Positions 1 through 64,000 of a DNA stretch of 64,000 nucleotides are shown piece by piece. How positions within the stretch are numbered: position 1 is the stretch's first letter; every line of letters begins with the position of its first letter. The notes under the pieces were generated by a model. The model did not search any database. It was not told the origin of the DNA and was given only the letters and a program-made list of their open reading frames with translations. The position numbers were made by a program, and so were the translations under genes. This DNA comes from Pseudomonas entomophila L48 (lineage in GTDB: Bacteria > Pseudomonadota > Gammaproteobacteria > Pseudomonadales > Pseudomonadaceae). The DNA lies in contig NC_008027.1 in the NCBI RefSeq assembly GCF_000026105.1, positions 616,501 through 680,500 of the forward strand, read 5' to 3'.

Positions 1-216
1 CTGGCAGGCCTGAACAGCGCCGCCGGCGCGATGCTGTTGGCCTGTGTGCTGTTCGTGGCCATTTACCCGTTGTTGCTGGCGGTGTTGCGCCAGAGTGGCG
101 CGCTGTTCCAGCGCTTGCCATGGCAGCTGTACCCGATCCCGCTCGGGGTCGGCGTGTCGCTGGTGATTTTTGCTTCGCAGTCGGGCGTGCCGGGGTTCAT
201 CTATGCAAGCTTCTGA
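1..216 (+). CDS. MBOAT O-acyltransferase, C-terminal fragment
   Basis: Frame 1 is open from base 1 to a TGA at 214-216, so this is the 3' end of a gene that starts before the window. The visible 71 residues are hydrophobic: a membrane segment (LLACVLFVAIYPLLLAVL), then another near the end, finishing GVPGFIYASF. AlgI/DltB-type membrane-bound O-acyltransferases end in a similar way. The next gene starts inside this one (14-bp overlap) and is a DUF459 SGNH protein, a common partner of MBOAT proteins in glycan O-acetylation. The family call rests on this short tail and the context; the MBOAT active-site histidine is outside the window. Confidence 0.65.
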   Translation: MAGLNSAAGAMLLACVLFVAIYPLLLAVLRQSGALFQRLPWQLYPIPLGVGVSLVIFASQSGVPGFIYASF

Positions 217-1345
217 TAGCCGTCAGTTGTTCCAGGTGCAGATGGGCGCTGCCCGCGCGTTGTACGCGATTGTGGTCACCACCGCGCTGCTGTTCTGGTT
301 GAACCAGGATTCGATCAAGCTTTATTGCCAGCAGAAGTACCACGAGAGTTGCGAGATCCCGTTGCTGGGGCAGATGCCGGCCTGGCGCTTCGGGGCTCAG
401 CTGACCTTGGCGCTGGAAGAGCAACGTGACCGCCTGCTCGAGCAGTGGCAGCCGGCCGAGCAGGTGGTCGAGGCGCCCGCTGCCGAGGTATTGCCTGAAT
501 CGGTGCCGGTGGTGACGGTCAATCTAGAGACCCCGGCGGCCTTGGCCAAGCCGTTGCCGCCTGCGGTCGCCCACTCGCCCGTGCACAACGCCCCCGCGCC
601 TGTGCATGCCCCGGCACCGGTCCCGGTCGCGCAGCCGGTGGTTGCCGCGGTCGCGCCTGTGCCAACCGTACTGCAACCGGGCAAGGTCGCGGCCCTGGCC
701 GCCGGTGACGACGTGTTCCTGGTGGGCGACTCGCTGATGCAAGGCGTGGCGCCGCACCTGGCCAACACCCTGCGCAAGCGCTACCAGATCCGCACCGTCA
801 ACCTCAGCAAGCAGAGCACTGGGCTGGCCTATCCGGGCTTCTTCAACTGGCCCAAGACCGTGGCCGAAACCCTCGACCACGAGCCGAACATCCGCCTGAT
901 GGTGGTGTTCCTCGGCCCCAACGACCCTTGGGACATGCCCCAGGGCAAGGGCAAGCCGTTCCTGCGCTTCAAGTCGCCGGAGTGGGAGGTCGCCTACCGT
1001 GCCCGTATCGACGCGATCCTCGAACAGGCCCGCGCGCACAATGTGCAGGTGCTCTGGGTCGGCCCGCCCAATATGGAGAAGGCGCGGCTGTCCACGGCCA
1101 TGAATTACCTCAGCGGGCTGTACCAGGAACAGACCGCGCTGTTCGGCCAGCACTATGTCTCGGCCAACCCGATCCTTGGCTATACCGACGAGAGCTTCTC
1201 GTACACGGTGCGCACGCCGGAGGGCAAGCGGGTCAAGGTGCGGGTCGACGACGGCATTCATTTCACCATCACAGGCCAGAAGCTGATCGCCGAACAGGTG
1301 TTGTCGCTGATCAGCTTCCCGGGCCTGACCGTTACAGGACATTGA
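203..1345 (+). CDS. DUF459-type SGNH/GDSL hydrolase, membrane anchored
   Basis: 380 aa from the ATG at 203, chosen because it overlaps the upstream stop and precedes the N-terminal hydrophobic segment (about residues 13-32); an ORF start at 170 would only add residues from the neighbour's frame. After the membrane anchor comes a Pro/Ala/Val-rich linker (about 75-160). The SGNH domain has block I VGDSLM (Ser177), a block III-like GPNDPW, and the C-terminal Asp-x-x-His pair in DGIHF (Asp350/His353). The family acts in the periplasm as acyl-esterase or O-acetyltransferase partner of MBOAT proteins. Coupling to the upstream MBOAT tail and the downstream second SGNH gene suggests one operon for acetylating an exported glycan. 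The glycan cannot be identified here. Confidence 0.8.
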   Translation: MQASDSRQLFQVQMGAARALYAIVVTTALLFWLNQDSIKLYCQQKYHESCEIPLLGQMPAWRFGAQLTLALEEQRDRLLEQWQPAEQVVEAPAAEVLPESVPVVTVNLETPAALAKPLPPAVAHSPVHNAPAPVHAPAPVPVAQPVVAAVAPVPTVLQPGKVAALAAGDDVFLVGDSLMQGVAPHLANTLRKRYQIRTVNLSKQSTGLAYPGFFNWPKTVAETLDHEPNIRLMVVFLGPNDPWDMPQGKGKPFLRFKSPEWEVAYRARIDAILEQARAHNVQVLWVGPPNMEKARLSTAMNYLSGLYQEQTALFGQHYVSANPILGYTDESFSYTVRTPEGKRVKVRVDDGIHFTITGQKLIAEQVLSLISFPGLTVTGH

Positions 1346-1346
1346 G

Positions 1347-2537
1347 ATGCGCCAATGGCATCACCTGCTGGGCCTGGCCCTGCTGATCAGCGCCGTGCCG
1401 GGTTGCAGCACCGGCGCCAACAGCGTGGCCGCCCAGCCCGCGGCACGGCCTGCTGCCGCGCCGGTCGCGCGCCAGGAGGGCAATGTCGCCTTGCTCGCCG
1501 GCAAGTTGCGCAATGCCGGCCGGGCGCCGGTTTCCATCGTCCAGCTGGGCGACTCGCATACCGCCGCCGACTTGTTCAGCGGTGAGCTGCGTCGCCTGTT
1601 GCAGGCGCGTTATGGCGATGGCGGCATCGGCTTGGTGCCGGCTTCGCCGGTGCCGGGGATCCGCAACGACCGGGTGATCATCAAGAGCGAGAAGCGCCAG
1701 TGGGCGTTGGTGTCGGCGCGCAACCAGCAGAGCAGCCAGTTCCCGCTTGGTGGGTACCTGTCGCTGCCCCAGGCCAAGCGCGCCAGCGTGGTGATTCAGG
1801 CGCGTGACCAGGACAGCCACCGTTACAAGATTTCGGCGCTGTACCAGTCCAGTGGCACGGCGTCGCTGCTGGCCAACGGCGGCCAGCGCCGGGTGCTGCC
1901 GGCGAGCAATGGGCAGTGGCGGTTCAGCCCGGCGTTCAGCAATGTCGGGCTGCCGGTGCAGTTGGCGGTGGAGGGCGGCAACGTCGCGCTGGGGGGCTGG
2001 TATATCCAGGGGCAGAAGAATGCTGGCGTGACCTATTCGACGCTGGGCATCAACGGCGCGCGCCTTGAGGTGGTGGACAAGTGGCAGACCGGGTGGCGCG
2101 ACAGCCTCAAGGCGGTGGCGCCGGACCTGGTGATCCTCGCCTATGGCACCAACGAGGCGTTCGACGACACGCTTGACCTGGGGCTTTACCAGGCGCAGTT
2201 GGATGCGACGCTGAGCAACCTGCGCAAGGACCTGCCACGGGCGGTGATCCTGCTGGTCGGGCCGCCGGATTCGATCAAGCAGCGCAAGGCGGGCAGTTGC
2301 GCGGCGCGCCAGCCGCGGCCGTTGGCGTCGGTGATTCGCATCCAGAAGCAGATGGCGCAGCGGCACAAGGCGCTGTTCTGGGATTGGCAGGGGTTCATGG
2401 GTGGGCCGTGCTCGATTGCCGGGTGGCAGACGGGCGGGTTGGCACGGCCGGATCTGGTGCATCTGACGGCGGATGGTTACCGCAAGAGTGCGGCGGGGTT
2501 GTATGAGTTTTTGAAGGGGCCGTTGGGCCTGCGTTGA
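1347..2537 (+). CDS. SGNH/GDSL hydrolase, predicted lipoprotein
   Basis: 396 aa, starting 1 nt after the previous stop. A lipoprotein-like signal (LLGLALLISAVPGC) puts the lipidated Cys near residue 20. The SGNH domain shows LGDSHTAAD with the nucleophile Ser70, a central AYGTNEAF block, and the C-terminal catalytic pair in DLVHLT (Asp369/His372). It is a second periplasmic esterase/acetyltransferase-like protein beside the DUF459 gene; two SGNH proteins behind an MBOAT gene recall AlgJ/AlgX or WssG-I type arrangements. The exact substrate is unknown. Confidence 0.8.
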   Translation: MRQWHHLLGLALLISAVPGCSTGANSVAAQPAARPAAAPVARQEGNVALLAGKLRNAGRAPVSIVQLGDSHTAADLFSGELRRLLQARYGDGGIGLVPASPVPGIRNDRVIIKSEKRQWALVSARNQQSSQFPLGGYLSLPQAKRASVVIQARDQDSHRYKISALYQSSGTASLLANGGQRRVLPASNGQWRFSPAFSNVGLPVQLAVEGGNVALGGWYIQGQKNAGVTYSTLGINGARLEVVDKWQTGWRDSLKAVAPDLVILAYGTNEAFDDTLDLGLYQAQLDATLSNLRKDLPRAVILLVGPPDSIKQRKAGSCAARQPRPLASVIRIQKQMAQRHKALFWDWQGFMGGPCSIAGWQTGGLARPDLVHLTADGYRKSAAGLYEFLKGPLGLR

Positions 2538-2572
2538 CGATCAAATAGATCGGCGTTGGGTTTGAGTCTGTT

Positions 2573-2754
2573 GGGGCTGCTTTGCAGCCCTTTCGCGACA
2601 CAAGGCCGCTCCCACAGGAGATCGCAATTCGCTGTGGGAGCAACTGTCTTCTTTGTGGGAGCTGGCCCCTACAGGTTTGCAGTGAAGCTCAGGCTTGGCG
2701 CGGTCCATGTGGGAGCGGCCTTGTGTCGCGAAAGGGGTGCGAAGCGCCCCCAGC
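2573..2754. repeat. REP palindrome pair (BIME)
   Basis: Two inverted copies of a unit reading gggagcggccttgtgtcgcg flank about 90 bp. One arm is near 2588-2615 and the other near 2709-2737, with a third partial unit (gtgggagct) around 2655. Similar units recur at 3582-3686 and inside a gene at 35297-35413. It could also end transcription of the SGNH operon. Confidence 0.8.
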
Positions 2755-2883
2755 ATTGGTAGCCGTCAGACATTTCCGAATCTGAAACAAAATCCTTCAG
2801 CCGGCTAGCGCTTGGGATCTATCCTACGCGCCTGCCGGAAGGCTCTGAATTGGCTGGGAAATGCCCCGGGGGTAACGTCGCTG

Positions 2884-3050
2884 GGTCGTCAAATTTGGCG
2901 ACCGGGTGTGAGAAGCCCGTTGTGTTTCGAACAGGCTGGCCAGTCATGGCAGCTGTGCGCGTGCAGGCTTCGGCCTGGCCGTGGTGTTCGGGACACGGTC
3001 TTCTCACCTCGCGCACGGCTGCCACCCACATCTGTGAGAAGGATTCGGGC
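2884..3050 (+). ncRNA. Candidate structured leader of the DUF6124/DUF3077 pair
   Basis: The stretch before the small gene at 3084 folds well on paper. A hairpin pairs 2884-2888 with 2899-2903. A long hairpin pairs 2908-2915 (gtgagaag) with 3000-3007 (cttctcac), continuing after an internal loop with 2922-2932 against 2986-2996 (11 pairs, two of them G-U). Inside it is a small stem 2964-2968/2973-2977 closed by TTCG. The octamer gtgagaag occurs again at 3034-3041, so 3000-3007 could pair with either copy. This looks like a switchable leader or antisense-type RNA, but function and boundaries are inferred. Confidence 0.45.
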
Positions 3051-3083
3051 GGTGTTTTCTTGGTTTTGACACAGAGAACACAG

Positions 3084-3329
3084 ATGAAAAAGCATGTACC
3101 TGACCCACCTTACCCAATCCCCTTTGTCACCATCATTAGCGACCTCCCTCCCGAGGAAGCCGTGGCCCACGCCAACAAGCTGATGCACACCCTCAGCGAC
3201 ACCATCCACGCCTACACCCACTGCCCACGCGATGAACGCCTGGACGTGCTGATGGACAGCGCCGAAATCCTCGCTCAACTGGTCATCGCGTTGGTCCGCC
3301 ACGCCCGGGCCAAGGGGGCGCCGGTATGA
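3084..3329 (+). CDS. Small conserved Pseudomonas protein, DUF6124-like
   Basis: 81 aa from the ATG at 3084; the frame stays open upstream but that part overlaps the structured leader and looks non-coding. The N-terminus MKKHVPDPP is typical of a family of small Pseudomonas proteins usually encoded just before a DUF3077 protein. The rest is mostly predicted helix (DLPPEEAVAHANKLM, SAEILAQLVIALVRHARAK) with no signal peptide. Its stop overlaps the next ATG by 4 nt, so the two are translated together. Function is unknown; this is a family resemblance, not a functional call. Confidence 0.65.
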   Translation: MKKHVPDPPYPIPFVTIISDLPPEEAVAHANKLMHTLSDTIHAYTHCPRDERLDVLMDSAEILAQLVIALVRHARAKGAPV

Positions 3330-3571
3330 GCGACGACTTCAAGCCCGGCTCGACCCAGGGCACGACCACCTGCCTCGAGATCTTCCGTATCCAGCCGGGC
3401 ATTCCTTTCGATCACGCCTTCAGCGACCTGTCGGTGCTGCTCGGGTGCGTGGCGCATTTCACCACCGAGGCCGAGATGGAGGGTGACCTCATGGCCGCCA
3501 GCGCCGCGCGGATTCTCAGCGGGCTGGCCAAGGGGCTGATCGATGACATGGAGTTGGGGTTGAATCGGTAG
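3326..3571 (+). CDS. DUF3077 family protein
   Basis: 81 aa, start overlapping the preceding stop. The core LEIFRIQPGIPFDHAF followed by SVLLGCVAH and a C-terminal helical stretch is what I recall of DUF3077, a Pseudomonas-restricted small protein family with no established role. No membrane segment or catalytic motif is visible. It forms a two-gene unit with the DUF6124-like gene under the folded leader and is followed directly by a REP pair. Confidence 0.75.
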   Translation: MSDDFKPGSTQGTTTCLEIFRIQPGIPFDHAFSDLSVLLGCVAHFTTEAEMEGDLMAASAARILSGLAKGLIDDMELGLNR

Positions 3572-3581
3572 TGGTGACCGG

Positions 3582-3686
3582 GGGCTGCTTTGCAGCCCTT
3601 TCGCGACACAAGGCCGCTCCCACAGGAGAGCGCAATTTCCCGTGGGAGCGGCCTTGTGTCGCGAAAGGGGCGCGCAGCGGCCCCGG
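3582..3686. repeat. REP palindrome pair (BIME)
   Basis: The unit cgcgacacaaggccgctccc and its inverse lie around a centre at about 3630, between the convergent DUF3077 and ribB genes. The outer arms are ggctgctttgcagcc and a gcgcgcagcggcccc end. It is the same family as the repeat at 2573-2754 and a plausible shared terminator for the two converging genes. Confidence 0.85.
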
Positions 3687-3693
3687 CAATGGT

Positions 3694-4344
3694 TCAGGCG
3701 ATCTCAGCTTCCAACTCAACCATCGCCTCGCGATACCGCGCCAGCTCTTCAATGGTCAGCACCGGCAGGTTGTACTGCCGCGCATACACCGCCACCTCTT
3801 CGCCCCGGGCCATGCTGCCATCGGGGTTCATCAGCTCGCACAGCACCGCCGCCGGGCGCAGGCCGGCCAAACGCGCCAGGTCCACCGAGCCTTCGGTGTG
3901 GCCACGGCGGGTCAGCACGCCACCGTCACGGGCGCGCAGCGGGAACACATGGCCCGGGCTGACGATATGGCGCTCCTGCGCGGTGGAGCGCAGTGCGGCT
4001 TCGATGGTGGTGATGCGGTCCTGCGCCGACACGCCGGTGCTGACCCCTTCGGCCGCCTCGATGGTGACGGTGAAACCGGTGCCATGGCGGGCCTGGTTGT
4101 TCTGCACCATCGGCGCCAGCTGCAGGGCATCGACGGTGGCTTCGTCCAGGCACAGGCAGACGATGCCGCTGCAGTCGCGGATCATCATGGCCATGGTCTG
4201 CAACGACAGGTTCTCGGCGGCGGCGACGATATCGGCTTCGTCCTCGCGGTCGTCGTCGTCGAGCAGCAGCACGGGGCGCCCGGCCTGGAAGGCGGCGATG
4301 GCGGCGGTGACGTTGGGGAATTGCTGGTTGAGCAAGGTGGACAT
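3694..4344 (-). CDS. ribB: 3,4-dihydroxy-2-butanone 4-phosphate synthase
   Basis: 216 aa from the ATG at 4344 (MSTLLNQQF). It converts ribulose 5-phosphate to 3,4-dihydroxy-2-butanone 4-phosphate and formate in riboflavin synthesis. The acidic loop LLLDDDDREDEAD (residues 26-38, with the metal and substrate ligands near Glu34 and Asp38) is present, as are RDCSGIVC, GTGFTVTIEA and a PGHVFPLRAR block with the catalytic His. The length fits a stand-alone RibB with no GTP cyclohydrolase II domain, so this is not ribBA. An FMN riboswitch lies 85 nt upstream, so expression should fall when FMN is plentiful. Housekeeping ribD-ribE-ribBA genes are expected elsewhere. Confidence 0.95.
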   Translation of the reverse strand: MSTLLNQQFPNVTAAIAAFQAGRPVLLLDDDDREDEADIVAAAENLSLQTMAMMIRDCSGIVCLCLDEATVDALQLAPMVQNNQARHGTGFTVTIEAAEGVSTGVSAQDRITTIEAALRSTAQERHIVSPGHVFPLRARDGGVLTRRGHTEGSVDLARLAGLRPAAVLCELMNPDGSMARGEEVAVYARQYNLPVLTIEELARYREAMVELEAEIA

Positions 4345-4429
4345 GAAACGCTCCTCGTGAATGATCGATGAACGTCTCGGGGCGAACAAAATGCGCGCGC
4401 AAGGGCGCCTCGGCGGCCCCTGCCAAACG

Positions 4430-4565
4430 CCTTCTTTCATCCGGACTATGACCGTCGGCCCTGGAATCTCACCAGATCTGCTGACCCCCGGCATGGCCGG
4501 GGCGCTCGCGGGCTCATCTTTCGATTTACCGCCGGTGGGGACTTTCACCCCGCCCTGAAGACCCT
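4430..4565 (-). promoter_or_regulatory. FMN riboswitch (RFN element) of ribB
   Basis: On the minus strand the conserved RFN blocks run in order: a gggtcttcagggcggggtg start, the AGTCCCCACCGGCGGTA core, GATGAGCCCGCGAGCGC, a variable stem of GC pairs around 4493-4503, GGTGAGATTCCAG, GCCGACGGTCATAGTCCGGA and closing GAAAGAAGGC. Between it and ribB a stem of the type ggg-cgcc/ggcg-ccc (near 4402-4422) could act as a terminator or as a ribosome-site sequestering helix. A possible -10 (TATGCT, 4569-4574, minus) lies just before the element. Confidence 0.95.
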
Positions 4566-4568
4566 TGG

Positions 4569-4839
4569 AGCATACAGTAAAGCGGCCCCCCACAGGCAAC
4601 TGTTGAAAGCACTCGATCTTGACGGCGCGAGTCCTGGGAGGTGCTTCTGATAACAGGTCAACTCGGTAAAGCATGTGGGATTTCTCCCGCATTTTCCGGT
4701 CTGTAGTGATCGGACTTACTTGGGAAATGTCTCCTGCGCGATCAGCCCTTTGGGGGCGCGAGAGTCAACCGGGCGGGACGTGTGGGCTAAAAAGGTTTAT
4801 CGTTCAGCGTGCAAATTTGCAGGGCTGGGAAGAAAAGAC
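4569..4839. other. Intergenic region between ribB leader and ATPase gene
   Basis: These 271 bases hold the presumed ribB promoter (minus strand) and must hold the start of the ATPase-TOPRIM transcript (plus strand). Composition shifts here from GC-rich to mixed, which may mark one edge of the inserted pair. A run ggctaaaaaggtttatcg at about 4785-4802 is AT-richer, but I could not assign a clear promoter. No att-like direct repeat was recognised against the far side (6744-6766). Confidence 0.4.
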
Positions 4840-6030
4840 ATGAGCGAACGTGACCCGTTGAAATCGACAGATGCAGGGACGGTCCAACTCAATCGCATGG
4901 CCATCGATAATTTCAAGTCGCTGGTTGGATTCACCATGAGCTTGACCAAGTTTACCTGCCTGATTGGTTTAAATGGTGCGGGCAAGTCGACCATTCTTCA
5001 GGCCATGGATTTCTTGTCTCAGCAGATGCGTGGGGACCTGGCCGGTTGGCTGAAGAGTCGAGAGTGGAAGGCCATTGATCTCAAGTCCAAGCTCAGCAAG
5101 AGCAGCAACATTACATTCGAACTGGAATGTGATCTGCAGGGTGAATCGTTGGTGTGGAGAGGCAGTTTCAATCGAACGCTGCTGCGTTGTACTCAGGAAA
5201 GCATAGAGATTGACGGCGTCCTAGTGATGAAGGTTGACGATGGTCGATTTCTAGTCGAGCGCGATGAGGAGGGTGACCCGCTGACCGGTGATATCGCCTT
5301 CGAATATCAAGGATCAGTGCTTTCCCGGCTCAGAGAAGAAAGTGTCAGTGGACGGTTGCTCGTGTTCAAACACTTTATTGCAACGATCACTTCGCTCGAT
5401 GCGCTATCGCCTCAACATCTGCGTCGTAAGTCTCGTGAGACGGACGGTGGTTTGGGCTTTGCGGGAGAGAAATTTTCTTCATTTCTCCATGCACTGCCTG
5501 ATGCCCATAAGCTCAAATTGCGTGAGCTCTTGAGCGGCCCCTATCCCCAGGTGCAAGGGATCGACCTCTCGGCGCTGCGGGCGGGTTGGAAGTCTTTGAG
5601 TATTCTTGAACGCTATGCCGATCATCGTTTCAGTACAGAAGCCAGGCATATGAATGACGGCATGTTGAGGCTGATGGCAATCATCGCGGAGACGCTGTCC
5701 GATCATCAGTTCATGCTATTTGACGAAGTTGAAAATGGTATCCATCCCGAGGTGATTGAATTTTTATTGGATCATCTGGTGAGTACGCCTCAGCAGGTCA
5801 TGGTGACTACGCACAGTCCGATGGTGTTGAACTACCTCGAAGATGATATCGCTCGCGGAGGGGTCCAGCTGATCTACAAGACCCATGAGGGGAAAACCCG
5901 CGCAGTTTCGTTTTTCAACATTCCCGCAATGGCTGAAAAATTGACGGTGATGGGGCCGGGAGAGGTGTTCGTCGATACAAACCTTGTTGCACTAAACCAA
6001 GATCTGGTACGCACTAACGGAGGGGCCTGA
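4840..6030 (+). CDS. AAA/ABC-type ATPase of a two-gene ATPase-TOPRIM system
   Basis: 396 aa from the ATG at 4840, preceded by a gggaagaaaag ribosome site; the frame is open further upstream but without a ribosome site. It resembles AAA_15/AAA_21 (OLD- and RecF-like) ATPases. Visible motifs are Walker A GLNGAGKST (43-51), an ABC-signature-like NDGMLRL (272-278), Walker B FMLFDEVENG (Asp295, Glu296), and the switch His in THSP (His325). Unlike full OLD proteins it ends without a TOPRIM domain; that domain appears in the next gene, which overlaps by 1 nt. GC is lower and codon use more mixed than the neighbours, suggesting horizontal gain. Most likely the sensor/motor of a defence pair; that role is inferred. 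Confidence 0.8.
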   Translation: MSERDPLKSTDAGTVQLNRMAIDNFKSLVGFTMSLTKFTCLIGLNGAGKSTILQAMDFLSQQMRGDLAGWLKSREWKAIDLKSKLSKSSNITFELECDLQGESLVWRGSFNRTLLRCTQESIEIDGVLVMKVDDGRFLVERDEEGDPLTGDIAFEYQGSVLSRLREESVSGRLLVFKHFIATITSLDALSPQHLRRKSRETDGGLGFAGEKFSSFLHALPDAHKLKLRELLSGPYPQVQGIDLSALRAGWKSLSILERYADHRFSTEARHMNDGMLRLMAIIAETLSDHQFMLFDEVENGIHPEVIEFLLDHLVSTPQQVMVTTHSPMVLNYLEDDIARGGVQLIYKTHEGKTRAVSFFNIPAMAEKLTVMGPGEVFVDTNLVALNQDLVRTNGGA

Positions 6031-6743
6031 TGCTATTGCTTGTCAGTGGGGAGGGGGTATCTGATATCGGTGGCCATGAGCACGGCCAGCAGGGCCTGAT
6101 CTTCACTGCAGGTCCCATGACTCATGTGATCGATCGTCTAGTTGAACATCGATTTGATTACTCATTACTGCAGGCCGATTCGGTGGAGTTCGTTCATAAA
6201 TCCGAACTTGTTGCGGCAAAGGCCAAGAACACGGGGCGCATGCTTCGTGCTCCAGGTAAGCGCCGAGAACAAGAGACTCGGTACTACTACGAAAACGCTC
6301 AGCGCTTGGCATTGAAGGCAGTCGAGCTGGGCGCGCGCTATGGAGGCCCAGTCATTCCGGTGCTGTTCCGGGATGCAGATACTTTGAGTTCGTCGTCTCG
6401 CAATGAGTGGCAGGCCAAGTGGCAATCCATGCTGGATGGATTCGAGTCGGGTGGATCTGTTCTTGGTATTCCCATGTTGCCTAAGCCTAAATCCGAGGCT
6501 TGGCTCCTCTGTGCTTGTCGACAACCGCCCTATCAGCATTGTGCCGGTCTGGAAGATGAGTCTGGCAACGACGACGCCCCCGAGCCATTGAAGAGGATGC
6601 TATCCGATGCCTGTGATGGGCAGAGTAGTGCTGCAGCGCTCGTTGGATTCATTGTGGAGGGTGCGATTGATCCTTTGCGTATTCAGATGCCCAGCTTCGA
6701 TGCTTTTCGTGAGCGTTTGAGTCAGGTGCTTGATCAGATTTAG
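6030..6743 (+). CDS. TOPRIM/DUF4276-like putative nuclease, partner of ATPase
   Basis: 237 aa; its ATG overlaps the ATPase stop (TGATG), so the two are translationally coupled. The pattern matches TOPRIM-like proteins. An N-terminal strand with an acidic residue (LLLVSGEGVSD, Glu8) is followed by a strand ending in RDADT (Asp115, Asp117) and a KPKSEAWLL block (Lys154, Glu156, Trp158) of the kind seen in DUF4276 proteins. No membrane segment is seen. By analogy with ATPase+TOPRIM pairs such as PARIS (AriA/AriB), RloA/RloB and split OLD systems, it may be the toxic effector released or activated by the ATPase. Assignment to a named system is not possible from sequence reading alone. Confidence 0.65.
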   Translation: MLLLVSGEGVSDIGGHEHGQQGLIFTAGPMTHVIDRLVEHRFDYSLLQADSVEFVHKSELVAAKAKNTGRMLRAPGKRREQETRYYYENAQRLALKAVELGARYGGPVIPVLFRDADTLSSSSRNEWQAKWQSMLDGFESGGSVLGIPMLPKPKSEAWLLCACRQPPYQHCAGLEDESGNDDAPEPLKRMLSDACDGQSSAAALVGFIVEGAIDPLRIQMPSFDAFRERLSQVLDQI

Positions 6744-6766
6744 TGAGAAGCATCTGATCGCGCCAC

Positions 6767-8350
6767 TCATCCTCTAATCTGCTGCCAGTCCAGCCCGAAG
6801 CGCGCCAGATACTTGCGCAGGCGGTCGGCGTCGTTGGGGTTGGCCTTTTCCTGGCGCGACACCGCGAACAGCTGGCGCCCGGCCTCGGACAGGCTCGGGG
6901 CGCGGCGGCACACCTCAAGCACCGCCTGCAGCTGCACCTGGTCGAACAGGTCCAGCTCGCGGCCGGCCAGTAGCGGCTCGGCCGCCAGTTCCAGGCCCCA
7001 GGCATAGCGCAGCCGACCAATTTCTTCCTCGACCAGCACTTCGTCGATGCGCCCGCTGTCGGCCAAGGTCGCCATGCGCGTGATCGATGCCGACAGCTCG
7101 CGGAAGTTGCCGGCCCAGCGCGCTTCGCTGGCATGGGCGAAGGCCAGGTAGCGGCGCTTGGCTTCGAGGTTGAAGCGCACCTGGCGCCCTTGTTCGCGGG
7201 CGTGGCGCTGCAACTCGAAATCGAGGTTCGGCTCGATGTCCTCGCGGCGCTCGGCCAGGCCCGGCAGGGCGAAGGTCCACAGGTTGATGCGGGCGAACAG
7301 GTCCTCGCGGAACGAGCCGTCGGCGACCTTGGCGCGCAGGTCGCGGTGGGTGCCGGCGATCAGCTGGAAGTCGCTTTCAACCTCGCGGTCGGCGCCCAGC
7401 GGGAAAAAGCGCTTTTCTTCGATGGCCTTGAGCAGCATGGCCTGTTCGTCGGCCCCTAGTTCACCGATTTCATCGAGGAACAGCATGCCGCCGTCGGCGG
7501 CGCGCAGCAGGCCGTCGCGGGCGTTCTGCGCGCCGGTGAATGCGCCTTTGGCATGGCCGAACAGGGTCGACATGGCGCCGTCGCCGCGCAGGGTGGCGCA
7601 GTTCACTTCGATGAAGCGCCCGCCCAGCTGATGGCGACCGCGCTTGAGCTCATGGACGCGGCGGGCCAGGAACGACTTGCCGGCGCCGGTCGGGCCGACC
7701 AGCAGCATGGGGGCCTTCGAGCGCAGGGCGACCCGCTCGATCTGTTCGATGGTGCGGTTGAAATCCGGGTTGCGCGTGGCGATGCCGGACTTGAGCAGCG
7801 ACTGCCCCTCGACCTGCTCGCGGCGAAAGCGCGAGGCGATCGGGTCGTAGCGCGACAGGTCGAGGTCGATCAGGGTGGCGATGCCGGCCGGGTCGCTGTT
7901 TTCGTCCTGCTTGCGCGAGGGCGAGGTCTGCACCAGGCGTGCCGGCAGGTAGCGCGCCTCGGTGAGCAGGAACCAGCAGATCTGCGCAACGTGGGTACCG
8001 GTGGTGATGTGCACGAGGTAGTCCTCGTGCTCGGTATCGAAGCTGTAGCCGCTGGCGAAGTCGTGCAGGGCGCCGTAGACCTCTTCGAAGTCCCACGGGT
8101 TGCGCAGCGCCAGCGGGTGCAGGCGCACCTCGGTGCCGGGCGAGACCTGCTGGATGTCGCCGCGGATGCGGTCGGCCAGGCTCTGGTCGCGGGCGCTGGG
8201 GCCGTGGATCAGCTCCAGGCGGTCGATGGGCAGGTCGGGTTGCTGGCACAGGCCGATGGTCGGCCGCCACTTGTTCCAGCGCGCCGCACCCTTGCCGTTG
8301 CGGTCGAGGGTGGTGCCGAGAAAGCCGATGGCGACGAGGGGCTTGGTCAT
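6767..8350 (-). CDS. rtcR: σ54-dependent RNA-repair activator RtcR
   Basis: 527 aa. The N-terminal ~180 residues are the CARF-type ligand domain of RtcR (start MTKPLVAIGFLGTTLD, with the HITTGTH strand-loop at about 114-120). The AAA+ domain has Walker A GPTGAGKS (219-226), the σ54-contacting loop GAFTGA intact (269-274) and Walker B LFLDEIGELG. The C-terminal ~80 residues should hold the DNA-binding helices. It is transcribed away from the slipin-rtcB-rlaP operon, and a good σ54 promoter lies in the shared upstream region. RtcR proteins are thought to sense an RNA end (cyclic phosphate type) through CARF before activating rtc genes. Confidence 0.95.
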   Translation of the reverse strand: MTKPLVAIGFLGTTLDRNGKGAARWNKWRPTIGLCQQPDLPIDRLELIHGPSARDQSLADRIRGDIQQVSPGTEVRLHPLALRNPWDFEEVYGALHDFASGYSFDTEHEDYLVHITTGTHVAQICWFLLTEARYLPARLVQTSPSRKQDENSDPAGIATLIDLDLSRYDPIASRFRREQVEGQSLLKSGIATRNPDFNRTIEQIERVALRSKAPMLLVGPTGAGKSFLARRVHELKRGRHQLGGRFIEVNCATLRGDGAMSTLFGHAKGAFTGAQNARDGLLRAADGGMLFLDEIGELGADEQAMLLKAIEEKRFFPLGADREVESDFQLIAGTHRDLRAKVADGSFREDLFARINLWTFALPGLAERREDIEPNLDFELQRHAREQGRQVRFNLEAKRRYLAFAHASEARWAGNFRELSASITRMATLADSGRIDEVLVEEEIGRLRYAWGLELAAEPLLAGRELDLFDQVQLQAVLEVCRRAPSLSEAGRQLFAVSRQEKANPNDADRLRKYLARFGLDWQQIRG

Positions 8351-8502
8351 CCGTGATTATCCAAAAAGATAAATGTGTATCGCAGGATATACGAAAAATC
8401 TAATCGGCATGACCGTTGCAGTGCACTCGACAATTCGTCAGATAAAAATAAATCCTTATAAATCAATTAGTTAAAAAATATTTTAAGACTCGAATGAAAA
8501 CC

Positions 8503-8518
8503 TGGCACGCCGCTCGCT
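8503..8518 (+). promoter_or_regulatory. σ54 (-24/-12) promoter of the rtc operon
   Basis: TGGCAC at 8503-8508, five bases, then TCGCT starting at 8514. This fits the -24/-12 consensus (TGGCAC-N5-TTGC) with one mismatch and correct GG-to-GC spacing. It reads toward slipin and rtcB, opposite rtcR, as expected for the target of a σ54 activator. The AT-rich block at 8380-8500 just upstream is the likely site for RtcR binding and DNA bending. Confidence 0.8.
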
Positions 8519-8539
8519 ATATCCCTCTCGACCGCATCG

Positions 8540-8880
8540 CCAGGCAGGCCCTCGGGTCAGGGGATTTCAGTCCCCGCCGGTGCACGTACCCACCCTCAGG
8601 TGTCGGTGTCGTGCATGCCGCCGCCGCAACGACCGGTCTTTGCGGCGCAAGCCTTTGAACAGGCTTGCGAGGCGCTCGTCGGGCCCTGTCCCGACACTAC
8701 CCTTCCACGGTAGCTACAAACGCAACACCCGCAGGTGGGGCACAGGCAACGCAACCAGGGCCAGGACGGTCCGCATTTGCGAAGGACGCCTGGGCCACCG
8801 CTGGCCCACCCGGCCCGCCGGCCGGGCCTGGCGCAACGATGGAGGCCGCCGGAGCAAACGCTCCCGGCCCCGGACTCCGC
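8540..8880 (+). ncRNA. Hairpin-dense untranslated RNA region in the rtc operon
   Basis: Between the σ54 promoter and slipin no coding frame is convincing, but perfect short-loop hairpins follow one another: 8560-8564/8571-8575; 8581-8586/8610-8615, with 8591-8594/8599-8602 inside; 8622-8629/8640-8647 (8 bp); 8646-8654/8661-8669 (9 bp, loop ttgaac); 8678-8683/8690-8695; 8697-8701/8709-8713; 8791-8796/8803-8808; 8809-8815/8820-8826 (7 bp); 8851-8855/8860-8864, enclosed by 8844-8848/8865-8869. That is more regular than GC-richness alone would suggest. It could be an RNA handled by RtcB/RlaP, a 5' leader controlling the operon, or a Y-RNA-like scaffold as found beside rtcBA in enterics. Identity is inferred only. 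Confidence 0.5.
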
Positions 8881-8953
8881 CAGGCTTCGCCCACGGCGCT
8901 CGGTGAGTCGGCGACCACCCGCACACAAGGACATTGATAAAAGGATGAGCAAG

Positions 8954-10084
8954 ATGAAACTGTTGAAACGCTTTGTGGTGAAGAAGAATGAACGCGGCCT
9001 GTTGATGAGCGAAGGCGACTTCGTCTCGATCCTCGAGCCTGGCCAATACCAGCGTTTCGACTGGCAAGACCGGCTGACGGTAACCACCTTCAGCCTCCAA
9101 TCCCCGCTGTTCGACCACCCGCTGGCGCAGTACCTGCGTGGGCATGAGCCAGCGTTGGTCGAGCAGTATTTCGAAACCATGGACCTGGCGCAGCACGAGG
9201 TCGGCCTGCGTTACGAGGACGGCCGCCTGGTCGAGCTGCTGGCCCCCGATAGCCGCCGCCTGTACTGGAAAGGCCAGGTCGAGCATGGCTTGCAGCGCAT
9301 CGACCTGAATCAGGGCCGGCGCCTGGACGATGAGCTGGTGGTTCGCCTGAACCGCCCCGGCGTGGCTGGCACGGACCTGGTCCTGCTGGCGCTGGTGCCG
9401 GCCTTCCATGTCGGTGTGCTGAAGATCGACGGCGTGGTGGCCGGGTTGCTCGAGCCGGGCCGGCATGGTTACTGGCGCTGCGGCAGCCAGGTAGCGGTGG
9501 AAATGGTCGACACCCGCCTGCAGGCGCTGGAGGTGAACGGCCAGGAGATCCTCACCCGCGACAAGGTCAGCCTGCGCCTGAGCCTGGTGGCCAACTGGCG
9601 CTACACCGATGTGCTCGGTGCCCACGGGCAGATGAGCAAGCCGGTGGAGCACCTGTACCGCGAGCTGCAGTTTGGCTTGCGAGCGGCGGTGGGCACCCGC
9701 ACCCTCGACGAGCTGCTGGAAGACAAGCAGTCCATCGACGGTAGCGTCACCGAGCACTTGCTGGCGCACCTGCAAGGCAGTGGCTTGGAAGTGAGCAGCC
9801 TGGGGGTGCGCGACATCATCCTGCCGGGCGAGATGAAGACCCTGCTGGCGCAGGTGGTGGAGGCGGAGAAGGCCGCCCAGGCCAACGTGATCCGGCGCCG
9901 TGAGGAAACCCAGGCGACCCGCTCGCTGCTCAACACCGCCAAGGTGATGGAAGGCAACCCGACGGCCCTGCGCCTGAAGGAGCTGGAAACCCTGGAGCGG
10001 GTGGCCGAGCGCATCGACCGGATTTCGGTGTTCGGTGGCCTGGATCAGGTATTGAATGGAATGGTCAGCCTCAAGGCGGGTTGA
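8954..10084 (+). CDS. Slipin (stomatin/prohibitin-like, PHB/SPFH domain)
   Basis: 376 aa from the ATG at 8954, chosen because AAGGA sits 8 nt before it; an in-frame ATG at 8945 has no spacer to that site. The SPFH/band-7 type sequence begins MKLLKRFVVKKNERGLL and includes a hydrophobic patch and the long Ala/Glu-rich helix near the end (VEAEKAAQANVIRRREE), typical for oligomerising slipins. No strong membrane span is visible at the N-terminus, so membrane association may be peripheral. It is the first gene of the σ54-driven rtc operon, 39 nt before rtcB. Slipins are known neighbours of bacterial rtcB genes; their part in RNA repair is not established. Confidence 0.85.
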   Translation: MKLLKRFVVKKNERGLLMSEGDFVSILEPGQYQRFDWQDRLTVTTFSLQSPLFDHPLAQYLRGHEPALVEQYFETMDLAQHEVGLRYEDGRLVELLAPDSRRLYWKGQVEHGLQRIDLNQGRRLDDELVVRLNRPGVAGTDLVLLALVPAFHVGVLKIDGVVAGLLEPGRHGYWRCGSQVAVEMVDTRLQALEVNGQEILTRDKVSLRLSLVANWRYTDVLGAHGQMSKPVEHLYRELQFGLRAAVGTRTLDELLEDKQSIDGSVTEHLLAHLQGSGLEVSSLGVRDIILPGEMKTLLAQVVEAEKAAQANVIRRREETQATRSLLNTAKVMEGNPTALRLKELETLERVAERIDRISVFGGLDQVLNGMVSLKAG

Positions 10085-10123
10085 CCCTTTGCGACATGAC
10101 GTAGCGCAACAAGGAACAAGGCA

Positions 10124-11329
10124 ATGAACATACTCGAAGTGGCGGGCGGCAAGCCGATCAAACTGTGGACCGACGGTGTGCCGGTCGAGGACGACGCCCG
10201 CAAGCAACTGATGAACACGGCGAAGATGCCGTTCATCTTCAAGCACCTGGCGGTGATGCCGGACGTGCACCTGGGCAAGGGCTCGACCATCGGCAGCGTG
10301 ATCCCCACCGTGGGCGCGATCATTCCGGCGGCGGTGGGCGTGGACATCGGTTGCGGCATGATCGCCGCGCGCACCTCGCTGCACGCCCGCGACCTGCCGG
10401 ACAACCTGCACGGCCTGCGCACCGCCATCGAGAAGGCCGTGCCCCACGGCAAGACCTTCGGCCAGCGCGACCAGGGCGCCTGGGACGACGTACCGAACCA
10501 GGCCGACCAGGTGTGGAGCGGACTCGCTGGGCGCTTCAAGGCGATCACCGACAAGTACCCGCGGCTGGAGAAGACCAACAACCGCCAGCACCTGGGAACG
10601 TTGGGGGGCGGCAACCATTTCATCGAAGTCTGCCTGGACGAGGCCGACCGCGTCTGGTTCATGTTGCACAGCGGGTCGCGCGGTGTGGGTAATGCCATCG
10701 GCAACCTGTTCATCGAACTGGCCCAGGCCGACATGCGCCAGCACATGGCCAACCTGCCGAACCGGGACCTGGCGTACTTCGAGGAAGGCAGCCGCCACTT
10801 CGCCGACTATGTCGAGGCGGTGGAATGGGCGCAGGATTTCGCCCGGCATAACCGCGAGCTGATGATGCTGGCGGTGGTCGCCGCGACCCGCAGGGTCTTG
10901 GGAAGGCCGTTCGAAGCCAGCCTCGAGGCGGTGAACTGCCACCACAACTACGTGCAGAAGGAGCAGCACTTCGGTCGTGAGGTGCTGGTGACCCGCAAGG
11001 GCGCGGTGTCGGCGCAGAAGGGCCAGCTGGGCATCATCCCGGGCTCGATGGGCGCCAAGAGCTTCATCGTTCGCGGCCTGGGCAACGAGGAATCGTTCTG
11101 CTCGTGCAGCCACGGCGCGGGCCGGGTGATGAGCCGCACCAAGGCCAAGAGCCGCTTCACCGTCGAGGACCAGCAGCGCGCCACCGCCCATGTGGAGTGC
11201 CGCAAGGACAAGGACGTGATCGACGAGATCCCGATGGCCTACAAGGACATCGATGCCGTCATGCATGCCCAGCGCGAGCTGGTCGAAGTTGTGCACACCC
11301 TGCGTCAGGTGGTGTGCGTGAAAGGTTGA
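10124..11329 (+). CDS. rtcB: RNA-splicing ligase RtcB
   Basis: 401 aa. RtcB joins RNA 3'-phosphate or 2',3'-cyclic phosphate ends to 5'-OH ends using GTP and Mn2+. The metal-site Cys is in GVDIGCGM (Cys77), and HLGTLGGGNHF and LHSGSRGVGN carry further metal and phosphate ligands. The guanylated His is in CSHGAGR (His330), and GSMGAKS is intact. The length fits the shorter bacterial RtcB class. It follows slipin by 39 nt and precedes a nucleotidyltransferase by 23 nt, all downstream of one σ54 promoter facing rtcR. No rtcA (RNA cyclase) gene is present in this window. Confidence 0.97.
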   Translation: MNILEVAGGKPIKLWTDGVPVEDDARKQLMNTAKMPFIFKHLAVMPDVHLGKGSTIGSVIPTVGAIIPAAVGVDIGCGMIAARTSLHARDLPDNLHGLRTAIEKAVPHGKTFGQRDQGAWDDVPNQADQVWSGLAGRFKAITDKYPRLEKTNNRQHLGTLGGGNHFIEVCLDEADRVWFMLHSGSRGVGNAIGNLFIELAQADMRQHMANLPNRDLAYFEEGSRHFADYVEAVEWAQDFARHNRELMMLAVVAATRRVLGRPFEASLEAVNCHHNYVQKEQHFGREVLVTRKGAVSAQKGQLGIIPGSMGAKSFIVRGLGNEESFCSCSHGAGRVMSRTKAKSRFTVEDQQRATAHVECRKDKDVIDEIPMAYKDIDAVMHAQRELVEVVHTLRQVVCVKG

Positions 11330-11352
11330 ACCCCTGCACAAGGATCGGGGCC

Positions 11353-12165
11353 ATGTATCAGGAAGAATTGCATCCACTGTCCACCGCCATGCGTGAGCGG
11401 GTGCTGGACGAACTGCAACGTATCGAGCGCGAGCACCAGGTGACGGTGCTCTACGCTTGCGAGTCCGGCAGCCGGGCCTGGGGCTTCGCCTCGCCGGACA
11501 GCGACTATGATGTGCGTTTCATCTACGTACCGCGTGCCGATTGGTACCTGCGCGTGGACGAGCCGCGCGACGTGATCGAGCGACCCTTGAGCGACGAGCT
11601 GGACGTCAGCGGCTGGGAGTTGCGCAAGGCCCTGCGCTTGATGCGCGGTGCCAACCCCAGCCTGCTCGAGTGGCTGGGCTCGCCGCTGGTGTACCGCGCC
11701 GACGTCGAGGCTGCGCGAGGATTGCAGGCGCTGGGTGACGAATGCTACTCGCCGCGCGCCGTGCGCCACCATTACCTGTCGATGGCGCGCAAGAACTTGC
11801 GTGGCTATCTGCTGGGCGACACGGTGCGCTACAAGAAGTACCTCTATGTGATCCGGCCGTTGCTGGCGGTTCGCTGGATCGACCGGGGGTTGGGCATGCC
11901 GCCGACGGCGTTCCCGGCATTGATGGCGCGTACCGTCGACGAGCCGGGGTTGCAGGCGGCGATCGATGCGTTGCTGGCGGTGAAGCGGCGTTCGGGGGAG
12001 GCTGAGCAGGGGCCGCGTGATGACGTGCTGCATGCGTTCATCGAGGCAGAGCTCGAACGGGCCGAAGGGGCGCAGGAGGTGCCGGTGGCGCGGGGGGACA
12101 CTGGCAGGTTGGATGCGTTCCTGCGGGAGACCGTTTGGCGGTTTTCGCAACCCGTACCCCTTTGA
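11353..12165 (+). CDS. RlaP-type nucleotidyltransferase (RNA-repair associated)
   Basis: 270 aa. The nucleotidyltransferase fold is clear from GSRAWG (39-44) followed by DSDYD (49-53; catalytic Asp51 and Asp53). The C-terminal part is helical and basic (HYLSMARKNLRGYLLG). The sequence belongs to the DUF/YcgL-type family (RlaP) often encoded beside RNA ligases and RtcB. It is the last gene of the σ54-controlled operon. A role in adding or editing nucleotides on broken RNA before ligation is plausible but not shown. A REP pair follows directly and may end the transcript. Confidence 0.85.
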   Translation: MYQEELHPLSTAMRERVLDELQRIEREHQVTVLYACESGSRAWGFASPDSDYDVRFIYVPRADWYLRVDEPRDVIERPLSDELDVSGWELRKALRLMRGANPSLLEWLGSPLVYRADVEAARGLQALGDECYSPRAVRHHYLSMARKNLRGYLLGDTVRYKKYLYVIRPLLAVRWIDRGLGMPPTAFPALMARTVDEPGLQAAIDALLAVKRRSGEAEQGPRDDVLHAFIEAELERAEGAQEVPVARGDTGRLDAFLRETVWRFSQPVPL

Positions 12166-12180
12166 TTTGGCGCGAGCCCT

Positions 12181-14107
<1,927 letters not shown>

Positions 14108-14115
<8 letters not shown>

Positions 14116-14647
14116 CAGGCATCTGGCTCAGACAGGTCAGGTAGCCTTCGTGGATGTACTTCTTGACCGTCGGCAGGGCGATGTTCAGGGCCTGGGCGAT
14201 GTCCTTCTGTTTCATGCCATCGAGGGTCGCCATCAGGAATGCCTGGCGCACACGTGGGCGCAGGGTATCGAGCACGGCGTCGATCTCGTGCAGGGTCTCG
14301 AGGATCACGCTTTGCTGCTCCGGGGAGGGGTGCTCAGGCTCCGGGACCTGCGCCAATGCTTCGAGCCAGGCCTGTTCGAGGGAATGACGACGGCGCCAGC
14401 TGACCAGCACGCAGTTGGCGATGCGGGCCAGGTAGGCGCGGGGTTGGCGCAGGGTGTCCGGCTGCGTGGCGTCGCGGTTGCTGAGCACGCGCAGGAAGAT
14501 GTCCTGGGCCAGGTCGTCGGCTACGCCATGCCCCCACGAGCGCAGTCGATACGCCAGCCAGCCGCGTAACCAGGCGTGGTTCTCGAGGTACAGCGTCGTG
14601 ACCGCACAGGGGGTGGTACGCAGGGGAGGGGTTTCGAAGGTGGTCAT
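14108..14647 (-). CDS. FecI-type ECF sigma factor
   Basis: 179 aa from the ATG at 14647; upstream in-frame codons run through the Fur box, so they are not used. Region 2 is seen in DDLAQDIFLRVL and the RAYLARIANCVLVSWRRR stretch. Region 4 (LDGMKQKDIAQALNIALPTVKKYI) ends in the VKKYIHEG signature of iron-starvation sigma factors. It should recruit polymerase to the divergent TonB-receptor gene once FecR is signalled. A Fur box 30 nt upstream predicts iron repression. Confidence 0.93.
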
Positions 14648-14676
14648 GGTGGGCTGAATCGGGGTTGTGATTGCGC

Positions 14677-14695
14677 AAATGAAAACCATTATCAC
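14677..14695 (-). promoter_or_regulatory. Fur box upstream of fecI-type sigma gene
   Basis: The minus strand reads GTGATAATGGTTTTCATTT, close to the 19-bp Fur consensus of repeated NATWAT units. It lies between the sigma gene and the receptor gene, in the right place to repress the sigma transcript when iron is plentiful. Confidence 0.8.
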
Positions 14696-14826
14696 TGGTT
14701 TCTTTTTAATCACAAGCCTTCGATGAAAATACGAATCGAGTGCATATACCTTTTTCGATCTCGTGCGACAGAAAGGGTAGAAGCCCGCATCGAGTGCCGG
14801 GCGCAAACCCTACGAGCGAGAAAAGC

Positions 14827-17757
14827 ATGCCCGCAGCACGTCGGCTTCCCCCTGTTTCGCGCCCTTTGCAGCGCCCATCCCCGATCAGTTTCGCCGTGCG
14901 CTGCGCGATGCTTGGCTGCCTGATGACAGGCGGCGTGTCCCTGGCCCAGGCCGCTGGCGCGGTGACCAGCGTGGCCACACGGCTTGACGACGCCACGCCG
15001 CGCGACTACGACATCGGGCAAGGCCCATTGGGGACTTCGCTGGGTGTGTTCGCCAACCAGTCCGGCCTGCTGCTGTCCTATGACCCCGACCTGACCCGGG
15101 GCCGCGCGGCACCGGCGCTCAAGGGGCGCTACACGGTGCTGGAAGGTGCGCGGCGCCTGCTGGCGAACACCGGTTTGCAACTGCTGCCGAGCGCATCGGG
15201 CACCTACATCCTGGCGCCCCAGGCGCGGACGTCGTCCACCGCCACCGAGTTGAGCGCGACCGTGGTCGACTCCACCGAACTGCTCGATCCGCAGCGGGAC
15301 ACCTACCGCGCGCCTCGTTCAACGGTGCATCTGTCGCGGGAGGACCTCGACCGCTTCGGCACGGTGTCGGTGGGCGACATGCTCAAGGGCGTGGCGGGCG
15401 TGCAGGTGGGCGACAGCCGCAATGGTGGCGCGCTGGACGTCAATATCCGGGGTATCCAGGGGCAGAGCCGGGTGGCCGTACGGGTCGATGGCTCGGAGCA
15501 GGCGCTGGATGTCTATCGAGGCTACGGCGGCACCCAGCAGCGCAGCTACATCGACCCGGACCTGCTCAGCAGCGTCACCGTGAACAAAGGTCCCAGCACC
15601 CGCTCGGGCGCAATCGGCGGCTCGGTGGAAATGAAGACCCTGGGTGTCGACGACATCCTGGTGGACGGCAAGGACGTGGGGTTACGCCTGACCGGCAATC
15701 TCTGGAACAACGGTGTCGACCCCGACCATCGCAACAGCCACTCCCGGGACGAGGACCTGAGCGCGGTGCCACGCGACAAGCGCAACGGCCTGTTCGGCTC
15801 CAAGGCCGAGTCCGGCAGCGCGGCCTTCGCCTACAGCAACGAGCGCGTAGACCTGGTGGCGGCCTACGCGCACCGCAACCAGGGCAACTATTTTTCGGGC
15901 AAGCATGGCCAGGACCGCTACCGCCTCTACGACCGTGATGGCGACGAGCAGTCCAGCGTGGCCAGCACCTACAACGCCGGCGAGGAAGTGCTCAACTCGT
16001 CGTCGCAGACCGACTCCTACCTGCTCAAGACCACCTGGCGTTTGGCGGACGACCACACCCTGGAGTTGGGCTACCGCCGCTTCGAAGGGCGCATGGGCGA
16101 GATCATGCCGTCGGACATCTTCCGCTTTGGCACGGCCGGCATCTATCAATACCCCCAGTCCGAAATCGATATCGACACCTACACCGCGCGCTACCACTAT
16201 TTGCCCGAAGGCAACCCATGGGTGGACCTGACCAGCAACCTGTGGATGACCGATTCGAAGACCAGCACCCTGAGCGCGGCCTGGATGGCGCCCAAGTCGC
16301 AGCTGTTTCGCACCGACCGCAGCTGGTCGCGCCAGGACGACCGGCGCATCGGTGGCGACTTGAACAACGTGTCGCGCTTCACCACAGGCTACGGCGACTT
16401 CAAGCTCGACCTGGGCGGCGCCTTCCAGCTCGAAGACTTGCAACCGCAGAAAAGCGTGGTCGCCACCCAGCACGACATCAACGCCAACCGCATGCTGCGT
16501 GATGCATCACGCCAGGAGTTCAGCTTCAACGGCAAGCTGGAGTACCAGCCCATCGAGCAGGTGACGCTGTGGGGCGGGGGCCGCTACGCCCACTACCGGA
16601 CCAAGGACAACACCGTGCTGGCCGAAGCCCGCCGCGAGGAGCGCGAGGTGCGCTGGATCACCGCGAGCAGCCCGGAACACTGGGGCAGCATGATGTGGTT
16701 CCCCGACCAGAACGGCCAGTACACCGACGCCACCGACCCCCGCCTGAACAACGGCATTGTCTTCGAGAACAGCAACGAGCCTTTCAATGGTGTGCCGTTC
16801 AACGAGTCCGGCGCGGTTGACGTGACGGTGTATCCGGAAGACATCAGCAGCGTGGTCACTGGCTACAACTACACCCCACAGGGCAAGAGCAGTGGCGGTG
16901 GTTTCTCGCCGGCCTTCGGCATCAATGTCGAGTTCCTGCCCGACACGTTCGTCTATGCCTCGTACACCCAGGGCCTACGCCTGCCTTCGTTGTTCGAGAC
17001 CAGCCAGGGCACCCAGCAGGTCACCCCGGGCAAGCACCTCGAGCCCGAGCGTTCGCGCAGCTGGGAGGTGGGCGTCAGTGCCCTGCGCAGCAGCCTGCTG
17101 GCGGCGGGCGACGAGGCGTCGGCGAAGCTGGCGTTCTTCGACAACGACATCAAGAACTACATCACCCGCTACTACGACCCGAGCCCGGGCAAGTGGGGGC
17201 AGATGACCTTCAGCAACACCGACCGCTTCCGTACCCGTGGCCTGGAGCTGCAGTCGCACTATGACGCCGGGCGTGTGTTCGCCGACCTGTCGGCCACCTA
17301 TTACCTGAAGACCGAAACCTGCGACGCGGCCTTCGCCGCCAAGCTGCGCGCCAGTGCCAACCGCTACCAGCCCACCCAGAACACCCCGGACTGCACGCCG
17401 GGCAGCTACATGGGGTCGTACACCAACACCCAGAACCCGCCGAAGTTCTCGGCCAACCTCACCACCGGCCTGCGCTTCTTCGATGAGGCGCTGACCGTGG
17501 GCGGGCGCATGACCTACACCTCCGGCCCCACCGCGCAGATGGACAAGCCGTGGCAGACCGGCGCCACCACGCCGCAGATCGACTACCGTTCGGTGGCGTT
17601 GTTCGACCTGTTCCTCAAGTACAAGGTGTTGGAGCACACCGAACTGAACCTGTCGGTGCAGAACCTGACGGACCGCTACTACCTGGACCCGCTGGCGCAG
17701 AGCTTCATGCCCGCACCGGGGCGGACAGTGCGAATGGGGGTGCAAACGCGGTTCTAG
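14827..17757 (+). CDS. TonB-dependent outer-membrane receptor with signalling domain
   Basis: 976 aa from the ATG at 14827 (MPAARRL), giving a signal peptide that ends near AQAAGA. The N-terminal STN signalling domain (about 55-125, IGQGPLGTSLGVFANQSG) is followed by a plug (SREDLDRFGTVSVGDMLKGVAGVQ, then VNKGPSTRSGAIGG) and a β-barrel ending in the aromatic MGVQTRF. The plug and barrel blocks (GYRRFEGRMGEIMPS) resemble the heme/hemoglobin-type receptor group (TIGR01786-like). The neighbouring esterase instead suggests a siderophore, so the ligand is open. With FecI and FecR it forms a self-inducing surface-signalling unit. Confidence 0.9.
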   Translation: MPAARRLPPVSRPLQRPSPISFAVRCAMLGCLMTGGVSLAQAAGAVTSVATRLDDATPRDYDIGQGPLGTSLGVFANQSGLLLSYDPDLTRGRAAPALKGRYTVLEGARRLLANTGLQLLPSASGTYILAPQARTSSTATELSATVVDSTELLDPQRDTYRAPRSTVHLSREDLDRFGTVSVGDMLKGVAGVQVGDSRNGGALDVNIRGIQGQSRVAVRVDGSEQALDVYRGYGGTQQRSYIDPDLLSSVTVNKGPSTRSGAIGGSVEMKTLGVDDILVDGKDVGLRLTGNLWNNGVDPDHRNSHSRDEDLSAVPRDKRNGLFGSKAESGSAAFAYSNERVDLVAAYAHRNQGNYFSGKHGQDRYRLYDRDGDEQSSVASTYNAGEEVLNSSSQTDSYLLKTTWRLADDHTLELGYRRFEGRMGEIMPSDIFRFGTAGIYQYPQSEIDIDTYTARYHYLPEGNPWVDLTSNLWMTDSKTSTLSAAWMAPKSQLFRTDRSWSRQDDRRIGGDLNNVSRFTTGYGDFKLDLGGAFQLEDLQPQKSVVATQHDINANRMLRDASRQEFSFNGKLEYQPIEQVTLWGGGRYAHYRTKDNTVLAEARREEREVRWITASSPEHWGSMMWFPDQNGQYTDATDPRLNNGIVFENSNEPFNGVPFNESGAVDVTVYPEDISSVVTGYNYTPQGKSSGGGFSPAFGINVEFLPDTFVYASYTQGLRLPSLFETSQGTQQVTPGKHLEPERSRSWEVGVSALRSSLLAAGDEASAKLAFFDNDIKNYITRYYDPSPGKWGQMTFSNTDRFRTRGLELQSHYDAGRVFADLSATYYLKTETCDAAFAAKLRASANRYQPTQNTPDCTPGSYMGSYTNTQNPPKFSANLTTGLRFFDEALTVGGRMTYTSGPTAQMDKPWQTGATTPQIDYRSVALFDLFLKYKVLEHTELNLSVQNLTDRYYLDPLAQSFMPAPGRTVRMGVQTRF

Positions 17758-17794
17758 GCCAACCCAGTCCCCTCTTTTAGCCGAAAAGCCTCCA

Positions 17795-17828
17795 GCAGGC
17801 CCGATGCTGCGCAAGCACCCGGGCCTGC
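17795..17828. terminator. Strong hairpin after the receptor gene
   Basis: GCAGGCCCG (17795-17803) and CGGGCCTGC (17820-17828) are a perfect 9-bp inverted repeat, and the enclosed tgctgcgcaagca can pair further. It starts 38 nt after the receptor stop. The T-run after it is weak (ctcctttg), so it may be a pause or stability hairpin rather than a classical terminator. Confidence 0.55.
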
Positions 17829-18136
17829 GACCCCTCCTTTGATATCCCACGTGCCTTGAAGGTCGCGCTGACACCAATCTGCGCATCTGTCCCATATCGC
17901 ATGTCGAAAACACCCATATTCCGTGAGGACTTTCCCTACTAATTTTCCGTACGCATCCGCATAGAGTTTTCCGCAGCAACGCTCGGATCGCCTGGATGAA
18001 CCGCTGGCAGTCAACGGAGCTTCAGGCGCATCCCGATGTTTCAACCGTGTCGCAGTCCAGAGGTGCCGGGCATTCCCTGTACCTGCTTGCGGGCTGGCCA
18101 CGGTTGTTTCTCAGTTCATGGCTCGGAGCTCGATCG
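17829..18136. other. Upstream region of the lux-like operon
   Basis: About 300 bases without a believable gene; the frame open from 17996 has no ribosome site before 18137. It is less GC-rich around 17870-17960 (for example cttgaagg, attccgtgaggactttccctactaattttccg), which is where a promoter would be expected. I could not assign a -10/-35 pair, an operator or a quorum-sensing type palindrome with confidence. Confidence 0.4.
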
Positions 18137-19261
18137 ATGAATCTTGTACACGTTGAAGCACTCTGCGCGCTTGAGGATCCCTACCAAGTCGGCGAGCACG
18201 CAGATCAGTTGTTTGATGCCGCGATGCGTGAAGTCACGGCTTACCACCAGCAACATTCGCCAGGCTATGCCGAATGGTTGTGCCAGCAGCAGTTCGACCC
18301 TTCTACTCTGTGTTCCCAGGCATGGGGCCAACTGCCACCGATTTTCGCCAACTATCTGAAGAAGCACCTGCTGCTCAGCGAAAGCGGCCTGGATGCGCTG
18401 GAACTGACTTCGTCAGGCACCACCGGCCAGAAAAGCCGGATGCGTTATGACACGCGTAGTCTCGGTGCCGCGCAAGGCATGGTCGACCGGATCTATCGGC
18501 GGTACGGCTGGGATACGCCGCAGGTGCCGTGCAACTACCTGATGCTGGGCTACGAGCCCGTCGGCCACAGCGCACTCGGCACGGCTTTTACCGACAACTT
18601 CCTCTGCAAGTACGCGCCGGTCAAACAGGCGTTCTACGCCCTGCGTCACAACGGCAGGCAGACAGAGTTCGACCCCTTCGGCGTCATCGAGGCATTGCAA
18701 CGGTTCGCGCGGGATGAGGCGCCACTGCGCATCCTGGGCTTCCCGGCGTTCATGTGGTTCGTTCTCGAGCGGATGCGGGAAATGAAGGTCCCGCCCCTGG
18801 CATTCGCTGCCGATTCGCTGGCCATGTTCGGTGGTGGCTGGAAAACCCATGCCGACCAGCAGATCCCCAAGGCCCAGTTGTATGCGCGGATGAACGAACA
18901 GTTGGGCATACCGACCTCGCGCTGCCGTGACGGTTACGGCTCCGTCGAGCACTGCGTGCCCTATGTCGAGTGCGAAAACCACCGCCACCACGTGCCCACC
19001 TACTCCCGAGCCTTCACCCGCCACACCGGGACGTTCGCCTTGCAGGGTTACGGGCAGCCGGGGCTGATCCAGTTCGTGTCGCCGTACATCACCTCCAGCC
19101 CCGCCCACAGCATCGTGATGAGTGACCTGGCGGTGCTGCATCGCGGTGACGAGTGTGGCTGCGGCATTGCCACCGACTGGTTCGAGATTCTTGGGCGGGC
19201 AGGTACCGGCAAGAGCCGCAGCTGCGCATTGGCCGCCTCTGAACTGATAAGGGAGAACTGA
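18137..19261 (+). CDS. LuxE-like acyl-protein synthetase
   Basis: 374 aa from the ATG at 18137, with ggag 9 nt before it; the length matches LuxE (about 370). LuxE activates a fatty acid with ATP and passes the acyl group to its own C-terminal Cys, then to LuxC. The adenylation loop is SSGTTG (92-97). The C-terminal KSRSCALAASEL places a Cys at 363, the position expected for the acyl-accepting Cys of bacterial LuxE (364 in V. harveyi as I recall it). A DECGCG motif precedes it. It is the first gene of a four-gene operon with only 1-29 nt between genes. No luxA or luxB is nearby, so the product is not for light. Confidence 0.85.
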   Translation: MNLVHVEALCALEDPYQVGEHADQLFDAAMREVTAYHQQHSPGYAEWLCQQQFDPSTLCSQAWGQLPPIFANYLKKHLLLSESGLDALELTSSGTTGQKSRMRYDTRSLGAAQGMVDRIYRRYGWDTPQVPCNYLMLGYEPVGHSALGTAFTDNFLCKYAPVKQAFYALRHNGRQTEFDPFGVIEALQRFARDEAPLRILGFPAFMWFVLERMREMKVPPLAFAADSLAMFGGGWKTHADQQIPKAQLYARMNEQLGIPTSRCRDGYGSVEHCVPYVECENHRHHVPTYSRAFTRHTGTFALQGYGQPGLIQFVSPYITSSPAHSIVMSDLAVLHRGDECGCGIATDWFEILGRAGTGKSRSCALAASELIREN

Positions 19262-19262
19262 T

Positions 19263-21671
19263 ATGTACCTCATTCAAGGGCAGTACCATGCGGACCTGAC
19301 GCTGGACCAGGCATTGGTACGGTTGACGGGCGAACTGGCGCACACGCTGAGCCATCCCTGCGGTATCGAGACCGTGCTGGCCTGCGCCGGTCGGTTTGCC
19401 GAGAAACTGCTGGACGGTGAGTTCCTGGCTGAACTCGATGCCGCTCTAAGGGAGCAGCTCCGAGCGTTCTGCCAGCCTGACGTTCTGCGCGCCAAGCTGG
19501 AGAACGAACTGGGTGTCAATCCATTCTCCTTGCGTCGTCGCGATTATCGGGTCCCCCGCTTCGAGAGCTGGCGGCCGCTGGGTCTCATCCTGCATATCAC
19601 CCCAGGCAATGCGCCGCTGCTGCCATTCTTTGCCGTGCTGGAAAGCTTGCTGGTGGGCAATGTCAACTGGCTGCGCCCCAGCGGGCGCGATCAGGGCTTG
19701 AACACTCGGTTGCTGCAGGCCTTCCTGCAATGCGATCGATCCGGCGAGCTGGCCAACCATGTGGCGGTATTGCCGGTGGCCAAGGCCGAGCTTTCGAAGT
19801 TGATGCCCTATGCCGACGGTGTTTCGGCCTGGGGGGGAAACGAGGCATTGAAGACCATTCGCGACCAGTTGCCTGACGGCTGTCGATGGATTCCCTGGGG
19901 GCACAAGGTCAGTTTTGCCTGGCTGGTGCCGGAGGCGGTCGATGAGTGTGCGCTCGATGCGCTGGCCGACGAGGTCTGCCGCCTCGACCAGCAGGCCTGC
20001 TCCAGCCCGCAGGTGGTGTTCATCGACAGCGACGATGCGGACACGTTGCGAGCGTTGGGTGGGCAGTTGGCCGCGGCGATGCAGCGCCGCCATGCCCACT
20101 GGCCTGCACTGTCGCCCAGTGTGCAGGAGGCCGCGCAGGTCACCACCAAGCTGGCATTGGCCGAGCTGGATCACGCATTCGTCGATGGCAGAGGCCAGGT
20201 CTGGAGGGGGCAAGGTTGGCAGATTGTCCTTGAGCATGTGATGGCACTAGAGCCTTCGCCGCTGTTTCGCACGATCCTGCTTCGGCCATTGCCGCGCCGG
20301 GCGGTGATGCATGCCCTGCGACCTTGGCGTACCCGGTTGCAGACTTGCGGCTTGGTCAGCTCAGCCCACGAGTTCGCCCACCTCAGCCAGATGCTCCTGG
20401 CCGCTGGGGTCGACCGGGTCACGTCGGTGCAGACGATGCACGACGGCTACAGCGGTGAGCCTCACGATGGCGTGTATGCCCTGAGCATGTTCGCGCGCCG
20501 GGTCTCCGTGAGCCTGACGGAGGGCAGCCTGCCTGGGCAGGCGACCCTGGATGCCCGTGGCCAGGCACCCGCCGGCATGGAAGGGCAACCGATCATGAGC
20601 CGCAGTGCATTTCTGGACGGCTCGATGAGTGCGCACGCGCAGTTGTTCTTCCGCACTGGCGGTACCACGGGAACGCCAAGCCTTGCCGGTTATACCTACC
20701 GCGATTATCACCGGCAGATGCAGGCTGCGGCCGACGGACTGTTTGCCGCCGGCCTGGAGCCTGGCAAGGACCGGGTCATCAACCTGCTGTACGGGGGAAA
20801 TCTATACGGCGGCCTGCTCAGTTTCTTCACGGTCCTGGACAAGCTGGGCGTCAGGCACTATCCGATGGCGGGGCCCCAGGGTGATGATTATCGCGGGATC
20901 GCCCAACTGATCGTCTCCGAAGGAATCGACACCGTGATCGGCATGCCAACCACGGTGCACCAGTTGTTTTCCCGCGAGGCTGCAACACTGCGTGCCTATG
21001 GCGGGATCCGCAAGGTACTGCTGGGCGGTGAACATCTTGCACCGGCGCAGCGCACGTTCATCCAGGGCTTTGGCGTCGAGACCATCCGCTCCGCGCTCTA
21101 TGGCTCTGTCGATGCCGGCCCCTTGGGTTACACCTGCGCGTCCAGCCCGGACGGGGTCTTTCACCTGATGGGTGATACCCAGTGGCTGGAGATCGTCGAC
21201 CCCGAACGCGATGAGCCTGTCGCCCCAGGTGAGGCGGGGCGCTTGCTGTTCACCTCGAAGGCTCGGGAAGGGCATGACGTCACCCGTTACGACATCGGCG
21301 ACATGGGGCGTTGGGTGAATGGCCAGTGCCCATGCGGCGTGCCGGAGCCACGTTTCGAGCTGCTGGGGCGTCACGGTGCGCGGGTGCGCGTTGGTTCGCT
21401 GTTCATCCAGCCACAGCGGCTAGCCGCGCTGGCCGAAGCGCCGGTGCAACTGCACCTTGAAGTCAATCCTGACCATGGCCTGGAGCGTATTCGCCTGCTG
21501 GCGGAGGCAGAACCCGGCCTGGTAAGGGCCAGGGTGTGTGCCGACGCGGAGTTGAGCAAGGCATTGTCGCTTGGGTTGCTGGAACTGGAAGTGTGCCAAC
21601 GGGCACAACAGCACTTCGAAAGTCACCCGCAGACTGGGAAGACACCGCTGGTCATCGACAAACGTCGCTGA
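19263..21671 (+). CDS. LuxC-like acyl reductase fused to a PaaK-like ligase
   Basis: 802 aa. Residues about 1-400 match LuxC, the NADPH-dependent reductase that turns an enzyme-bound acyl group into aldehyde: VPRFESWRPLGLILHITPGNAPLLP, VAWGG-like SAWGGNEALK, and the catalytic Cys in DQQACSSPQ (Cys246). Residues about 450-802 are a second module of the phenylacetate-CoA-ligase/LuxE superfamily, with RTGGTTGTPS (T465-T471 region), YGSVDAGPLGY, RYDIGDMGRW and a CPCG cysteine pair. Stand-alone LuxC is about 480 aa, so this is a real fusion with no stop or frameshift at the joint. The start follows the LuxE stop by 1 nt. It suggests acyl activation and reduction within one chain. Confidence 0.85.
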   Translation: MYLIQGQYHADLTLDQALVRLTGELAHTLSHPCGIETVLACAGRFAEKLLDGEFLAELDAALREQLRAFCQPDVLRAKLENELGVNPFSLRRRDYRVPRFESWRPLGLILHITPGNAPLLPFFAVLESLLVGNVNWLRPSGRDQGLNTRLLQAFLQCDRSGELANHVAVLPVAKAELSKLMPYADGVSAWGGNEALKTIRDQLPDGCRWIPWGHKVSFAWLVPEAVDECALDALADEVCRLDQQACSSPQVVFIDSDDADTLRALGGQLAAAMQRRHAHWPALSPSVQEAAQVTTKLALAELDHAFVDGRGQVWRGQGWQIVLEHVMALEPSPLFRTILLRPLPRRAVMHALRPWRTRLQTCGLVSSAHEFAHLSQMLLAAGVDRVTSVQTMHDGYSGEPHDGVYALSMFARRVSVSLTEGSLPGQATLDARGQAPAGMEGQPIMSRSAFLDGSMSAHAQLFFRTGGTTGTPSLAGYTYRDYHRQMQAAADGLFAAGLEPGKDRVINLLYGGNLYGGLLSFFTVLDKLGVRHYPMAGPQGDDYRGIAQLIVSEGIDTVIGMPTTVHQLFSREAATLRAYGGIRKVLLGGEHLAPAQRTFIQGFGVETIRSALYGSVDAGPLGYTCASSPDGVFHLMGDTQWLEIVDPERDEPVAPGEAGRLLFTSKAREGHDVTRYDIGDMGRWVNGQCPCGVPEPRFELLGRHGARVRVGSLFIQPQRLAALAEAPVQLHLEVNPDHGLERIRLLAEAEPGLVRARVCADAELSKALSLGLLELEVCQRAQQHFESHPQTGKTPLVIDKRR

Positions 21672-21700
21672 CCCACCGTGCATGAAGAGGACGCAGAAAC

Positions 21701-22993
21701 ATGGATTACTCCAGCAAATGCCCGCTTGCACTGGCATGGCTCGTCGATCATGTCCGAGCCCATTCCCCTTACTATGCCCGGCTGTATCGGGACCTCCCGA
21801 AAGCGGGCTGGACACTGGCCGACCTGCCGATGGTCGATGCCCAGCAGTATTGGGCGCGCGGGGCGGTGCTCGAAGACTGGCCCGTGCTGACGGGGCCGGT
21901 AACCGACGCGATCGTCTACAAGACCGGTGGCACGACCGGCGCGGCCAAGCACTCGGTCTACACCCAGGCAGAGTGGGATCAATTCATCACGACGTTCGGG
22001 CGCAGCCTGTGTGCCTGGCTCGAGCCCGGTGACCGTGTAGCCAACTTGTTCTTCGCGGGCGACCTGTATGCCAGCTTCCTGTTCATTCAAGGGGCGTTGG
22101 CCAAGACCCAGCTGCCGATCTGCGTGTTCCCCTTCACCGGCGCGGTCGATCCACAGGCGCTGGCGACGCAGGTCACGCAGCACGGGATCAACGTTCTGGC
22201 GGGCGTGCCGGGGAAACTCCTGCACGCCATCGCCAGTCTCGAACAGGACGGTATCCAGCTGCCAGGGGTGAGGACGGTCCTGTATGGCGGGGAAAGCGTG
22301 TTTGCCGAGCAACGCGCGTTGTTCAAGGCGGTGCTGCCCAACGCCAAGGTGGTATCGATCGGCTGTGCCAGCGTGGACGCGGGCCTGATTGGCGCCAGCA
22401 CGGTCGATTGTGCACCGGGTGAGCATCGTGTCTTCGAGCCCGACACCCTCGTCGAAATCGTTGATGAAGCCTCGGGCGAGCCAATTCACGAGGCCAACCG
22501 TACCGGCCTGTTGCTGGTGACCAACCTGACGCGTGCCTTGATGCCCGTTATTCGCTACCCCGTCGGTGACCTAGCGCAATGGACCGAAGCACCAGGGAGC
22601 GCCAGCCGCAAGTTCAAGCTCGCAGGGCGCAGCAGCCTCGGTCACCGGGTGAGGATCGGTTATGCAACGCTCTTCCCGGACGAACTGGCGGTGGCTATCG
22701 AGGAGCGCTTGGGGCAATGCCAGTGGCAACTGGTGATCGACAGGAAGAACGGCACCGACTTCATCGTGCTTCGTATTGCTCATCCTGGTGACGGCGGATG
22801 CGCCGAGGCATTGCTGCAGTCTCTGAAAGCAGGCGACGCTGCTGTGGTCGAGCTCATGGAGAAGGGGGCGCTGGTAGTGTCGGTCAGTTGGTGCCAACCC
22901 TTGGATCTGGTGACGAATCAGCGAACGGGCAAGTTGTTGCGTGTTGTCGACAGACGAGACTATCAGCCCCTGCTCGAGGAGGCTGCTCGATGA
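21701..22993 (+). CDS. PaaK/LuxE-family adenylate-forming ligase
   Basis: 430 aa, 29 nt after the fusion gene. It is a phenylacetate-CoA-ligase-like protein with adenylation loop KTGGTTGAAK (75-80 core), YGGESVFAEQRALF, and a late RYPVGDLAQW block. The short C-terminal domain (RVIGYATLFPDEL-type hinge, then a βαβ lid) is present. With LuxE and the fused module it is the third adenylate-forming domain in this operon, so the pathway probably activates more than one carboxylic acid or uses amide/ester formation. The substrate is not predictable. The stop overlaps the next ATG (ATGA). Confidence 0.8.
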   Translation: MDYSSKCPLALAWLVDHVRAHSPYYARLYRDLPKAGWTLADLPMVDAQQYWARGAVLEDWPVLTGPVTDAIVYKTGGTTGAAKHSVYTQAEWDQFITTFGRSLCAWLEPGDRVANLFFAGDLYASFLFIQGALAKTQLPICVFPFTGAVDPQALATQVTQHGINVLAGVPGKLLHAIASLEQDGIQLPGVRTVLYGGESVFAEQRALFKAVLPNAKVVSIGCASVDAGLIGASTVDCAPGEHRVFEPDTLVEIVDEASGEPIHEANRTGLLLVTNLTRALMPVIRYPVGDLAQWTEAPGSASRKFKLAGRSSLGHRVRIGYATLFPDELAVAIEERLGQCQWQLVIDRKNGTDFIVLRIAHPGDGGCAEALLQSLKAGDAAVVELMEKGALVVSVSWCQPLDLVTNQRTGKLLRVVDRRDYQPLLEEAAR

Positions 22994-23904
22994 TATTTGT
23001 CCGTGGATTCGAGGAGCATGATGCGGCGCAGGTCAGTGCGTTGTTCAACAGGGTCTATGGCGAAGACTATTTCTACCCGGAGATCTATCTGCCCTCCGTC
23101 ATCTGCCAGCACAACCGGACGCGGCGCTGGCAATCCGTGGTCGCGCTGCAGGGAGGCCATATTGTCGGTCATGCCCTGCTGTGGCGCTCATCGGAGGATG
23201 AACGCCGTGCCGAGCTGGCCATGATCGTCGTCGATCCCCAGGCGAGGGGACAGGGCATCGCGACCCGCTTGGGCCGGCACTTGTGTGACTTGGCTCGTCG
23301 GCAACACATGGCGGTGTTGACGATCAAGATGGTCGCCAGCCACGTGTGGACACAGCGACTGGGGGCTGCACTGGGGTTCCAGGCCACGGGGCTGCTGCTC
23401 GATTACGTCGATTCGCCGATCTGCCATCCCGCGCGGGAAACCGCCATCCTGGGTGTGCTGCCCTTGCAGGCGCTACCTCTGCCTCTGATGGACATGCCAG
23501 GTGACCAACCGCCGTGGATAGCCCCGTTGATCGAGCAATTCGGAGCGGTTTCGGCCGGTTTTGTCGGGGATCGTGCGGCACTGACGAAAATTGCGGTCCA
23601 GGATGATCGCCTGGACCTGATCATCGAGTGCGCAAACCACCTCTCGATCATCGAAGCCTCACGATTGTCGTCTACCCGGATGACCCACGTCTGGGTAAGG
23701 ATGGATGCCAATCTGCCAATGGCGTTGTCGGTGCTCCATCAGGCAGGTTATGCCGACATGGGGCTTGCCCTGGGGCCTGGGCGGCATTGGTACTGGTTGC
23801 TGCAGCGCGGCTTTTCCGGCCGCCCGTTGCAGCTTCACAGCCCGACGGCGCGTGCGTTGCTTGCCAGCGTGAAGCAACAGGCGCTCCACGCCGAAGCGTG
23901 CTGA
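22990..23904 (+). CDS. GNAT-type acyltransferase with extra C-terminal domain
   Basis: 304 aa from the ATG at 22990, overlapping the ligase stop. Residues 1-150 are a GNAT fold: the acetyl-CoA loop VVDPQARGQGIATRLGRHL carries the Q/R-x-x-G-x-G/A pattern, followed by LGFQATGLLLDYV. Residues about 160-304 form a second region of unclear origin, possibly a degenerate GNAT repeat. As the last gene of the lux-like operon it may acylate an amine formed from the aldehyde product, which is inference from context only. A minus-strand terminator lies 25 nt after the stop. Confidence 0.75.
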   Translation: MIFVRGFEEHDAAQVSALFNRVYGEDYFYPEIYLPSVICQHNRTRRWQSVVALQGGHIVGHALLWRSSEDERRAELAMIVVDPQARGQGIATRLGRHLCDLARRQHMAVLTIKMVASHVWTQRLGAALGFQATGLLLDYVDSPICHPARETAILGVLPLQALPLPLMDMPGDQPPWIAPLIEQFGAVSAGFVGDRAALTKIAVQDDRLDLIIECANHLSIIEASRLSSTRMTHVWVRMDANLPMALSVLHQAGYADMGLALGPGRHWYWLLQRGFSGRPLQLHSPTARALLASVKQQALHAEAC

Positions 23905-23928
23905 GTATCGGGAATGGCGGGCATTAAA

Positions 23929-23949
23929 AAGCCGGCTTGTGGCCGGCTT
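23929..23949 (-). terminator. Rho-independent terminator of the S24-like gene
   Basis: AAGCCGGC/GCCGGCTT stem (23929-23936 with 23942-23949). On the minus strand it is followed by TTTTTAATGC, a proper T-run, so it serves the minus-strand gene ending at 24152. The same stem may also stop the plus-strand lux-like operon. The 200 bases between it and 24152 hold nothing I recognise. Confidence 0.75.
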
Positions 23950-24151
23950 CTCGGGGACGGTCTTGGCTCATTTTTGATAAGCCGCAACCGCCTTAAACGG
24001 TTGGCAACATGGCCTGAAAAAGATGGCGGACGGCTGTGTGAGGCGTCGCCAGGCCCTCTGGAATGCGGCTTGCACCATCAGGGGGCGTGATGTGCGGCGT
24101 AGCATACTAGGGCTCGGGGCCTGTGCCCAGCAAAAAATGGTGCGAGGTGTT

Positions 24152-24850
24152 TCAGGCTGGGCGCGTCGGGCGCAGACACGACCACCAGAACACCCAGCCG
24201 AGGATCTCCAGGTGTTGGGCCCGGCGCTGGTACGCGGTATAGCGTTCGGTCGGGTGGTTGAGGCGGTCATGGCTGTGCAGGCACAGGGTGCCGTGGCGGC
24301 CAAGGGTGAGCTGGTGCACGCGCAGCTTGCCATTGTGCAGCAGTGCGTAGCACTCACCCTCGACGACCCGGGTGAAGCTGCGGTCGACTGCCAACAGTGT
24401 GCCTTGTGGCAGGTAGGGCGCCATGTTATTTGCCGGCATGCCAATGCAGAACGCGTGTTGCGTGGCCACGCGGACGCGGTCGAGAGCCTCCCTGGGGATT
24501 GGCTGATGAAGGCCCGGCACGGCCTCGAGGCCACTTTCGTGGGGGTGAAAGAGGGGTAGGGGGACGCGTTCCGCGCCCAGGGCCAGCAATGGCGCGGGTG
24601 GTTCCTCGCGCGGTCTGGCCGGACGGGGTGGCGTAAAAGGCCCCGGGTGCTTTGGGCCCTCGCCACTGCGCAGCCAGCGCGGGTGCACACAGAACAATCC
24701 GGCGATTTCCTCCACGCGCGCCTGGGGCACGCCGCGCTTGAGCCAGTTGTTGACGTGCTGGGGGGTGACCTTGCGTTGGGCGGCAAAGTCCGAAGGGGTC
24801 AGGTTGCACTCCTGCAGGAGAGCTTTGAGGCGGTCGCCAGAAGTGTTCAT
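24152..24850 (-). CDS. HTH (XRE) regulator with S24/LexA-like C-terminal domain
   Basis: 232 aa. The N-terminal XRE helix-turn-helix (about 5-60, LTPSDFAAQRKVTPQHVNNWLKRG) is followed by a proline-rich linker and a peptidase S24-like domain from about 110. The catalytic Ser position of LexA/CI proteins (usually D/A-S-M-x-P) reads NNMAPYL here, so the nucleophile seems to be Asn, and the general-base Lys block (GKLRVHQL) is also unusual. It may therefore be a non-cleavable repressor that responds to something other than RecA. It stands alone, with no phage genes around it, just upstream of ppa on the same strand. Confidence 0.8.
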   Translation of the reverse strand: MNTSGDRLKALLQECNLTPSDFAAQRKVTPQHVNNWLKRGVPQARVEEIAGLFCVHPRWLRSGEGPKHPGPFTPPRPARPREEPPAPLLALGAERVPLPLFHPHESGLEAVPGLHQPIPREALDRVRVATQHAFCIGMPANNMAPYLPQGTLLAVDRSFTRVVEGECYALLHNGKLRVHQLTLGRHGTLCLHSHDRLNHPTERYTAYQRRAQHLEILGWVFWWSCLRPTRPA

Positions 24851-24972
24851 GCGGGCGAGTCTATCGCCCTGATAAACGTGTGGAAATGAACCTGATGTCG
24901 AAGGGGGCTGTAGGGTAAATCGCGATTTGCAGGAGATTGCCTAGGATGCTGTAGGGCAATTCCTGCGCCCAC

Positions 24973-25000
24973 AAAAAAGCCCTGCCGAAGCAGGGCTTTC
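24973..25000 (-). terminator. Rho-independent terminator of ppa
   Basis: AAAGCCCTGC (24976-24985) and GCAGGGCTTT (24990-24999) form a 10-bp stem with a GAAG-type loop. The minus strand continues with TTTTTTGTGG. It lies 11 nt after the ppa stop. Confidence 0.9.
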
Positions 25001-25010
25001 TCTGTCAGCT

Positions 25011-25538
25011 TCAGCCTTTGTAGGCAGCGACCGACTTGGTGATCGCGGCGCGGGCGGCGTCGGCGCCTTCCCAGCCTTCGATCTTGACCCACTTGCCCTT
25101 CTCGAGATCCTTGTAGTTCGCGAAGAAGTGCTCGATCTGCTGGATCAGCAGGGCCGGCAGGTCGGTGTATTCCTTCACGTCGACGTACAGCTGGCTCAGC
25201 TTGTCGTGAGGCACGGCGATGACCTTGGCGTCGCCGCCGCCGTCGTCGGTCATGTTCAGCACGCCGACCGGACGGGCGCGGATCACCGAGCCTGGGGCGA
25301 CTGGGTAAGGGGTCACGACCAGTACGTCCAGCGGATCACCGTCGTCGGCCAGGGTGTTGGGGATGAAGCCGTAGTTGGCCGGGTAGAACATCGGGGTGGC
25401 CATGAAACGGTCGACGAACAGGGTGTCGCTGTCCTTGTCGATTTCGTACTTGATCGGCGCGTGGTTGGCCGGGATCTCGATAGCGACGTAGATGTCGTTC
25501 GGCAGGTCTTTGCCGGCTGGAATCTTGCTGTAGCTCAT
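25011..25538 (-). CDS. ppa: Inorganic pyrophosphatase
   Basis: 175 aa, the usual length of family I bacterial pyrophosphatase. It hydrolyses PPi to phosphate in the cytosol with Mg2+. The active-site signature [10 protein letters not shown], with its Asp ligands, is present, together with [20 protein letters not shown] and [11 protein letters not shown]. It stands alone between a strong terminator and a short promoter region. Confidence 0.98.
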
Positions 25539-25631
25539 TGGGCAATGCCCCCGTGTTTGATCAAAAAAGTGGCGGCGATTATAGGCACATTCCCACAGTG
25601 GGTGCCACGCCCGGCCGGATGTGCGGGGCGA

Positions 25632-26447
25632 TCAGCCGTGGTGCTCACGGTAATCCGGGTGTTCGGTTTGCAGCCGGGCCAGGCGCGTCAGTGGGTCCTG
25701 GCGGTAGAACAGCGCCAACTGCTGGTAGACCGCCGGAAAAGCCTGGTGCAGCAGGTCGGGGGCGCTGAAGAAGTACTCGCTGGTGACGGCGAAGAACTCC
25801 GCCGGGTTTTCCGCGGCGTAGGGGTCGATGGCGGTCTCTGCGTCGGGGTTCTGGTCGAGCTGGCGGTTCATGGCGTCGTAAGCCTGCTGCATGGCCTGGG
25901 CCCAGTCTTCCACGCGCATGCCGTTGTGCAGCGGTGGCAGGCCATTGGCGTCGCCATTGAGCATGTCGAGCTTGTGCGCCAGCTCGTGGATGACCAGGTT
26001 GTAGGCCTCCCAGCCCCCGCTGGCCAGCACCCCGGGCCAGGCCAGGATCACCGGCCCCTGTTGCCAGGCTTCGCCGCTGTGCTCGGCGTCCCACACGTGT
26101 TCCACGCCGCTGGCGTCGCGGTGGCGCTGGGGGCTGAGGAAGTCGTCGGGGTAGAGGATGATCTCGTGGAAACCCTGGTACCAGTTCAGTTCGCCCAGGT
26201 GCAACAGGGGCAGTTGCGCCTGGGCGGCGAGGAACAGGCGCTGCTCGTCGTCCAGTTCGACGCCGGGCAGGGCGGTCAGGTGCTTGTCATGCAGGAACAG
26301 CACGCAGGCCTCACGCAGCCAGCGGTCTTCCTCGTCGCTGATGCCATCGAGCAGCGGCAGGCGATCGCGGATCACCAGCCACTGCTGATTGTCGACCGGG
26401 TAGCGGGCCAGGGTGCGCCGCCGGCGCCAGGCGCTGAACGACCACAT
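25632..26447 (-). CDS. mtfA: M90 zinc metallopeptidase MtfA (Mlc titration factor A)
   Basis: 271 aa. The zinc-binding HExxH motif is in IHELAHKLD, with a Glu ligand probably in NPAEFFAVTSEYFF. Substrate-cleft residues precede it (SGGWEAYNLVIHE). E. coli MtfA inactivates Mlc and cleaves peptides; the Pseudomonas substrate is unknown. It follows the DedA gene by 7 nt on the same strand, so the two are probably co-transcribed. Confidence 0.93.
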   Translation of the reverse strand: MWSFSAWRRRRTLARYPVDNQQWLVIRDRLPLLDGISDEEDRWLREACVLFLHDKHLTALPGVELDDEQRLFLAAQAQLPLLHLGELNWYQGFHEIILYPDDFLSPQRHRDASGVEHVWDAEHSGEAWQQGPVILAWPGVLASGGWEAYNLVIHELAHKLDMLNGDANGLPPLHNGMRVEDWAQAMQQAYDAMNRQLDQNPDAETAIDPYAAENPAEFFAVTSEYFFSAPDLLHQAFPAVYQQLALFYRQDPLTRLARLQTEHPDYREHHG

Positions 26448-26454
26448 GCCGCGG

Positions 26455-27102
26455 TCAGTGGGCCTTGGCCGCGCGGCTGAAGCGGCCGCGCAGCAGGCCG
26501 AGGATCATCGGCACCAGCGACAGGACGATGATGCCGACCACCATCAGCGACAGGTGCTGCTTGATGAATGGCACGTTGCCGAAGAAGTAGCCCAGCGTGA
26601 CCAGGCCGCCGACCCACAGCAGCGAGCCGGCCACGCTGAAGGCCAGGAAGCGCGGGTAGTGCATGTGGGCGATGCCGGCGACGAACGGCGCGAAGGTGCG
26701 CAGGATCGGCAGGAAGCGCGCCAGGGTGACGGTCTTGCCGCCGTGGCGTGCATAGAACTCGTGGGTGCGTTGCAGGTAGTCCTGGCGGAAGATCTTCGAC
26801 CTGGGGTTGCGGAACAGGCGTTCGCCCGCGGTGCGCCCGATCACGTAGTTGGTGCTGTCGCCCAATATGGCCGCCGCCATCAGCAAGCCGGCCAGCAGCA
26901 CCGGGTCCATGCCGCCGCCCGCGGCCACGGCGCCGGCGATGAACAGCAGCGAGTCGCCAGGCAGGAAGGGCATCACCACCAGGCCGGTTTCGCAGAAGAT
27001 CACGGTGAAGAGGATGGCGTAGATCCATGGACCGTAATTGGTGACCAGCAGGTCGAGGTAGGCATCGAGATGCAGGATGAGGTCCAGCGGGTTGAAGTCC
27101 AT
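26455..27102 (-). CDS. DedA-family inner-membrane protein
   Basis: 215 aa from the ATG at 27102 (MDFNPLDLILHL); the ORF extends upstream, but that part is REP and non-coding. DedA hallmarks are ETGLVVMPFLPGDSLLF, the FRxxxxxxRTFAPFVAG block (RFLPILRTFAPFVAGIAHM), and several membrane spans including two near the C-terminus. DedA proteins are membrane-potential-dependent lipid flippase/scramblase-type transporters. It is followed closely by mtfA. Confidence 0.93.
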   Translation of the reverse strand: MDFNPLDLILHLDAYLDLLVTNYGPWIYAILFTVIFCETGLVVMPFLPGDSLLFIAGAVAAGGGMDPVLLAGLLMAAAILGDSTNYVIGRTAGERLFRNPRSKIFRQDYLQRTHEFYARHGGKTVTLARFLPILRTFAPFVAGIAHMHYPRFLAFSVAGSLLWVGGLVTLGYFFGNVPFIKQHLSLMVVGIIVLSLVPMILGLLRGRFSRAAKAH

Positions 27103-27269
27103 GTACAGCACCTGTGTTCTTGACCCGCTTCTACGGGCGCGCGATGACGGAGAGCGTCGTTGACGTGGGGGATTTACCTGTGGAAGGTAACTTTTCACAC
27201 ATGACAGGAAGGGGATTATACGGCGAAGTCGAGGATATGCCCGGAGAGTTTGTAGCGGGGGGTTACCGT

Positions 27270-27352
27270 GTAGGAGCGGCTTCAGCCGCGATGCAGGCAG
27301 CGCCGTGCCTGGCACCCGCGTTGCGGGTGATCGCGGCTGAAGCCGCTCCTAC
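27270..27352. repeat. REP inverted pair, gtaggagcggcttcagccgc type
   Basis: Inverted gtaggagcggcttcagccgcgat units around a spacer of about 35 bp, the same type as 12181-12263 and 54895-54976. It lies between the DedA leader and the GNAT gene, both on the minus strand. Confidence 0.9.
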
Positions 27353-27374
27353 AGGTCCGAGGTGAGGCAGGCGT

Positions 27375-27833
27375 TCAGTCCTGGCTGATTGGCAGGATGT
27401 AGTTGTCGAACTCGGTGTCCTTGCGAAAGCCCATGGACTCGTAGGTCTTCCTCGCCACCTCGTTGTCGCTGCTGGTGGCCACGCGCATGCGCACGGCGTT
27501 GGTCTCTTTGGCCATCTTCTTGGCTTCGCGCATCAGGTGGTCGGCCACCAGCATGCGCCGCGAGTCTTCGGCCACGTAGATGTCGTTGAGGATCCACACG
27601 CGCTTGAGTGACAGCGACGAATAGCTTGGGTAGAGCTGGCAGAAGCCCAGCAGACGGTCGTCGGCGTCATCCGGCAGGGCCAGGTAGATGATCGATTCGC
27701 TGCGCATGAGGCGTTTTTGCAGGAATTTGCGCGAGCTGTCCGGGTAAGGCAGCTGCCCATAGAACTCACGGTACTTCACGAACAGCGGAGTGAGCAGGTC
27801 GAGGTGCTCGAGGGTTGCCTTGATGATGCGCAT
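27375..27833 (-). CDS. GNAT-family N-acetyltransferase
   Basis: 152 aa. GNAT features are visible: the strand-loop YVAEDSRRMLVADHLMREAKKMA stands in the acetyl-CoA-binding position (the loop is less glycine-rich than usual), and NEVARKTYESMGFRKD is the typical C-terminal block. Substrate unknown. It stands alone, separated from eutC by about 110 bp that hold nothing recognisable. Confidence 0.85.
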   Translation of the reverse strand: MRIIKATLEHLDLLTPLFVKYREFYGQLPYPDSSRKFLQKRLMRSESIIYLALPDDADDRLLGFCQLYPSYSSLSLKRVWILNDIYVAEDSRRMLVADHLMREAKKMAKETNAVRMRVATSSDNEVARKTYESMGFRKDTEFDNYILPISQD

Positions 27834-27941
27834 GTGCGGGCCTCTGAGTCCATGTGGGGGTACGGCGGATTGCCAGCTGCGTCAGTACGCATGCTGCCTA
27901 ATGCAGGGTAGAAGCGCAATCCGCCTTCCATGACATGTTTC

Positions 27942-28766
27942 TTACCCTTCTCCGAGTAGGAAATTTCCGCTTTTGGTGCCGGTGTTATTGCTGTCGATGC
28001 TATGGACCTCCGCTTCGTCCTTGAGGTTCACCCCCGAAAGCTGTCGCCGGCAGGCTTCACGCATCAAGTACAGCAGGCGATGGGCGGCCATGCCATAGCT
28101 CAGGCCTTCCAGGCGCACGTTGGAGATGCAGTTGCGGTAGGCGTCGGTGAGGCCGACCTTGGGCGCGTAGGTGAAGTACAGCCCGAGGCTGTCGGGCGAG
28201 CTCAGGCCCGGGCGTTCGCCGATCAGCATCACGGTCATGCGCGCGCCCAGCAGTTCGCCCACTTCGTCGGCCACCGCCACGCGGCCCTGTTCCACCAGCA
28301 CCACCGGGGCGCTGGTCCAGCCTTCGGCGGCGGCCTGCTCCTCGAAGCGGCTCAGGAAGGGTAGCGTGTGGCGGTGCACGGCCAGGGCGGAGAGCCCGTC
28401 GGCAACGACGATGGCCAGGTCCACCCCGCCAGGGTTGGCCTGGGCATGCTCGCGCAAGCGCTGGGCCGAGTCCTCGTGCAGGCGCCGGCCCAGGTCGGGC
28501 CGTTGCAGGTATTGGTGGCGGTCGCTGGCGGCGCTGTGCAGCAGCAAGCTGTCGCGGCCCCGGTCACTGAGCTGCTGGCGCAGGCCGGCGTGGTCGAAGG
28601 GCAGGTGCACGGCGTCGCGGGCCTGGGCGTGGGCATACTGGAAGTCCAGCTGGGCGCCGGTGGGCAGGCTGATGCCGGTGCGCCCCAGGGCGATGCGCGC
28701 GGGGGTAAGGTTGCGCAGCGCCAGCCAGGGGTTGTCCGGGGTGGGGGTATGTCGATCCATGGTCAC
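27942..28766 (-). CDS. eutC: Ethanolamine ammonia-lyase small subunit
   Basis: 274 aa; a second in-frame ATG two codons later is equally possible. With EutB it converts ethanolamine to acetaldehyde and ammonia using adenosylcobalamin. Recognisable blocks are [13 protein letters not shown] near the N-terminus, [33 protein letters not shown] and [14 protein letters not shown] near the C-terminus. The gene directly follows eutB (2-nt gap) on the minus strand. Confidence 0.97.
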
Positions 28767-28768
28767 CT

Positions 28769-30163
28769 CTAGGCCAGGTGCGCCAGTGCGTGGCGGAAGG
28801 CCGGTGGCAGGTTGTCGCCGAAGCGCACGCGGCCATCGGCCTGGGTGAAGATACCCGTGCGCTCCAGCCAGGCCTCGAATTCCGGCCCGGGCTTCAGGCC
28901 CAGGGTCTGGCGGGCGTAGAGCGCGTCGTGGAACGAGGTGGTCTGGTAGTTGAGCATGATGTCGTCGGAACCGGGGATGCCCATGATGAAGTTGATCCCG
29001 GCCACGCCCAGCAGGGTCAGCAGGGTATCCATGTCGTCCTGGTCGGCTTCGGCGTGGTTGGTGTAGCAGATGTCGCAGCCCATCGGCACGCCCAGCAGTT
29101 TGCCGCAGAAGTGGTCCTCGAGGCCGGCGCGGATGATCTGCTTGCCGTTGTACAGGTATTCCGGGCCAATGAAGCCGACCACGGTGTTGACCAGGAATGG
29201 CTTGAAGTGGCGGGCCACGGCGTAGGCGCGGGTTTCGCAGGTTTGCTGGTCGACGCCATGGTGGGCGTTGGCCGACAGCGCGCTGCCCTGGCCGGTCTCG
29301 AAGTACATCAGGTTCTGCCCGACCGTGCCGCGCTTGAGCGACAGACCGGCCTCGTAGCCTTCCTGCAGCACGTTGAGGTTGATGCCGAAGCTGGCGTTGG
29401 CCGCTTCGGTGCCGGCGATGGACTGGAACACCAGGTCCAGCGGCACACCACGGTTGATCGCCTCGATCGAGGTGGTGACGTGGGTGAGCACGCAGGCTTG
29501 GGTGGGGATCTGGTAGCGCTGGATGATGGCGTCGAGCATCTCCAGCAGGGCGCAGATCGAGGCAATGCTGTCGGTGGCCGGGTTGATGCCGATCATGGCG
29601 TCGCCGTTGCCGTAGAGCAGGCCGTCGAGGATGCTGGCGGCGATGCCGGCCGGCTCGTCGGTGGGGTGGTTGGGCTGCAGGCGGGTCGACAGCCGGCCGC
29701 GCAGGCCCATGGTGCCGCGGAACTGGGTGACCACGCGGATCTTTTGCGCCACCAGCACCAGGTCCTGTACACGCATGATCTTCGACACCGCGGCGGCCAT
29801 TTCCGGCGTCAGGCCCGGCGCCAGGGCGCGCAGGCTGTGTTCGTCGGCCTGCTCGCCCAGCAGCCAGTCGCGCAGGCCGCCGACGGTCAGGTGGCTGACC
29901 GGGGCGAAGGCCTGTTTGTCATGGGTGTCGATGATCAGCCGGGTGACTTCGTCCTGCTCGTAGGGGATCAGCGCCTCGTTGAGGAAGTGCGTCAGCGGGA
30001 TGTCGGCCAGGGCCATCTGCGCCGCGACCCGCTCACCATCGTTGCTGGCGGCGACGCCCGCCAGGTAATCGCCCGAGCGCGCCGGGCTGGCCTTGGCCAT
30101 CACTTCTTTGAGGCTGTCGAAACGGTAGATCTGGTGACCGACCGTGTGCACGAAACTTGCCAT
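28769..30163 (-). CDS. eutB: Ethanolamine ammonia-lyase large subunit
   Basis: 464 aa from the ATG at 30163 ([15 protein letters not shown]); the longer open frame covers the gap before the permease gene. This is the catalytic TIM-barrel subunit: [43 protein letters not shown], and the late [18 protein letters not shown] substrate/B12 region are all present. The length is normal. It acts with eutC; no shell-protein or eutA reactivase genes are nearby, so this is the simple non-microcompartment type. Confidence 0.97.
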
Positions 30164-30212
30164 ACAGAATCTCCAGGGCGCCGCAGGGCTGGCCTGCGGC
30201 GTGGGTCGGCGC

Positions 30213-31661
30213 TCAGTGCAGGGCCTCTTCGGCCTGCTGGATCGCGGCGAATTCCTCTTCGGGCGTGCCGGCCACCAGGTGATGGCGGCTGTAGAAAGCA
30301 AAGTAGGCAATCAATACGGCATAGATCAAGGCGGCGCCGATCACCACCCGCGGATCGACCAGGAAGCCGGCGACCACGGCGATGCAGGCCAGCACCAGGG
30401 CCACGCCCGAGGTGAAGATGCCACCTGGGGTGCGGTACGGGCGCTCCATTTTCGGCCGGCGGATGCGCAGGGTGATGTGCGCGGCCATCATCAGCACGTA
30501 GGACAGCGTCGCGCCGAACACCGCCACCAGGATCAGCAGGTCGCCCTGGCCGGTCAGCGACAGGGCGAAACCGATGATCCCGGGGATCACCAGGGCCAGC
30601 ACCGGCGCCTTGCTCTTGTTGGTTTCCGACAGCTTGCGCGGCAGGTAGCCGGCACGGGACAGGGCGAAGATCTGCCGCGAATAGGCGTAGATGATCGAGA
30701 AGAAGCTGGCGATCAGGCCGGCCAGGCCGACCAGGTTGACGAAGCCGCCCATCCAGGTGGAGCCGCCATAGGCTTTGGCCAGCGCCTCGACCAGTGGGTT
30801 GCCCGAGGCCTTCAGTGCGTCGGCACCGGCGCCGCCAGGGCCGACCACCAGGATCAGCAGGGCGAAGGCGAGCAGTACCAGCATGGCGCCGATCAGACCG
30901 CGGGGCAGGTCGCGCTTGGGGTTCTTGGTTTCCTCGGCGGCCAGGGGTACACCCTCGACCGCAAGGAAGAACCAGATCGCGTAGGGGATCGCCGCCCACA
31001 CGCCGACGTAACCGAACGGCAGGAAGCTGCTTGCACCAACCGCGTCGGTCTTGGCGATGTCGAACAGGTTGGCTGCATCGAAATGGGGCACCATGCCGAT
31101 CAGGAACACGGCCAGGGCAATGGCGGCGATGGCCGTGATGATGAACATCAGCTTCAGCGCCTCGCCGACCCCGAAGATGTGGATGCCGATGAACACGATG
31201 TAGAAGGCGAGATAAATCATCCAGCCGCCGATGCCGAACAGCGACTGGCAGTAGGCGCCGATGAACACGGCGATGGCCGCGGGGGCGATGGCGTACTCGA
31301 TGAGGATCGCCGTGCCGGTGAGGAAGCCGCCCCAGGGGCCGAAGGCGCTGCGGGCGAAGCCGTAGCCGCCGCCGGCGGTGGGGATCATCGACGACAACTC
31401 CGCCAGGGAGAAGCACATGCACAGGTACATGGTGGCCATCAGCAGGGTGGCGAGGAACATGCCGCCCCAGCCGCCCTGGGCCAGGCCGAAGTTCCAGCCG
31501 GCGTAGTCGCCGGAGATCACGTAGGCCACGCCCAGGCCCACCAGCAGGACCCAGCCGGCGGCGCCTTTCTTCAGTTCACGTTGCTGGAAATAGTCCGAGC
31601 CGACTTTTTCGAAGTCGACGGAGGAGCTCGCCGGCGCGCCGGCGGAGTGATCGCTTGGCAT
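30213..31661 (-). CDS. eat: Ethanolamine permease (APC superfamily)
   Basis: 482 aa from the ATG at 31661, with AGGTG 6 nt ahead; a GTG three codons upstream is less likely. About 12 membrane spans, starting at GWVLLVGLGVAYVISGDYAGWNFGLA. The block FSLAELSSMIPTAGGGYGFARSAFG is typical of APC amino-acid/amine permeases of the EutP/Eat group. It supplies ethanolamine to EutBC encoded immediately downstream (49 nt). Confidence 0.93.
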   Translation of the reverse strand: MPSDHSAGAPASSSVDFEKVGSDYFQQRELKKGAAGWVLLVGLGVAYVISGDYAGWNFGLAQGGWGGMFLATLLMATMYLCMCFSLAELSSMIPTAGGGYGFARSAFGPWGGFLTGTAILIEYAIAPAAIAVFIGAYCQSLFGIGGWMIYLAFYIVFIGIHIFGVGEALKLMFIITAIAAIALAVFLIGMVPHFDAANLFDIAKTDAVGASSFLPFGYVGVWAAIPYAIWFFLAVEGVPLAAEETKNPKRDLPRGLIGAMLVLLAFALLILVVGPGGAGADALKASGNPLVEALAKAYGGSTWMGGFVNLVGLAGLIASFFSIIYAYSRQIFALSRAGYLPRKLSETNKSKAPVLALVIPGIIGFALSLTGQGDLLILVAVFGATLSYVLMMAAHITLRIRRPKMERPYRTPGGIFTSGVALVLACIAVVAGFLVDPRVVIGAALIYAVLIAYFAFYSRHHLVAGTPEEEFAAIQQAEEALH

Positions 31662-31726
31662 GGTGTTCACCTGTTTTTTTCGTTTTTGAGTGGTGAAGGT
31701 GTTGCAGGATGTGGGCCAGGGGACGG

Positions 31727-31780
31727 TTCGCCAGCAAGCTGGCTCCTACGGGGACAGGTAGGAGCCAGCTTGCTGGCGAA
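31727..31780. repeat. REP inverted pair, ttcgccagcaagctggctcc type
   Basis: Units ttcgccagcaagctggctcctac and gtaggagccagcttgctggcgaa are perfect inverses with an 8-bp loop. It begins 6 bp after the exaC-like stop and probably acts as its terminator, partly separating exaC from the eat-eutBC transcript. Confidence 0.9.
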
Positions 31781-31785
31781 GGGGC

Positions 31786-33306
<1,521 letters not shown>

Positions 33307-33353
33307 GGTGTGTCTCCTGGTCGTTGTGATTGTTGCGGAGTTACCAAGCGTAG

Positions 33354-33369
33354 AGCAAAGGTTGGGCCA
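33354..33369 (-). promoter_or_regulatory. Candidate σ54 promoter for the exaC-like gene
   Basis: The minus strand reads TGGCCC-AACCT-TTGCT, with GG and GC dinucleotides at the correct 10-nt spacing; the match to TGGCAC-N5-TTGC has one mismatch. It lies 48 nt before the exaC start, in the region shared with the divergent σ54 activator gene. The remaining 200 bases to 33572 should hold the activator's binding sites, none of which I can define. Confidence 0.7.
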
Positions 33370-33572
33370 GTGCCGTGGGGCCCTTGCAAATCAGTGACTT
33401 GGGTCAGTGTCCGGGGCGCTGCGGCGATGCCTTGTGCCAGGCGTGGCACGGGGTGGGTGACACTTTGTACCGTTTCCGGCGCGCCCATGACTCGGTGGTC
33501 AGCGCGGCATTGCAAAGCGTTCGCGCCTGGAGGATGCTGGCGGGACGATCGATCTGCGGAGAACAACAACAC

Positions 33573-35549
33573 ATGCAGAGCAATTCGTTCAGCCGCCATG
33601 CCCAGCAGGTGCTCACCATCGCCCGCGGGCAGGCCAGCGGGCCGGGCAGCGACCCGTCCATCGCCCGTTCCTGGCTGCGTTGCCTGGAGGATTACCACCT
33701 CGACCCCGCACGCGCCCAAGCGCCCGTCGTGCTGGAGCACGGCCGCCTGCTGGAGAGCCGCGAGCGCCTGCACCAGGTGCTGCAGATCGCCGATAACGAG
33801 ATGAACAGCCTGCACCAGCAACTGTCCGGCGCCGGCCATGCGGTGCTGCTCACCGATGCCCGGGGCGTCATCCTCAATTGCGTCACCACGCCCAGCGAGC
33901 GGCGCATCTTCGAGCGCGCCGGGCTGTGGCTGGGCGCCGACTGGAGCGAAGCCCGCGAAGGTACCAACGGCATCGGCACGTGCCTGGTCGAACGCCAGGC
34001 ATTGACCATTCACCAGGACGAGCACTTTCGCGGCCGCCACACGGGCCTGACCTGTTCGGCCAGCCCGGTGTTCGACCCCCATGGTGAATTGCTGGCGGTG
34101 CTCGACGTCTCGTCGGCGCGGCCGGATGTGTCACGGCAGAGCCAGTTCCACACCATGGCCCTGGTCAACCTCTCGGCGAAGATGATCGAGAGCTGCTATT
34201 TCCTACGCCACTTCGAACAGCAATGGCTGCTGCGCTTCCACTTGCAGGCCGAGTCGGTCGGGCTGTTCAGCGAAGGCCTGCTGGCGTTCGATGGCGACGG
34301 GCGGATCTGCGCGGCCAACCAGAGCGCGTTGAATCTGCTGGGTACCATTCGCGGCGGTGTGCTGGGCAAGCCGGTGGACAGCTTCTTTGCGTGCAGCCAC
34401 GACGAACTGTTCAGTCGCGCTACGCCACAAGGCAGTACTGCCTGGCCGTTGCATACTCGTGATGGCCGGCAGGTATTCGCCAGCCTGCGTGGCCAGGCGC
34501 GCACGCCGGTCTGGTCGGTGCCGGTGGCGTTGCCCCAGGCCAGCGAGCCGGGCATCTGCCTGCTCGACCCAGCCCTGCAGAACGATTTCCGCCGCGCCGT
34601 GCGTGTCTTCGAGCGTGACGTGCCGTTGCTGCTGCGTGGCGAGACCGGTTGCGGCAAGGAGGCCTTCGCCCAGGCCGTGCACCAGGTCAGCGCCCGTCGG
34701 CACAAGCCGTTCGTGGCGATCAACTGCGCCTCGATTCCGGAAAGTCTCATAGAGAGCGAGCTGTTCGGCTATCGCGGTGGCAGTTTCACCGGTGCGCGCA
34801 AGGAGGGCATGCGCGGCAAACTGTTGCAGGCCGACGGCGGCACCCTGTTGCTTGATGAGATCGGCGATATGCCGCTGGCCTTGCAGACCCGCCTGCTGCG
34901 GGTGCTTGAAGAGCGCCAGGTGGTGCCCATCGGCGGCGAGCCGCAGGCGGTGGATGTCCGGATCATCAGCGCCACTCACCGCGATCTGCTGGAACGGGTG
35001 GAGCAGGGCGGTTTCCGTGAAGACCTTTATTACCGCCTCAATGGCCTGGAGGTGGCGTTGCCGGCGCTGCGCGAGCGCAGCGACAAGGGGCAGTTGCTGG
35101 ACTTCCTCCTGGCGCAAGAGGCCGAGGGCCAGGCCATTGGCCTCGAGCCCGCCGCCCGCCAGGCGCTGCTGGACTTCACCTGGCCGGGTAATGTGCGGCA
35201 GATGCGCAATGTGCTGCGGACCCTGGTCGCGTTGTGCGAAGGCCCACATATCGATTTTTCGGATCTCCCCCCAATCGTCCAGAAGGGCGCGCCCTCTGTA
35301 GGAGCGGCCTTGAGCCGCGAAAGGGCCGCGCAGCGGCCCCAGGATTCCAGCAGCGCTACTGATCCAACCGGGGCTGCGTTGCAGCCCATTCGCGACACAA
35401 GGCCGCTCCTGCATGCCGAGCGCGATGCACTGCTCGCGGTACTGGAGGCAAACCGCTGGCACCTGACCCACGTCGCCGAGCACCTGGGCATCAGCCGCAA
35501 CACCCTCTATCGAAAACTGCGCAAACACGGCATCGCCCGGGCCGGCTGA
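33573..35549 (+). CDS. AcoR-like σ54-dependent transcriptional activator
   Basis: 658 aa from the ATG at 33573 (MQSNSFSRHAQQ). N-terminal GAF domain (about 70-210, including GTNGIGTCLVERQALTI and ASPVFDPHGELLAVLD), a PAS-like part (about 225-310), an AAA+ domain with Walker A GETGCGKE (356-363) and the σ54 loop as GSFTGA (403-408, Ala to Ser), and a C-terminal Fis-type HTH (HVAEHLGISRNTLYRKLRKHG). Between AAA+ and HTH, residues ~575-615 are encoded by a complete REP pair that stays in frame. It most likely activates exaC and perhaps eat-eutBC in response to ethanolamine or aldehyde. Confidence 0.9.
   Translation: MQSNSFSRHAQQVLTIARGQASGPGSDPSIARSWLRCLEDYHLDPARAQAPVVLEHGRLLESRERLHQVLQIADNEMNSLHQQLSGAGHAVLLTDARGVILNCVTTPSERRIFERAGLWLGADWSEAREGTNGIGTCLVERQALTIHQDEHFRGRHTGLTCSASPVFDPHGELLAVLDVSSARPDVSRQSQFHTMALVNLSAKMIESCYFLRHFEQQWLLRFHLQAESVGLFSEGLLAFDGDGRICAANQSALNLLGTIRGGVLGKPVDSFFACSHDELFSRATPQGSTAWPLHTRDGRQVFASLRGQARTPVWSVPVALPQASEPGICLLDPALQNDFRRAVRVFERDVPLLLRGETGCGKEAFAQAVHQVSARRHKPFVAINCASIPESLIESELFGYRGGSFTGARKEGMRGKLLQADGGTLLLDEIGDMPLALQTRLLRVLEERQVVPIGGEPQAVDVRIISATHRDLLERVEQGGFREDLYYRLNGLEVALPALRERSDKGQLLDFLLAQEAEGQAIGLEPAARQALLDFTWPGNVRQMRNVLRTLVALCEGPHIDFSDLPPIVQKGAPSVGAALSRERAAQRPQDSSSATDPTGAALQPIRDTRPLLHAERDALLAVLEANRWHLTHVAEHLGISRNTLYRKLRKHGIARAG
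35297..35413. repeat. REP pair inside a coding region (in frame)
   Basis: Left unit tgtaggagcggccttgagccgc with the trailing gcgcagcggcccc, right unit ggggctgcgttgcagccc with cgcgacacaaggccgctcct. Together they match the family at 2573-2754 and 3582-3686. As bounded here it is 117 bases, 39 codons, and leaves the reading frame of the AcoR-like activator open into its HTH. Confidence 0.85.
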
Positions 35550-35615
35550 GCGAAACAGCGGGTGCGATTTCCCTCGCCGTGGGCTACCCTGCCTCGACGT
35601 TTTGCGAGGTCGATC

Positions 35616-36965
35616 ATGCACATTCACATTCTCGGTATTTGCGGCACTTTCATGGGTTCGCTGGCCGTGCTGGCCAAGGAACTGGGCCACCGCGTCACCG
35701 GCTCCGACGCCAATGTCTATCCCCCGATGAGCACCCAGCTCGAAGCCCAGGGCATCGAGCTCACCCAAGGCTATGACCCGGCCCAGCTGGAGCCGGCACC
35801 GGACCTGGTGGTGATCGGCAACGCCATGTCGCGGGGCAACCCGGCGGTGGAGTACGTGCTGAACAAGGGCCTGCCCTACGTTTCCGGCCCGCAGTGGCTG
35901 GCCGACCATGTGCTGCAGGGGCGCTGGGTGCTGGCGGTGGCCGGCACCCACGGCAAGACCACCACCAGCAGCATGCTGGCCTGGGTCCTGGAACATGCCG
36001 GCATGAGCCCGGGCTTTTTGATCGGCGGCGTACCGCAGAACTTCTCGGTGTCGGCGCGCCTGGGCGGCACGCCGTTCTTCGTGGTCGAGGCCGACGAATA
36101 CGACAGTGCGTTCTTCGACAAGCGCTCGAAGTTCGTGCACTACCACCCGCGCACCGCGATTCTCAACAACCTCGAGTTCGATCACGCGGACATCTTCCCG
36201 GACCTGGCGTCCATCGAGCGGCAGTTCCACCACTTGGTGCGGACCATCCCGAGCGAAGGCCTGGTGATCCACCCGACCACCGAGCAGGCGCTGGAGCGGG
36301 TGATCGGCATGGGCTGCTGGACTCCGGTGCAGACCACCGGAGAGGGTGGCCAGTGGCAGGCGCGCCTGCTCAGCCCGGATGGTTCGCGTTTCGAGGTGTT
36401 GTTCGAGGGCGAGGCGCAAGGCGTGGTGGATTGGGCCCTGACTGGCCAGCACAACGTCGCCAACGCCCTGGCCACACTGGCTGCCGCCCGCCACGTGGGC
36501 GTGGCCCCGGCCATGGGCATCGAGGGCCTGAGCGCGTTCAAGAGCGTCAAGCGGCGCATGGAGAAGGTCGCCGAGGTTCAAGGCGTGACCATCTACGATG
36601 ACTTCGCCCACCACCCGACCGCCATTGCAACCACCCTCGATGGCCTGCGCAAGCGCGTCGGCGAGGCGCCGGTGATCGCGGTGATCGAGCCGCGCTCCAA
36701 CTCCATGAAGCTCGGCGCCCACCGCGACGGCCTGCCGGAAAGCGTCAACGATGCCGACCAGGTGATCTGGTACGCGCCGCCCAACCTGGGCTGGGACCTG
36801 GCCGGCACCGCTGCCCAGTGCAAGGTCCCAAGTGTGGTCGCCGACAGCCTCGAGGCGATCATCGACCGGGTCAAGGGCCAGGCTCGCCCGGGCACCCACG
36901 TGGTGATCATGAGCAACGGCGGCTTCGGCGGCCTGCACGGCAAGCTGGCCGAGGCCCTAAAGTGA
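35616..36965 (+). CDS. mpl: UDP-MurNAc:L-Ala-γ-D-Glu-meso-DAP ligase
   Basis: 449 aa. Mpl re-attaches the recycled murein tripeptide to UDP-MurNAc. Mur-ligase motifs: ATP loop AGTHGKTTT (109-117), [22 protein letters not shown] and [15 protein letters not shown], followed by [11 protein letters not shown]. The N-terminus [17 protein letters not shown] is typical of Mpl rather than MurC. The stop overlaps the ubiX start. Confidence 0.97.
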
Positions 36966-37591
36966 GCGGGCCGGAGCGCATCACCCTGGCCATGACCGGG
37001 GCATCGGGGGCGCAGTATGGCCTGCGCCTGCTCGACTGCCTGGTGCGCGAGGACCGTGAGGTGCACTTCCTGATCTCCAAGGCCGCGCAACTGGTGATGG
37101 CCACCGAGACGGACGTGGTGCTGCCGGCCAAGCCCCAGGCGATGCAGGCCTTCCTCACTGAATACACCGGGGCCGCCGACGGGCAGATCCGTGTGTACGG
37201 CAAGGAGGACTGGATGTCGCCGGTGGCCTCGGGTTCCGGCGCGCCAGCGGCGATGGTGGTGGTGCCGTGCTCCACCGGCACCCTGTCGGCGATCGCCACC
37301 GGAGCTTGCAACAATTTGATCGAGCGGGCTGCCGACGTGACACTGAAGGAGCGTCGTCAGTTGATCCTGGTGCCGCGTGAAGCGCCGTTTTCAACCATTC
37401 ACCTGGAAAACATGCTCAAGCTGTCGCAGATGGGCGCAGTGATCCTGCCGGCGGCGCCAGGCTTCTACCACCAGCCGCAAACCATCGACGACCTGGTCGA
37501 CTTCGTCGTTGCGCGCATCCTCAACCTGCTGAACATTCCCCAGGACATGCTGCCGCGCTGGGGCGAGCACCACCACGGGGTCGACGATTGA
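36962..37591 (+). CDS. ubiX: Flavin prenyltransferase UbiX
   Basis: 209 aa from a GTG at 36962 that overlaps the mpl stop by 4 nt. It makes prenylated FMN for the decarboxylase UbiD in ubiquinone synthesis. [14 protein letters not shown] binds [17 protein letters not shown] and [16 protein letters not shown] are conserved. Length and motifs are normal for UbiX. Confidence 0.96.
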
Positions 37592-37875
37592 GGCGGGCGT
37601 TGCTGGGGTTGCTGGTATTGATGCAAGTGGGCGGCTGCGCCACGGTGCGTACCCTGGACGCCAACAAGCCCGGCGCGCCGGTGGTGTACGCCGGCACGCG
37701 GCTGGACCTGTACGTGATGAACGGCGGCTGTTGCCCCGAAGACCGCTTCGGGGCAACGGCGCCGGCCTATCCGGGGCTGGACCTGCCGGGCAGCGCGTTG
37801 CTGGACACCTTGTTGCTGCCCCTGTCCTTGCTGACGGCGGCGGGGGTGGGCTTCAACGCCACGGGCGGGCTTTGA
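37588..37875 (+). CDS. YceK/YidQ-type (DUF1375) lipoprotein
   Basis: 95 aa, starting at a TTG (37588) that overlaps the ubiX stop by 4 nt. Signal peptide with lipobox LMQVGGC; the mature part has the DUF1375-like [15 protein letters not shown], then a Pro-Gly-Leu-Asp-Leu-Pro segment before a final hydrophobic span ([19 protein letters not shown]). Small envelope lipoprotein of unknown role, third gene of the mpl-ubiX transcript. The start codon is rare, but no better start exists in frame. Confidence 0.8.
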
Positions 37876-37962
37876 CCCATCGGGGGGCTGCACCTACGCT
37901 GATCCTCAAGCGCGCCGCTTGCCTGTACGGGGCGGTGGCCTTCTGGATCACGGAGTGTCCGC

Positions 37963-39627
37963 ATGCGCCTGATGCTGTTGACGATGCTGGCGTTGTCCTG
38001 GGGGGCCAGCGTTCGCGCCGAGCCCCTGCCCAGTTACCTCGATGGCAATGAAAGCGAAAGCCGCCTGCCCACGGCGAACTTGCCGGTAGAGGCCTACCGT
38101 CCGGGGGAGCCCTTCGTGCAGGTGGCGGCGCCTTACACCCTTCGCCAGCAATCCTTGGCGATGGACACCCGAGTGCAGGTGCGCAAGGTGCGTTTCGAGG
38201 GCGGTACCGTCTATGCGTTGAGCGAATTGCGCGATCACTACCAGCCCATCATCGGCCAGACGCTCAGCCTGGCCGAGCTGAGCGAACTCACCCAACGCCT
38301 CACTCGGCGTTATCAGCAGGATGGCTACCTGCTTTCCTACGCCTATCTACCCCCGCAGGACTTCAGTGACGGCCGGGTGCAGGTGGCGTTGGTGGAGGGT
38401 CATGTCCACGATTATCAGATTGAAGGTGATATCGGGCCAGCACGCGCCTACCTGGTCAGGTTGCTTGAGCGCCTCAAGGCCGAACGCCCGCTGACCCGGC
38501 AGACCCTGGACCGCTATGTCAGCCTGATGGGGCGTATCCCTGGCGTGACCTTGCAGGCCAGGGTCGAGGCACCTGTTGCCGACGATGGCGCCGCCCGGCT
38601 GGTCGTCCAGGTGTCGCGCAGGCCCTTTGCTGGCAACGTGATCGCGAACGATGGCAGCCGCGCTGATCCGCAGGCCTTGGTTAGTGTCGCCAGCAACGCC
38701 CAGACCCGCCGTGCCGAGCAGGTGCTCGCCACTGTGCTGGCACCTCCCGGCGACGACGAGGCGCATTACGCCCGCCTCGATTACAGCCAGTTCATCGATG
38801 ACCAAGGGTTGCAACTGCAACTCTCGGCTTCGCGTTACCGCAGCGAGCCACGTACCCGCGTGCGACTGGACGATGGCACCGACCTGCGTCAGCACCGTGA
38901 CAGTGACCGTTATGCGATCGGTCTCGGCCAGCCGTTGATCGCTGCGCCCGACGAGTGGCTGGAGGTGGTGGGGCGTTTCTACGTGGTCAAGGACCGGGTC
39001 GACTATCAGGGGGCGGCGCAGCAAGCGGATACCGCGACCGATGTTCGTGCGTTGTCCTTCGAAGGCGACTGGCGCAAGGTCGAGGCCGGGCGCCTGCGGA
39101 TGCTCAGTGCCGGGGTCTATCAGGGCATGGACTACCTCGGGGCGCGCAGCAATGCTGGCTACGATTTGGACTTCCTGCGCCTGCGGGCATCCGGGCTGCA
39201 GAGTGACGATTTCACCGATCACTGGCAGGGCGTGGCATCGGCCGCCATGTACTGGAGCGGCGACAGCCTGCCCGACAGCGAGCGGGTGCTGTTCGGTGGC
39301 CAGGGCTTCGGTCGCGGTTATCCCCAAGACCAGGCGAGTGGCGACAAGGGCTGGGGGCTGGCCTACGAGGTCAACTACAGCTTCAGGCGCGGCGGCGAGT
39401 GGTTGAAGGTGGTGCAGCCTTACGTCGTGGTCGATGCCGCCAGGACCTGGTTCAACGAGGTGGATGTACGCGAGGCGAAGTTGTCGTCCGCCGCGCTGGG
39501 GGTGCGCTTGGGGGATAGGCGTTACTTCAACGTCGCCGTGGAACTGGCCAAGCCGCTGGCGGACGTTGCCCTGGACAACCTCGACCGTCGGCCCAGGTTT
39601 ACGCTGAGCTTCAGTTGCCAGCTCTGA
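37963..39627 (+). CDS. ShlB/FhaC-type two-partner-secretion transporter (TpsB)
   Basis: 554 aa. Signal peptide (MRLMLLTMLALSWGASVRA), POTRA-type domains (VRKVRFEGGTVYALSELRDHY, then GHVHDYQIEGDIGPARAYL) and a 16-strand-like barrel. The conserved loop-6 motif is GFGRGYPQD (449-455; usual V/L-R-G-Y, Arg451). The C-terminus FTLSFSCQL ends in a hydrophobic residue rather than Phe. TpsB proteins export large β-helical TpsA proteins such as haemagglutinins or CdiA, but no TpsA gene lies on either side here, so the partner must be elsewhere or the gene has lost it. Confidence 0.85.
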   Translation: MRLMLLTMLALSWGASVRAEPLPSYLDGNESESRLPTANLPVEAYRPGEPFVQVAAPYTLRQQSLAMDTRVQVRKVRFEGGTVYALSELRDHYQPIIGQTLSLAELSELTQRLTRRYQQDGYLLSYAYLPPQDFSDGRVQVALVEGHVHDYQIEGDIGPARAYLVRLLERLKAERPLTRQTLDRYVSLMGRIPGVTLQARVEAPVADDGAARLVVQVSRRPFAGNVIANDGSRADPQALVSVASNAQTRRAEQVLATVLAPPGDDEAHYARLDYSQFIDDQGLQLQLSASRYRSEPRTRVRLDDGTDLRQHRDSDRYAIGLGQPLIAAPDEWLEVVGRFYVVKDRVDYQGAAQQADTATDVRALSFEGDWRKVEAGRLRMLSAGVYQGMDYLGARSNAGYDLDFLRLRASGLQSDDFTDHWQGVASAAMYWSGDSLPDSERVLFGGQGFGRGYPQDQASGDKGWGLAYEVNYSFRRGGEWLKVVQPYVVVDAARTWFNEVDVREAKLSSAALGVRLGDRRYFNVAVELAKPLADVALDNLDRRPRFTLSFSCQL

Positions 39628-39651
39628 GAGTGTGCCGACTGTACTGGCCCT

Positions 39652-39735
39652 TTCGCCGGCAAAGCCGGCTCCTACAGGTGCGGCGTTGGCCTTGAGGCTG
39701 GCGCCGTACCTGTAGGAGCCGGCCTTGCCGGCGAA
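39652..39735. repeat. REP inverted pair, ttcgccggcaaagccggctcc type
   Basis: Inverted ttcgccggcaaagccggctcctacag units around about 30 bp, between the convergent TpsB and receiver genes. This is the second REP family of the window (also 31727-31780, 48133-48316, 57353-57376 and 61910-61988). Confidence 0.9.
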
Positions 39736-39768
39736 TGCTTTGCAGGGTTCACGGGGCTTTGCGCTTTG

Positions 39769-40176
39769 CTAGTTCACGGCTTGCAACAGCGGCTTGGGAA
39801 ACAGGTTCTCCAGGGTTTCCAGCAAGCGTGCGTGATAGATGGGCTTGCGGAACAGATCGAGCACCTGCAGGCGCAACAGGTCGCTGACGTCGTCCATGTC
39901 GGCGTGCCCGGACATCACGATCACCGGCAGGTGCTGGCGGGCGGTGTGGTCGCGCAGGCGCTGGATCAGGCCGATGCCGCTTTCCTCCGGCATGCGCAGG
40001 TCGGTGATGACCAGCGCCACGTCCGGGTGCCGGGTCAACTGTTGCAGGGCTGCCCGCACGGAGCTGGCGGTGTGGCAGGCAAAGCCTTCGTTTTCCAGCA
40101 GCTCGGCCAGCTCCAGCAGGGCGTGCTCGTCGTCGTCCACCAAGAGAATCTGCTGACGCAATGCAGAGGTCGGCAT
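39769..40176 (-). CDS. Stand-alone response-regulator receiver (CheY-like)
   Basis: 135 aa, receiver domain only. Acidic pocket LLVDDDE (Asp14-16), phosphoacceptor Asp59 in ITDLRMP, Ser of VIVMSGH, and Lys in FRKPI. No output domain. It lies 41 nt after flp on the same strand, so it is probably in the flp transcript, and it may be a partner or phosphate sink for the PprA kinase. That link is inferred from position. Confidence 0.88.
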   Translation of the reverse strand: MPTSALRQQILLVDDDEHALLELAELLENEGFACHTASSVRAALQQLTRHPDVALVITDLRMPEESGIGLIQRLRDHTARQHLPVIVMSGHADMDDVSDLLRLQVLDLFRKPIYHARLLETLENLFPKPLLQAVN

Positions 40177-40217
40177 GCTCGGCTCCCGGGCTGTCGGTCA
40201 GACGTCCTGGCCTGCGA

Positions 40218-40400
40218 TCACTGGGTGATGGCGGTCTTGATGCTGGTCATGATGGCACTGACTTCGGTGCCGATGGGGGTGACGAAGCCCGCCAGTACCA
40301 CCGCGACCATGGCGGCGATCACCGCGTACTCGATACCGGAGGCGCCATCCTTGCGCTGGAGGAAGTGCTTGCAGTGAAGGAGGATCAGTTGCAGCAGCAT
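40218..40400 (-). CDS. flp: Flp-type major pilin
   Basis: 60 aa from the ATG at 40400, with AAGGAG 8 nt before; the ATG at 40421 has no ribosome site. The Flp signature is clear: a basic leader (CKHFLQRKDGASG) cut before the conserved Gly/Glu pair, then IEYAVIAAMVAVVLAGF, the hydrophobic pilin helix with Glu-Tyr. The FppA peptidase encoded at 49690 should process it. It is divergent from the tad operon; the 286 bases between flp and rcpC hold promoters that I cannot define precisely. Confidence 0.93.
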   Translation of the reverse strand: MLLQLILLHCKHFLQRKDGASGIEYAVIAAMVAVVLAGFVTPIGTEVSAIMTSIKTAITQ

Positions 40401-40686
40401 GGCATGTCTCCTTGCGCTCATGTGGCGCGGGTCGCGGGGCTTGAAAGTGACACCCCTTTGCCATCACAGGATCGTCAAGCCATGGCCGGCTGCAAATGTA
40501 ACAAGGCATTAATCCAAAAGTATTGGTCACAATCGGCGAGGCTAAGTTACTGTTTTGCCTGTGCGTCAATTTCATGGCTCGAAAAACGCTAACCAGTTAA
40601 TGGCGAATCGGCAGGGCTCGGCTACCGTGCAATAGCGAAATAGTTACTTTTTGCCAGCATCGATCACGGGCACAGGGAGGGCGGGA

Positions 40687-41637
40687 ATGAGCAGTCGCTT
40701 GACCATGATCCTGGCTGGCCTGTTTCTCCTCGCGGCGTTGCTGGCGGGCTACTGGGGGCTGCGCCTGAGCCGTCCGCCCGAGCCGCCGGCACCGCTGGTG
40801 CCTGCCGCCGACGCCTTGCCGGCGCCAACTCCCGTCGCCGTACCCGCGCAACCGCCTGAGCCGCCACGCTCACCCATCGTGGTGCTGCGCAAGGCAGTGC
40901 CGGCCAACGTGCCGCTGACCGAGGACGACGTGCTGGTCGAACGCTTGCAGGTCGTGCCTGCAGGCGCGTTCCAGCAGCTCGACCAAGTGCTCGGGCGCAG
41001 CAGTTCGCGGCCGTTGGCGGCCGGCAGTTGGCTCGATGATTCGAGCTTCCAGGCCGGTGGCCCGTTGGCGCGGATGATCCGCGCCAACGAACGTGCCGTC
41101 GCCGTGGCGGTGGACGATGTGATTGGCGCCGCCGGGCAGTTGCGGCCTGGGGATTTCGTCGATGTGCTGTTGTTCCTGCGCGAGGAGAACAACAACCCGC
41201 AGTCTTCGGCCCAGGTGGTGCTGCCGGCCCTGCGCGTGCTCAGTGTCGACCATCAGACGGGCCTGGCCAACGATGGCCGCCCGGCACAGACCGCCGAAGA
41301 ACAAAAGGCCCGCCGCGACCAGCAGGCCCTGAACAGCAACGCTACCCGCACCGTCGGGCTGGCCGTGCCCGAGGCCCTGGCCAGCCGGTTGATGCTGGCC
41401 GCCCAGGCCGGCACCTTGCGCCTGGCCGTGCGCAGCGCCGACGAGCAGTTGCTTGCGCGCTATTGGTCCGGCGAAGACGCCAGCCCGCAACTGGCCGCCG
41501 CCAACCGCGACCTCTACCGCTTCAGCCAGCTGTCCCAGGTGCCGCTGGCCAACCCGGCCGCCGCCGCGGGTGGCGCGCCAGGCATGCAGATCATTCGTGG
41601 CGCCCAGGCGGCCAACGACCTGAACAAGACCCCCTGA
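40687..41637 (+). CDS. rcpC: Pilus assembly protein RcpC/CpaB
   Basis: 316 aa. N-terminal membrane anchor (MILAGLFLLAALLAGYWGLRL), proline-rich linker, then a SAF domain (IVVLRKAVPANVPLTEDDVLVERLQV) and the conserved RanERAVAVAVDDVIGAAGQLRPGDFVDVLLFL region of the CpaB/RcpC family. It modulates the outer-membrane secretin of the Flp pilus. First gene of the plus-strand tad operon, 18 nt before rcpA. Confidence 0.92.
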   Translation: MSSRLTMILAGLFLLAALLAGYWGLRLSRPPEPPAPLVPAADALPAPTPVAVPAQPPEPPRSPIVVLRKAVPANVPLTEDDVLVERLQVVPAGAFQQLDQVLGRSSSRPLAAGSWLDDSSFQAGGPLARMIRANERAVAVAVDDVIGAAGQLRPGDFVDVLLFLREENNNPQSSAQVVLPALRVLSVDHQTGLANDGRPAQTAEEQKARRDQQALNSNATRTVGLAVPEALASRLMLAAQAGTLRLAVRSADEQLLARYWSGEDASPQLAAANRDLYRFSQLSQVPLANPAAAAGGAPGMQIIRGAQAANDLNKTP

Positions 41638-41655
41638 CCAGGCAAGGATGCAGCT

Positions 41656-42936
41656 ATGCGTAGTTCCGTGCAGGTTTCCAAATGGCTGTGCCTGGTGGTG
41701 CCACTGATGCTGCTGATGCCGCAGGCGCTGGCGACGGGCAAGGGTTGTGCGGCGTTCGACCAGATGCCCACGGTGATCGAGATGGACCAGGGCCTGCAGC
41801 AGGAGTTGCGCCTGCCCGTGGCCATCACCCGGGTGGCGGTGGGCGAGCCGAAGGTGGCCGATGTCCAGGCCAGCGGCGAACGCGCGGTGCTGCTGACCGG
41901 GGTGGGGCAGGGCAACACCAGCCTGATGCTGTGGACCGACTGCGCGCCGAAGCCGCACCGGGCCATGGTGTTCATCAAGGGCCGGGCCAGCGCCGACATG
42001 GCCGAGGTGGCGCTGCAGGCCACCGAGCAGGCGCCGCTGCCGACCCAGGTGCAGGCCGACATCCGCTTTGTCGAGGTGCGTCGGCTCAAGTACAAGGAGG
42101 CCGGTGCCAAGCTGTTCTTCAAGGGCTCCAACAACAGCCTATTCGGTTCGCCTGGCACCGTGCCCAACACCGTGGTCCGGCCTGGTTATGTGCCGGGCAT
42201 CCAGACCGGCACCAACCCGGTGACCTACGCCGACGTGCGCCCCGGCATCCCGCTCGACAACGATGTCTTCAACATCGTCTGGGGCGGCGGCAGCAGCCGC
42301 TTCCTGGCGATGATCAACGCCCTGGAGAACAGCGGCTTCGCCTACACCCTGGCACGCCCCAGCCTGACCGTGCTCAGCGGCCTGACCGCCAGCTTCCTGG
42401 CCGGCGGCGAGATCCCCATCCCGGTGCCCAGCAGCGGCAGCGACAACGTTTCGATCGAGTACAAGGAGTTCGGCGTGCGCCTGGCCCTGACCCCCACCGT
42501 GGTCAGCGGCAACCGCATCAACTTGAAGGTGGCGCCGGAGGTCAGCGAGCTGGACTACAACAATGCGGTGGTGATCGCCGGCACCCGGGTACCTGGCCTG
42601 AGCGTGCGCCGCACCGACACCAGCATCACCCTCGCCGATGGCGAGAGTTTCATCATCAGCGGCCTGATCACCAGCAACGTGCGTTCGGGCGTGGACAAGA
42701 TGCCCGGGCTGGGCAACCTGCCGATCATCGGCGCGTTCTTTCGCCAGACGGCGCTCAACCGTGAAGAGACCGAACTGCTGATGATCGTCACCCCACACCT
42801 GGTCCAGCCGCTGGCCGTCAATGCCAAGCTGCCGGAGCTGCCAGGCGAAGGGTTGCGCACCTACGACCCCAGCTGGGGCCACCTGTTCTTCATGGAAAAC
42901 GGCAGCTTCGATGGCCGTGGCGGGTTGTCGCGATGA
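41656..42936 (+). CDS. rcpA: Outer-membrane secretin RcpA/CpaC
   Basis: 426 aa. Signal peptide (LCLVVPLMLLMPQALA), then a pilus-associated N-terminal domain (QELRLPVAITRVAVGEPKVADV) and the secretin domain ending with LSVRRTDTSITLADGESFIISGLI and MPGLGNLPIIGAFFR, typical of type II secretin channels. It forms the Flp pilus outer-membrane pore. Stop and next start overlap by 4 nt. Confidence 0.95.
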   Translation: MRSSVQVSKWLCLVVPLMLLMPQALATGKGCAAFDQMPTVIEMDQGLQQELRLPVAITRVAVGEPKVADVQASGERAVLLTGVGQGNTSLMLWTDCAPKPHRAMVFIKGRASADMAEVALQATEQAPLPTQVQADIRFVEVRRLKYKEAGAKLFFKGSNNSLFGSPGTVPNTVVRPGYVPGIQTGTNPVTYADVRPGIPLDNDVFNIVWGGGSSRFLAMINALENSGFAYTLARPSLTVLSGLTASFLAGGEIPIPVPSSGSDNVSIEYKEFGVRLALTPTVVSGNRINLKVAPEVSELDYNNAVVIAGTRVPGLSVRRTDTSITLADGESFIISGLITSNVRSGVDKMPGLGNLPIIGAFFRQTALNREETELLMIVTPHLVQPLAVNAKLPELPGEGLRTYDPSWGHLFFMENGSFDGRGGLSR

Positions 42937-44123
42937 ACGAGAGCCTGAACCAGACCTACCTGGCGCTGACCCGCAACGAGGACGACCTGCACTGGCTGCA
43001 AGGCGCATTGGCGCCCCTGGGGCAGGTGATCGGCGCCAGCAACGGCAGTCTCGACGAGTTGCTGGCGCTGGTCGACATGACCTTCAGCAACCTGGTGTTC
43101 ATCGGCCTGGACCGCGAGCAACTGGTCAGCCAGTGCGCGTTGATCGAGGGCATGCTCGAGGCCAAGCCGATGCTGGCCATCGTCGCCCTGGGCGATGGCA
43201 TGGACAACCAGTTGGTGCTGCACGCCATGCGCGCCGGTGCCCGCGACTTCGTCGCCTACGGCTCGCGGGCCAGTGAGGTGGCCGGGTTGGTGCGACGCCT
43301 GGGCAAGCGCCTGCCTGCGGTGGCCAGCAACCCCAGCCTGGGCGGCCTGACCGTGCTCTACGGGGCTCAGCGCAGCGCCGATGGCGCGCTGCTGACCACC
43401 CACCTGGCGCGGGTGGTGCAGGACAGCGGCCAGCAGACCTTGCTGCTCGACCTCGGGCTGCCCCGCGCGGACAGCCTGGCGCTGTTGGGGCTGGAGGCGT
43501 CGTTTCACTTCGGCGATTCGCTGCGCCACCTGCGTCGGCTCGACGCGACCCTGATCGACAGTGCCTTCACCCGTGACAAGGGCGGGCTGCGCATCCTCGC
43601 CTACGCCGACAACGACGACGCCCTCGAGCAGACCAGCGCCGCCGAGCTGTACATGCTGCTCAGCGCCTTGCGCCAGCATTTCCAGCACATCGTGGTGAAC
43701 CTCACCGGGCAGGCCGACAGCGAAGCCTTGCGCACCATTGTCAGCCACTGCGACAAGCTGATTTTCTACACCGACCAGAACATCCTCGACTGCCGGCGCA
43801 ACCTGGAGGTGCTCGAGCAATGGCGCGACCGCGGCATCAAGCTGGAGCACGCCAGCCTGCTGGTCGACCGCTTTCTGCGGCATGTGGCGCCGGATGCGGA
43901 AACCCTGGCCAAGCGCTATGGGTTGCCGTTGCTCAAGGTCATGCCCTACAGCCCGGAGGTACGCCTAAACGCCAAGAACCAGGGGCTGAGCCTGTTCGAA
44001 CTGGCCCCGCGCGAGGCCTTGACCCAGGCCCTGCGTGGGCTTGGCGAACGCCTGGCGCAACGATCCGAGAGCCTGGCCGCGCCAGCTCATGTCTGGCTGC
44101 GGCGCCTGTGGGGTAACCGATGA
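42933..44123 (+). CDS. tadZ: TadZ/CpaE-like pilus localisation protein
   Basis: 396 aa. N-terminal receiver-like part without phosphorylation residues (FSNLVFIGLDREQLV), then a MinD/ParA-like domain. The Walker A position reads YGAQRSADGALLTTHLA: the usual GGxGxT/K run is missing and there is no Lys, so nucleotide binding may be weak or lost. LLLDLGLPRADSLALLG corresponds to the A'-type Asp segment, and LEHASLLVDRF to later strands. TadZ positions the Tad machine at the pole. It overlaps both neighbours by 4 nt. Confidence 0.88.
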   Translation: MNESLNQTYLALTRNEDDLHWLQGALAPLGQVIGASNGSLDELLALVDMTFSNLVFIGLDREQLVSQCALIEGMLEAKPMLAIVALGDGMDNQLVLHAMRAGARDFVAYGSRASEVAGLVRRLGKRLPAVASNPSLGGLTVLYGAQRSADGALLTTHLARVVQDSGQQTLLLDLGLPRADSLALLGLEASFHFGDSLRHLRRLDATLIDSAFTRDKGGLRILAYADNDDALEQTSAAELYMLLSALRQHFQHIVVNLTGQADSEALRTIVSHCDKLIFYTDQNILDCRRNLEVLEQWRDRGIKLEHASLLVDRFLRHVAPDAETLAKRYGLPLLKVMPYSPEVRLNAKNQGLSLFELAPREALTQALRGLGERLAQRSESLAAPAHVWLRRLWGNR

Positions 44124-45376
44124 GCAGCGAAGAACCCTTTGGCGGGCCGCGCCACGCGGCCAGCGACCCCCAGGTGCTCAAGCGTGCGCTTCATCGCCAC
44201 GTGATCGACGCCATCGAGGACAGCGGCCGCAACCTGCTGGAGGGGGCGCGCCCGGTGCTTTCGCAGTTCGTCCTCGAACAGGTCGGCGACTATGTCGCGC
44301 GCCTGCGCCTGGCCCTGTCGCGCTATGAAATGGAACGCCTGGGCGAAGAGATCGTCGACGAGCTGACCGGCTACGGCCCGTTGGAAGTGTTGCTGCGCGA
44401 CCCGAGCGTCACCGAGATCCTGGTCAACGGGCCGTACCGGGTGTTCGTCGAGCGCGCTGGCCTGTTGCAGCAGACCGACCTGCGCTTCATCGATGCCCAC
44501 CATGTGGAGCGGGTGATGCAGCGCATCCTTGCGCCGCTGGGCCGGCGCCTGGACGAGTCCTCGCCGATGGTCGACGCACGCATGCCCGACGGCAGCCGGG
44601 TCAATGCGATCATCCCGCCGGTGGCGCTGGACGGTCCGTGCCTGTCGATCCGCAAGTTCCGCCAGGACATGCTCAAGAGCGCCGACCTGCTGGCCACCCG
44701 GGCCATCGACCAGGCCATCTTCGACTTCCTCGAACGCGCCGTGGGTCGGCGCTGCAACATCCTCGTCAGCGGTGGCACCGGCACCGGCAAGACCACGATG
44801 CTCAACATCCTCAGCCAGATGATCGCGCCCCAGGAACGCCTGGTGACCATCGAGGACGTGGCCGAGCTGCAGATGCACCACCCCCATGTGGTGCGCTTGG
44901 AGACCCGCCCGCCGAACGCCGAGGGCCACGGCGAGATCAAGGCCAGCGAGCTGATCCGCAACGCTCTGCGCATGCGCCCCGACCGGATCGTGCTCGGCGA
45001 GATCCGCGGCGCCGAGGTGGTCGATGTGCTCACCGCGATGAACACCGGCCACGACGGCTCGATGAGCACCGTGCATGCCAACAGCGCGCAGGACGCCCTG
45101 CTGCGTCTTGAGACTCTGGTCGGCCTGACCGGCCGCCAGGTGGCCGAGAAGACCTTGCGGCAGATGATCTGCGCGGCGCTGGACGTGGTGATCCAGCTGA
45201 CCCGCCTGGCCGATGGCCGGCGTTGCGTGAGCGAGGTGCTGGAAGTGGTCGGGGTGCGTGACGATGTCTACGTCACCAGTACGCTGTTCCGCCTCGACCG
45301 GCGCAGTGGCGATGGCTTCCTGCGCGACGCGCCGCACCCCTCAGGGGCCAAGTTGCGCCATGAGGGAATACTGTAA
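44120..45376 (+). CDS. tadA: Tad pilus ATPase TadA/CpaF
   Basis: 418 aa secretion ATPase of the GspE/VirB11 type. Walker A GGTGTGKTTM (218-227), Asp box ERLVTIEDVAELQM, Walker B area MRPDRIVLGEIRGAEVVD, and His box HDGSMSTVHANS are intact. It powers Flp pilin polymerisation. The stop TGA overlaps the next start by 1 nt. Confidence 0.97.
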   Translation: MSSEEPFGGPRHAASDPQVLKRALHRHVIDAIEDSGRNLLEGARPVLSQFVLEQVGDYVARLRLALSRYEMERLGEEIVDELTGYGPLEVLLRDPSVTEILVNGPYRVFVERAGLLQQTDLRFIDAHHVERVMQRILAPLGRRLDESSPMVDARMPDGSRVNAIIPPVALDGPCLSIRKFRQDMLKSADLLATRAIDQAIFDFLERAVGRRCNILVSGGTGTGKTTMLNILSQMIAPQERLVTIEDVAELQMHHPHVVRLETRPPNAEGHGEIKASELIRNALRMRPDRIVLGEIRGAEVVDVLTAMNTGHDGSMSTVHANSAQDALLRLETLVGLTGRQVAEKTLRQMICAALDVVIQLTRLADGRRCVSEVLEVVGVRDDVYVTSTLFRLDRRSGDGFLRDAPHPSGAKLRHEGIL

Positions 45377-46254
45377 TGGGCCCGCTGCTGCTGGCCCTCT
45401 CGCCGCTGTGCCTGGGCATGGCGCTGCTGATGTTCCGCCTGGGCCTGCACAAGCGGGGCGAGGAGCGCATCCTCCTGCGCCTGGGGCGGGCCTACCGCGC
45501 AGTGCGCCTGGGCAATGCCCGGCGCGACTGGCTCGACCCGCTGCTGCAACGGGCGGGCCTGGCCCATGGCGAGGTTTCCCCACGCAACTGGCTGCTGGCC
45601 TGGTTGGGGCTGACGTTGCTGGCGGGGCTCGCCGCGGGCTGGGTGGCAGCGCTGATGGCACTGCTTGGCTTGCCCCTGCTGGGCTACTTCTACCTGAGCT
45701 GGCGTTGCCGGCGGCAACTGCGCCAGATCATCGAACAACTGCCGGGCCTGCTCGACTACAGCGTGCGTAGCCTCAAGGCCGGGCGCACCCTCAGCGACGC
45801 GGTGCTGGGTGGCGTCGAAGCCACCCGCGAGCCGCTGCGCTCGGCGATGCTGCGGGTGCGCCGCAACGTGCAGCTGGGCGTGCCGCTGGACGATGCGGTC
45901 AGCGAACTGGCCGAGCTCTACGGCCAGGACGAATTGCGCATGTTCGCCCTGGGCCTGCGTATCAACCAGCGCCATGGCGGTAATGCCAGCGAGCTGATGG
46001 AGAACCTGATCAAGCTGATCCGCGAGCACGAGCAGGGCGACCGTCAACTGCGGGCGATGACCGGCGAGACGCGCATCACGGCATGGATCCTCGGCGCCTT
46101 GCCCTTGGGCATGGTCGGCTACTTCCTGTTCGCCAACCCCGGTTACCTGATGGCCATGTGGCGCGACAGCCACGGGCAGATGATGCTGCTGTTCGCCTTT
46201 GCCCTGCAGGCCGTCGGTTGCCTGGTGCTGTGGCGCATGATGAGGAGTCTCTGA
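45376..46254 (+). CDS. tadB: Tad inner-membrane protein TadB
   Basis: 292 aa. A GspF/T2SF domain lies in the centre (RRQLRQIIEQLPGLLDYSVRSLKAGRTLSDAV), with membrane spans at the N-terminus, around 75-110 and at the C-terminus. Platform component paired with TadC for pilus assembly. It follows tadA directly. Confidence 0.95.
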   Translation: MGPLLLALSPLCLGMALLMFRLGLHKRGEERILLRLGRAYRAVRLGNARRDWLDPLLQRAGLAHGEVSPRNWLLAWLGLTLLAGLAAGWVAALMALLGLPLLGYFYLSWRCRRQLRQIIEQLPGLLDYSVRSLKAGRTLSDAVLGGVEATREPLRSAMLRVRRNVQLGVPLDDAVSELAELYGQDELRMFALGLRINQRHGGNASELMENLIKLIREHEQGDRQLRAMTGETRITAWILGALPLGMVGYFLFANPGYLMAMWRDSHGQMMLLFAFALQAVGCLVLWRMMRSL

Positions 46255-46256
46255 CC

Positions 46257-47144
46257 ATGGCCTTGATGCTCAGCGCGCTGTGCCTGTTTGCCGGTTTCGT
46301 GCTGCTGGCGCTGCAACTGGCCTGGCAGTGGCGGGCGCGGCAGCGGGTCGCGCGGCGCCTGCAAGGGCGCATGGCCCGTGACGAGCGGCTGGGGGACTGG
46401 TTGCAGTGGCTGGGCAGCAGCCCGCTAGGGCGGCGCCTGCAGCGGCTGGATGGCGAAACCCAGGCGCTGCTCGACCGCCTCGGCTGGCGGCGCAGCCGGC
46501 AGCGTGCACTGTTCGCGGCCGTGCAGCTGGGATTGCCGTTGCTGGCGATGATTGTGGTGTTGGTCATGGTGCATGGCTTGCCGGGGGAGCGGCGCGGGCA
46601 TTGGGTCGTGCTGGTGCTGTGCGCGCTGGGCGCCGGCTACCTGCTGCCCAAGCGCCTGCTGGCGGCAGCGGCGGCGCGGCGGCAGCGGCGGATCGCCCGG
46701 GAGGTGAGTGTGCTGATCCCGCTGTTGCGCATCCTTTTCGAAACCGGGTTGGCAGTGGAGCAGGCCCTGCGGGTACTGGCCCAGGAAGGGCGCAGCCTGG
46801 TACCGAACATCAGCGACGAGTTGCGCCTGGTGCTGCAGCGGGTCGACTCGGGCCTGGCTTTGGGCCCGGAGCTGGAGAAAAGCGCGCGCCTGCTGGCGGT
46901 GGATGAGCTGATCGACACCTGCGTGATCCTTCAGCAATTGCTGGTGCAGGGCAGTGGCTCGATGAAGTCGCTGCTGGCGCTCAAGGAACTGCTCGACGAC
47001 CGGCGCCTGACCGGACTACAGGAGCGGGTATCGAAGATGTCGGCGAAGATGTCGGCGGTGATGATGGTGTTCCTGTTCCCGGCCTTGCTGATTGTCCTGG
47101 CCGGGCCGGGTTTTTCCGCCTTGGCGCGGGCATTGGGGTCCTGA
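46257..47144 (+). CDS. tadC: Tad inner-membrane protein TadC
   Basis: 295 aa from the ATG at 46257, 2 nt after the tadB stop; the longer frame runs into tadB. T2SF domain near EVSVLIPLLRILFETGLAVEQALRVLAQEG, with spans around 5-20, 90-130 and a C-terminal MMVFLFPALLIVLAGPGF. Second platform protein, partner of TadB. Confidence 0.94.
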   Translation: MALMLSALCLFAGFVLLALQLAWQWRARQRVARRLQGRMARDERLGDWLQWLGSSPLGRRLQRLDGETQALLDRLGWRRSRQRALFAAVQLGLPLLAMIVVLVMVHGLPGERRGHWVVLVLCALGAGYLLPKRLLAAAAARRQRRIAREVSVLIPLLRILFETGLAVEQALRVLAQEGRSLVPNISDELRLVLQRVDSGLALGPELEKSARLLAVDELIDTCVILQQLLVQGSGSMKSLLALKELLDDRRLTGLQERVSKMSAKMSAVMMVFLFPALLIVLAGPGFSALARALGS

Positions 47145-47155
47145 GGGGGAAACGG

Positions 47156-47857
47156 ATGAGAGCGATCATGGTGTTCACCGGCCTGTTGCTGCTGACCGGG
47201 TGTGCCGGGCAGCAGCCCGACAGCCTGGCCCGGCTGTTCAATGGCGGCGCCTGCGGCAAGCCTGACGCCGACCAGCAACTGAGCCTGGACATGGCCGACC
47301 AGATGATCGACGAGGGTCGCCCCCATGCCGGCCTGGCGCATCTGGAACAGTTGCCCGACACGCTGGAAGCGGTGCGCTTGCGCAAGGCCAAGGTGCTGCG
47401 CCAGCTCGGGCGCAGCGACGCCGAGCCGCTGTACCGCAGCCTGCTGGGTGGCTGCCTGGCGGCTGAGGGCGAGCATGGCCTGGGCCAGCTGGCCTCGGCC
47501 CGCGGCGACGATGTGCAGGCCCTGCGCCACCTGCAGCGCGCGGCGCGCCTGGCGCCCACCGACGAAAAGGTGCGCAACGACCTGGGGGTGGTGCAGATGA
47601 ACCTGGGGCATCACGAGGAGGCGCGTTTCGAGCTGCTCACCGCCATCGAACTGAAGGATGACAATCCGCTGCCGGCGCTCAACCTGGTGACCTTGGCGCT
47701 GGTGCAGGACAACTGGCGCCAGGCCGAGGACCTGGTGAACCGGCTGCGTCTGGGGCCCGCGCAGTTCGCCGAGGCCCAGGCGCGGGCACAGCAGATCAGG
47801 TCCACCGGGCGCGGTCCGCTGGCCAGCACGGCGCCGTCCACTTCGTTGCTCAATTGA
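47156..47857 (+). CDS. tadD: TPR lipoprotein TadD
   Basis: 233 aa. Signal and lipobox LLLLTGCAG, then TPR helices (LRHLQRAARLAPTDEKVRNDLGVVQMNLGHHEEARFELLTAIELKDDNP). TadD-type pilotin/assembly lipoprotein of the Tad system. It starts 11 nt after tadC. Confidence 0.92.
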   Translation: MRAIMVFTGLLLLTGCAGQQPDSLARLFNGGACGKPDADQQLSLDMADQMIDEGRPHAGLAHLEQLPDTLEAVRLRKAKVLRQLGRSDAEPLYRSLLGGCLAAEGEHGLGQLASARGDDVQALRHLQRAARLAPTDEKVRNDLGVVQMNLGHHEEARFELLTAIELKDDNPLPALNLVTLALVQDNWRQAEDLVNRLRLGPAQFAEAQARAQQIRSTGRGPLASTAPSTSLLN

Positions 47858-47869
47858 TCGGAGGTGACC

Positions 47870-48130
47870 ATGTGCAAACCCTGGATCGTCCTGGCCTGTC
47901 TTGCCCTGTCGCCGGTCAGTTGGGCGCAGGAGCCGCCCCGGCAGCCACGCCCGCAGACCGCCACCGAAGCGCTGTTGCAGGTCCAGGCCAGCAACCGTCA
48001 GGGGTCACGGATACCCCAGGTGCAGACCGACAAGGAGCGCGACCAGGCGATGCAGCGCTGGCTGGACAGCTACAAGTACGCGATCCCGGACTTCTACCGC
48101 TGGACCAAGGTCAATTCCTCCAACAACTGA
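47870..48130 (+). CDS. DUF3613 protein of the tad operon
   Basis: 86 aa from the ATG at 47870 with GGAGGT close before it. Signal peptide (CKPWIVLACLALSPVSWA), then a short mature protein with Gln/Arg-rich start and a conserved-looking DQAMQRWLDSYKYAIPDFY block. DUF3613 proteins are regular last genes of Pseudomonas tad operons; the function is not known. A four-unit REP cluster follows immediately. Confidence 0.8.
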   Translation: MCKPWIVLACLALSPVSWAQEPPRQPRPQTATEALLQVQASNRQGSRIPQVQTDKERDQAMQRWLDSYKYAIPDFYRWTKVNSSNN

Positions 48131-48132
48131 CG

Positions 48133-48316
48133 TGTAGGCGCCAGCCTTGCTGGCGAACCGCGGCTCACATCGAACTACCGTGTGGAACCGTTCGCCAGCA
48201 AGGCTGGCTCCTACAGGTCTGCAGCGGCTATTCACCCTGTAGGAGCCGGCTTGCCGGCGAACCATTCGCGCCTTGGAATACGCTGGGGTGCCGTTCGCCA
48301 GCAAGCTGGCGCCTAC
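48133..48316. repeat. Cluster of four alternating REP units
   Basis: Units at about 48133-48158 (+), 48190-48215 (-), 48239-48262 (+) and 48293-48316 (-), each of the gtaggcgccagccttgctggcgaa or gtaggagccggcttgccggcgaa kind. They occupy nearly all of the gap between the convergent tad operon end and pprB, making two stacked hairpins. Confidence 0.9.
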
Positions 48317-48324
48317 GATACGGC

Positions 48325-49101
48325 TCAGTGGGTGGTGAACCGCTGGTGCACCGGCGACGACCGCGGCGTCAAGGCCAGGGCCAGTTGCGTGCGGTTGTGC
48401 ATGTGGGTCAGGCGCAGCACCTGCGACACATAGAGCTTCACGGTGTTCTCGGTGATGCCCAGCTCGCAGGCGATCTGGTAGTTGGTCTTGCCCTTGCTCA
48501 CCAGCTTGGCCACCTCCAGCTGGCGCGGCGACAGCTTCTCGAACGCCGGTGGCAGTTCGGCCTCGCCTTCGTCGGTGTCGGTGGCACGGCGGTGAGCGCC
48601 CTGCCCACGGGCCTTCTCCAGGTCCTGATAAAGATCGTCGATGGACTCGGCCAGCTCCTGCAGGCGCTGGTTCAGGCTGCCCAGCTCGCGGAAGTTGCGC
48701 CGCCGCTCCAGCAACGCCTGCTCCTGGCGGCGCACGCCCTCGAGCAACTCGTCCAGGTCCATGGGCTTTTGGTAATAATCTGCAAAACCTTCGCGCAGGG
48801 CGCGGATCACATCCTGCTTGTCGGCCCGGCCGGTCAGCATGATCGCCTCGAACATGCGCTGCGGCCCGGTCATCTGTTTCAGCGCACGGACCAGCTCGAT
48901 GCCATCACGGTCAGGCATGTGCAGGTCGCAAAGAATCAGGCCGATGGCTTCGTCGGCCTTGTAGCATTCGATGGCCTCGGCCGTGGAATGGGCCGCTACG
49001 CAGCGATATCCCTCGCTTTCGAGGAACTCGCATAACTCTTCGACGATCATCGGCTGGTCATCGACAACCAGCATCTTCACCTCACTGATGGTTTTGCTCA
49101 C
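48325..49101 (-). CDS. pprB: Response regulator PprB (receiver + LuxR HTH)
   Basis: 258 aa from a GTG at 49101, with GGGAG 6 nt before it; the ORF extends upstream without a ribosome site. Receiver domain with acidic pair Asp14/Asp15 and phosphoacceptor Asp59 (LILCDLHMPD), a helical linker (NFRELGSLNQRLQELAESIDDLYQ), and a LuxR-type HTH (KLSPRQLEVAKLVSKGKTNYQIACELGITENTVKLYVSQVLR, in two parts). In P. aeruginosa PprB, phosphorylated by PprA, activates flp-tad-rcp. The gene order around it (fppA, tadF-like, pprA) matches that locus. Confidence 0.93.
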   Translation of the reverse strand: MSKTISEVKMLVVDDQPMIVEELCEFLESEGYRCVAAHSTAEAIECYKADEAIGLILCDLHMPDRDGIELVRALKQMTGPQRMFEAIMLTGRADKQDVIRALREGFADYYQKPMDLDELLEGVRRQEQALLERRRNFRELGSLNQRLQELAESIDDLYQDLEKARGQGAHRRATDTDEGEAELPPAFEKLSPRQLEVAKLVSKGKTNYQIACELGITENTVKLYVSQVLRLTHMHNRTQLALALTPRSSPVHQRFTTH

Positions 49102-49219
49102 GTTCAACTCCCTGTGAATGCGGCCCTGCTCCCGGGCCAGACGCTCTGGCAGGAAGAAAAGTAGTCGCACTTTGCAATTATGTATATGGACTGTAGACCG
49201 GTTCCGACCGCTGGGCCGA

Positions 49220-49690
49220 TTATTGGATCCACACGGCGGTCAGCAGGAAGCCCGCCAGCACATAAGGCGCAAAGGGCTGCTTGTCACCCACTTCTTCGGC
49301 GAGTTTTTGCAGGCGTTTCTTCACTTTCGGGTTGAGCAGGGTCCACAGCCGGCGCCTGCCGAACATCCAGGCCAGCACGGTGATCCCGGCGCCGATGAAG
49401 GTGCCGAGCACGTATTGCGGGCTGGTGGCCAGGGCCAGGGCGCCCATCAGCTTGACGTCGCCAGCACCGAAGCGGCCGAGCATGTAGCCGGGCAGGGTGA
49501 GCAGCATGACGATGGCCAGGGCCCAGCCGGCCTCGCTGGCGTCGGCGCCGATCCAGCTGTGGCCGGTGGCGAACAGCCAGGCCAGGGCGCAGCCCGCGAC
49601 ACCCAGGGTGAGGGTGTTGGAAATCTGCCGTTCACGGACATCTTGTTCAGTACACAAGGCAAGCCACATCAGGAGAACAATGCTTTGCAT
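49220..49690 (-). CDS. fppA: Type IV prepilin peptidase FppA (A24 family)
   Basis: 156 aa. The two catalytic Asp motifs are visible: EQDVRERQISN near the N-terminus and GAGDVKLMGAL (GxGD) in the middle. There are several membrane spans and a cytoplasmic Lys/Arg-rich loop near 110-125. It has no methyltransferase domain, as expected for FppA, which cuts Flp prepilin. The gap to pprB is 118 nt. Confidence 0.93.
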   Translation of the reverse strand: MQSIVLLMWLALCTEQDVRERQISNTLTLGVAGCALAWLFATGHSWIGADASEAGWALAIVMLLTLPGYMLGRFGAGDVKLMGALALATSPQYVLGTFIGAGITVLAWMFGRRRLWTLLNPKVKKRLQKLAEEVGDKQPFAPYVLAGFLLTAVWIQ

Positions 49691-49765
49691 TGGCAGAATG
49701 CCATCCCTATTCGTTGAACGGTTCTATGCTGTCAAACAGGTCTCACAGTCAGGGTAGACGCGATC

Positions 49766-50209
49766 ATGAAAGCAAGCCCGGCGGGACGGCAAAAAGGCGC
49801 GGCAGCCATCGAGTTTGTCGCGGTATTCATGGTGTTTTTCGCGGTGTTCTACGGTTTGGTGAGCTACACCCTGCCGATGCTGATGCTGCAGTCGTTCAAC
49901 CAGGCCAGCAGCGAGGCGGTGCGCCGCTGCGTGGCGGTGGACCCGAGCAGCCAGACCTACGAGCTGGACGTGCAGGGCCTGGCCCGCCAGGTGATCGGCC
50001 AGCAGCTGTCGTGGATGCCCAATGCGCTCGGTTTCAACCTGCTCACCGACACCCGGATCAGCGTGGGCACCGACAAGGTGCTGACCGTGGTCATCGACTA
50101 TCCGCGCACGCGCCTTACCCGTGTGCTGCCCACCTTGGTACTGCCGGTGGTCGGCGAGGTGCCCAAGCTGCCCGACCGGTTGCAGGCCCAGGCGAGCCTC
50201 CAGCTATGA
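49766..50209 (+). CDS. TadE/TadF-like pseudopilin
   Basis: 147 aa. Short basic leader (MKASPAGRQKGAAAIEF), with a Gly-Ala-Ala-Ala-Ile-Glu processing site and a hydrophobic helix (VAVFMVFFAVFYGLVSYTLPML), then a periplasmic part with the TadE-type SFNQASSEAVRRCVAVD. Minor pilin of the Flp pilus; it corresponds to the gene next to pprA in P. aeruginosa. It overlaps pprA by 4 nt. Confidence 0.85.
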   Translation: MKASPAGRQKGAAAIEFVAVFMVFFAVFYGLVSYTLPMLMLQSFNQASSEAVRRCVAVDPSSQTYELDVQGLARQVIGQQLSWMPNALGFNLLTDTRISVGTDKVLTVVIDYPRTRLTRVLPTLVLPVVGEVPKLPDRLQAQASLQL

Positions 50210-52842
50210 GTGGCGGGCTGTTCGACCGTTGGCGCGCAGCGCCTCCATCCGCCGTTGAACCACAAGCCTTGCCCGCCGTGGGCCTGCAACTGCTGCTTGA
50301 CGATCACGCGCAGGTTCTGCGCCTGTCCGGGCCGTTGCGCACCTTGCTGGCCTTGCCAGGGCGGCCGGGCGCGCGCCTGCATGACTACCTGCAACGACAC
50401 AGCTGGCTGGTGATCGAAGGCGAGCCCGGCGATTGGCAGGGGCAGCCCCTGGACCTTGATTTCAACACTGTGGTGGGCCATGCATTGCACACCCGCGGTT
50501 GGCTGCAGCGTCATGGGCCGGCCTGGTTGCTGCAACTGTTCGATATCGGTGATTTGTTGCGCGAGCAGCGTTGGGACCGCCAGCGGCCGTTGCTTGGCGA
50601 GATCGGACACGCCCTGCGTGAATGTGGTTCACAGCGTCTGGCGCAGACCGCCAGCGCTCAATTGCAGGTACTGGCCGAGCACTGGCAGGCGGCGTCGCTG
50701 CGCCTGATGCTGCGCGAGCCTGATGGCTGGCGCCATTACGCCAGCAGTGACAGTACGTGGCCTTGGCCGCAGGACAGCCGCCTGCAGACCCGATTGGACC
50801 GCTTGCCGGCAGCCACCCCGCTGGATGTGAGGGACGATCCGGAATTCCAGGCGTTGTGTGGTGGCGCTACATTGCTTCTGCTGCCCTACCGCCAAGGGCA
50901 GGATGCCGAAGCCTGGTTGCTGTGCGCCGGCGCCACGCAGGTGCCGGAGGCCGATATGGCACTGGCGTTGGTGCGAACCCTGGTCGAGCCGTTGCTGGCC
51001 CGCTTGTGGCGCCAGCAGTGGCAGCAGCAGTCCACGCATCTGGACGAGCTGCAGCGGCATTTGGGGGCAGGCTGGTGGGAATGGCCGGCGCAGGGGGATC
51101 TGCAACTGGATTCGGCGCTGGCTCAGGCGCTCGGCCTGCCACCCAAGGTCAGCCTTGGTCAATGGCTGGCCGGCCTGCATCCAGCCGACCGCGAGCCCGC
51201 GCAACTGGCACTGGCGCAGGCACGCGAAGGGCGCGCGTTGAACCTGAGCCTGCGATTGCTGGACGACGGTGCCCTGGAGGCCCCGCGCTGGTGGCAGTGG
51301 GTGGGCCAGCTGCAAGGGCAGCGGCTGCATGGCTTCCTGCTCGATATAAGCGTGCTCAAAGCTCAGGAGCAGCAGGCCGGAATGGCCCGCGCACGCCTGG
51401 AAAACCTGATCGCCAGCTCTCCCGCGGTGATCTATGTGCAGCGCTACGCCGACGGCGCGCTGCACAGCGACTTCTTCAGCGCCAGCCTGGCACCGCTTCT
51501 GGGCTGGGACGTCGATGGCGAGCTGGCGCGCCAGCCCGGCCTGGCCGTGCACCCGGACGACCGCCCGCTGTGGCTGGCCCGCACCCGCAGCCTGCTGCAC
51601 GAAGGCCAGGTGCGCTGCCGCTATCGGTTGCGCGACCAGCTCGGTGGCTATCACTGGATGCTCGACGAGGCCCGCCTGCTGCGCAACGAGCTCGGCCAGC
51701 CAGTAGAGGTGGTGGGGTTGTGGCTGGATGTCAGCGAGGCGACCGAGGCCGCCGAGCGCATGCGCCAGAGCGAGGAGCGCTACCGTGCGCTGGTGGAGGA
51801 CTCGCCGGCGATGATCTGCCGCTATCGTCCGGACCTGACCCTGGTGTTCGGCAACCGGCCGCTGGCCGACTACCTGCAATGCGCACCGGAACAGCTGTTG
51901 GGCGCCAACCTGGGCCAGTGGTTGTCCGACGCCCAGCGTGAAGCCTTCCTTGAACGCCTGCGGGCATTGACCCCGGAGCAGCCCTTGAGCAGCGCGGAAA
52001 TTTGCCTGCAACTGCCGGGCCGCGAGCATGCGTGGTGGGTGTGGGCCGACCGTGGCTTGTTCGACGCGCAGGGCCAGTTGTTGGAGATCCAGGCCGTGGG
52101 CCGCGACAACACCGAACTGCGCCGTAGCCAGCAACAGCTGTTACAGGGGGCCAAGATGGCCACCCTCGGCGAGTTGGCCACCGGCTTGGTGCACGAGATC
52201 AACCAGCCGCTCAATGTGATGCGCATGGCCGTGGCGAACGCCCTCAAGCGCCTGGAGATGGGCACGGCGGAGCCGGCCTACCTGGAAGACAAGCTGCGCC
52301 GCGTCGAGGCCCAGGTCGACCGCGCCTCGCGCCTGGTCGAGCACATGCGGGTGTATGGCCGGCGTTCGGCGCTTGAACCTGTGCCGTTCACCGCCTGGAG
52401 CGCGGTGGAGGGGGCCCGTGCGCTGCTGGACGAGAGCCTGCGTGGCAAGGGCGTGGACTTGAGCCTCGAGCCGCCGGCACAACAGCCGCTGGTACTCGGG
52501 CAGCAGGATCAGCTTGAGCAGGTGCTGATCAACCTGCTGGTCAATGCCCGCGACGCCTTGCTCGAACAGGGGCGTACGGGGGCGTGGATCCGGGTACGCC
52601 AGCAGCAGGCGGGCGAGCACCTGTGTCTGCTGGTCGAAGACAACGGCGGTGGCATCGACCCGCAGTTGCACGAACGTATCTTCGAGCCGTTCTTCACCAC
52701 CAAGCCGGCGGGCGTCGGCACCGGCCTGGGGCTGTCGGTGAGCCATGGCATCGTCAGCCAGATGGGTGGCCGCCTGAGCGTGGCCAACAGTACCGAGGGC
52801 GCCTGCTTCCGTATCGAGCTGCCGCTCTACAGCACCAACTGA
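50206..52842 (+). CDS. pprA: PprA-like PAS sensor histidine kinase
   Basis: 878 aa from the ATG at 50206, which overlaps the pseudopilin stop. Several PAS-type regions (about 390-520 and 530-640; LGWDVDGELARQPGLAVHPDDRPLW, SPAMICRYRPDLTLVFGNRPLADYL) precede a HisKA domain with phosphoacceptor His663 (LVHEINQPLN) and an ATPase domain with N box LINLLVNARDALL, G1 EDNGGGIDP, F box FFTTKP and G2 GTGLGLSVSHGIV. No membrane span is seen, so it is cytosolic. It should phosphorylate PprB. The stop overlaps the convergent tadG end by 16 bp. Confidence 0.92.
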   Translation: MSGGLFDRWRAAPPSAVEPQALPAVGLQLLLDDHAQVLRLSGPLRTLLALPGRPGARLHDYLQRHSWLVIEGEPGDWQGQPLDLDFNTVVGHALHTRGWLQRHGPAWLLQLFDIGDLLREQRWDRQRPLLGEIGHALRECGSQRLAQTASAQLQVLAEHWQAASLRLMLREPDGWRHYASSDSTWPWPQDSRLQTRLDRLPAATPLDVRDDPEFQALCGGATLLLLPYRQGQDAEAWLLCAGATQVPEADMALALVRTLVEPLLARLWRQQWQQQSTHLDELQRHLGAGWWEWPAQGDLQLDSALAQALGLPPKVSLGQWLAGLHPADREPAQLALAQAREGRALNLSLRLLDDGALEAPRWWQWVGQLQGQRLHGFLLDISVLKAQEQQAGMARARLENLIASSPAVIYVQRYADGALHSDFFSASLAPLLGWDVDGELARQPGLAVHPDDRPLWLARTRSLLHEGQVRCRYRLRDQLGGYHWMLDEARLLRNELGQPVEVVGLWLDVSEATEAAERMRQSEERYRALVEDSPAMICRYRPDLTLVFGNRPLADYLQCAPEQLLGANLGQWLSDAQREAFLERLRALTPEQPLSSAEICLQLPGREHAWWVWADRGLFDAQGQLLEIQAVGRDNTELRRSQQQLLQGAKMATLGELATGLVHEINQPLNVMRMAVANALKRLEMGTAEPAYLEDKLRRVEAQVDRASRLVEHMRVYGRRSALEPVPFTAWSAVEGARALLDESLRGKGVDLSLEPPAQQPLVLGQQDQLEQVLINLLVNARDALLEQGRTGAWIRVRQQQAGEHLCLLVEDNGGGIDPQLHERIFEPFFTTKPAGVGTGLGLSVSHGIVSQMGGRLSVANSTEGACFRIELPLYSTN

Positions 52843-54785
52843 GCGTGGCCGCTGGAGCAGCTCAGGTTGGCGCCGACCTGCGCGTTGGCCAGGTCGACGC
52901 CCAGGGTCTTGAGCAGGCCGTTGACCAGTGGGTCGAGCACCGGGCTGAGCAGGTTGCGGATCAGCGGTTCGAGGATGTTCTTCACACCGTCCAGCAGGCC
53001 AGCGGTCAGCACCAGCACCTGGCCCAACCCGCTGTTGGCAGTCGGCCGGTAGGCCTCCAGACGGATGCCAGTGAGGGTGTCGGACAGGCTGGAGACGACC
53101 TGGGCCTGGCCGCTGTCCATTGGCTGGTAGGTGGGCGGCTGGCCGATGTCGGTGGGGGCGAAGGCGCCGGCGAACACCAGGGGTTCCTCCGTGGGGTTGT
53201 TGCCCAGCACTTTGCTGTCCACCCGCAGGCCGATACCGCCCCCCGCGAAGGGCACCCGGGTGCCGCACGATGGCGGCAGGATCAGCAGGCGGCTGCAGAC
53301 GTTGGTGCCGATGTCGATCAGCGGCAGTGCCTTGACCACGGTGGTGCCCTGGCTGAGGAAGTCGGCCGGGGTGTCGAACTTGCCCACCGCGATCCTCGCC
53401 GCCGAGCGCTGGGTGAGGGTGGTCAGGCTCTTGGGCGAGCAGGTGTAGTTGTCTGGTGGCGCCGGGCGCAGGCGGCTGGTGGCCTCGGCCACCTCCACGC
53501 CGATATCGATATGGACCTTGTCTTCCAGCAGCTTGATGTCGCTGACCTTGCACGGCACACCGAGGGCGCAGGTCACCGATTGCAAGGTGCCCAGCAGGTT
53601 CAGGCTGAGCAGGTTGTTGAGCACGTTGGTCAGCGGCGCGGCCAGGTCCAGCACGGCGTTGGCCAGGCCGGCTATGCCGCCTAAAAGGGGCAGGTCGACA
53701 GACACCAGTGCCCGCACCTGGGCGGTGTGCACCCGCAGCTCGTCGCTGCGGGGGTCGCCGATGGCGGAAAGCTGCTGCGGTTCGATCACCCGTACCTGCA
53801 CCCGGCCACTGGCCACGCCCAGCAGGTTGATCGGCAGGTCGGCGTTGACCGCGCGCTCCTTGGCCGACAGCTGGATCACCCCCTGCACCAGCTGCAACAG
53901 TTGGATACTCGCATCCAGGCCGGCCTGGGCGGTGCCGTTCTGCAGGTCCAGCAAGTCGCCCAGTTGCAGGCCGGTGATCGGCAGATCGAGGGCAAGCTTG
54001 CCCAGGTTGGTGACCACGTCGGCGGCGGCGCCCCCCTGTTGCAGCACCTTGACCGCCGCTTGCAGCAAGGTCGTGGCGCTGGTGTCGAGGCTGAGCAATT
54101 TCTGGTAGTCGCCCACCTCGACGTTCAGGTCGATGGCCAGCTGGTCGAGGTAATGCAGCAGGTTGAGCTGGGTGTTGGCGATGCCCTGCCAGCCCAGCAG
54201 GTCGAGCTGCAATGTGCCGCCCAGGGCCTTGGTCAGTGCGTTGAGCAGCGAGCCCTGGCTGGCATTGACGGTGGCCAGGCTGCTGCGAATGCTCAGCATC
54301 GCCAAGGGCGGCATGGGGCTGGCGGCCACCGCGCTGGCATGCAGGGTGGTGGTGCGCGGCACGGTATTGCCCTGGACCATGGCAAACACCCCGGCGGCGA
54401 CGCTGGTGACCACCACATTGCTGACTTCGACCTTGATCGCCTCGTTGCGAGTGTTGTCGGCGACGAAGCGGCGCAGGTTGTCGTTGCCGGTGCGCAGGTA
54501 GCCGCAGCTGGCGATCAGCGGGTCGGTGACGGCTAAACCGTTGCGGGTGGCGGCGTTGCGGGCCAGGGCGAAGGCTTGCGGGCCGCTGCCGTTGCAGCTG
54601 GCCGAGTGTTCGGCGGCCTCCAGCGCGGCCATGTCGGCGATGCGCTGGAGCTTGCGTTGTTCGAGGTAGAGGCGGCCACTGTCGACCGACAGCAGCATGA
54701 ACAGCAGGGCCAGGCCCATGGTCAGCGCGGCCATCAGGCCGATCGCGCCCTGCTGGCGGGCGACGGAACGAGGAACCACGGGCAC
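52827..54785 (-). CDS. tadG: TadG-like pilus-associated protein
   Basis: 652 aa. The N-terminal TadE/G motif QQGAIGLMAALTMGLALLFMLLSVDSGRLYLEQRKLQRIADMAA (read in parts) is a classic pseudopilin-like anchor followed by a large extracytoplasmic part with many Leu/Val-Asn-Asp repeats and two Cys pairs (TCALGVPCK, SCGTR). In P. aeruginosa TadG sits beside pprB; here it is convergent to pprA. It probably anchors or regulates the pilus in the envelope. Confidence 0.85.
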   Translation of the reverse strand: MPVVPRSVARQQGAIGLMAALTMGLALLFMLLSVDSGRLYLEQRKLQRIADMAALEAAEHSASCNGSGPQAFALARNAATRNGLAVTDPLIASCGYLRTGNDNLRRFVADNTRNEAIKVEVSNVVVTSVAAGVFAMVQGNTVPRTTTLHASAVAASPMPPLAMLSIRSSLATVNASQGSLLNALTKALGGTLQLDLLGWQGIANTQLNLLHYLDQLAIDLNVEVGDYQKLLSLDTSATTLLQAAVKVLQQGGAAADVVTNLGKLALDLPITGLQLGDLLDLQNGTAQAGLDASIQLLQLVQGVIQLSAKERAVNADLPINLLGVASGRVQVRVIEPQQLSAIGDPRSDELRVHTAQVRALVSVDLPLLGGIAGLANAVLDLAAPLTNVLNNLLSLNLLGTLQSVTCALGVPCKVSDIKLLEDKVHIDIGVEVAEATSRLRPAPPDNYTCSPKSLTTLTQRSAARIAVGKFDTPADFLSQGTTVVKALPLIDIGTNVCSRLLILPPSCGTRVPFAGGGIGLRVDSKVLGNNPTEEPLVFAGAFAPTDIGQPPTYQPMDSGQAQVVSSLSDTLTGIRLEAYRPTANSGLGQVLVLTAGLLDGVKNILEPLIRNLLSPVLDPLVNGLLKTLGVDLANAQVGANLSCSSGHAQLVL

Positions 54786-54894
54786 TCCTTTGCCGGCCTT
54801 CGGCCCGGCAGCGCGGCGGCGGTCAAAGGAGTGTAGTCAAGGTGATGGCAAGTTGCCTTGGTCTGGGCGCTCGTGGAACTGCTGCCCTACCTCT

Positions 54895-54976
54895 GTAGGA
54901 GCGGCTTTAGCCGCGATCCAGGCACCGCGGTGTCTGGCACCCGCTCAGCGGGTGATCGCGGCTAAAGCCGCTCCTA
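54895..54976. repeat. REP inverted pair, gtaggagcggctttagccgc type
   Basis: Inverted units around about 35 bp, the same family as 12181-12263 and 27270-27352. It lies downstream of the DUF4136 pair and before tadG in its direction, roughly 80 bp upstream of the tadG start. Confidence 0.9.
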
Positions 54977-55004
54977 CACAGGGGGTGTGCAAGGTTTGAT
55001 GCCC

Positions 55005-55565
55005 TCAATGCGGCGGATACTGGCTGAGCACCTGCGCCACGGTCTTCTGGATCGCCGCGTTGCGCTCCTGCGGGCTGGGCGGGTAGTTATTCATGATCTG
55101 CTCGGCGCTGCCGCGCCACACCAGCTTGCCGTCGCGGCCATCGAACAGGTCGACCTGAATGGTCGCTACCTTGTAGTCGACGCTGCGGGTCTCGTTGTAC
55201 ATCGGCCCGCCCCAATAGCCACCCCAGTAACCGCCCCAGGCACCACCGTAGTTGGTGGTGATCTGCTGCTGGCGGTCCTCCACGATCAGGTAGGCGCGCA
55301 CCCTCACGTCAGGCTTGGCGTTGGCCAGGGTCGGGCGCAGGCCACGCTGGTCGAGCTGCTCGGCCACCGCCTGGCGGATGCGCTGCTCGGTCAGGTCGCT
55401 CTTGATGCGCGGATCGTCCGGGCGATAGTGCAGGCCCGGTTCCTGCCAGGCCCAGCTGCGGTAGGCGGCGAAGTCGCGACTGGCGTCGAAATCCTGCTGG
55501 ACGTTGTTGCTCGAGCAGGCCGCGAGCAACAGCGCGAAGGCGAGTAGAACGTGGCGGCGCAACAT
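55005..55565 (-). CDS. DUF4136 lipoprotein
   Basis: 186 aa. Lipobox FALLLAACSS, then a DUF4136-like domain beginning QDFDASRDFAAYRSWAW and ending with QVLSQYPPH; the central YGGAWGGYWGGYWGG is a Trp/Gly-rich insert. Envelope lipoprotein of unknown function. It follows the next DUF4136 gene by 20 nt, so the two form an operon of paralogues. Confidence 0.85.
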   Translation of the reverse strand: MLRRHVLLAFALLLAACSSNNVQQDFDASRDFAAYRSWAWQEPGLHYRPDDPRIKSDLTEQRIRQAVAEQLDQRGLRPTLANAKPDVRVRAYLIVEDRQQQITTNYGGAWGGYWGGYWGGPMYNETRSVDYKVATIQVDLFDGRDGKLVWRGSAEQIMNNYPPSPQERNAAIQKTVAQVLSQYPPH

Positions 55566-55585
55566 GATGGTTCTCCGGGGCGAAG

Positions 55586-56221
55586 TTAACTGGGAGGATA
55601 GCCGCTCAGCGCCTTGTCCACCGATTCGCGCAGGGCGTTTTCGCGATCACGCGGCGAGTCCTTGCCACTGCCACTCTCGGCGCTGGCACTCCACACCGGC
55701 TGGCCGTTGCGGGCATCGAACAGGTCGATGCGCACCACCAGCACCTCGACCTCGTAGGTGCGCACGATCGGCACGCTGCCATAGGCGCCATAGCCGTTGC
55801 GGTAGCCACCGTAGCCGATGCTGCCGTAGGGGTACGGGCCGTAGTAGGGGTCGTAGTAGTCGTAGTCGCGCACCTGGCGCAGGCGCCGCTCCAGACGCAG
55901 GTCGGCGCTGACCAGCAGGTCGGCGGGGCCATTGCGCGCCGGGCGCAGGCCGTGCTGGTCGAGGGCGCTGCTCACCGCGTCGGCGAGCTGGGCGGGGTCG
56001 GCGCTGGCCATGCCGCTGGGTAACTGGTTGTTGCGCCAGCTCCAGCTGCGATAGCGCCCGTAGTCGCGTGGCGCGGCCGGGTAGGCACTGGCGTCGAAGG
56101 TGTTGGCCGCTTGGGGCGGCGCCGGTGGCAGGGGATTGCTGCTGGCCACGTAGGGGTTGCTGCCCTGGCAGGCGGCCAGGGCAAGGGGCAGCAGGGCCAG
56201 GCAGAGCGAGCGATACAGCAT
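55586..56221 (-). CDS. DUF4136 lipoprotein with Tyr/Gly-rich insert
   Basis: 211 aa from the ATG at 56221 ([18 protein letters not shown] lipobox). A Pro/Ala-rich start, then the domain ([38 protein letters not shown]), with a Tyr/Gly-rich insert around residues 125-150, and a C-terminus [11 protein letters not shown] parallel to its neighbour. Paralogue of 55005-55565. The insert may be a low-complexity surface loop. It lies 20 nt after cmoM on the same strand. Confidence 0.85.
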
Positions 56222-56241
56222 GGTTTCTCCTGGCCTTGGTG

Positions 56242-56991
56242 TCAGTGGGGGCGGCAGATCCAGTGCAGGTAGCGGCCCAGCCCGGCAAAGCCCGGGTGGC
56301 GACGGTGGGCCAGTTCCATTTCCAGCAGGTCGAGCAGCTCGGCCTTTTCCTGGAACTCCTTGGGCATGTAGTCGTGGAACACGCGCACGCCACTCTCGCT
56401 TTCGACCTGCCACAGAGGTTCAAGTTGCGCCTTGAGGTCCCGTGGATCAAGTGGTTTTTGTGGGGTCAGGCTCTGTTTCTCGCCGGCCATGCGGTTGCTG
56501 CGCAGCTTGCGGAAATGCCCCTTGAGCAGGTTGCGGTAGACCAGCGCATCGCGGTTGTAGAAGGCCAGCGACAGCCACCCCCCCGGTGCGGTCAACTGGT
56601 GCAGCACCGGCAGGATGCTCTCGGGCTCGGCCAGCCATTCCAGCACGGCGTGGCACAGCACCACGTCGTAGGGCTCGGTGAGCTGGCCCAGCAGGTCCTG
56701 CCAGGGCGCCTGGATGAACTCGGCGGCCTGGCCGGCTTGCTGGAAGCGCTCGCGGGCGCCGTCGAGCATGGGCGTGGCGGGTTCGGCGAGGGTCAGGTGA
56801 TGGCCGCGCTGGGCCAGCCACAGGGCCATGTGGCCCAGGCCCGCGCCGATGTCGAGAATACGCAGCGGGCGGTCGGGCAGCGTCTCGGCCAGGTCGGCCT
56901 GGAGCACCGCCAGGCGGATGGCGCCCTTGGCGCCGCCGTAGATCTTCTCGGCGAAACGGGTGGCCAGTTCATCGAAGTGACGGTCGTTCAT
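56242..56991 (-). CDS. cmoM: tRNA cmo5U methyltransferase CmoM (SmtA-like)
   Basis: 249 aa from the ATG at 56991 ([20 protein letters not shown]). Class I SAM methyltransferase: motif [17 protein letters not shown], then [15 protein letters not shown], and [13 protein letters not shown]. The N-terminus and length are typical of CmoM, which methylates 5-carboxymethoxyuridine at tRNA wobble position 34. It overlaps the MazG gene by 4 nt. Confidence 0.9.
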
Positions 56992-57293
56992 TTGGCGAAG
57001 CGCCTCTCGCTGTCGGCCAGCTTGGCCCGCACCACCTCGTTCATGTCCAGGCCCAGCTCGCTGCACAGCAGCAACAGGTACAGGACGATGTCGCCGACCT
57101 CCTGCCCTGCGTGGGCGAGCTGGTCGGCGGTGAGCTGGCGCGATTCGTCCTCGCTCAGCCACTGGAAGATTTCCACCAGTTCGGCCATCTCGACGCTGGC
57201 GGCCATGGCCAGGTTCTTCGGGCTGTGGAAGCCGCGCCAGTCGTTGTTGTCGCGGATGCGGTGCAGGCGCTCGGTCAGTTCTTGCAGGTTCAT
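56988..57293 (-). CDS. MazG-like nucleotide pyrophosphohydrolase
   Basis: 101 aa from the ATG at 57293 (MNLQELTERLHRIRDNN). MazG-type Glu/Asp metal-binding residues are visible in EMAELVEIFQWLSEDES and GQEVGDIVLYLLLL. Short single-domain member, probably cleaving non-canonical or house-cleaning NTPs. The stop and the cmoM start overlap (ATGA). Confidence 0.88.
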   Translation of the reverse strand: MNLQELTERLHRIRDNNDWRGFHSPKNLAMAASVEMAELVEIFQWLSEDESRQLTADQLAHAGQEVGDIVLYLLLLCSELGLDMNEVVRAKLADSERRFAK

Positions 57294-57352
57294 CGGGGTC
57301 TCCTCGTGGCGCATAGCTTCCAGCGAGGGGAAACGCAAAGCAAGCGCCACCT

Positions 57353-57376
57353 GTAGGCGCCGGCCTTGCCGGCGAA
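57353..57376. repeat. Single REP unit, gtaggcgccggccttgccgg type
   Basis: One unit of the ttcgccggcaagg / gtaggcgccggc family in the 97-bp gap between the MazG-like gene and the MaoC gene; no second inverted unit is seen next to it. Confidence 0.7.
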
Positions 57377-57390
57377 GGCCGTGACACCGC

Positions 57391-58242
57391 TCAAAGCGGT
57401 GCCCATCTCCCGACCATATGCACCAACCCTCCATGGCCATCCAGCCGCAATTCACCCGTCGCCCCAGCCTCGCTGGCACTGAGCACCACCTCCGAAGGCA
57501 GGCGCACCGGTTTACGAAAATCCACCGCGAACTCATAACCCGCCGCGGGTAAATGCCCATGCAACGCCGCCAGCGCCATGGCCTTGCTCCACATGCCATG
57601 GGCGATGGCGCGGGGAAAACCGAACAGCCGGGCCGTGACGCTGCTCAGGTGAATGGGGTTGTAGTCGCCGCAGACCCGGGCATAGCGCCTGCCGATGTCG
57701 CTGTCGGCATACCAGCGGGTGGCCTCGGGGAGGTGGGCGGGCTCGGCTTCGGGCGTTTCAACACCTTGCTGCTCGAGCTTGAGGCCACGTACCAGCATGC
57801 GGCTGGTTTCGCGCCAGAGCAGGCCCAGGCCGTCTTCGGCCTCGGTGACCAGGTCGAAGGTGCCGCCTTTCTCGTGGGGTTGCAGGTTGTCCGCGTATAC
57901 CGCAAAACGCAGGCCGTCGATGCCACCGAGCGGGCGCAGCACCTGGATGGCGTTGTGCAGGTGCACCAAGCCCAGCAGCGGGAAGGGGAAGTCATGGGCG
58001 GTCAGCAGCTGCATCTGCAGGGCGAACGCCAGGACATGCGGGTAGGTGCCTGGCAAGCGGCCATCGTCGACGAAGTGGCAGAGCCGACGGTACGCCGCCA
58101 GCTGTTGCGGGTCGACCCGCAGGAAGCAGCGCAGGCCCTGCTCGGGCAATGTGCTGCCATGGATCTTGCGTTTGGCCAAGGCCCGCAGGTACAGGCTGGC
58201 ACTCGAGTCGGAACTGTGCAGTTCTTGCCAGGGTCGGTTCAT
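57391..58242 (-). CDS. MaoC-like acyl dehydratase
   Basis: 283 aa. The hotdog-fold MaoC region near the C-terminus has DYNPIHLSSVTARLFGFPRAIAHGMWS, carrying the catalytic Asp-His pair of (R)-hydratases, and VDFRKPVRLPSEV. The N-terminal half may be a second, degenerate hotdog. It would hydrate or dehydrate enoyl/3-hydroxyacyl thioesters. It lies 2 nt after the FabG-like gene on the same strand. Confidence 0.88.
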   Translation of the reverse strand: MNRPWQELHSSDSSASLYLRALAKRKIHGSTLPEQGLRCFLRVDPQQLAAYRRLCHFVDDGRLPGTYPHVLAFALQMQLLTAHDFPFPLLGLVHLHNAIQVLRPLGGIDGLRFAVYADNLQPHEKGGTFDLVTEAEDGLGLLWRETSRMLVRGLKLEQQGVETPEAEPAHLPEATRWYADSDIGRRYARVCGDYNPIHLSSVTARLFGFPRAIAHGMWSKAMALAALHGHLPAAGYEFAVDFRKPVRLPSEVVLSASEAGATGELRLDGHGGLVHMVGRWAPL

Positions 58243-58244
58243 GT

Positions 58245-59597
58245 TCAGGCCCCCATCAATGCCTGGCCACAGACTCGCAGCGCCTGGCCATTGACTGCCC
58301 CCGAGCCCGGCTGGCTGAGCCAGGCGATGGCTTCGGCGACATCCTGCGGCAAGCCGCCCTGGCCCAGCGAACTCAGGCGCCGCCCGGCCTCGCGCAGGCC
58401 CATGGGCATGGCGGCGGTCATATGGGTCTCGATGAAGCCCGGCGCCACGGCATTGATGCTGGCGCCGCGCTCGGCCAGTGGCTTCGCCCAGGCCTGGGCG
58501 AGGCCGATCAGCCCGGCCTTGCTGGCGGCGTAATTCGATTGGCCACGATTGCCGGCAATACCGCTGACCGAAGCGAGCAGGGTGATGCGCGCGTTGTCGC
58601 GCAGTGTGCCGGCTTCCAGCAGCGCCTGGGTCAGCAGCTGGGGCGCCCTGAGGTTGACCGCCAGCACCGCGTCCCAGTATTCCGGGGTCATGTTCGCCAG
58701 GGTCTTGTCACGGGTGATGCCGGCGTTGTGCACCAGGATGTCCAGGCCGTCGGGCAGCGCCTCGACCAGTTGCGCGGCGGCGTTGGCGGCGCAGATGTCC
58801 AGGGCCAGGGCGCGGCCACCGAGGCGCGCGGCGAGGGCGTCGAGGTCCTTTTGCGCCTGGGGCACGTCCAGCAGGGTGACCTCGGCGCCATCGCGGGCCA
58901 GGGTCTCGGCAATGGCCGCGCCGATGCCGCGGGCAGAGCCTGTGATCAGCGCGCGGCGCCCGGCCAGCGGGCGCGTCCAGTCCTCGACCTGGGCTGTACA
59001 GGCACTCAGGCGCAACACCTGGCCTGAAACGAACGCGCTCTTGGGTGACAGGAAGAAGCGCAGGGTGCCGTCCAGCTGGTCTTCGGCACCCGCGCCGACA
59101 TACAGCAGGTTGGCCGTGGCACCGTTGCGCAGCTCCTTGGCCAGCGAGCGGCTGAAACCCTCGAGGGCGCGCTGGGCGACACTGGCCTGCGGGTAGTCGA
59201 GGCCTTCCGGCGTGCGGCCGAGGATCACCACGTGGGCGCAGGGCGCCAGGCTGCGCAGCAAGGGCTGGAAGAATTCGCGCAACTGCTTGAGCTGGTCGCT
59301 GTCGGACAGGTGGCTGGCATCGAACACCACGGCCTTGAGTTTCGGCCCGAGGCCGGCGACCCAGGGCGCGGATACCAGGCTGTCGTCATTGAAGCTGTAG
59401 CAATCGGCGGTCAGGCGCGGGGCAATCGTCTCGACATGCCTGGCCAGCGGCCCGCCACCGAGCACCAGCGCCCCCTCCACTGGGCGCAGGCGGCCGGCCT
59501 GCCAGCGCTCCAGCGGCACCGGGCGCGGCAGGCCGAGGGCATCGACCAGGCGGCGGCCGAGGGCGGAGTTGGCAAAGCCGATGTAGCGATCGCTCAT
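58245..59597 (-). CDS. FabG4-type 3-oxoacyl reductase (long SDR)
   Basis: 450 aa from the ATG at 59597 (MSDRYIGFANSALG). The C-terminal half is a classical SDR: Rossmann ITGSARGIGAAIAETL, NAG in VHNAGITRD, the Ser-Tyr-Lys triad in LLASVSGI...SNYAASKAG. The first 200 residues are a second, catalytically worn Rossmann domain, as in the high-molecular-weight FabG4 group. It probably reduces 3-oxoacyl-CoA/ACP with NAD(P)H, working with the MaoC hydratase behind it and the divergent thiolase. Confidence 0.9.
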   Translation of the reverse strand: MSDRYIGFANSALGRRLVDALGLPRPVPLERWQAGRLRPVEGALVLGGGPLARHVETIAPRLTADCYSFNDDSLVSAPWVAGLGPKLKAVVFDASHLSDSDQLKQLREFFQPLLRSLAPCAHVVILGRTPEGLDYPQASVAQRALEGFSRSLAKELRNGATANLLYVGAGAEDQLDGTLRFFLSPKSAFVSGQVLRLSACTAQVEDWTRPLAGRRALITGSARGIGAAIAETLARDGAEVTLLDVPQAQKDLDALAARLGGRALALDICAANAAAQLVEALPDGLDILVHNAGITRDKTLANMTPEYWDAVLAVNLRAPQLLTQALLEAGTLRDNARITLLASVSGIAGNRGQSNYAASKAGLIGLAQAWAKPLAERGASINAVAPGFIETHMTAAMPMGLREAGRRLSSLGQGGLPQDVAEAIAWLSQPGSGAVNGQALRVCGQALMGA

Positions 59598-59711
59598 GGG
59601 GGTTCTCCCTGAAAGGCAAGCATGCAGTGTGGACCAAGTTTGTCGCAGGGGCGTTCGAATGCTGTAAAAGAACCTAGGCTTACGGATCAATTTGTTTCAG
59701 GAGGAACAGGC

Positions 59712-60989
59712 ATGCGTTCAACTCGCCGGGTCGCGATATTGGGTGGAAACCGGATCCCTTTTGCCCGCTCCAATGGCGCCTACGCCAAGGCCAGTAACCA
59801 GGCGATGCTCACCGCCACCCTGGAAGGGCTGATCGAACGCTACCGCCTGCATGGCCTGTGCCTGGGCGAAGTAGCCGCGGGCGCGGTGCTCAAGCATTCC
59901 CACGACATGAACCTGACCCGCGAATGCGTGCTTGGTTCGCGGCTGGCGCCGCAGACCCCGGCCTACGACATCCAGCAGGCCTGTGGCACGGGGCTGGAGG
60001 CGGCGTTGCTGGTGGCCAACAAGATCGCTCTCGGGCAGATCGAAAGCGGCATTGCCGGTGGCGTCGATACCACTTCCGATGCGCCGATCGCGGTCAACGA
60101 GGGCCTGCGCCAGATCCTGCTGCAGGCCCATCGCGGACGAAACCTGGGCGAGCGGCTCAAACCGTTCCTCAAGCTGCGCCCAAGGCACCTGATCCCGACG
60201 TTGCCGCGCAACGGCGAGCCGCGCACGGGGTTGTCCATGGGCGAGCACTGCGAGCAGATGGCGCAAACCTGGCAGATTGACCGCGTCGAGCAGGACGAAC
60301 TGACCTTGCGCAGCCATCAGCGCCTGGCAGCGTCCTATGCCGAAGGCTGGCACGACGACCTGCTAACGCCGTACCTGGGCCTGACCCGCGACAACAACCT
60401 GCGCCCGGATCTCACGCTCGAACAACTGGCGGCACTCAAGCCGGTGTTCGATCGCAGTGGCCTGGGCACCCTGACACCGGGCAACTCCACGCCGCTCACC
60501 GATGGCGCCTCGCTGGTGCTGCTGGGTAGCGAGCAATGGGCCGAAGAGCACGCTCTGGAGGTCATGGCCTACCTGGTCGATGGCGAGAACGCCGCGGTGG
60601 ACTTCGTCCATGGTCAGGAAGGGCTGCTGATGGCACCGGTGTACGCAGTGCCGCGCCTGCTGGCGCGCAATGGCCTGACCCTGCAGGATTTCGACTACTA
60701 CGAAATCCACGAAGCCTTCGCCGCCCAGGTGTTGTGCACGCTCAAGGCCTGGGAAGACGCCGACTATTGCCGCACCCGCCTGGGGCTCGAGGCGCCGTTG
60801 GGGGCCATCGACCGCAGCAAGCTCAATGTCCATGGCAGCTCGCTGGCGGCAGGGCATCCATTCGCCGCGACGGGTGGGCGGATCCTGGCCAGCATGGCCA
60901 AGCTGCTGGCCAGGCGCGGCAAGGGGCGCGGGTTGATTTCGATCTGCGCGGCGGGGGGGCAGGGAGTGACGGCGATCATCGAGCGGTGA
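59712..60989 (+). CDS. FadI-like acetyl-CoA C-acyltransferase (thiolase)
   Basis: 425 aa from the ATG at 59712 with AGGAGGAA-type site just ahead. Thiolase catalytic residues: nucleophile Cys in QQACGTGLEAA, His in EIHEAFAAQ, second Cys in CAAGGQG, and GHPFAATGGR. FadI-type (anaerobic β-oxidation) rather than FadA. Divergent from the FabG4-MaoC pair; together they could make or break (R)-3-hydroxyacyl units. Confidence 0.92.
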   Translation: MRSTRRVAILGGNRIPFARSNGAYAKASNQAMLTATLEGLIERYRLHGLCLGEVAAGAVLKHSHDMNLTRECVLGSRLAPQTPAYDIQQACGTGLEAALLVANKIALGQIESGIAGGVDTTSDAPIAVNEGLRQILLQAHRGRNLGERLKPFLKLRPRHLIPTLPRNGEPRTGLSMGEHCEQMAQTWQIDRVEQDELTLRSHQRLAASYAEGWHDDLLTPYLGLTRDNNLRPDLTLEQLAALKPVFDRSGLGTLTPGNSTPLTDGASLVLLGSEQWAEEHALEVMAYLVDGENAAVDFVHGQEGLLMAPVYAVPRLLARNGLTLQDFDYYEIHEAFAAQVLCTLKAWEDADYCRTRLGLEAPLGAIDRSKLNVHGSSLAAGHPFAATGGRILASMAKLLARRGKGRGLISICAAGGQGVTAIIER

Positions 60990-61013
60990 TCGGCCTGGGA
61001 TCGAGGCGGCCCC

Positions 61014-61060
61014 TTCGCGGATAAATCCGCTCCTACAGGTTTAGCGGTACTCCTGTGGGA
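61014..61060. repeat. Canonical P. putida REP unit
   Basis: ttcgcggataaatccgctcctacag is close to the published P. putida REP core. Only a weak partial partner follows (ctcctgtgggagctt). It lies between the thiolase and the AraC gene. Confidence 0.7.
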
Positions 61061-61107
61061 GCTTGGCCGCTGTTACGCTTGTCTGATCAGCACCATAAGA
61101 AGCCCCC

Positions 61108-61887
61108 ATGCCGAGCATCGGACATCCCCGCCCCATTCCCGCCCTGGACCGGCTCCCCCGGCCACTCTATGCCCGCGCCGAAAGCCTGGGCGCCGGCTCC
61201 TGGACCACCCGCCACCAGCACGACTGGGTGCAGTTTTCCTATGCCATCAGTGGCGTGCTCGGTGTCTACACCAGTGACGGCAGCTACTTTGCACCACCGC
61301 AATGGGGCGTGTGGATTCCGGCCGGCACCGAACATGACGTGGTGACCTCGATGCAGGCCGAGATGCGCAGCTTGTATGTGCGCCGCGATGCGTGCACATG
61401 GGCGCCGGCAGAATGCCGGGTGCTGGAGGTCACGCCGTTGGCGCGGGAACTGATCAAACAGTTCTGTACCTTCGCGGTGGAGTATCCGGAGGAGGAGAGT
61501 GTCGAGGCGCGGCTGGTCGCGGTGTTGCTGGACCAATTGCGGACCTTGCCCGAGGTGGGGTTTTCCCTCCCGTTGCCCCGTCATCCGGGCTTGCTGGCGC
61601 TGTGCAATGGCCTGATCGCCGAGCCTGACCAACCCCAGACCCTGCAGCAGTGGGCAGTGCGGCTGGGCGTTTCGGAGAAGACGTTGATGCGCCTGTTCCA
61701 GCGCGAGACGGGCTTGAGTTTTCGCAACTGGCGCCAGCGCATGCGCCTGCTGTCATCGCTGGCGCTGCTGGAAGCAGGAGAAAGCGTGACCCAGGCGGCG
61801 CTGGGCTGTGGGTACGATTCGACGTCGGCGTACATCGCGGCGTTCAAGCAGATGTTCGGCGCCACGCCTGGTGAGCTCAAGCTCTGA
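61108..61887 (+). CDS. AraC-family regulator with cupin-like sensor domain
   Basis: 259 aa. The N-terminal cupin-type half has HQHDWVQFSYAISGVLGVYTSDG and GVWIPAGTEHDV. The C-terminal AraC HTH pair is LQQWAVRLGVSEKTLMRLFQRETGLSFRNWRQRMRLL and VTQAALGCGYDSTSAYIAAFKQMFGATPGELK (each read in parts). Target and ligand are not evident; the neighbours are a thiolase and a chemoreceptor. Confidence 0.92.
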   Translation: MPSIGHPRPIPALDRLPRPLYARAESLGAGSWTTRHQHDWVQFSYAISGVLGVYTSDGSYFAPPQWGVWIPAGTEHDVVTSMQAEMRSLYVRRDACTWAPAECRVLEVTPLARELIKQFCTFAVEYPEEESVEARLVAVLLDQLRTLPEVGFSLPLPRHPGLLALCNGLIAEPDQPQTLQQWAVRLGVSEKTLMRLFQRETGLSFRNWRQRMRLLSSLALLEAGESVTQAALGCGYDSTSAYIAAFKQMFGATPGELKL

Positions 61888-61909
61888 GCAGGCCTGTCGC
61901 GAATGACCT

Positions 61910-61988
61910 GTAGGAGCCAGCTTGCTGGCGAACCGCACAACGCCATATCCCAAGGCGTGCAGCGGTTCGCCGGCAAGCCGGCTCCTAC
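61910..61988. repeat. REP inverted pair, gtaggagccagcttgctggc type
   Basis: Inverted units around about 30 bp between the convergent AraC and chemoreceptor genes; likely terminator for both. Confidence 0.9.
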
Positions 61989-61999
61989 AGACAAGCGCC

Positions 62000-63946
62000 T
62001 CAGGTCCTGAACCGGCGCACCAACGCATCCAGCTCGTTGGACAACCCCGCCAGGCTCTCGGAATCCTGCCGCGCCGCCTGGGCCAACTCTGCCACCAACT
62101 GGGCATCGCCGTGGATCTGGCTGATATGCCGGTTGATATCCTCGGCCACCTGGTGCTGCTCCTCGGCGGCGGTGGCGATCTGGGTGTTCATGTCGCGAAT
62201 GATGTCCACCGACTCGCGGATCTGCCCGAAACTGTCGCGCGCCATACCAATACGGCTGACCGACTGCTGCGACACCTCGATACTCGCGTGCATCTGTTCG
62301 GCCACCTGCGCGGTGCGGCTGGCCAGGTTGCCCAGCAGGCCGTCGATCTCGGCGGTAGAGTCGGCGGTGCGCTTGGCCAGGGCGCGTACTTCGTCGGCCA
62401 CTACCGCGAAACCACGGCCTTGTTCGCCGGCGCGGGCTGCTTCGATGGCGGCGTTGAGCGCCAGCAGGTTGGTCTGCTCGGCGATCGAACGGATGGTCCC
62501 GAGAATCGACTGGATCGCGTTGCTGTCGCGCTCCAGCTGCTGGATCGACTGCGCCGACTGCTCGATCTCCTGGCTCAGGCGATCAACACTCTGTACTGCC
62601 GCGTCGATCTGCTGCTGGCCTTCGCGGGCCTGCTGCTGGCCGCTGTCGGCCGACATCGCCGCCTGGCTGCAGGAACGGGCCACTTCGTTGGCGGTGGCGA
62701 CCATCTCGTGGAAGGCGGTGGAGACCATGTCCACGGCTTCGCGCTGGCGCCCGGCGGCTTCGGCCATGTCGCCGGAAACCCGGGTCGAGCTGCTGGAGGT
62801 GCTGAGGATCTTGTTGGCCGCCGCGCCGATATGCTGGATCAGGCTGCGGATGGCGCCCAGGAATTGGTTGAACCAGCTGGCCAATTGGGCGGTTTCATCG
62901 CGGCCACGGATCTCCAGGCTGCGGGTCAGGTCGCCTTCGCCCTGGGCGATGCCCTCCAGGCCGCTGCTGACGCTGTTGATCGGGCGCACGATGAGCTTGG
63001 CGAAGGCCGCGCCGACGCCGGCGAACACCGCTGCCAGAACCAACGCGACGGCCCCGATCAGCCAGGTCAGGCGGGTGGTGGTCTGCATGACCTCGTCCTG
63101 CTGGATCAGGCCGATGAAGGTCCAGCCCAGTTGCTCGTCGGGATAGATGTTGGCCATGTAGCGTTCGCCATTGATCTCGACTTCCGCCAGGCCCTTGCCG
63201 GCCTTGGCCAGTTCGGCGTAACCGCCACCCAGGCTGGCGAGCTGCTTGAAGTTGTGGCTGGCATCGCGCGGGTCGACCATCACGTTGCCGTTGTGCTCCA
63301 TCAGGATCAGGTAGCCGCTTTCGCCCAGCTTGATCTGCTTGACGATCTCGGTCAGGCCCTTGAGCGACACATCGATATTGACCACCCCGCCGGGGTTGCC
63401 CAGTTGGTTGGCCACCGCGCGCACGGTGCTGACCAGCACGGCGTCGTCACCAGCCCAGTAGTAGGGCGCGGTGCGCAGGGTCTTGCCGGGGTTGGCCATG
63501 GCCGCCTGGTACCAGGGGCGGGTGCGCGGGTCGTAGTTGGCCATCTTCGGGTCGCCGGGCCAGAAGGCGTAGCCGCCGTCTTTCAGGCCGTAGGAGACGT
63601 AGGCGTAGTCCGGGTGGCTCTGGGCCAGGCGCGAGAACAGGTCGAACAGCGCTTTGTCCTGTTCGCCGGGGACGATACTGGCGGCGTCGGCGCTGATGTG
63701 CTTCTTCACGTTGTCGGCAGTGGCGGCCACCAGCGGTTGCGCAGCCAGGTAGTCGACGTTCTGGGTGATGCCCTGGAAGAAGATGTCCATGGCGTTGCCG
63801 ACCTGGCGGATTTCCCGGCTGCTGTTGTCGAGGAAATCGTCGCGGGCTTCGCCGCGCAGGTTGAGCACCACCAGGGTGGCGACCAGGACGATGGGCAGGC
63901 CGGCGATGACGGCGAAGGCCCAGGTCAGTTTCTGCTTGATGTTCAT
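62000..63946 (-). CDS. Methyl-accepting chemotaxis protein, dCache type
   Basis: 648 aa. TM1 (about 9-31, [21 protein letters not shown]), a periplasmic dCache_1 domain with [13 protein letters not shown] and [15 protein letters not shown]2 (about 285-310), HAMP, and a signalling tip [20 protein letters not shown]. The YxxRxRPWY motif is usual in PctA-like amino-acid or amine receptors, but the ligand cannot be fixed. The start lies 54 nt from the window end; no promoter is visible there. Confidence 0.95.
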
Positions 63947-64000
63947 CCACGCTCCCAGATTTTTTCTTGTCGATGCTTGAGGCCGGTATCAGGGCATCGG

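Follow-up and report, generated by a model that had tools for sequence, protein, structure and literature searches.

A predicted leupABCD operon for leupeptin or a close analogue in Pseudomonas entomophila L48

The operon and its insertion site

The window, a stretch of 64,000 nucleotides of Pseudomonas entomophila L48 (NC_008027.1, positions 616,501 to 680,500), contains at positions 18137-23904 four genes that run in one direction and are coupled end to end, encoding a LuxE-like protein, a LuxC-ligase fusion, a PaaK-like ligase and a GNAT protein. The first and second genes are separated by 1 nt and the second and third by 29 nt, and the last two overlap by 4 nt. All four reading frames are intact. 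The four coupled genes had been described in an initial annotation of this DNA, and their coordinates, domains and spacing were confirmed here, as was its inventory of three adenylate-forming modules, one reductase and one acyltransferase.

18137..19261, + strand: leupA orthologue, 374 aa, LuxE-like acyl-protein synthetase (PF04443, 89 bits)
19263..21671, + strand: leupB orthologue, 802 aa, a LuxC acyl reductase at about aa 34-412 (PF05893, 369 bits) followed by a PaaK-like adenylating ligase at about aa 460-802 (PF00501, AMP-binding)
21701..22993, + strand: leupC orthologue, 430 aa, free-standing PaaK-like adenylate-forming ligase (PF00501)
22990..23904, + strand: leupD orthologue, 304 aa, GNAT N-acyltransferase (PF00583)
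17758..23921, + strand: inserted cassette, from the stop codon of the TonB receptor gene to a terminator-like stem common to relatives
14740..17757, + strand: TonB-dependent receptor of the heme/hemoglobin type with an STN domain, context outside the pathway (14740 marks the earliest possible start rather than a mapped one)
13183-14115, − strand: FecR-like regulator (PF04773), context
14108-14806 (ORF), − strand: FecI-type sigma factor with sigma-70 regions, above the cut-off of NF009181, context

The start of leupD at 22990 fits that of its Klebsiella michiganensis counterpart (44% identity over 301 aa, residue 1 to residue 1), whereas a longer ORF from 22798 does not.

The leup cassette is a clean insertion behind the heme-type TonB receptor gene. 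The motif CATTAAAAAGCCGG begins at 23922 in the window, behind leupD, and at the empty sites of four relatives (G174, G102, G170 and G265) the same motif follows the receptor stop codon after 24, 24, 103 and 57 nt, respectively. The receptor, which scored 297 bits against TIGR01785, slightly below the cut-off of 317, is encoded also in relatives without the cassette. Neither repeats nor an RNA family were found at the cassette borders, and a search of 17650-24160 gave no match to a sigma-70-type promoter. The receptor tree does not separate a single gain followed by losses from two gains in the window's group.

Relation to leupABCD and conservation of the gene set

Leupeptin (Ac-Leu-Leu-argininal), a small peptide aldehyde, inhibits proteases. 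Its operon is reportedly leupABCD, as described by Li et al. in 2020 (Angew. Chem. 59:17872), and has been characterised in Klebsiella, Xenorhabdus and Photorhabdus. An excerpt of a later paper gives locus tags for leupA-D, an adjoining transporter and the primers leupA_f and leupB_r with a product of 1,235 bp (PMC8283571), and leupABCD of Klebsiella CAV1374 corresponds in the excerpted texts to AB185_06775-06790 (PMC8283571, PMC11480411). Both primers matched the K. michiganensis DSM 25444 copy of the operon (L028) with zero mismatches and spanned 8924-10158, which is 1,235 bp as published; the leupA_f site lies inside the LuxE-like gene and the leupB_r site inside the LuxC fusion. With the order matched, the window proteins are identical to those of this copy at 66% (A), 62% (B), 57% (C) and 44% (D) of positions, and the domain make-up is shared. 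By sequence, the four-gene operon is therefore the orthologue of the named leupABCD, and as such a new Pseudomonas copy of a known pathway. The initial annotation, which knew of no named pathway with this order, has to be corrected on this point, as the order is that of leupABCD, for leupeptin, in the same excerpts (PMC8283571, PMC11480411). Its proposal of an aldehyde-forming small-molecule operon rather than one for light appears to hold; a Pfam scan of the four proteins revealed no luciferase or luxD-like domain. A genome search with PF02273 (LuxD family) gave no match either, which is a weak negative since its 14 controls also matched nowhere.

The gene set was followed through 81 loci, namely 80 named loci and the window. 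All four genes were found in the order A-B-C-D on a single strand in 81/81 loci when ordered by stop codon; stop codons were used instead of start coordinates, by which L036 and L096 seem out of order because of over-long ORFs. Gene presence was taken from a best-hit search (81/81 for each gene, 52 for an MFS transporter gene) in preference to family clustering, whose counts were lower (77, 80, 74 and 79 of 81 for A-D and 50 for MFS). Within the genus, the LuxC-fusion protein is present in 61 of 298 genomes, with G281 and G294 matching in two pieces.

Cys363, the presumed acyl acceptor of the LuxE-like protein, aligns with a cysteine close to the C-terminal end of LuxE in PDB 7xc6, and Cys246 of the LuxC domain aligns with the cysteine within DQQACFS of the LuxC in that entry, in line with the earlier claim that both are kept. 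Cys246 is present in 81/81 loci and Cys363 in 80/81, the single exception being an alignment gap; Lys793 of LeupB and Lys411 of LeupC, A10-type residues of the two ligase modules, are each present in all 81. Neither of the outcomes that the initial annotation named as refuting it, an order conserved in no other genome or loss of the catalytic cysteines in close homologues, was observed. The dN/dS values for A-D (0.07-0.22, the window vs four relatives) indicate purifying selection, and LeupD is the most variable of the four proteins among these relatives (62-92% identity).

In a LeupB tree of 36 rows, the window falls in a clade with Klebsiella, Morganella and Erwinia (98/90), and a larger set (95/84) encloses this clade together with Xenorhabdus and Photorhabdus, so that producing genera are known on either side. 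The Xenorhabdus and Photorhabdus operons have the four genes and the order of the window, although their LeupB proteins are only 52-55% identical to that of the window and lie on the opposite side of the tree. The operons of the P. fluorescens group share with the window the genus, the four genes and a location near iron-signalling genes, but their LeupB proteins (about 50-55% identical) form a separate deep branch (100/99), so this type is not a vertical relative of the window's operon. More distantly, a five-gene cluster of Streptomyces (NZ_CP108162; PaaK, MFS, GNAT, LuxE, LuxC-ligase) shares the gene families but in a rearranged order, with a LeupB about 43% identical over the covered 85%.

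In Klebsiella, an MFS transporter gene lies immediately upstream of the operon (7576-8835 in L028), whereas the TonB receptor gene occupies that place in the window. An MFS gene precedes leupA in 52/81 loci, as in L037 of the P. fluorescens group, and is missing from the other 29, which include the window. In 48 of the 52, no more than 300 nt separate the end of the MFS ORF from the start of the leupA ORF; in L056, L068 and L096 an over-long leupA ORF overlaps the MFS ORF, and in L064 the gap is 318 nt. As in the window, no MFS gene was found in the 25 loci of Xenorhabdus and Photorhabdus (L045 and L074 having too little upstream DNA to tell), and the MFS gene is therefore not a defining part of the leup operon. 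The window genome does carry an unlinked MFS homologue, with 55-57% identity to the Klebsiella transporter in 5/5 window-type genomes, the next best match in the window genome being 26%. We rejected this protein as a dedicated exporter acting in trans, because 49/298 genomes of the genus have it at 79% identity or more and only 5 of these carry the operon (lists compared by eye); as a resident gene, it might export the product or have no part in its export. Another MFS homologue (52-58%) was found in 55 genomes, all of them among the 56 genomes with the other type of operon, as judged by comparison of genome lists.

Proposed route and product

The operon is very probably leupABCD and would make leupeptin (N-acetyl-Leu-Leu-argininal) or a near analogue with a basic aminoaldehyde at its end, as judged from its homology. 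The parts fit leupeptin: the two amide bonds would need the two ligase modules, the single reduction LuxE and LuxC, and the one acetyl group the one GNAT. LeupD would acetylate leucine. The two PaaK-like modules, LeupC and the ligase half at the C-terminus of LeupB, would adenylate the growing acid and couple it to a further free amino acid each time, so that Ac-Leu-Leu and afterwards Ac-Leu-Leu-Arg form without a carrier protein. LeupA would then adenylate the tripeptide acid, load it on Cys363 and pass it to Cys246 of the LuxC domain, where the thioester would be reduced to the aldehyde with NAD(P)H. This aldehyde would trap trypsin-like and papain-like proteases at their active-site Ser or Cys. 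We infer the assignment of modules to amino acids, the order of the steps and production by the window strain, and Leu/Leu/Arg specificity is assumed by analogy with the orthologues.

Excerpts of the published work are in line with this scheme. In K. oxytoca ATCC 8724, now classified as K. michiganensis, the leup operon yields leupeptin as a major product (PMC11480411); for X. bovienii SS-2004, leupeptin is described, with reference to Li et al. 2020, as the product of a reductase and separate AMP-dependent ligases (PMC11212599). On the other side, the operon is silent in Klebsiella in usual media (PMC11480411). Antipain, MAPI and livipeptin belong to the same product class of small peptide aldehyde protease inhibitors, but their routes, as far as the excerpts go, use NRPS or tRNA-using enzymes (PMC11212599, PMC10548850), whereas a Pfam scan revealed no NRPS-type condensation or carrier domains in any of the four window proteins.

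It is somewhat unlikely that the leup machinery of the window makes a shifted product, with another N-acyl group, other neutral residues, a Lys or homoarginine end, a dipeptide, or mainly a pyrazinone after cleavage and cyclisation. According to the excerpted paper, the K. oxytoca operon also yields a lysine analogue and a leupeptin-derived pyrazinone, and the Xenorhabdus and Photorhabdus operons yield a homoarginine pyrazinone (PMC11480411). Conservation is lower for LeupC and LeupD than for LeupA and LeupB, and the N-acyl group could differ because LeupD is both distant from Klebsiella LeupD and the most variable among the four relatives. However, the Gly-Lys motifs and the Cys residues are unchanged, and the nearest clade holds K. 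michiganensis, for which the excerpt gives leupeptin as a major product. A pathway without a name, whose aldehyde, amide or imine product has no relation to leupeptin, could be read from the generic source names of the homologues (acyl-CoA reductase, phenylacetate-CoA ligase, GNAT), but all four genes correspond one to one and in order to the published leupABCD, as judged by primer match and identity, which makes it very improbable. A luciferase-less remnant of a lux operon making fatty aldehyde, to which the LuxE and LuxC domains might point, is scarcely credible and was rejected as the origin on family scores and fusion architecture, since the proteins score far below the NCBIfam lux cut-offs (LuxE 64 of 550 bits, LuxC 57 of 750 bits), LuxC forms a fusion with a ligase and the four genes together are conserved as a unit in 81/81 loci.

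Iron-related setting and significance

Both Pseudomonas types of the operon lie near iron-signalling genes. In the window these are the genes for FecI, FecR and the heme-type receptor; P. fluorescens-type loci have a FecR-family gene in 36/40 and the gene for the pyoverdine acylase PvdQ in 36/40, with PvdQ rather than the heme-type receptor as neighbour. A new siderophore pathway feeding the adjoining TonB receptor was rejected as the identity of the operon, because the genes are leupABCD by homology and the receptor is found also in cassette-free relatives. Because two separate leup types adjoin iron-signalling genes, Pseudomonas leupeptin might be part of iron capture, with the aldehyde or its pyrazinone signalling for, or assisting, the uptake of siderophore or heme; we regard this as distinctly unlikely, and the excerpt on K. 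oxytoca states that the leupeptin pyrazinone increases siderophore output (PMC11480411).

Among the leupeptin papers listed by literature searches, judged by titles and abstract openings, there was no report of leupeptin production by Pseudomonas, which the founding paper may include. The leup set is common in Pseudomonas and occurs as two types with separate histories, one of them a close relative of the Klebsiella operon. Production of leupeptin by these strains would mean that a broad inhibitor of serine and cysteine proteases is secreted by many pseudomonads, and the setting near iron-signalling genes, common to both types, offers a testable idea of what the compound may be for.

Identity of the four-gene operon

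The operon comprises four genes on the + strand at 18137-23904, separated by 1 nt, by 29 nt and then by a 4-nt overlap:

leupA, + strand, LuxE-like protein, 374 aa
leupB, + strand, LuxC reductase fused to a PaaK-like ligase, 802 aa
leupC, + strand, second PaaK-like ligase, 430 aa
leupD, 22990-23904, + strand, GNAT protein, 304 aa

The initial annotation had given the correct coordinates and had rightly recognized the LuxC-ligase fusion, and the two cysteines it singled out, Cys363 in LeupA and Cys246 in the LuxC part of LeupB, indeed align with the LuxE and LuxC cysteines of PDB 7xc6. Within the 5.89 Mb single-contig genome, this operon is the single place of the LuxE family and gives the strong LuxC match (372 bits); a second LuxC-family place attained the 21-bit cut-off only when taken together with its neighbours in the frame, and a third stayed below it. 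P. entomophila COR5 (L026) was 93% identical to the window across 21.8 kb.

Leupeptin was first suspected because of the list of taxa with related loci and the parts of the operon; its pathway is reportedly that of Li et al. 2020. A leupABCD locus with an adjacent transporter is reported for Klebsiella oxytoca CAV1374, as are the primers leupA_f and leupB_r with a product of 1,235 bp (PMC8283571). On the K. michiganensis locus L028 both primers matched with 0 mismatches and spanned 8924-10158, again 1,235 bp, the first lying inside the LuxE-like gene (ORF 8863-9999) and the second inside the LuxC fusion (10001-12409). The window proteins A, B, C and D are 66, 62, 57 and 44% identical to those of L028, in order. 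The K. oxytoca operon is reported to yield leupeptin together with a lysine analogue and a pyrazinone (PMC11480411), and in X. bovienii discrete AMP-dependent ligases plus a reductase are reported to produce leupeptin (PMC11212599). The primer match, the ordered identities and the published leup data therefore identify the window operon as leupABCD. The view that no named pathway has exactly this order has to be given up, as the order had already been named and its product, leupeptin, is in print. Unlike the Klebsiella operon, that of the window has no linked transporter.

The synthesis of Ac-Leu-Leu-argininal calls for two amide bonds, a single N-acetylation and the conversion of one acid group to the aldehyde; the operon encodes two ligase modules of PaaK-like type, a GNAT protein and a LuxE/LuxC pair. 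In bioluminescence, the LuxE/LuxC pair converts an acid to an aldehyde via enzyme-bound thioesters. Among 81 loci (the window and the best 80 of 387 found in other genomes), Cys363 is conserved in 80, the sole exception (L089) being an alignment gap, and Cys246 and the C-terminal Gly-Lys motif of each ligase module are conserved in all 81. We infer the assignment of ligases to bonds and the order of the steps. The dN/dS values of leupA-D, 0.07-0.22 between the window and four relatives, argue that all four genes are maintained.

No promoter match was seen at the operon, and LeupD varies most of the four proteins, with 44% identity to its Klebsiella counterpart and 62-92% among four relatives. 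Together with the missing transporter, these weak points would be compatible with a variant product but not with another pathway, and leupeptin production is predicted. Between the window and one relative (G127), amino acid identity is 79% for LeupD and 92.5-93.8% for LeupA-C; DNA identity is 86 and 82% in two 500-nt bins from 23000, and isolated bins elsewhere also show 86-87%. Local recombination of the acyltransferase gene may explain this divergence.

Distribution, origin and insertion site

Of the 298 genomes searched within the genus, 61 encode the fusion protein (E <= 1e-20; two of the 61 match as two pieces), with 73-100% identity in five genomes, the window's included, and about 50-55% in the rest. 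Pattern scanning across genomes from 84,980 species turned up 387 loci holding a relative, and the best 80 were retained. These best 80 of 387 come from Pseudomonas, Klebsiella, Erwinia, Morganella, Cedecea, Burkholderia, Chromobacterium, Rugamonas, Iodobacter, Parachitinimonas, Photorhabdus, Xenorhabdus and two others. With the window added, all 81 loci carry the four genes on a single strand in the order A-B-C-D, and 52 of the 81 have an MFS transporter gene upstream of leupA; the 29 without one belong to Xenorhabdus (19), Photorhabdus (6) and the window type (4), including two loci (L045 and L074) whose upstream DNA is too short to judge. One locus labelled Pantoea sp. Cy-639 (L024, NZ_VWXI01000009) is probably from a mislabelled Pseudomonas assembly, because the locus and both flanks match the window at 87-95% DNA identity.

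The same four genes are present on a Salmonella plasmid, and a Streptomyces plasmid carries a rearranged set that includes an MFS gene. The S. enterica plasmid (L104, CP054717), typed as conjugative and IncFIB/IncFII, has a complete leupABCD-like set at 10872-16630. Recombinase and toxin-antitoxin genes lie nearby, and the set shares a clade with Morganella, Erwinia and Cedecea chromosomes.

A LeupB tree was built from 36 proteins, 32 of which came from the 80 named loci and the other four from the window, a Salmonella plasmid and two Streptomyces plasmids. The window clade adjoins Klebsiella, Morganella, Erwinia, Cedecea and the Salmonella plasmid (98/90), and the eight P. fluorescens-group proteins included form their own deep branch (100/99), so Pseudomonas has two leup types with separate histories.

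In four relatives that keep the heme-type TonB-dependent receptor gene and lack the operon (G174, G102, G170 and G265), a motif lies 24, 24, 103 and 57 nt past the receptor stop codon, respectively; in the window the same motif lies at 23922, behind leupD. The operon is therefore a cassette of ~6.1 kb in a slot behind the receptor. Another such genome (G200) has ~2.9 kb of other DNA after the receptor. In the receptor tree, leup-bearing and leup-less genomes fall in separate clades, and because the forks between them are unsupported, the tree allows either a single gain followed by losses or two gains. The genes for the receptor, FecI and FecR do not belong to the pathway, since they are present without the operon. 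An unlinked MFS protein with 55-57% identity to the Klebsiella transporter occurs in all five window-type genomes; it may be an exporter of the product, though in the same part of the genus it is encoded both in genomes that carry the operon and in genomes that lack it.

Elsewhere in the window lie:

27942-28766, - strand, small-subunit-like gene of ethanolamine ammonia-lyase, judged by sequence only
28769-30310, - strand, match to EutB, ethanolamine ammonia-lyase large subunit
30213-31670, permease-like ORF next to the EutB gene, judged by sequence only
37963-39627, + strand, ShlB/FhaC-type outer-membrane protein with POTRA domain
41656-47857, + strand, Tad-type pilus cluster (secretin, TadZ, T2SSE ATPase, two T2SSF, TPR protein)
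49690-52842, + strand, large PAS-containing histidine kinase

Iron-gene neighbourhood of both types

In the upstream flanks of 40 P. fluorescens-type loci, a FecR-family gene and a PvdQ acylase gene were each found in 36 (in L037, FecR PF04773 at 69 bits and PvdQ NF051460 at 1460 bits, cut-off 950); three of the four loci without FecR are short contigs (L052, L066, L102). FecR was also found in all four window-type loci, and neither FecR nor PvdQ matched in any of 37 loci of other genera. With 14, 17, 6 and 2 FecR-family matches in the genomes G000, G110, G046 and G183, the chance of such a gene within 10 kb of a random site is ~5% for G000 and ~0.6% for G183, estimated by dividing 14 or 2 segments of 20 kb each by the genome length. 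Two independent settlements near FecR-type genes are suggestive, although the test was conceived post hoc and insertion hot spots may account for them.

The FecR-like gene of the window (13183-14115) shows 61-64% identity in four relatives, where the neighbouring FecI and TonB show 84-90%; with a dN/dS of 0.31-0.40, it is a fast-changing regulator gene. Upstream of FecR/PvdQ, many P. fluorescens-type loci encode a large ToxA_N-domain protein (L069, 108-2747; PF20178, 80 bits), a family present in 35 of the 81 loci.

In K. oxytoca, the leupeptin pyrazinone is reported to increase siderophore production and leup deletion to lower yersiniabactin (PMC11480411), which by analogy lends some weight to an iron role of the leup product in Pseudomonas. 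No report of leupeptin biosynthesis in Pseudomonas was found among the titles and abstract openings of the papers listed by literature searches, and the founding paper may already contain one. What is added here is the leup operon of Pseudomonas as two types, the insertion site of the window operon, the absence of a linked transporter from one type, and an iron-gene neighbourhood common to both.
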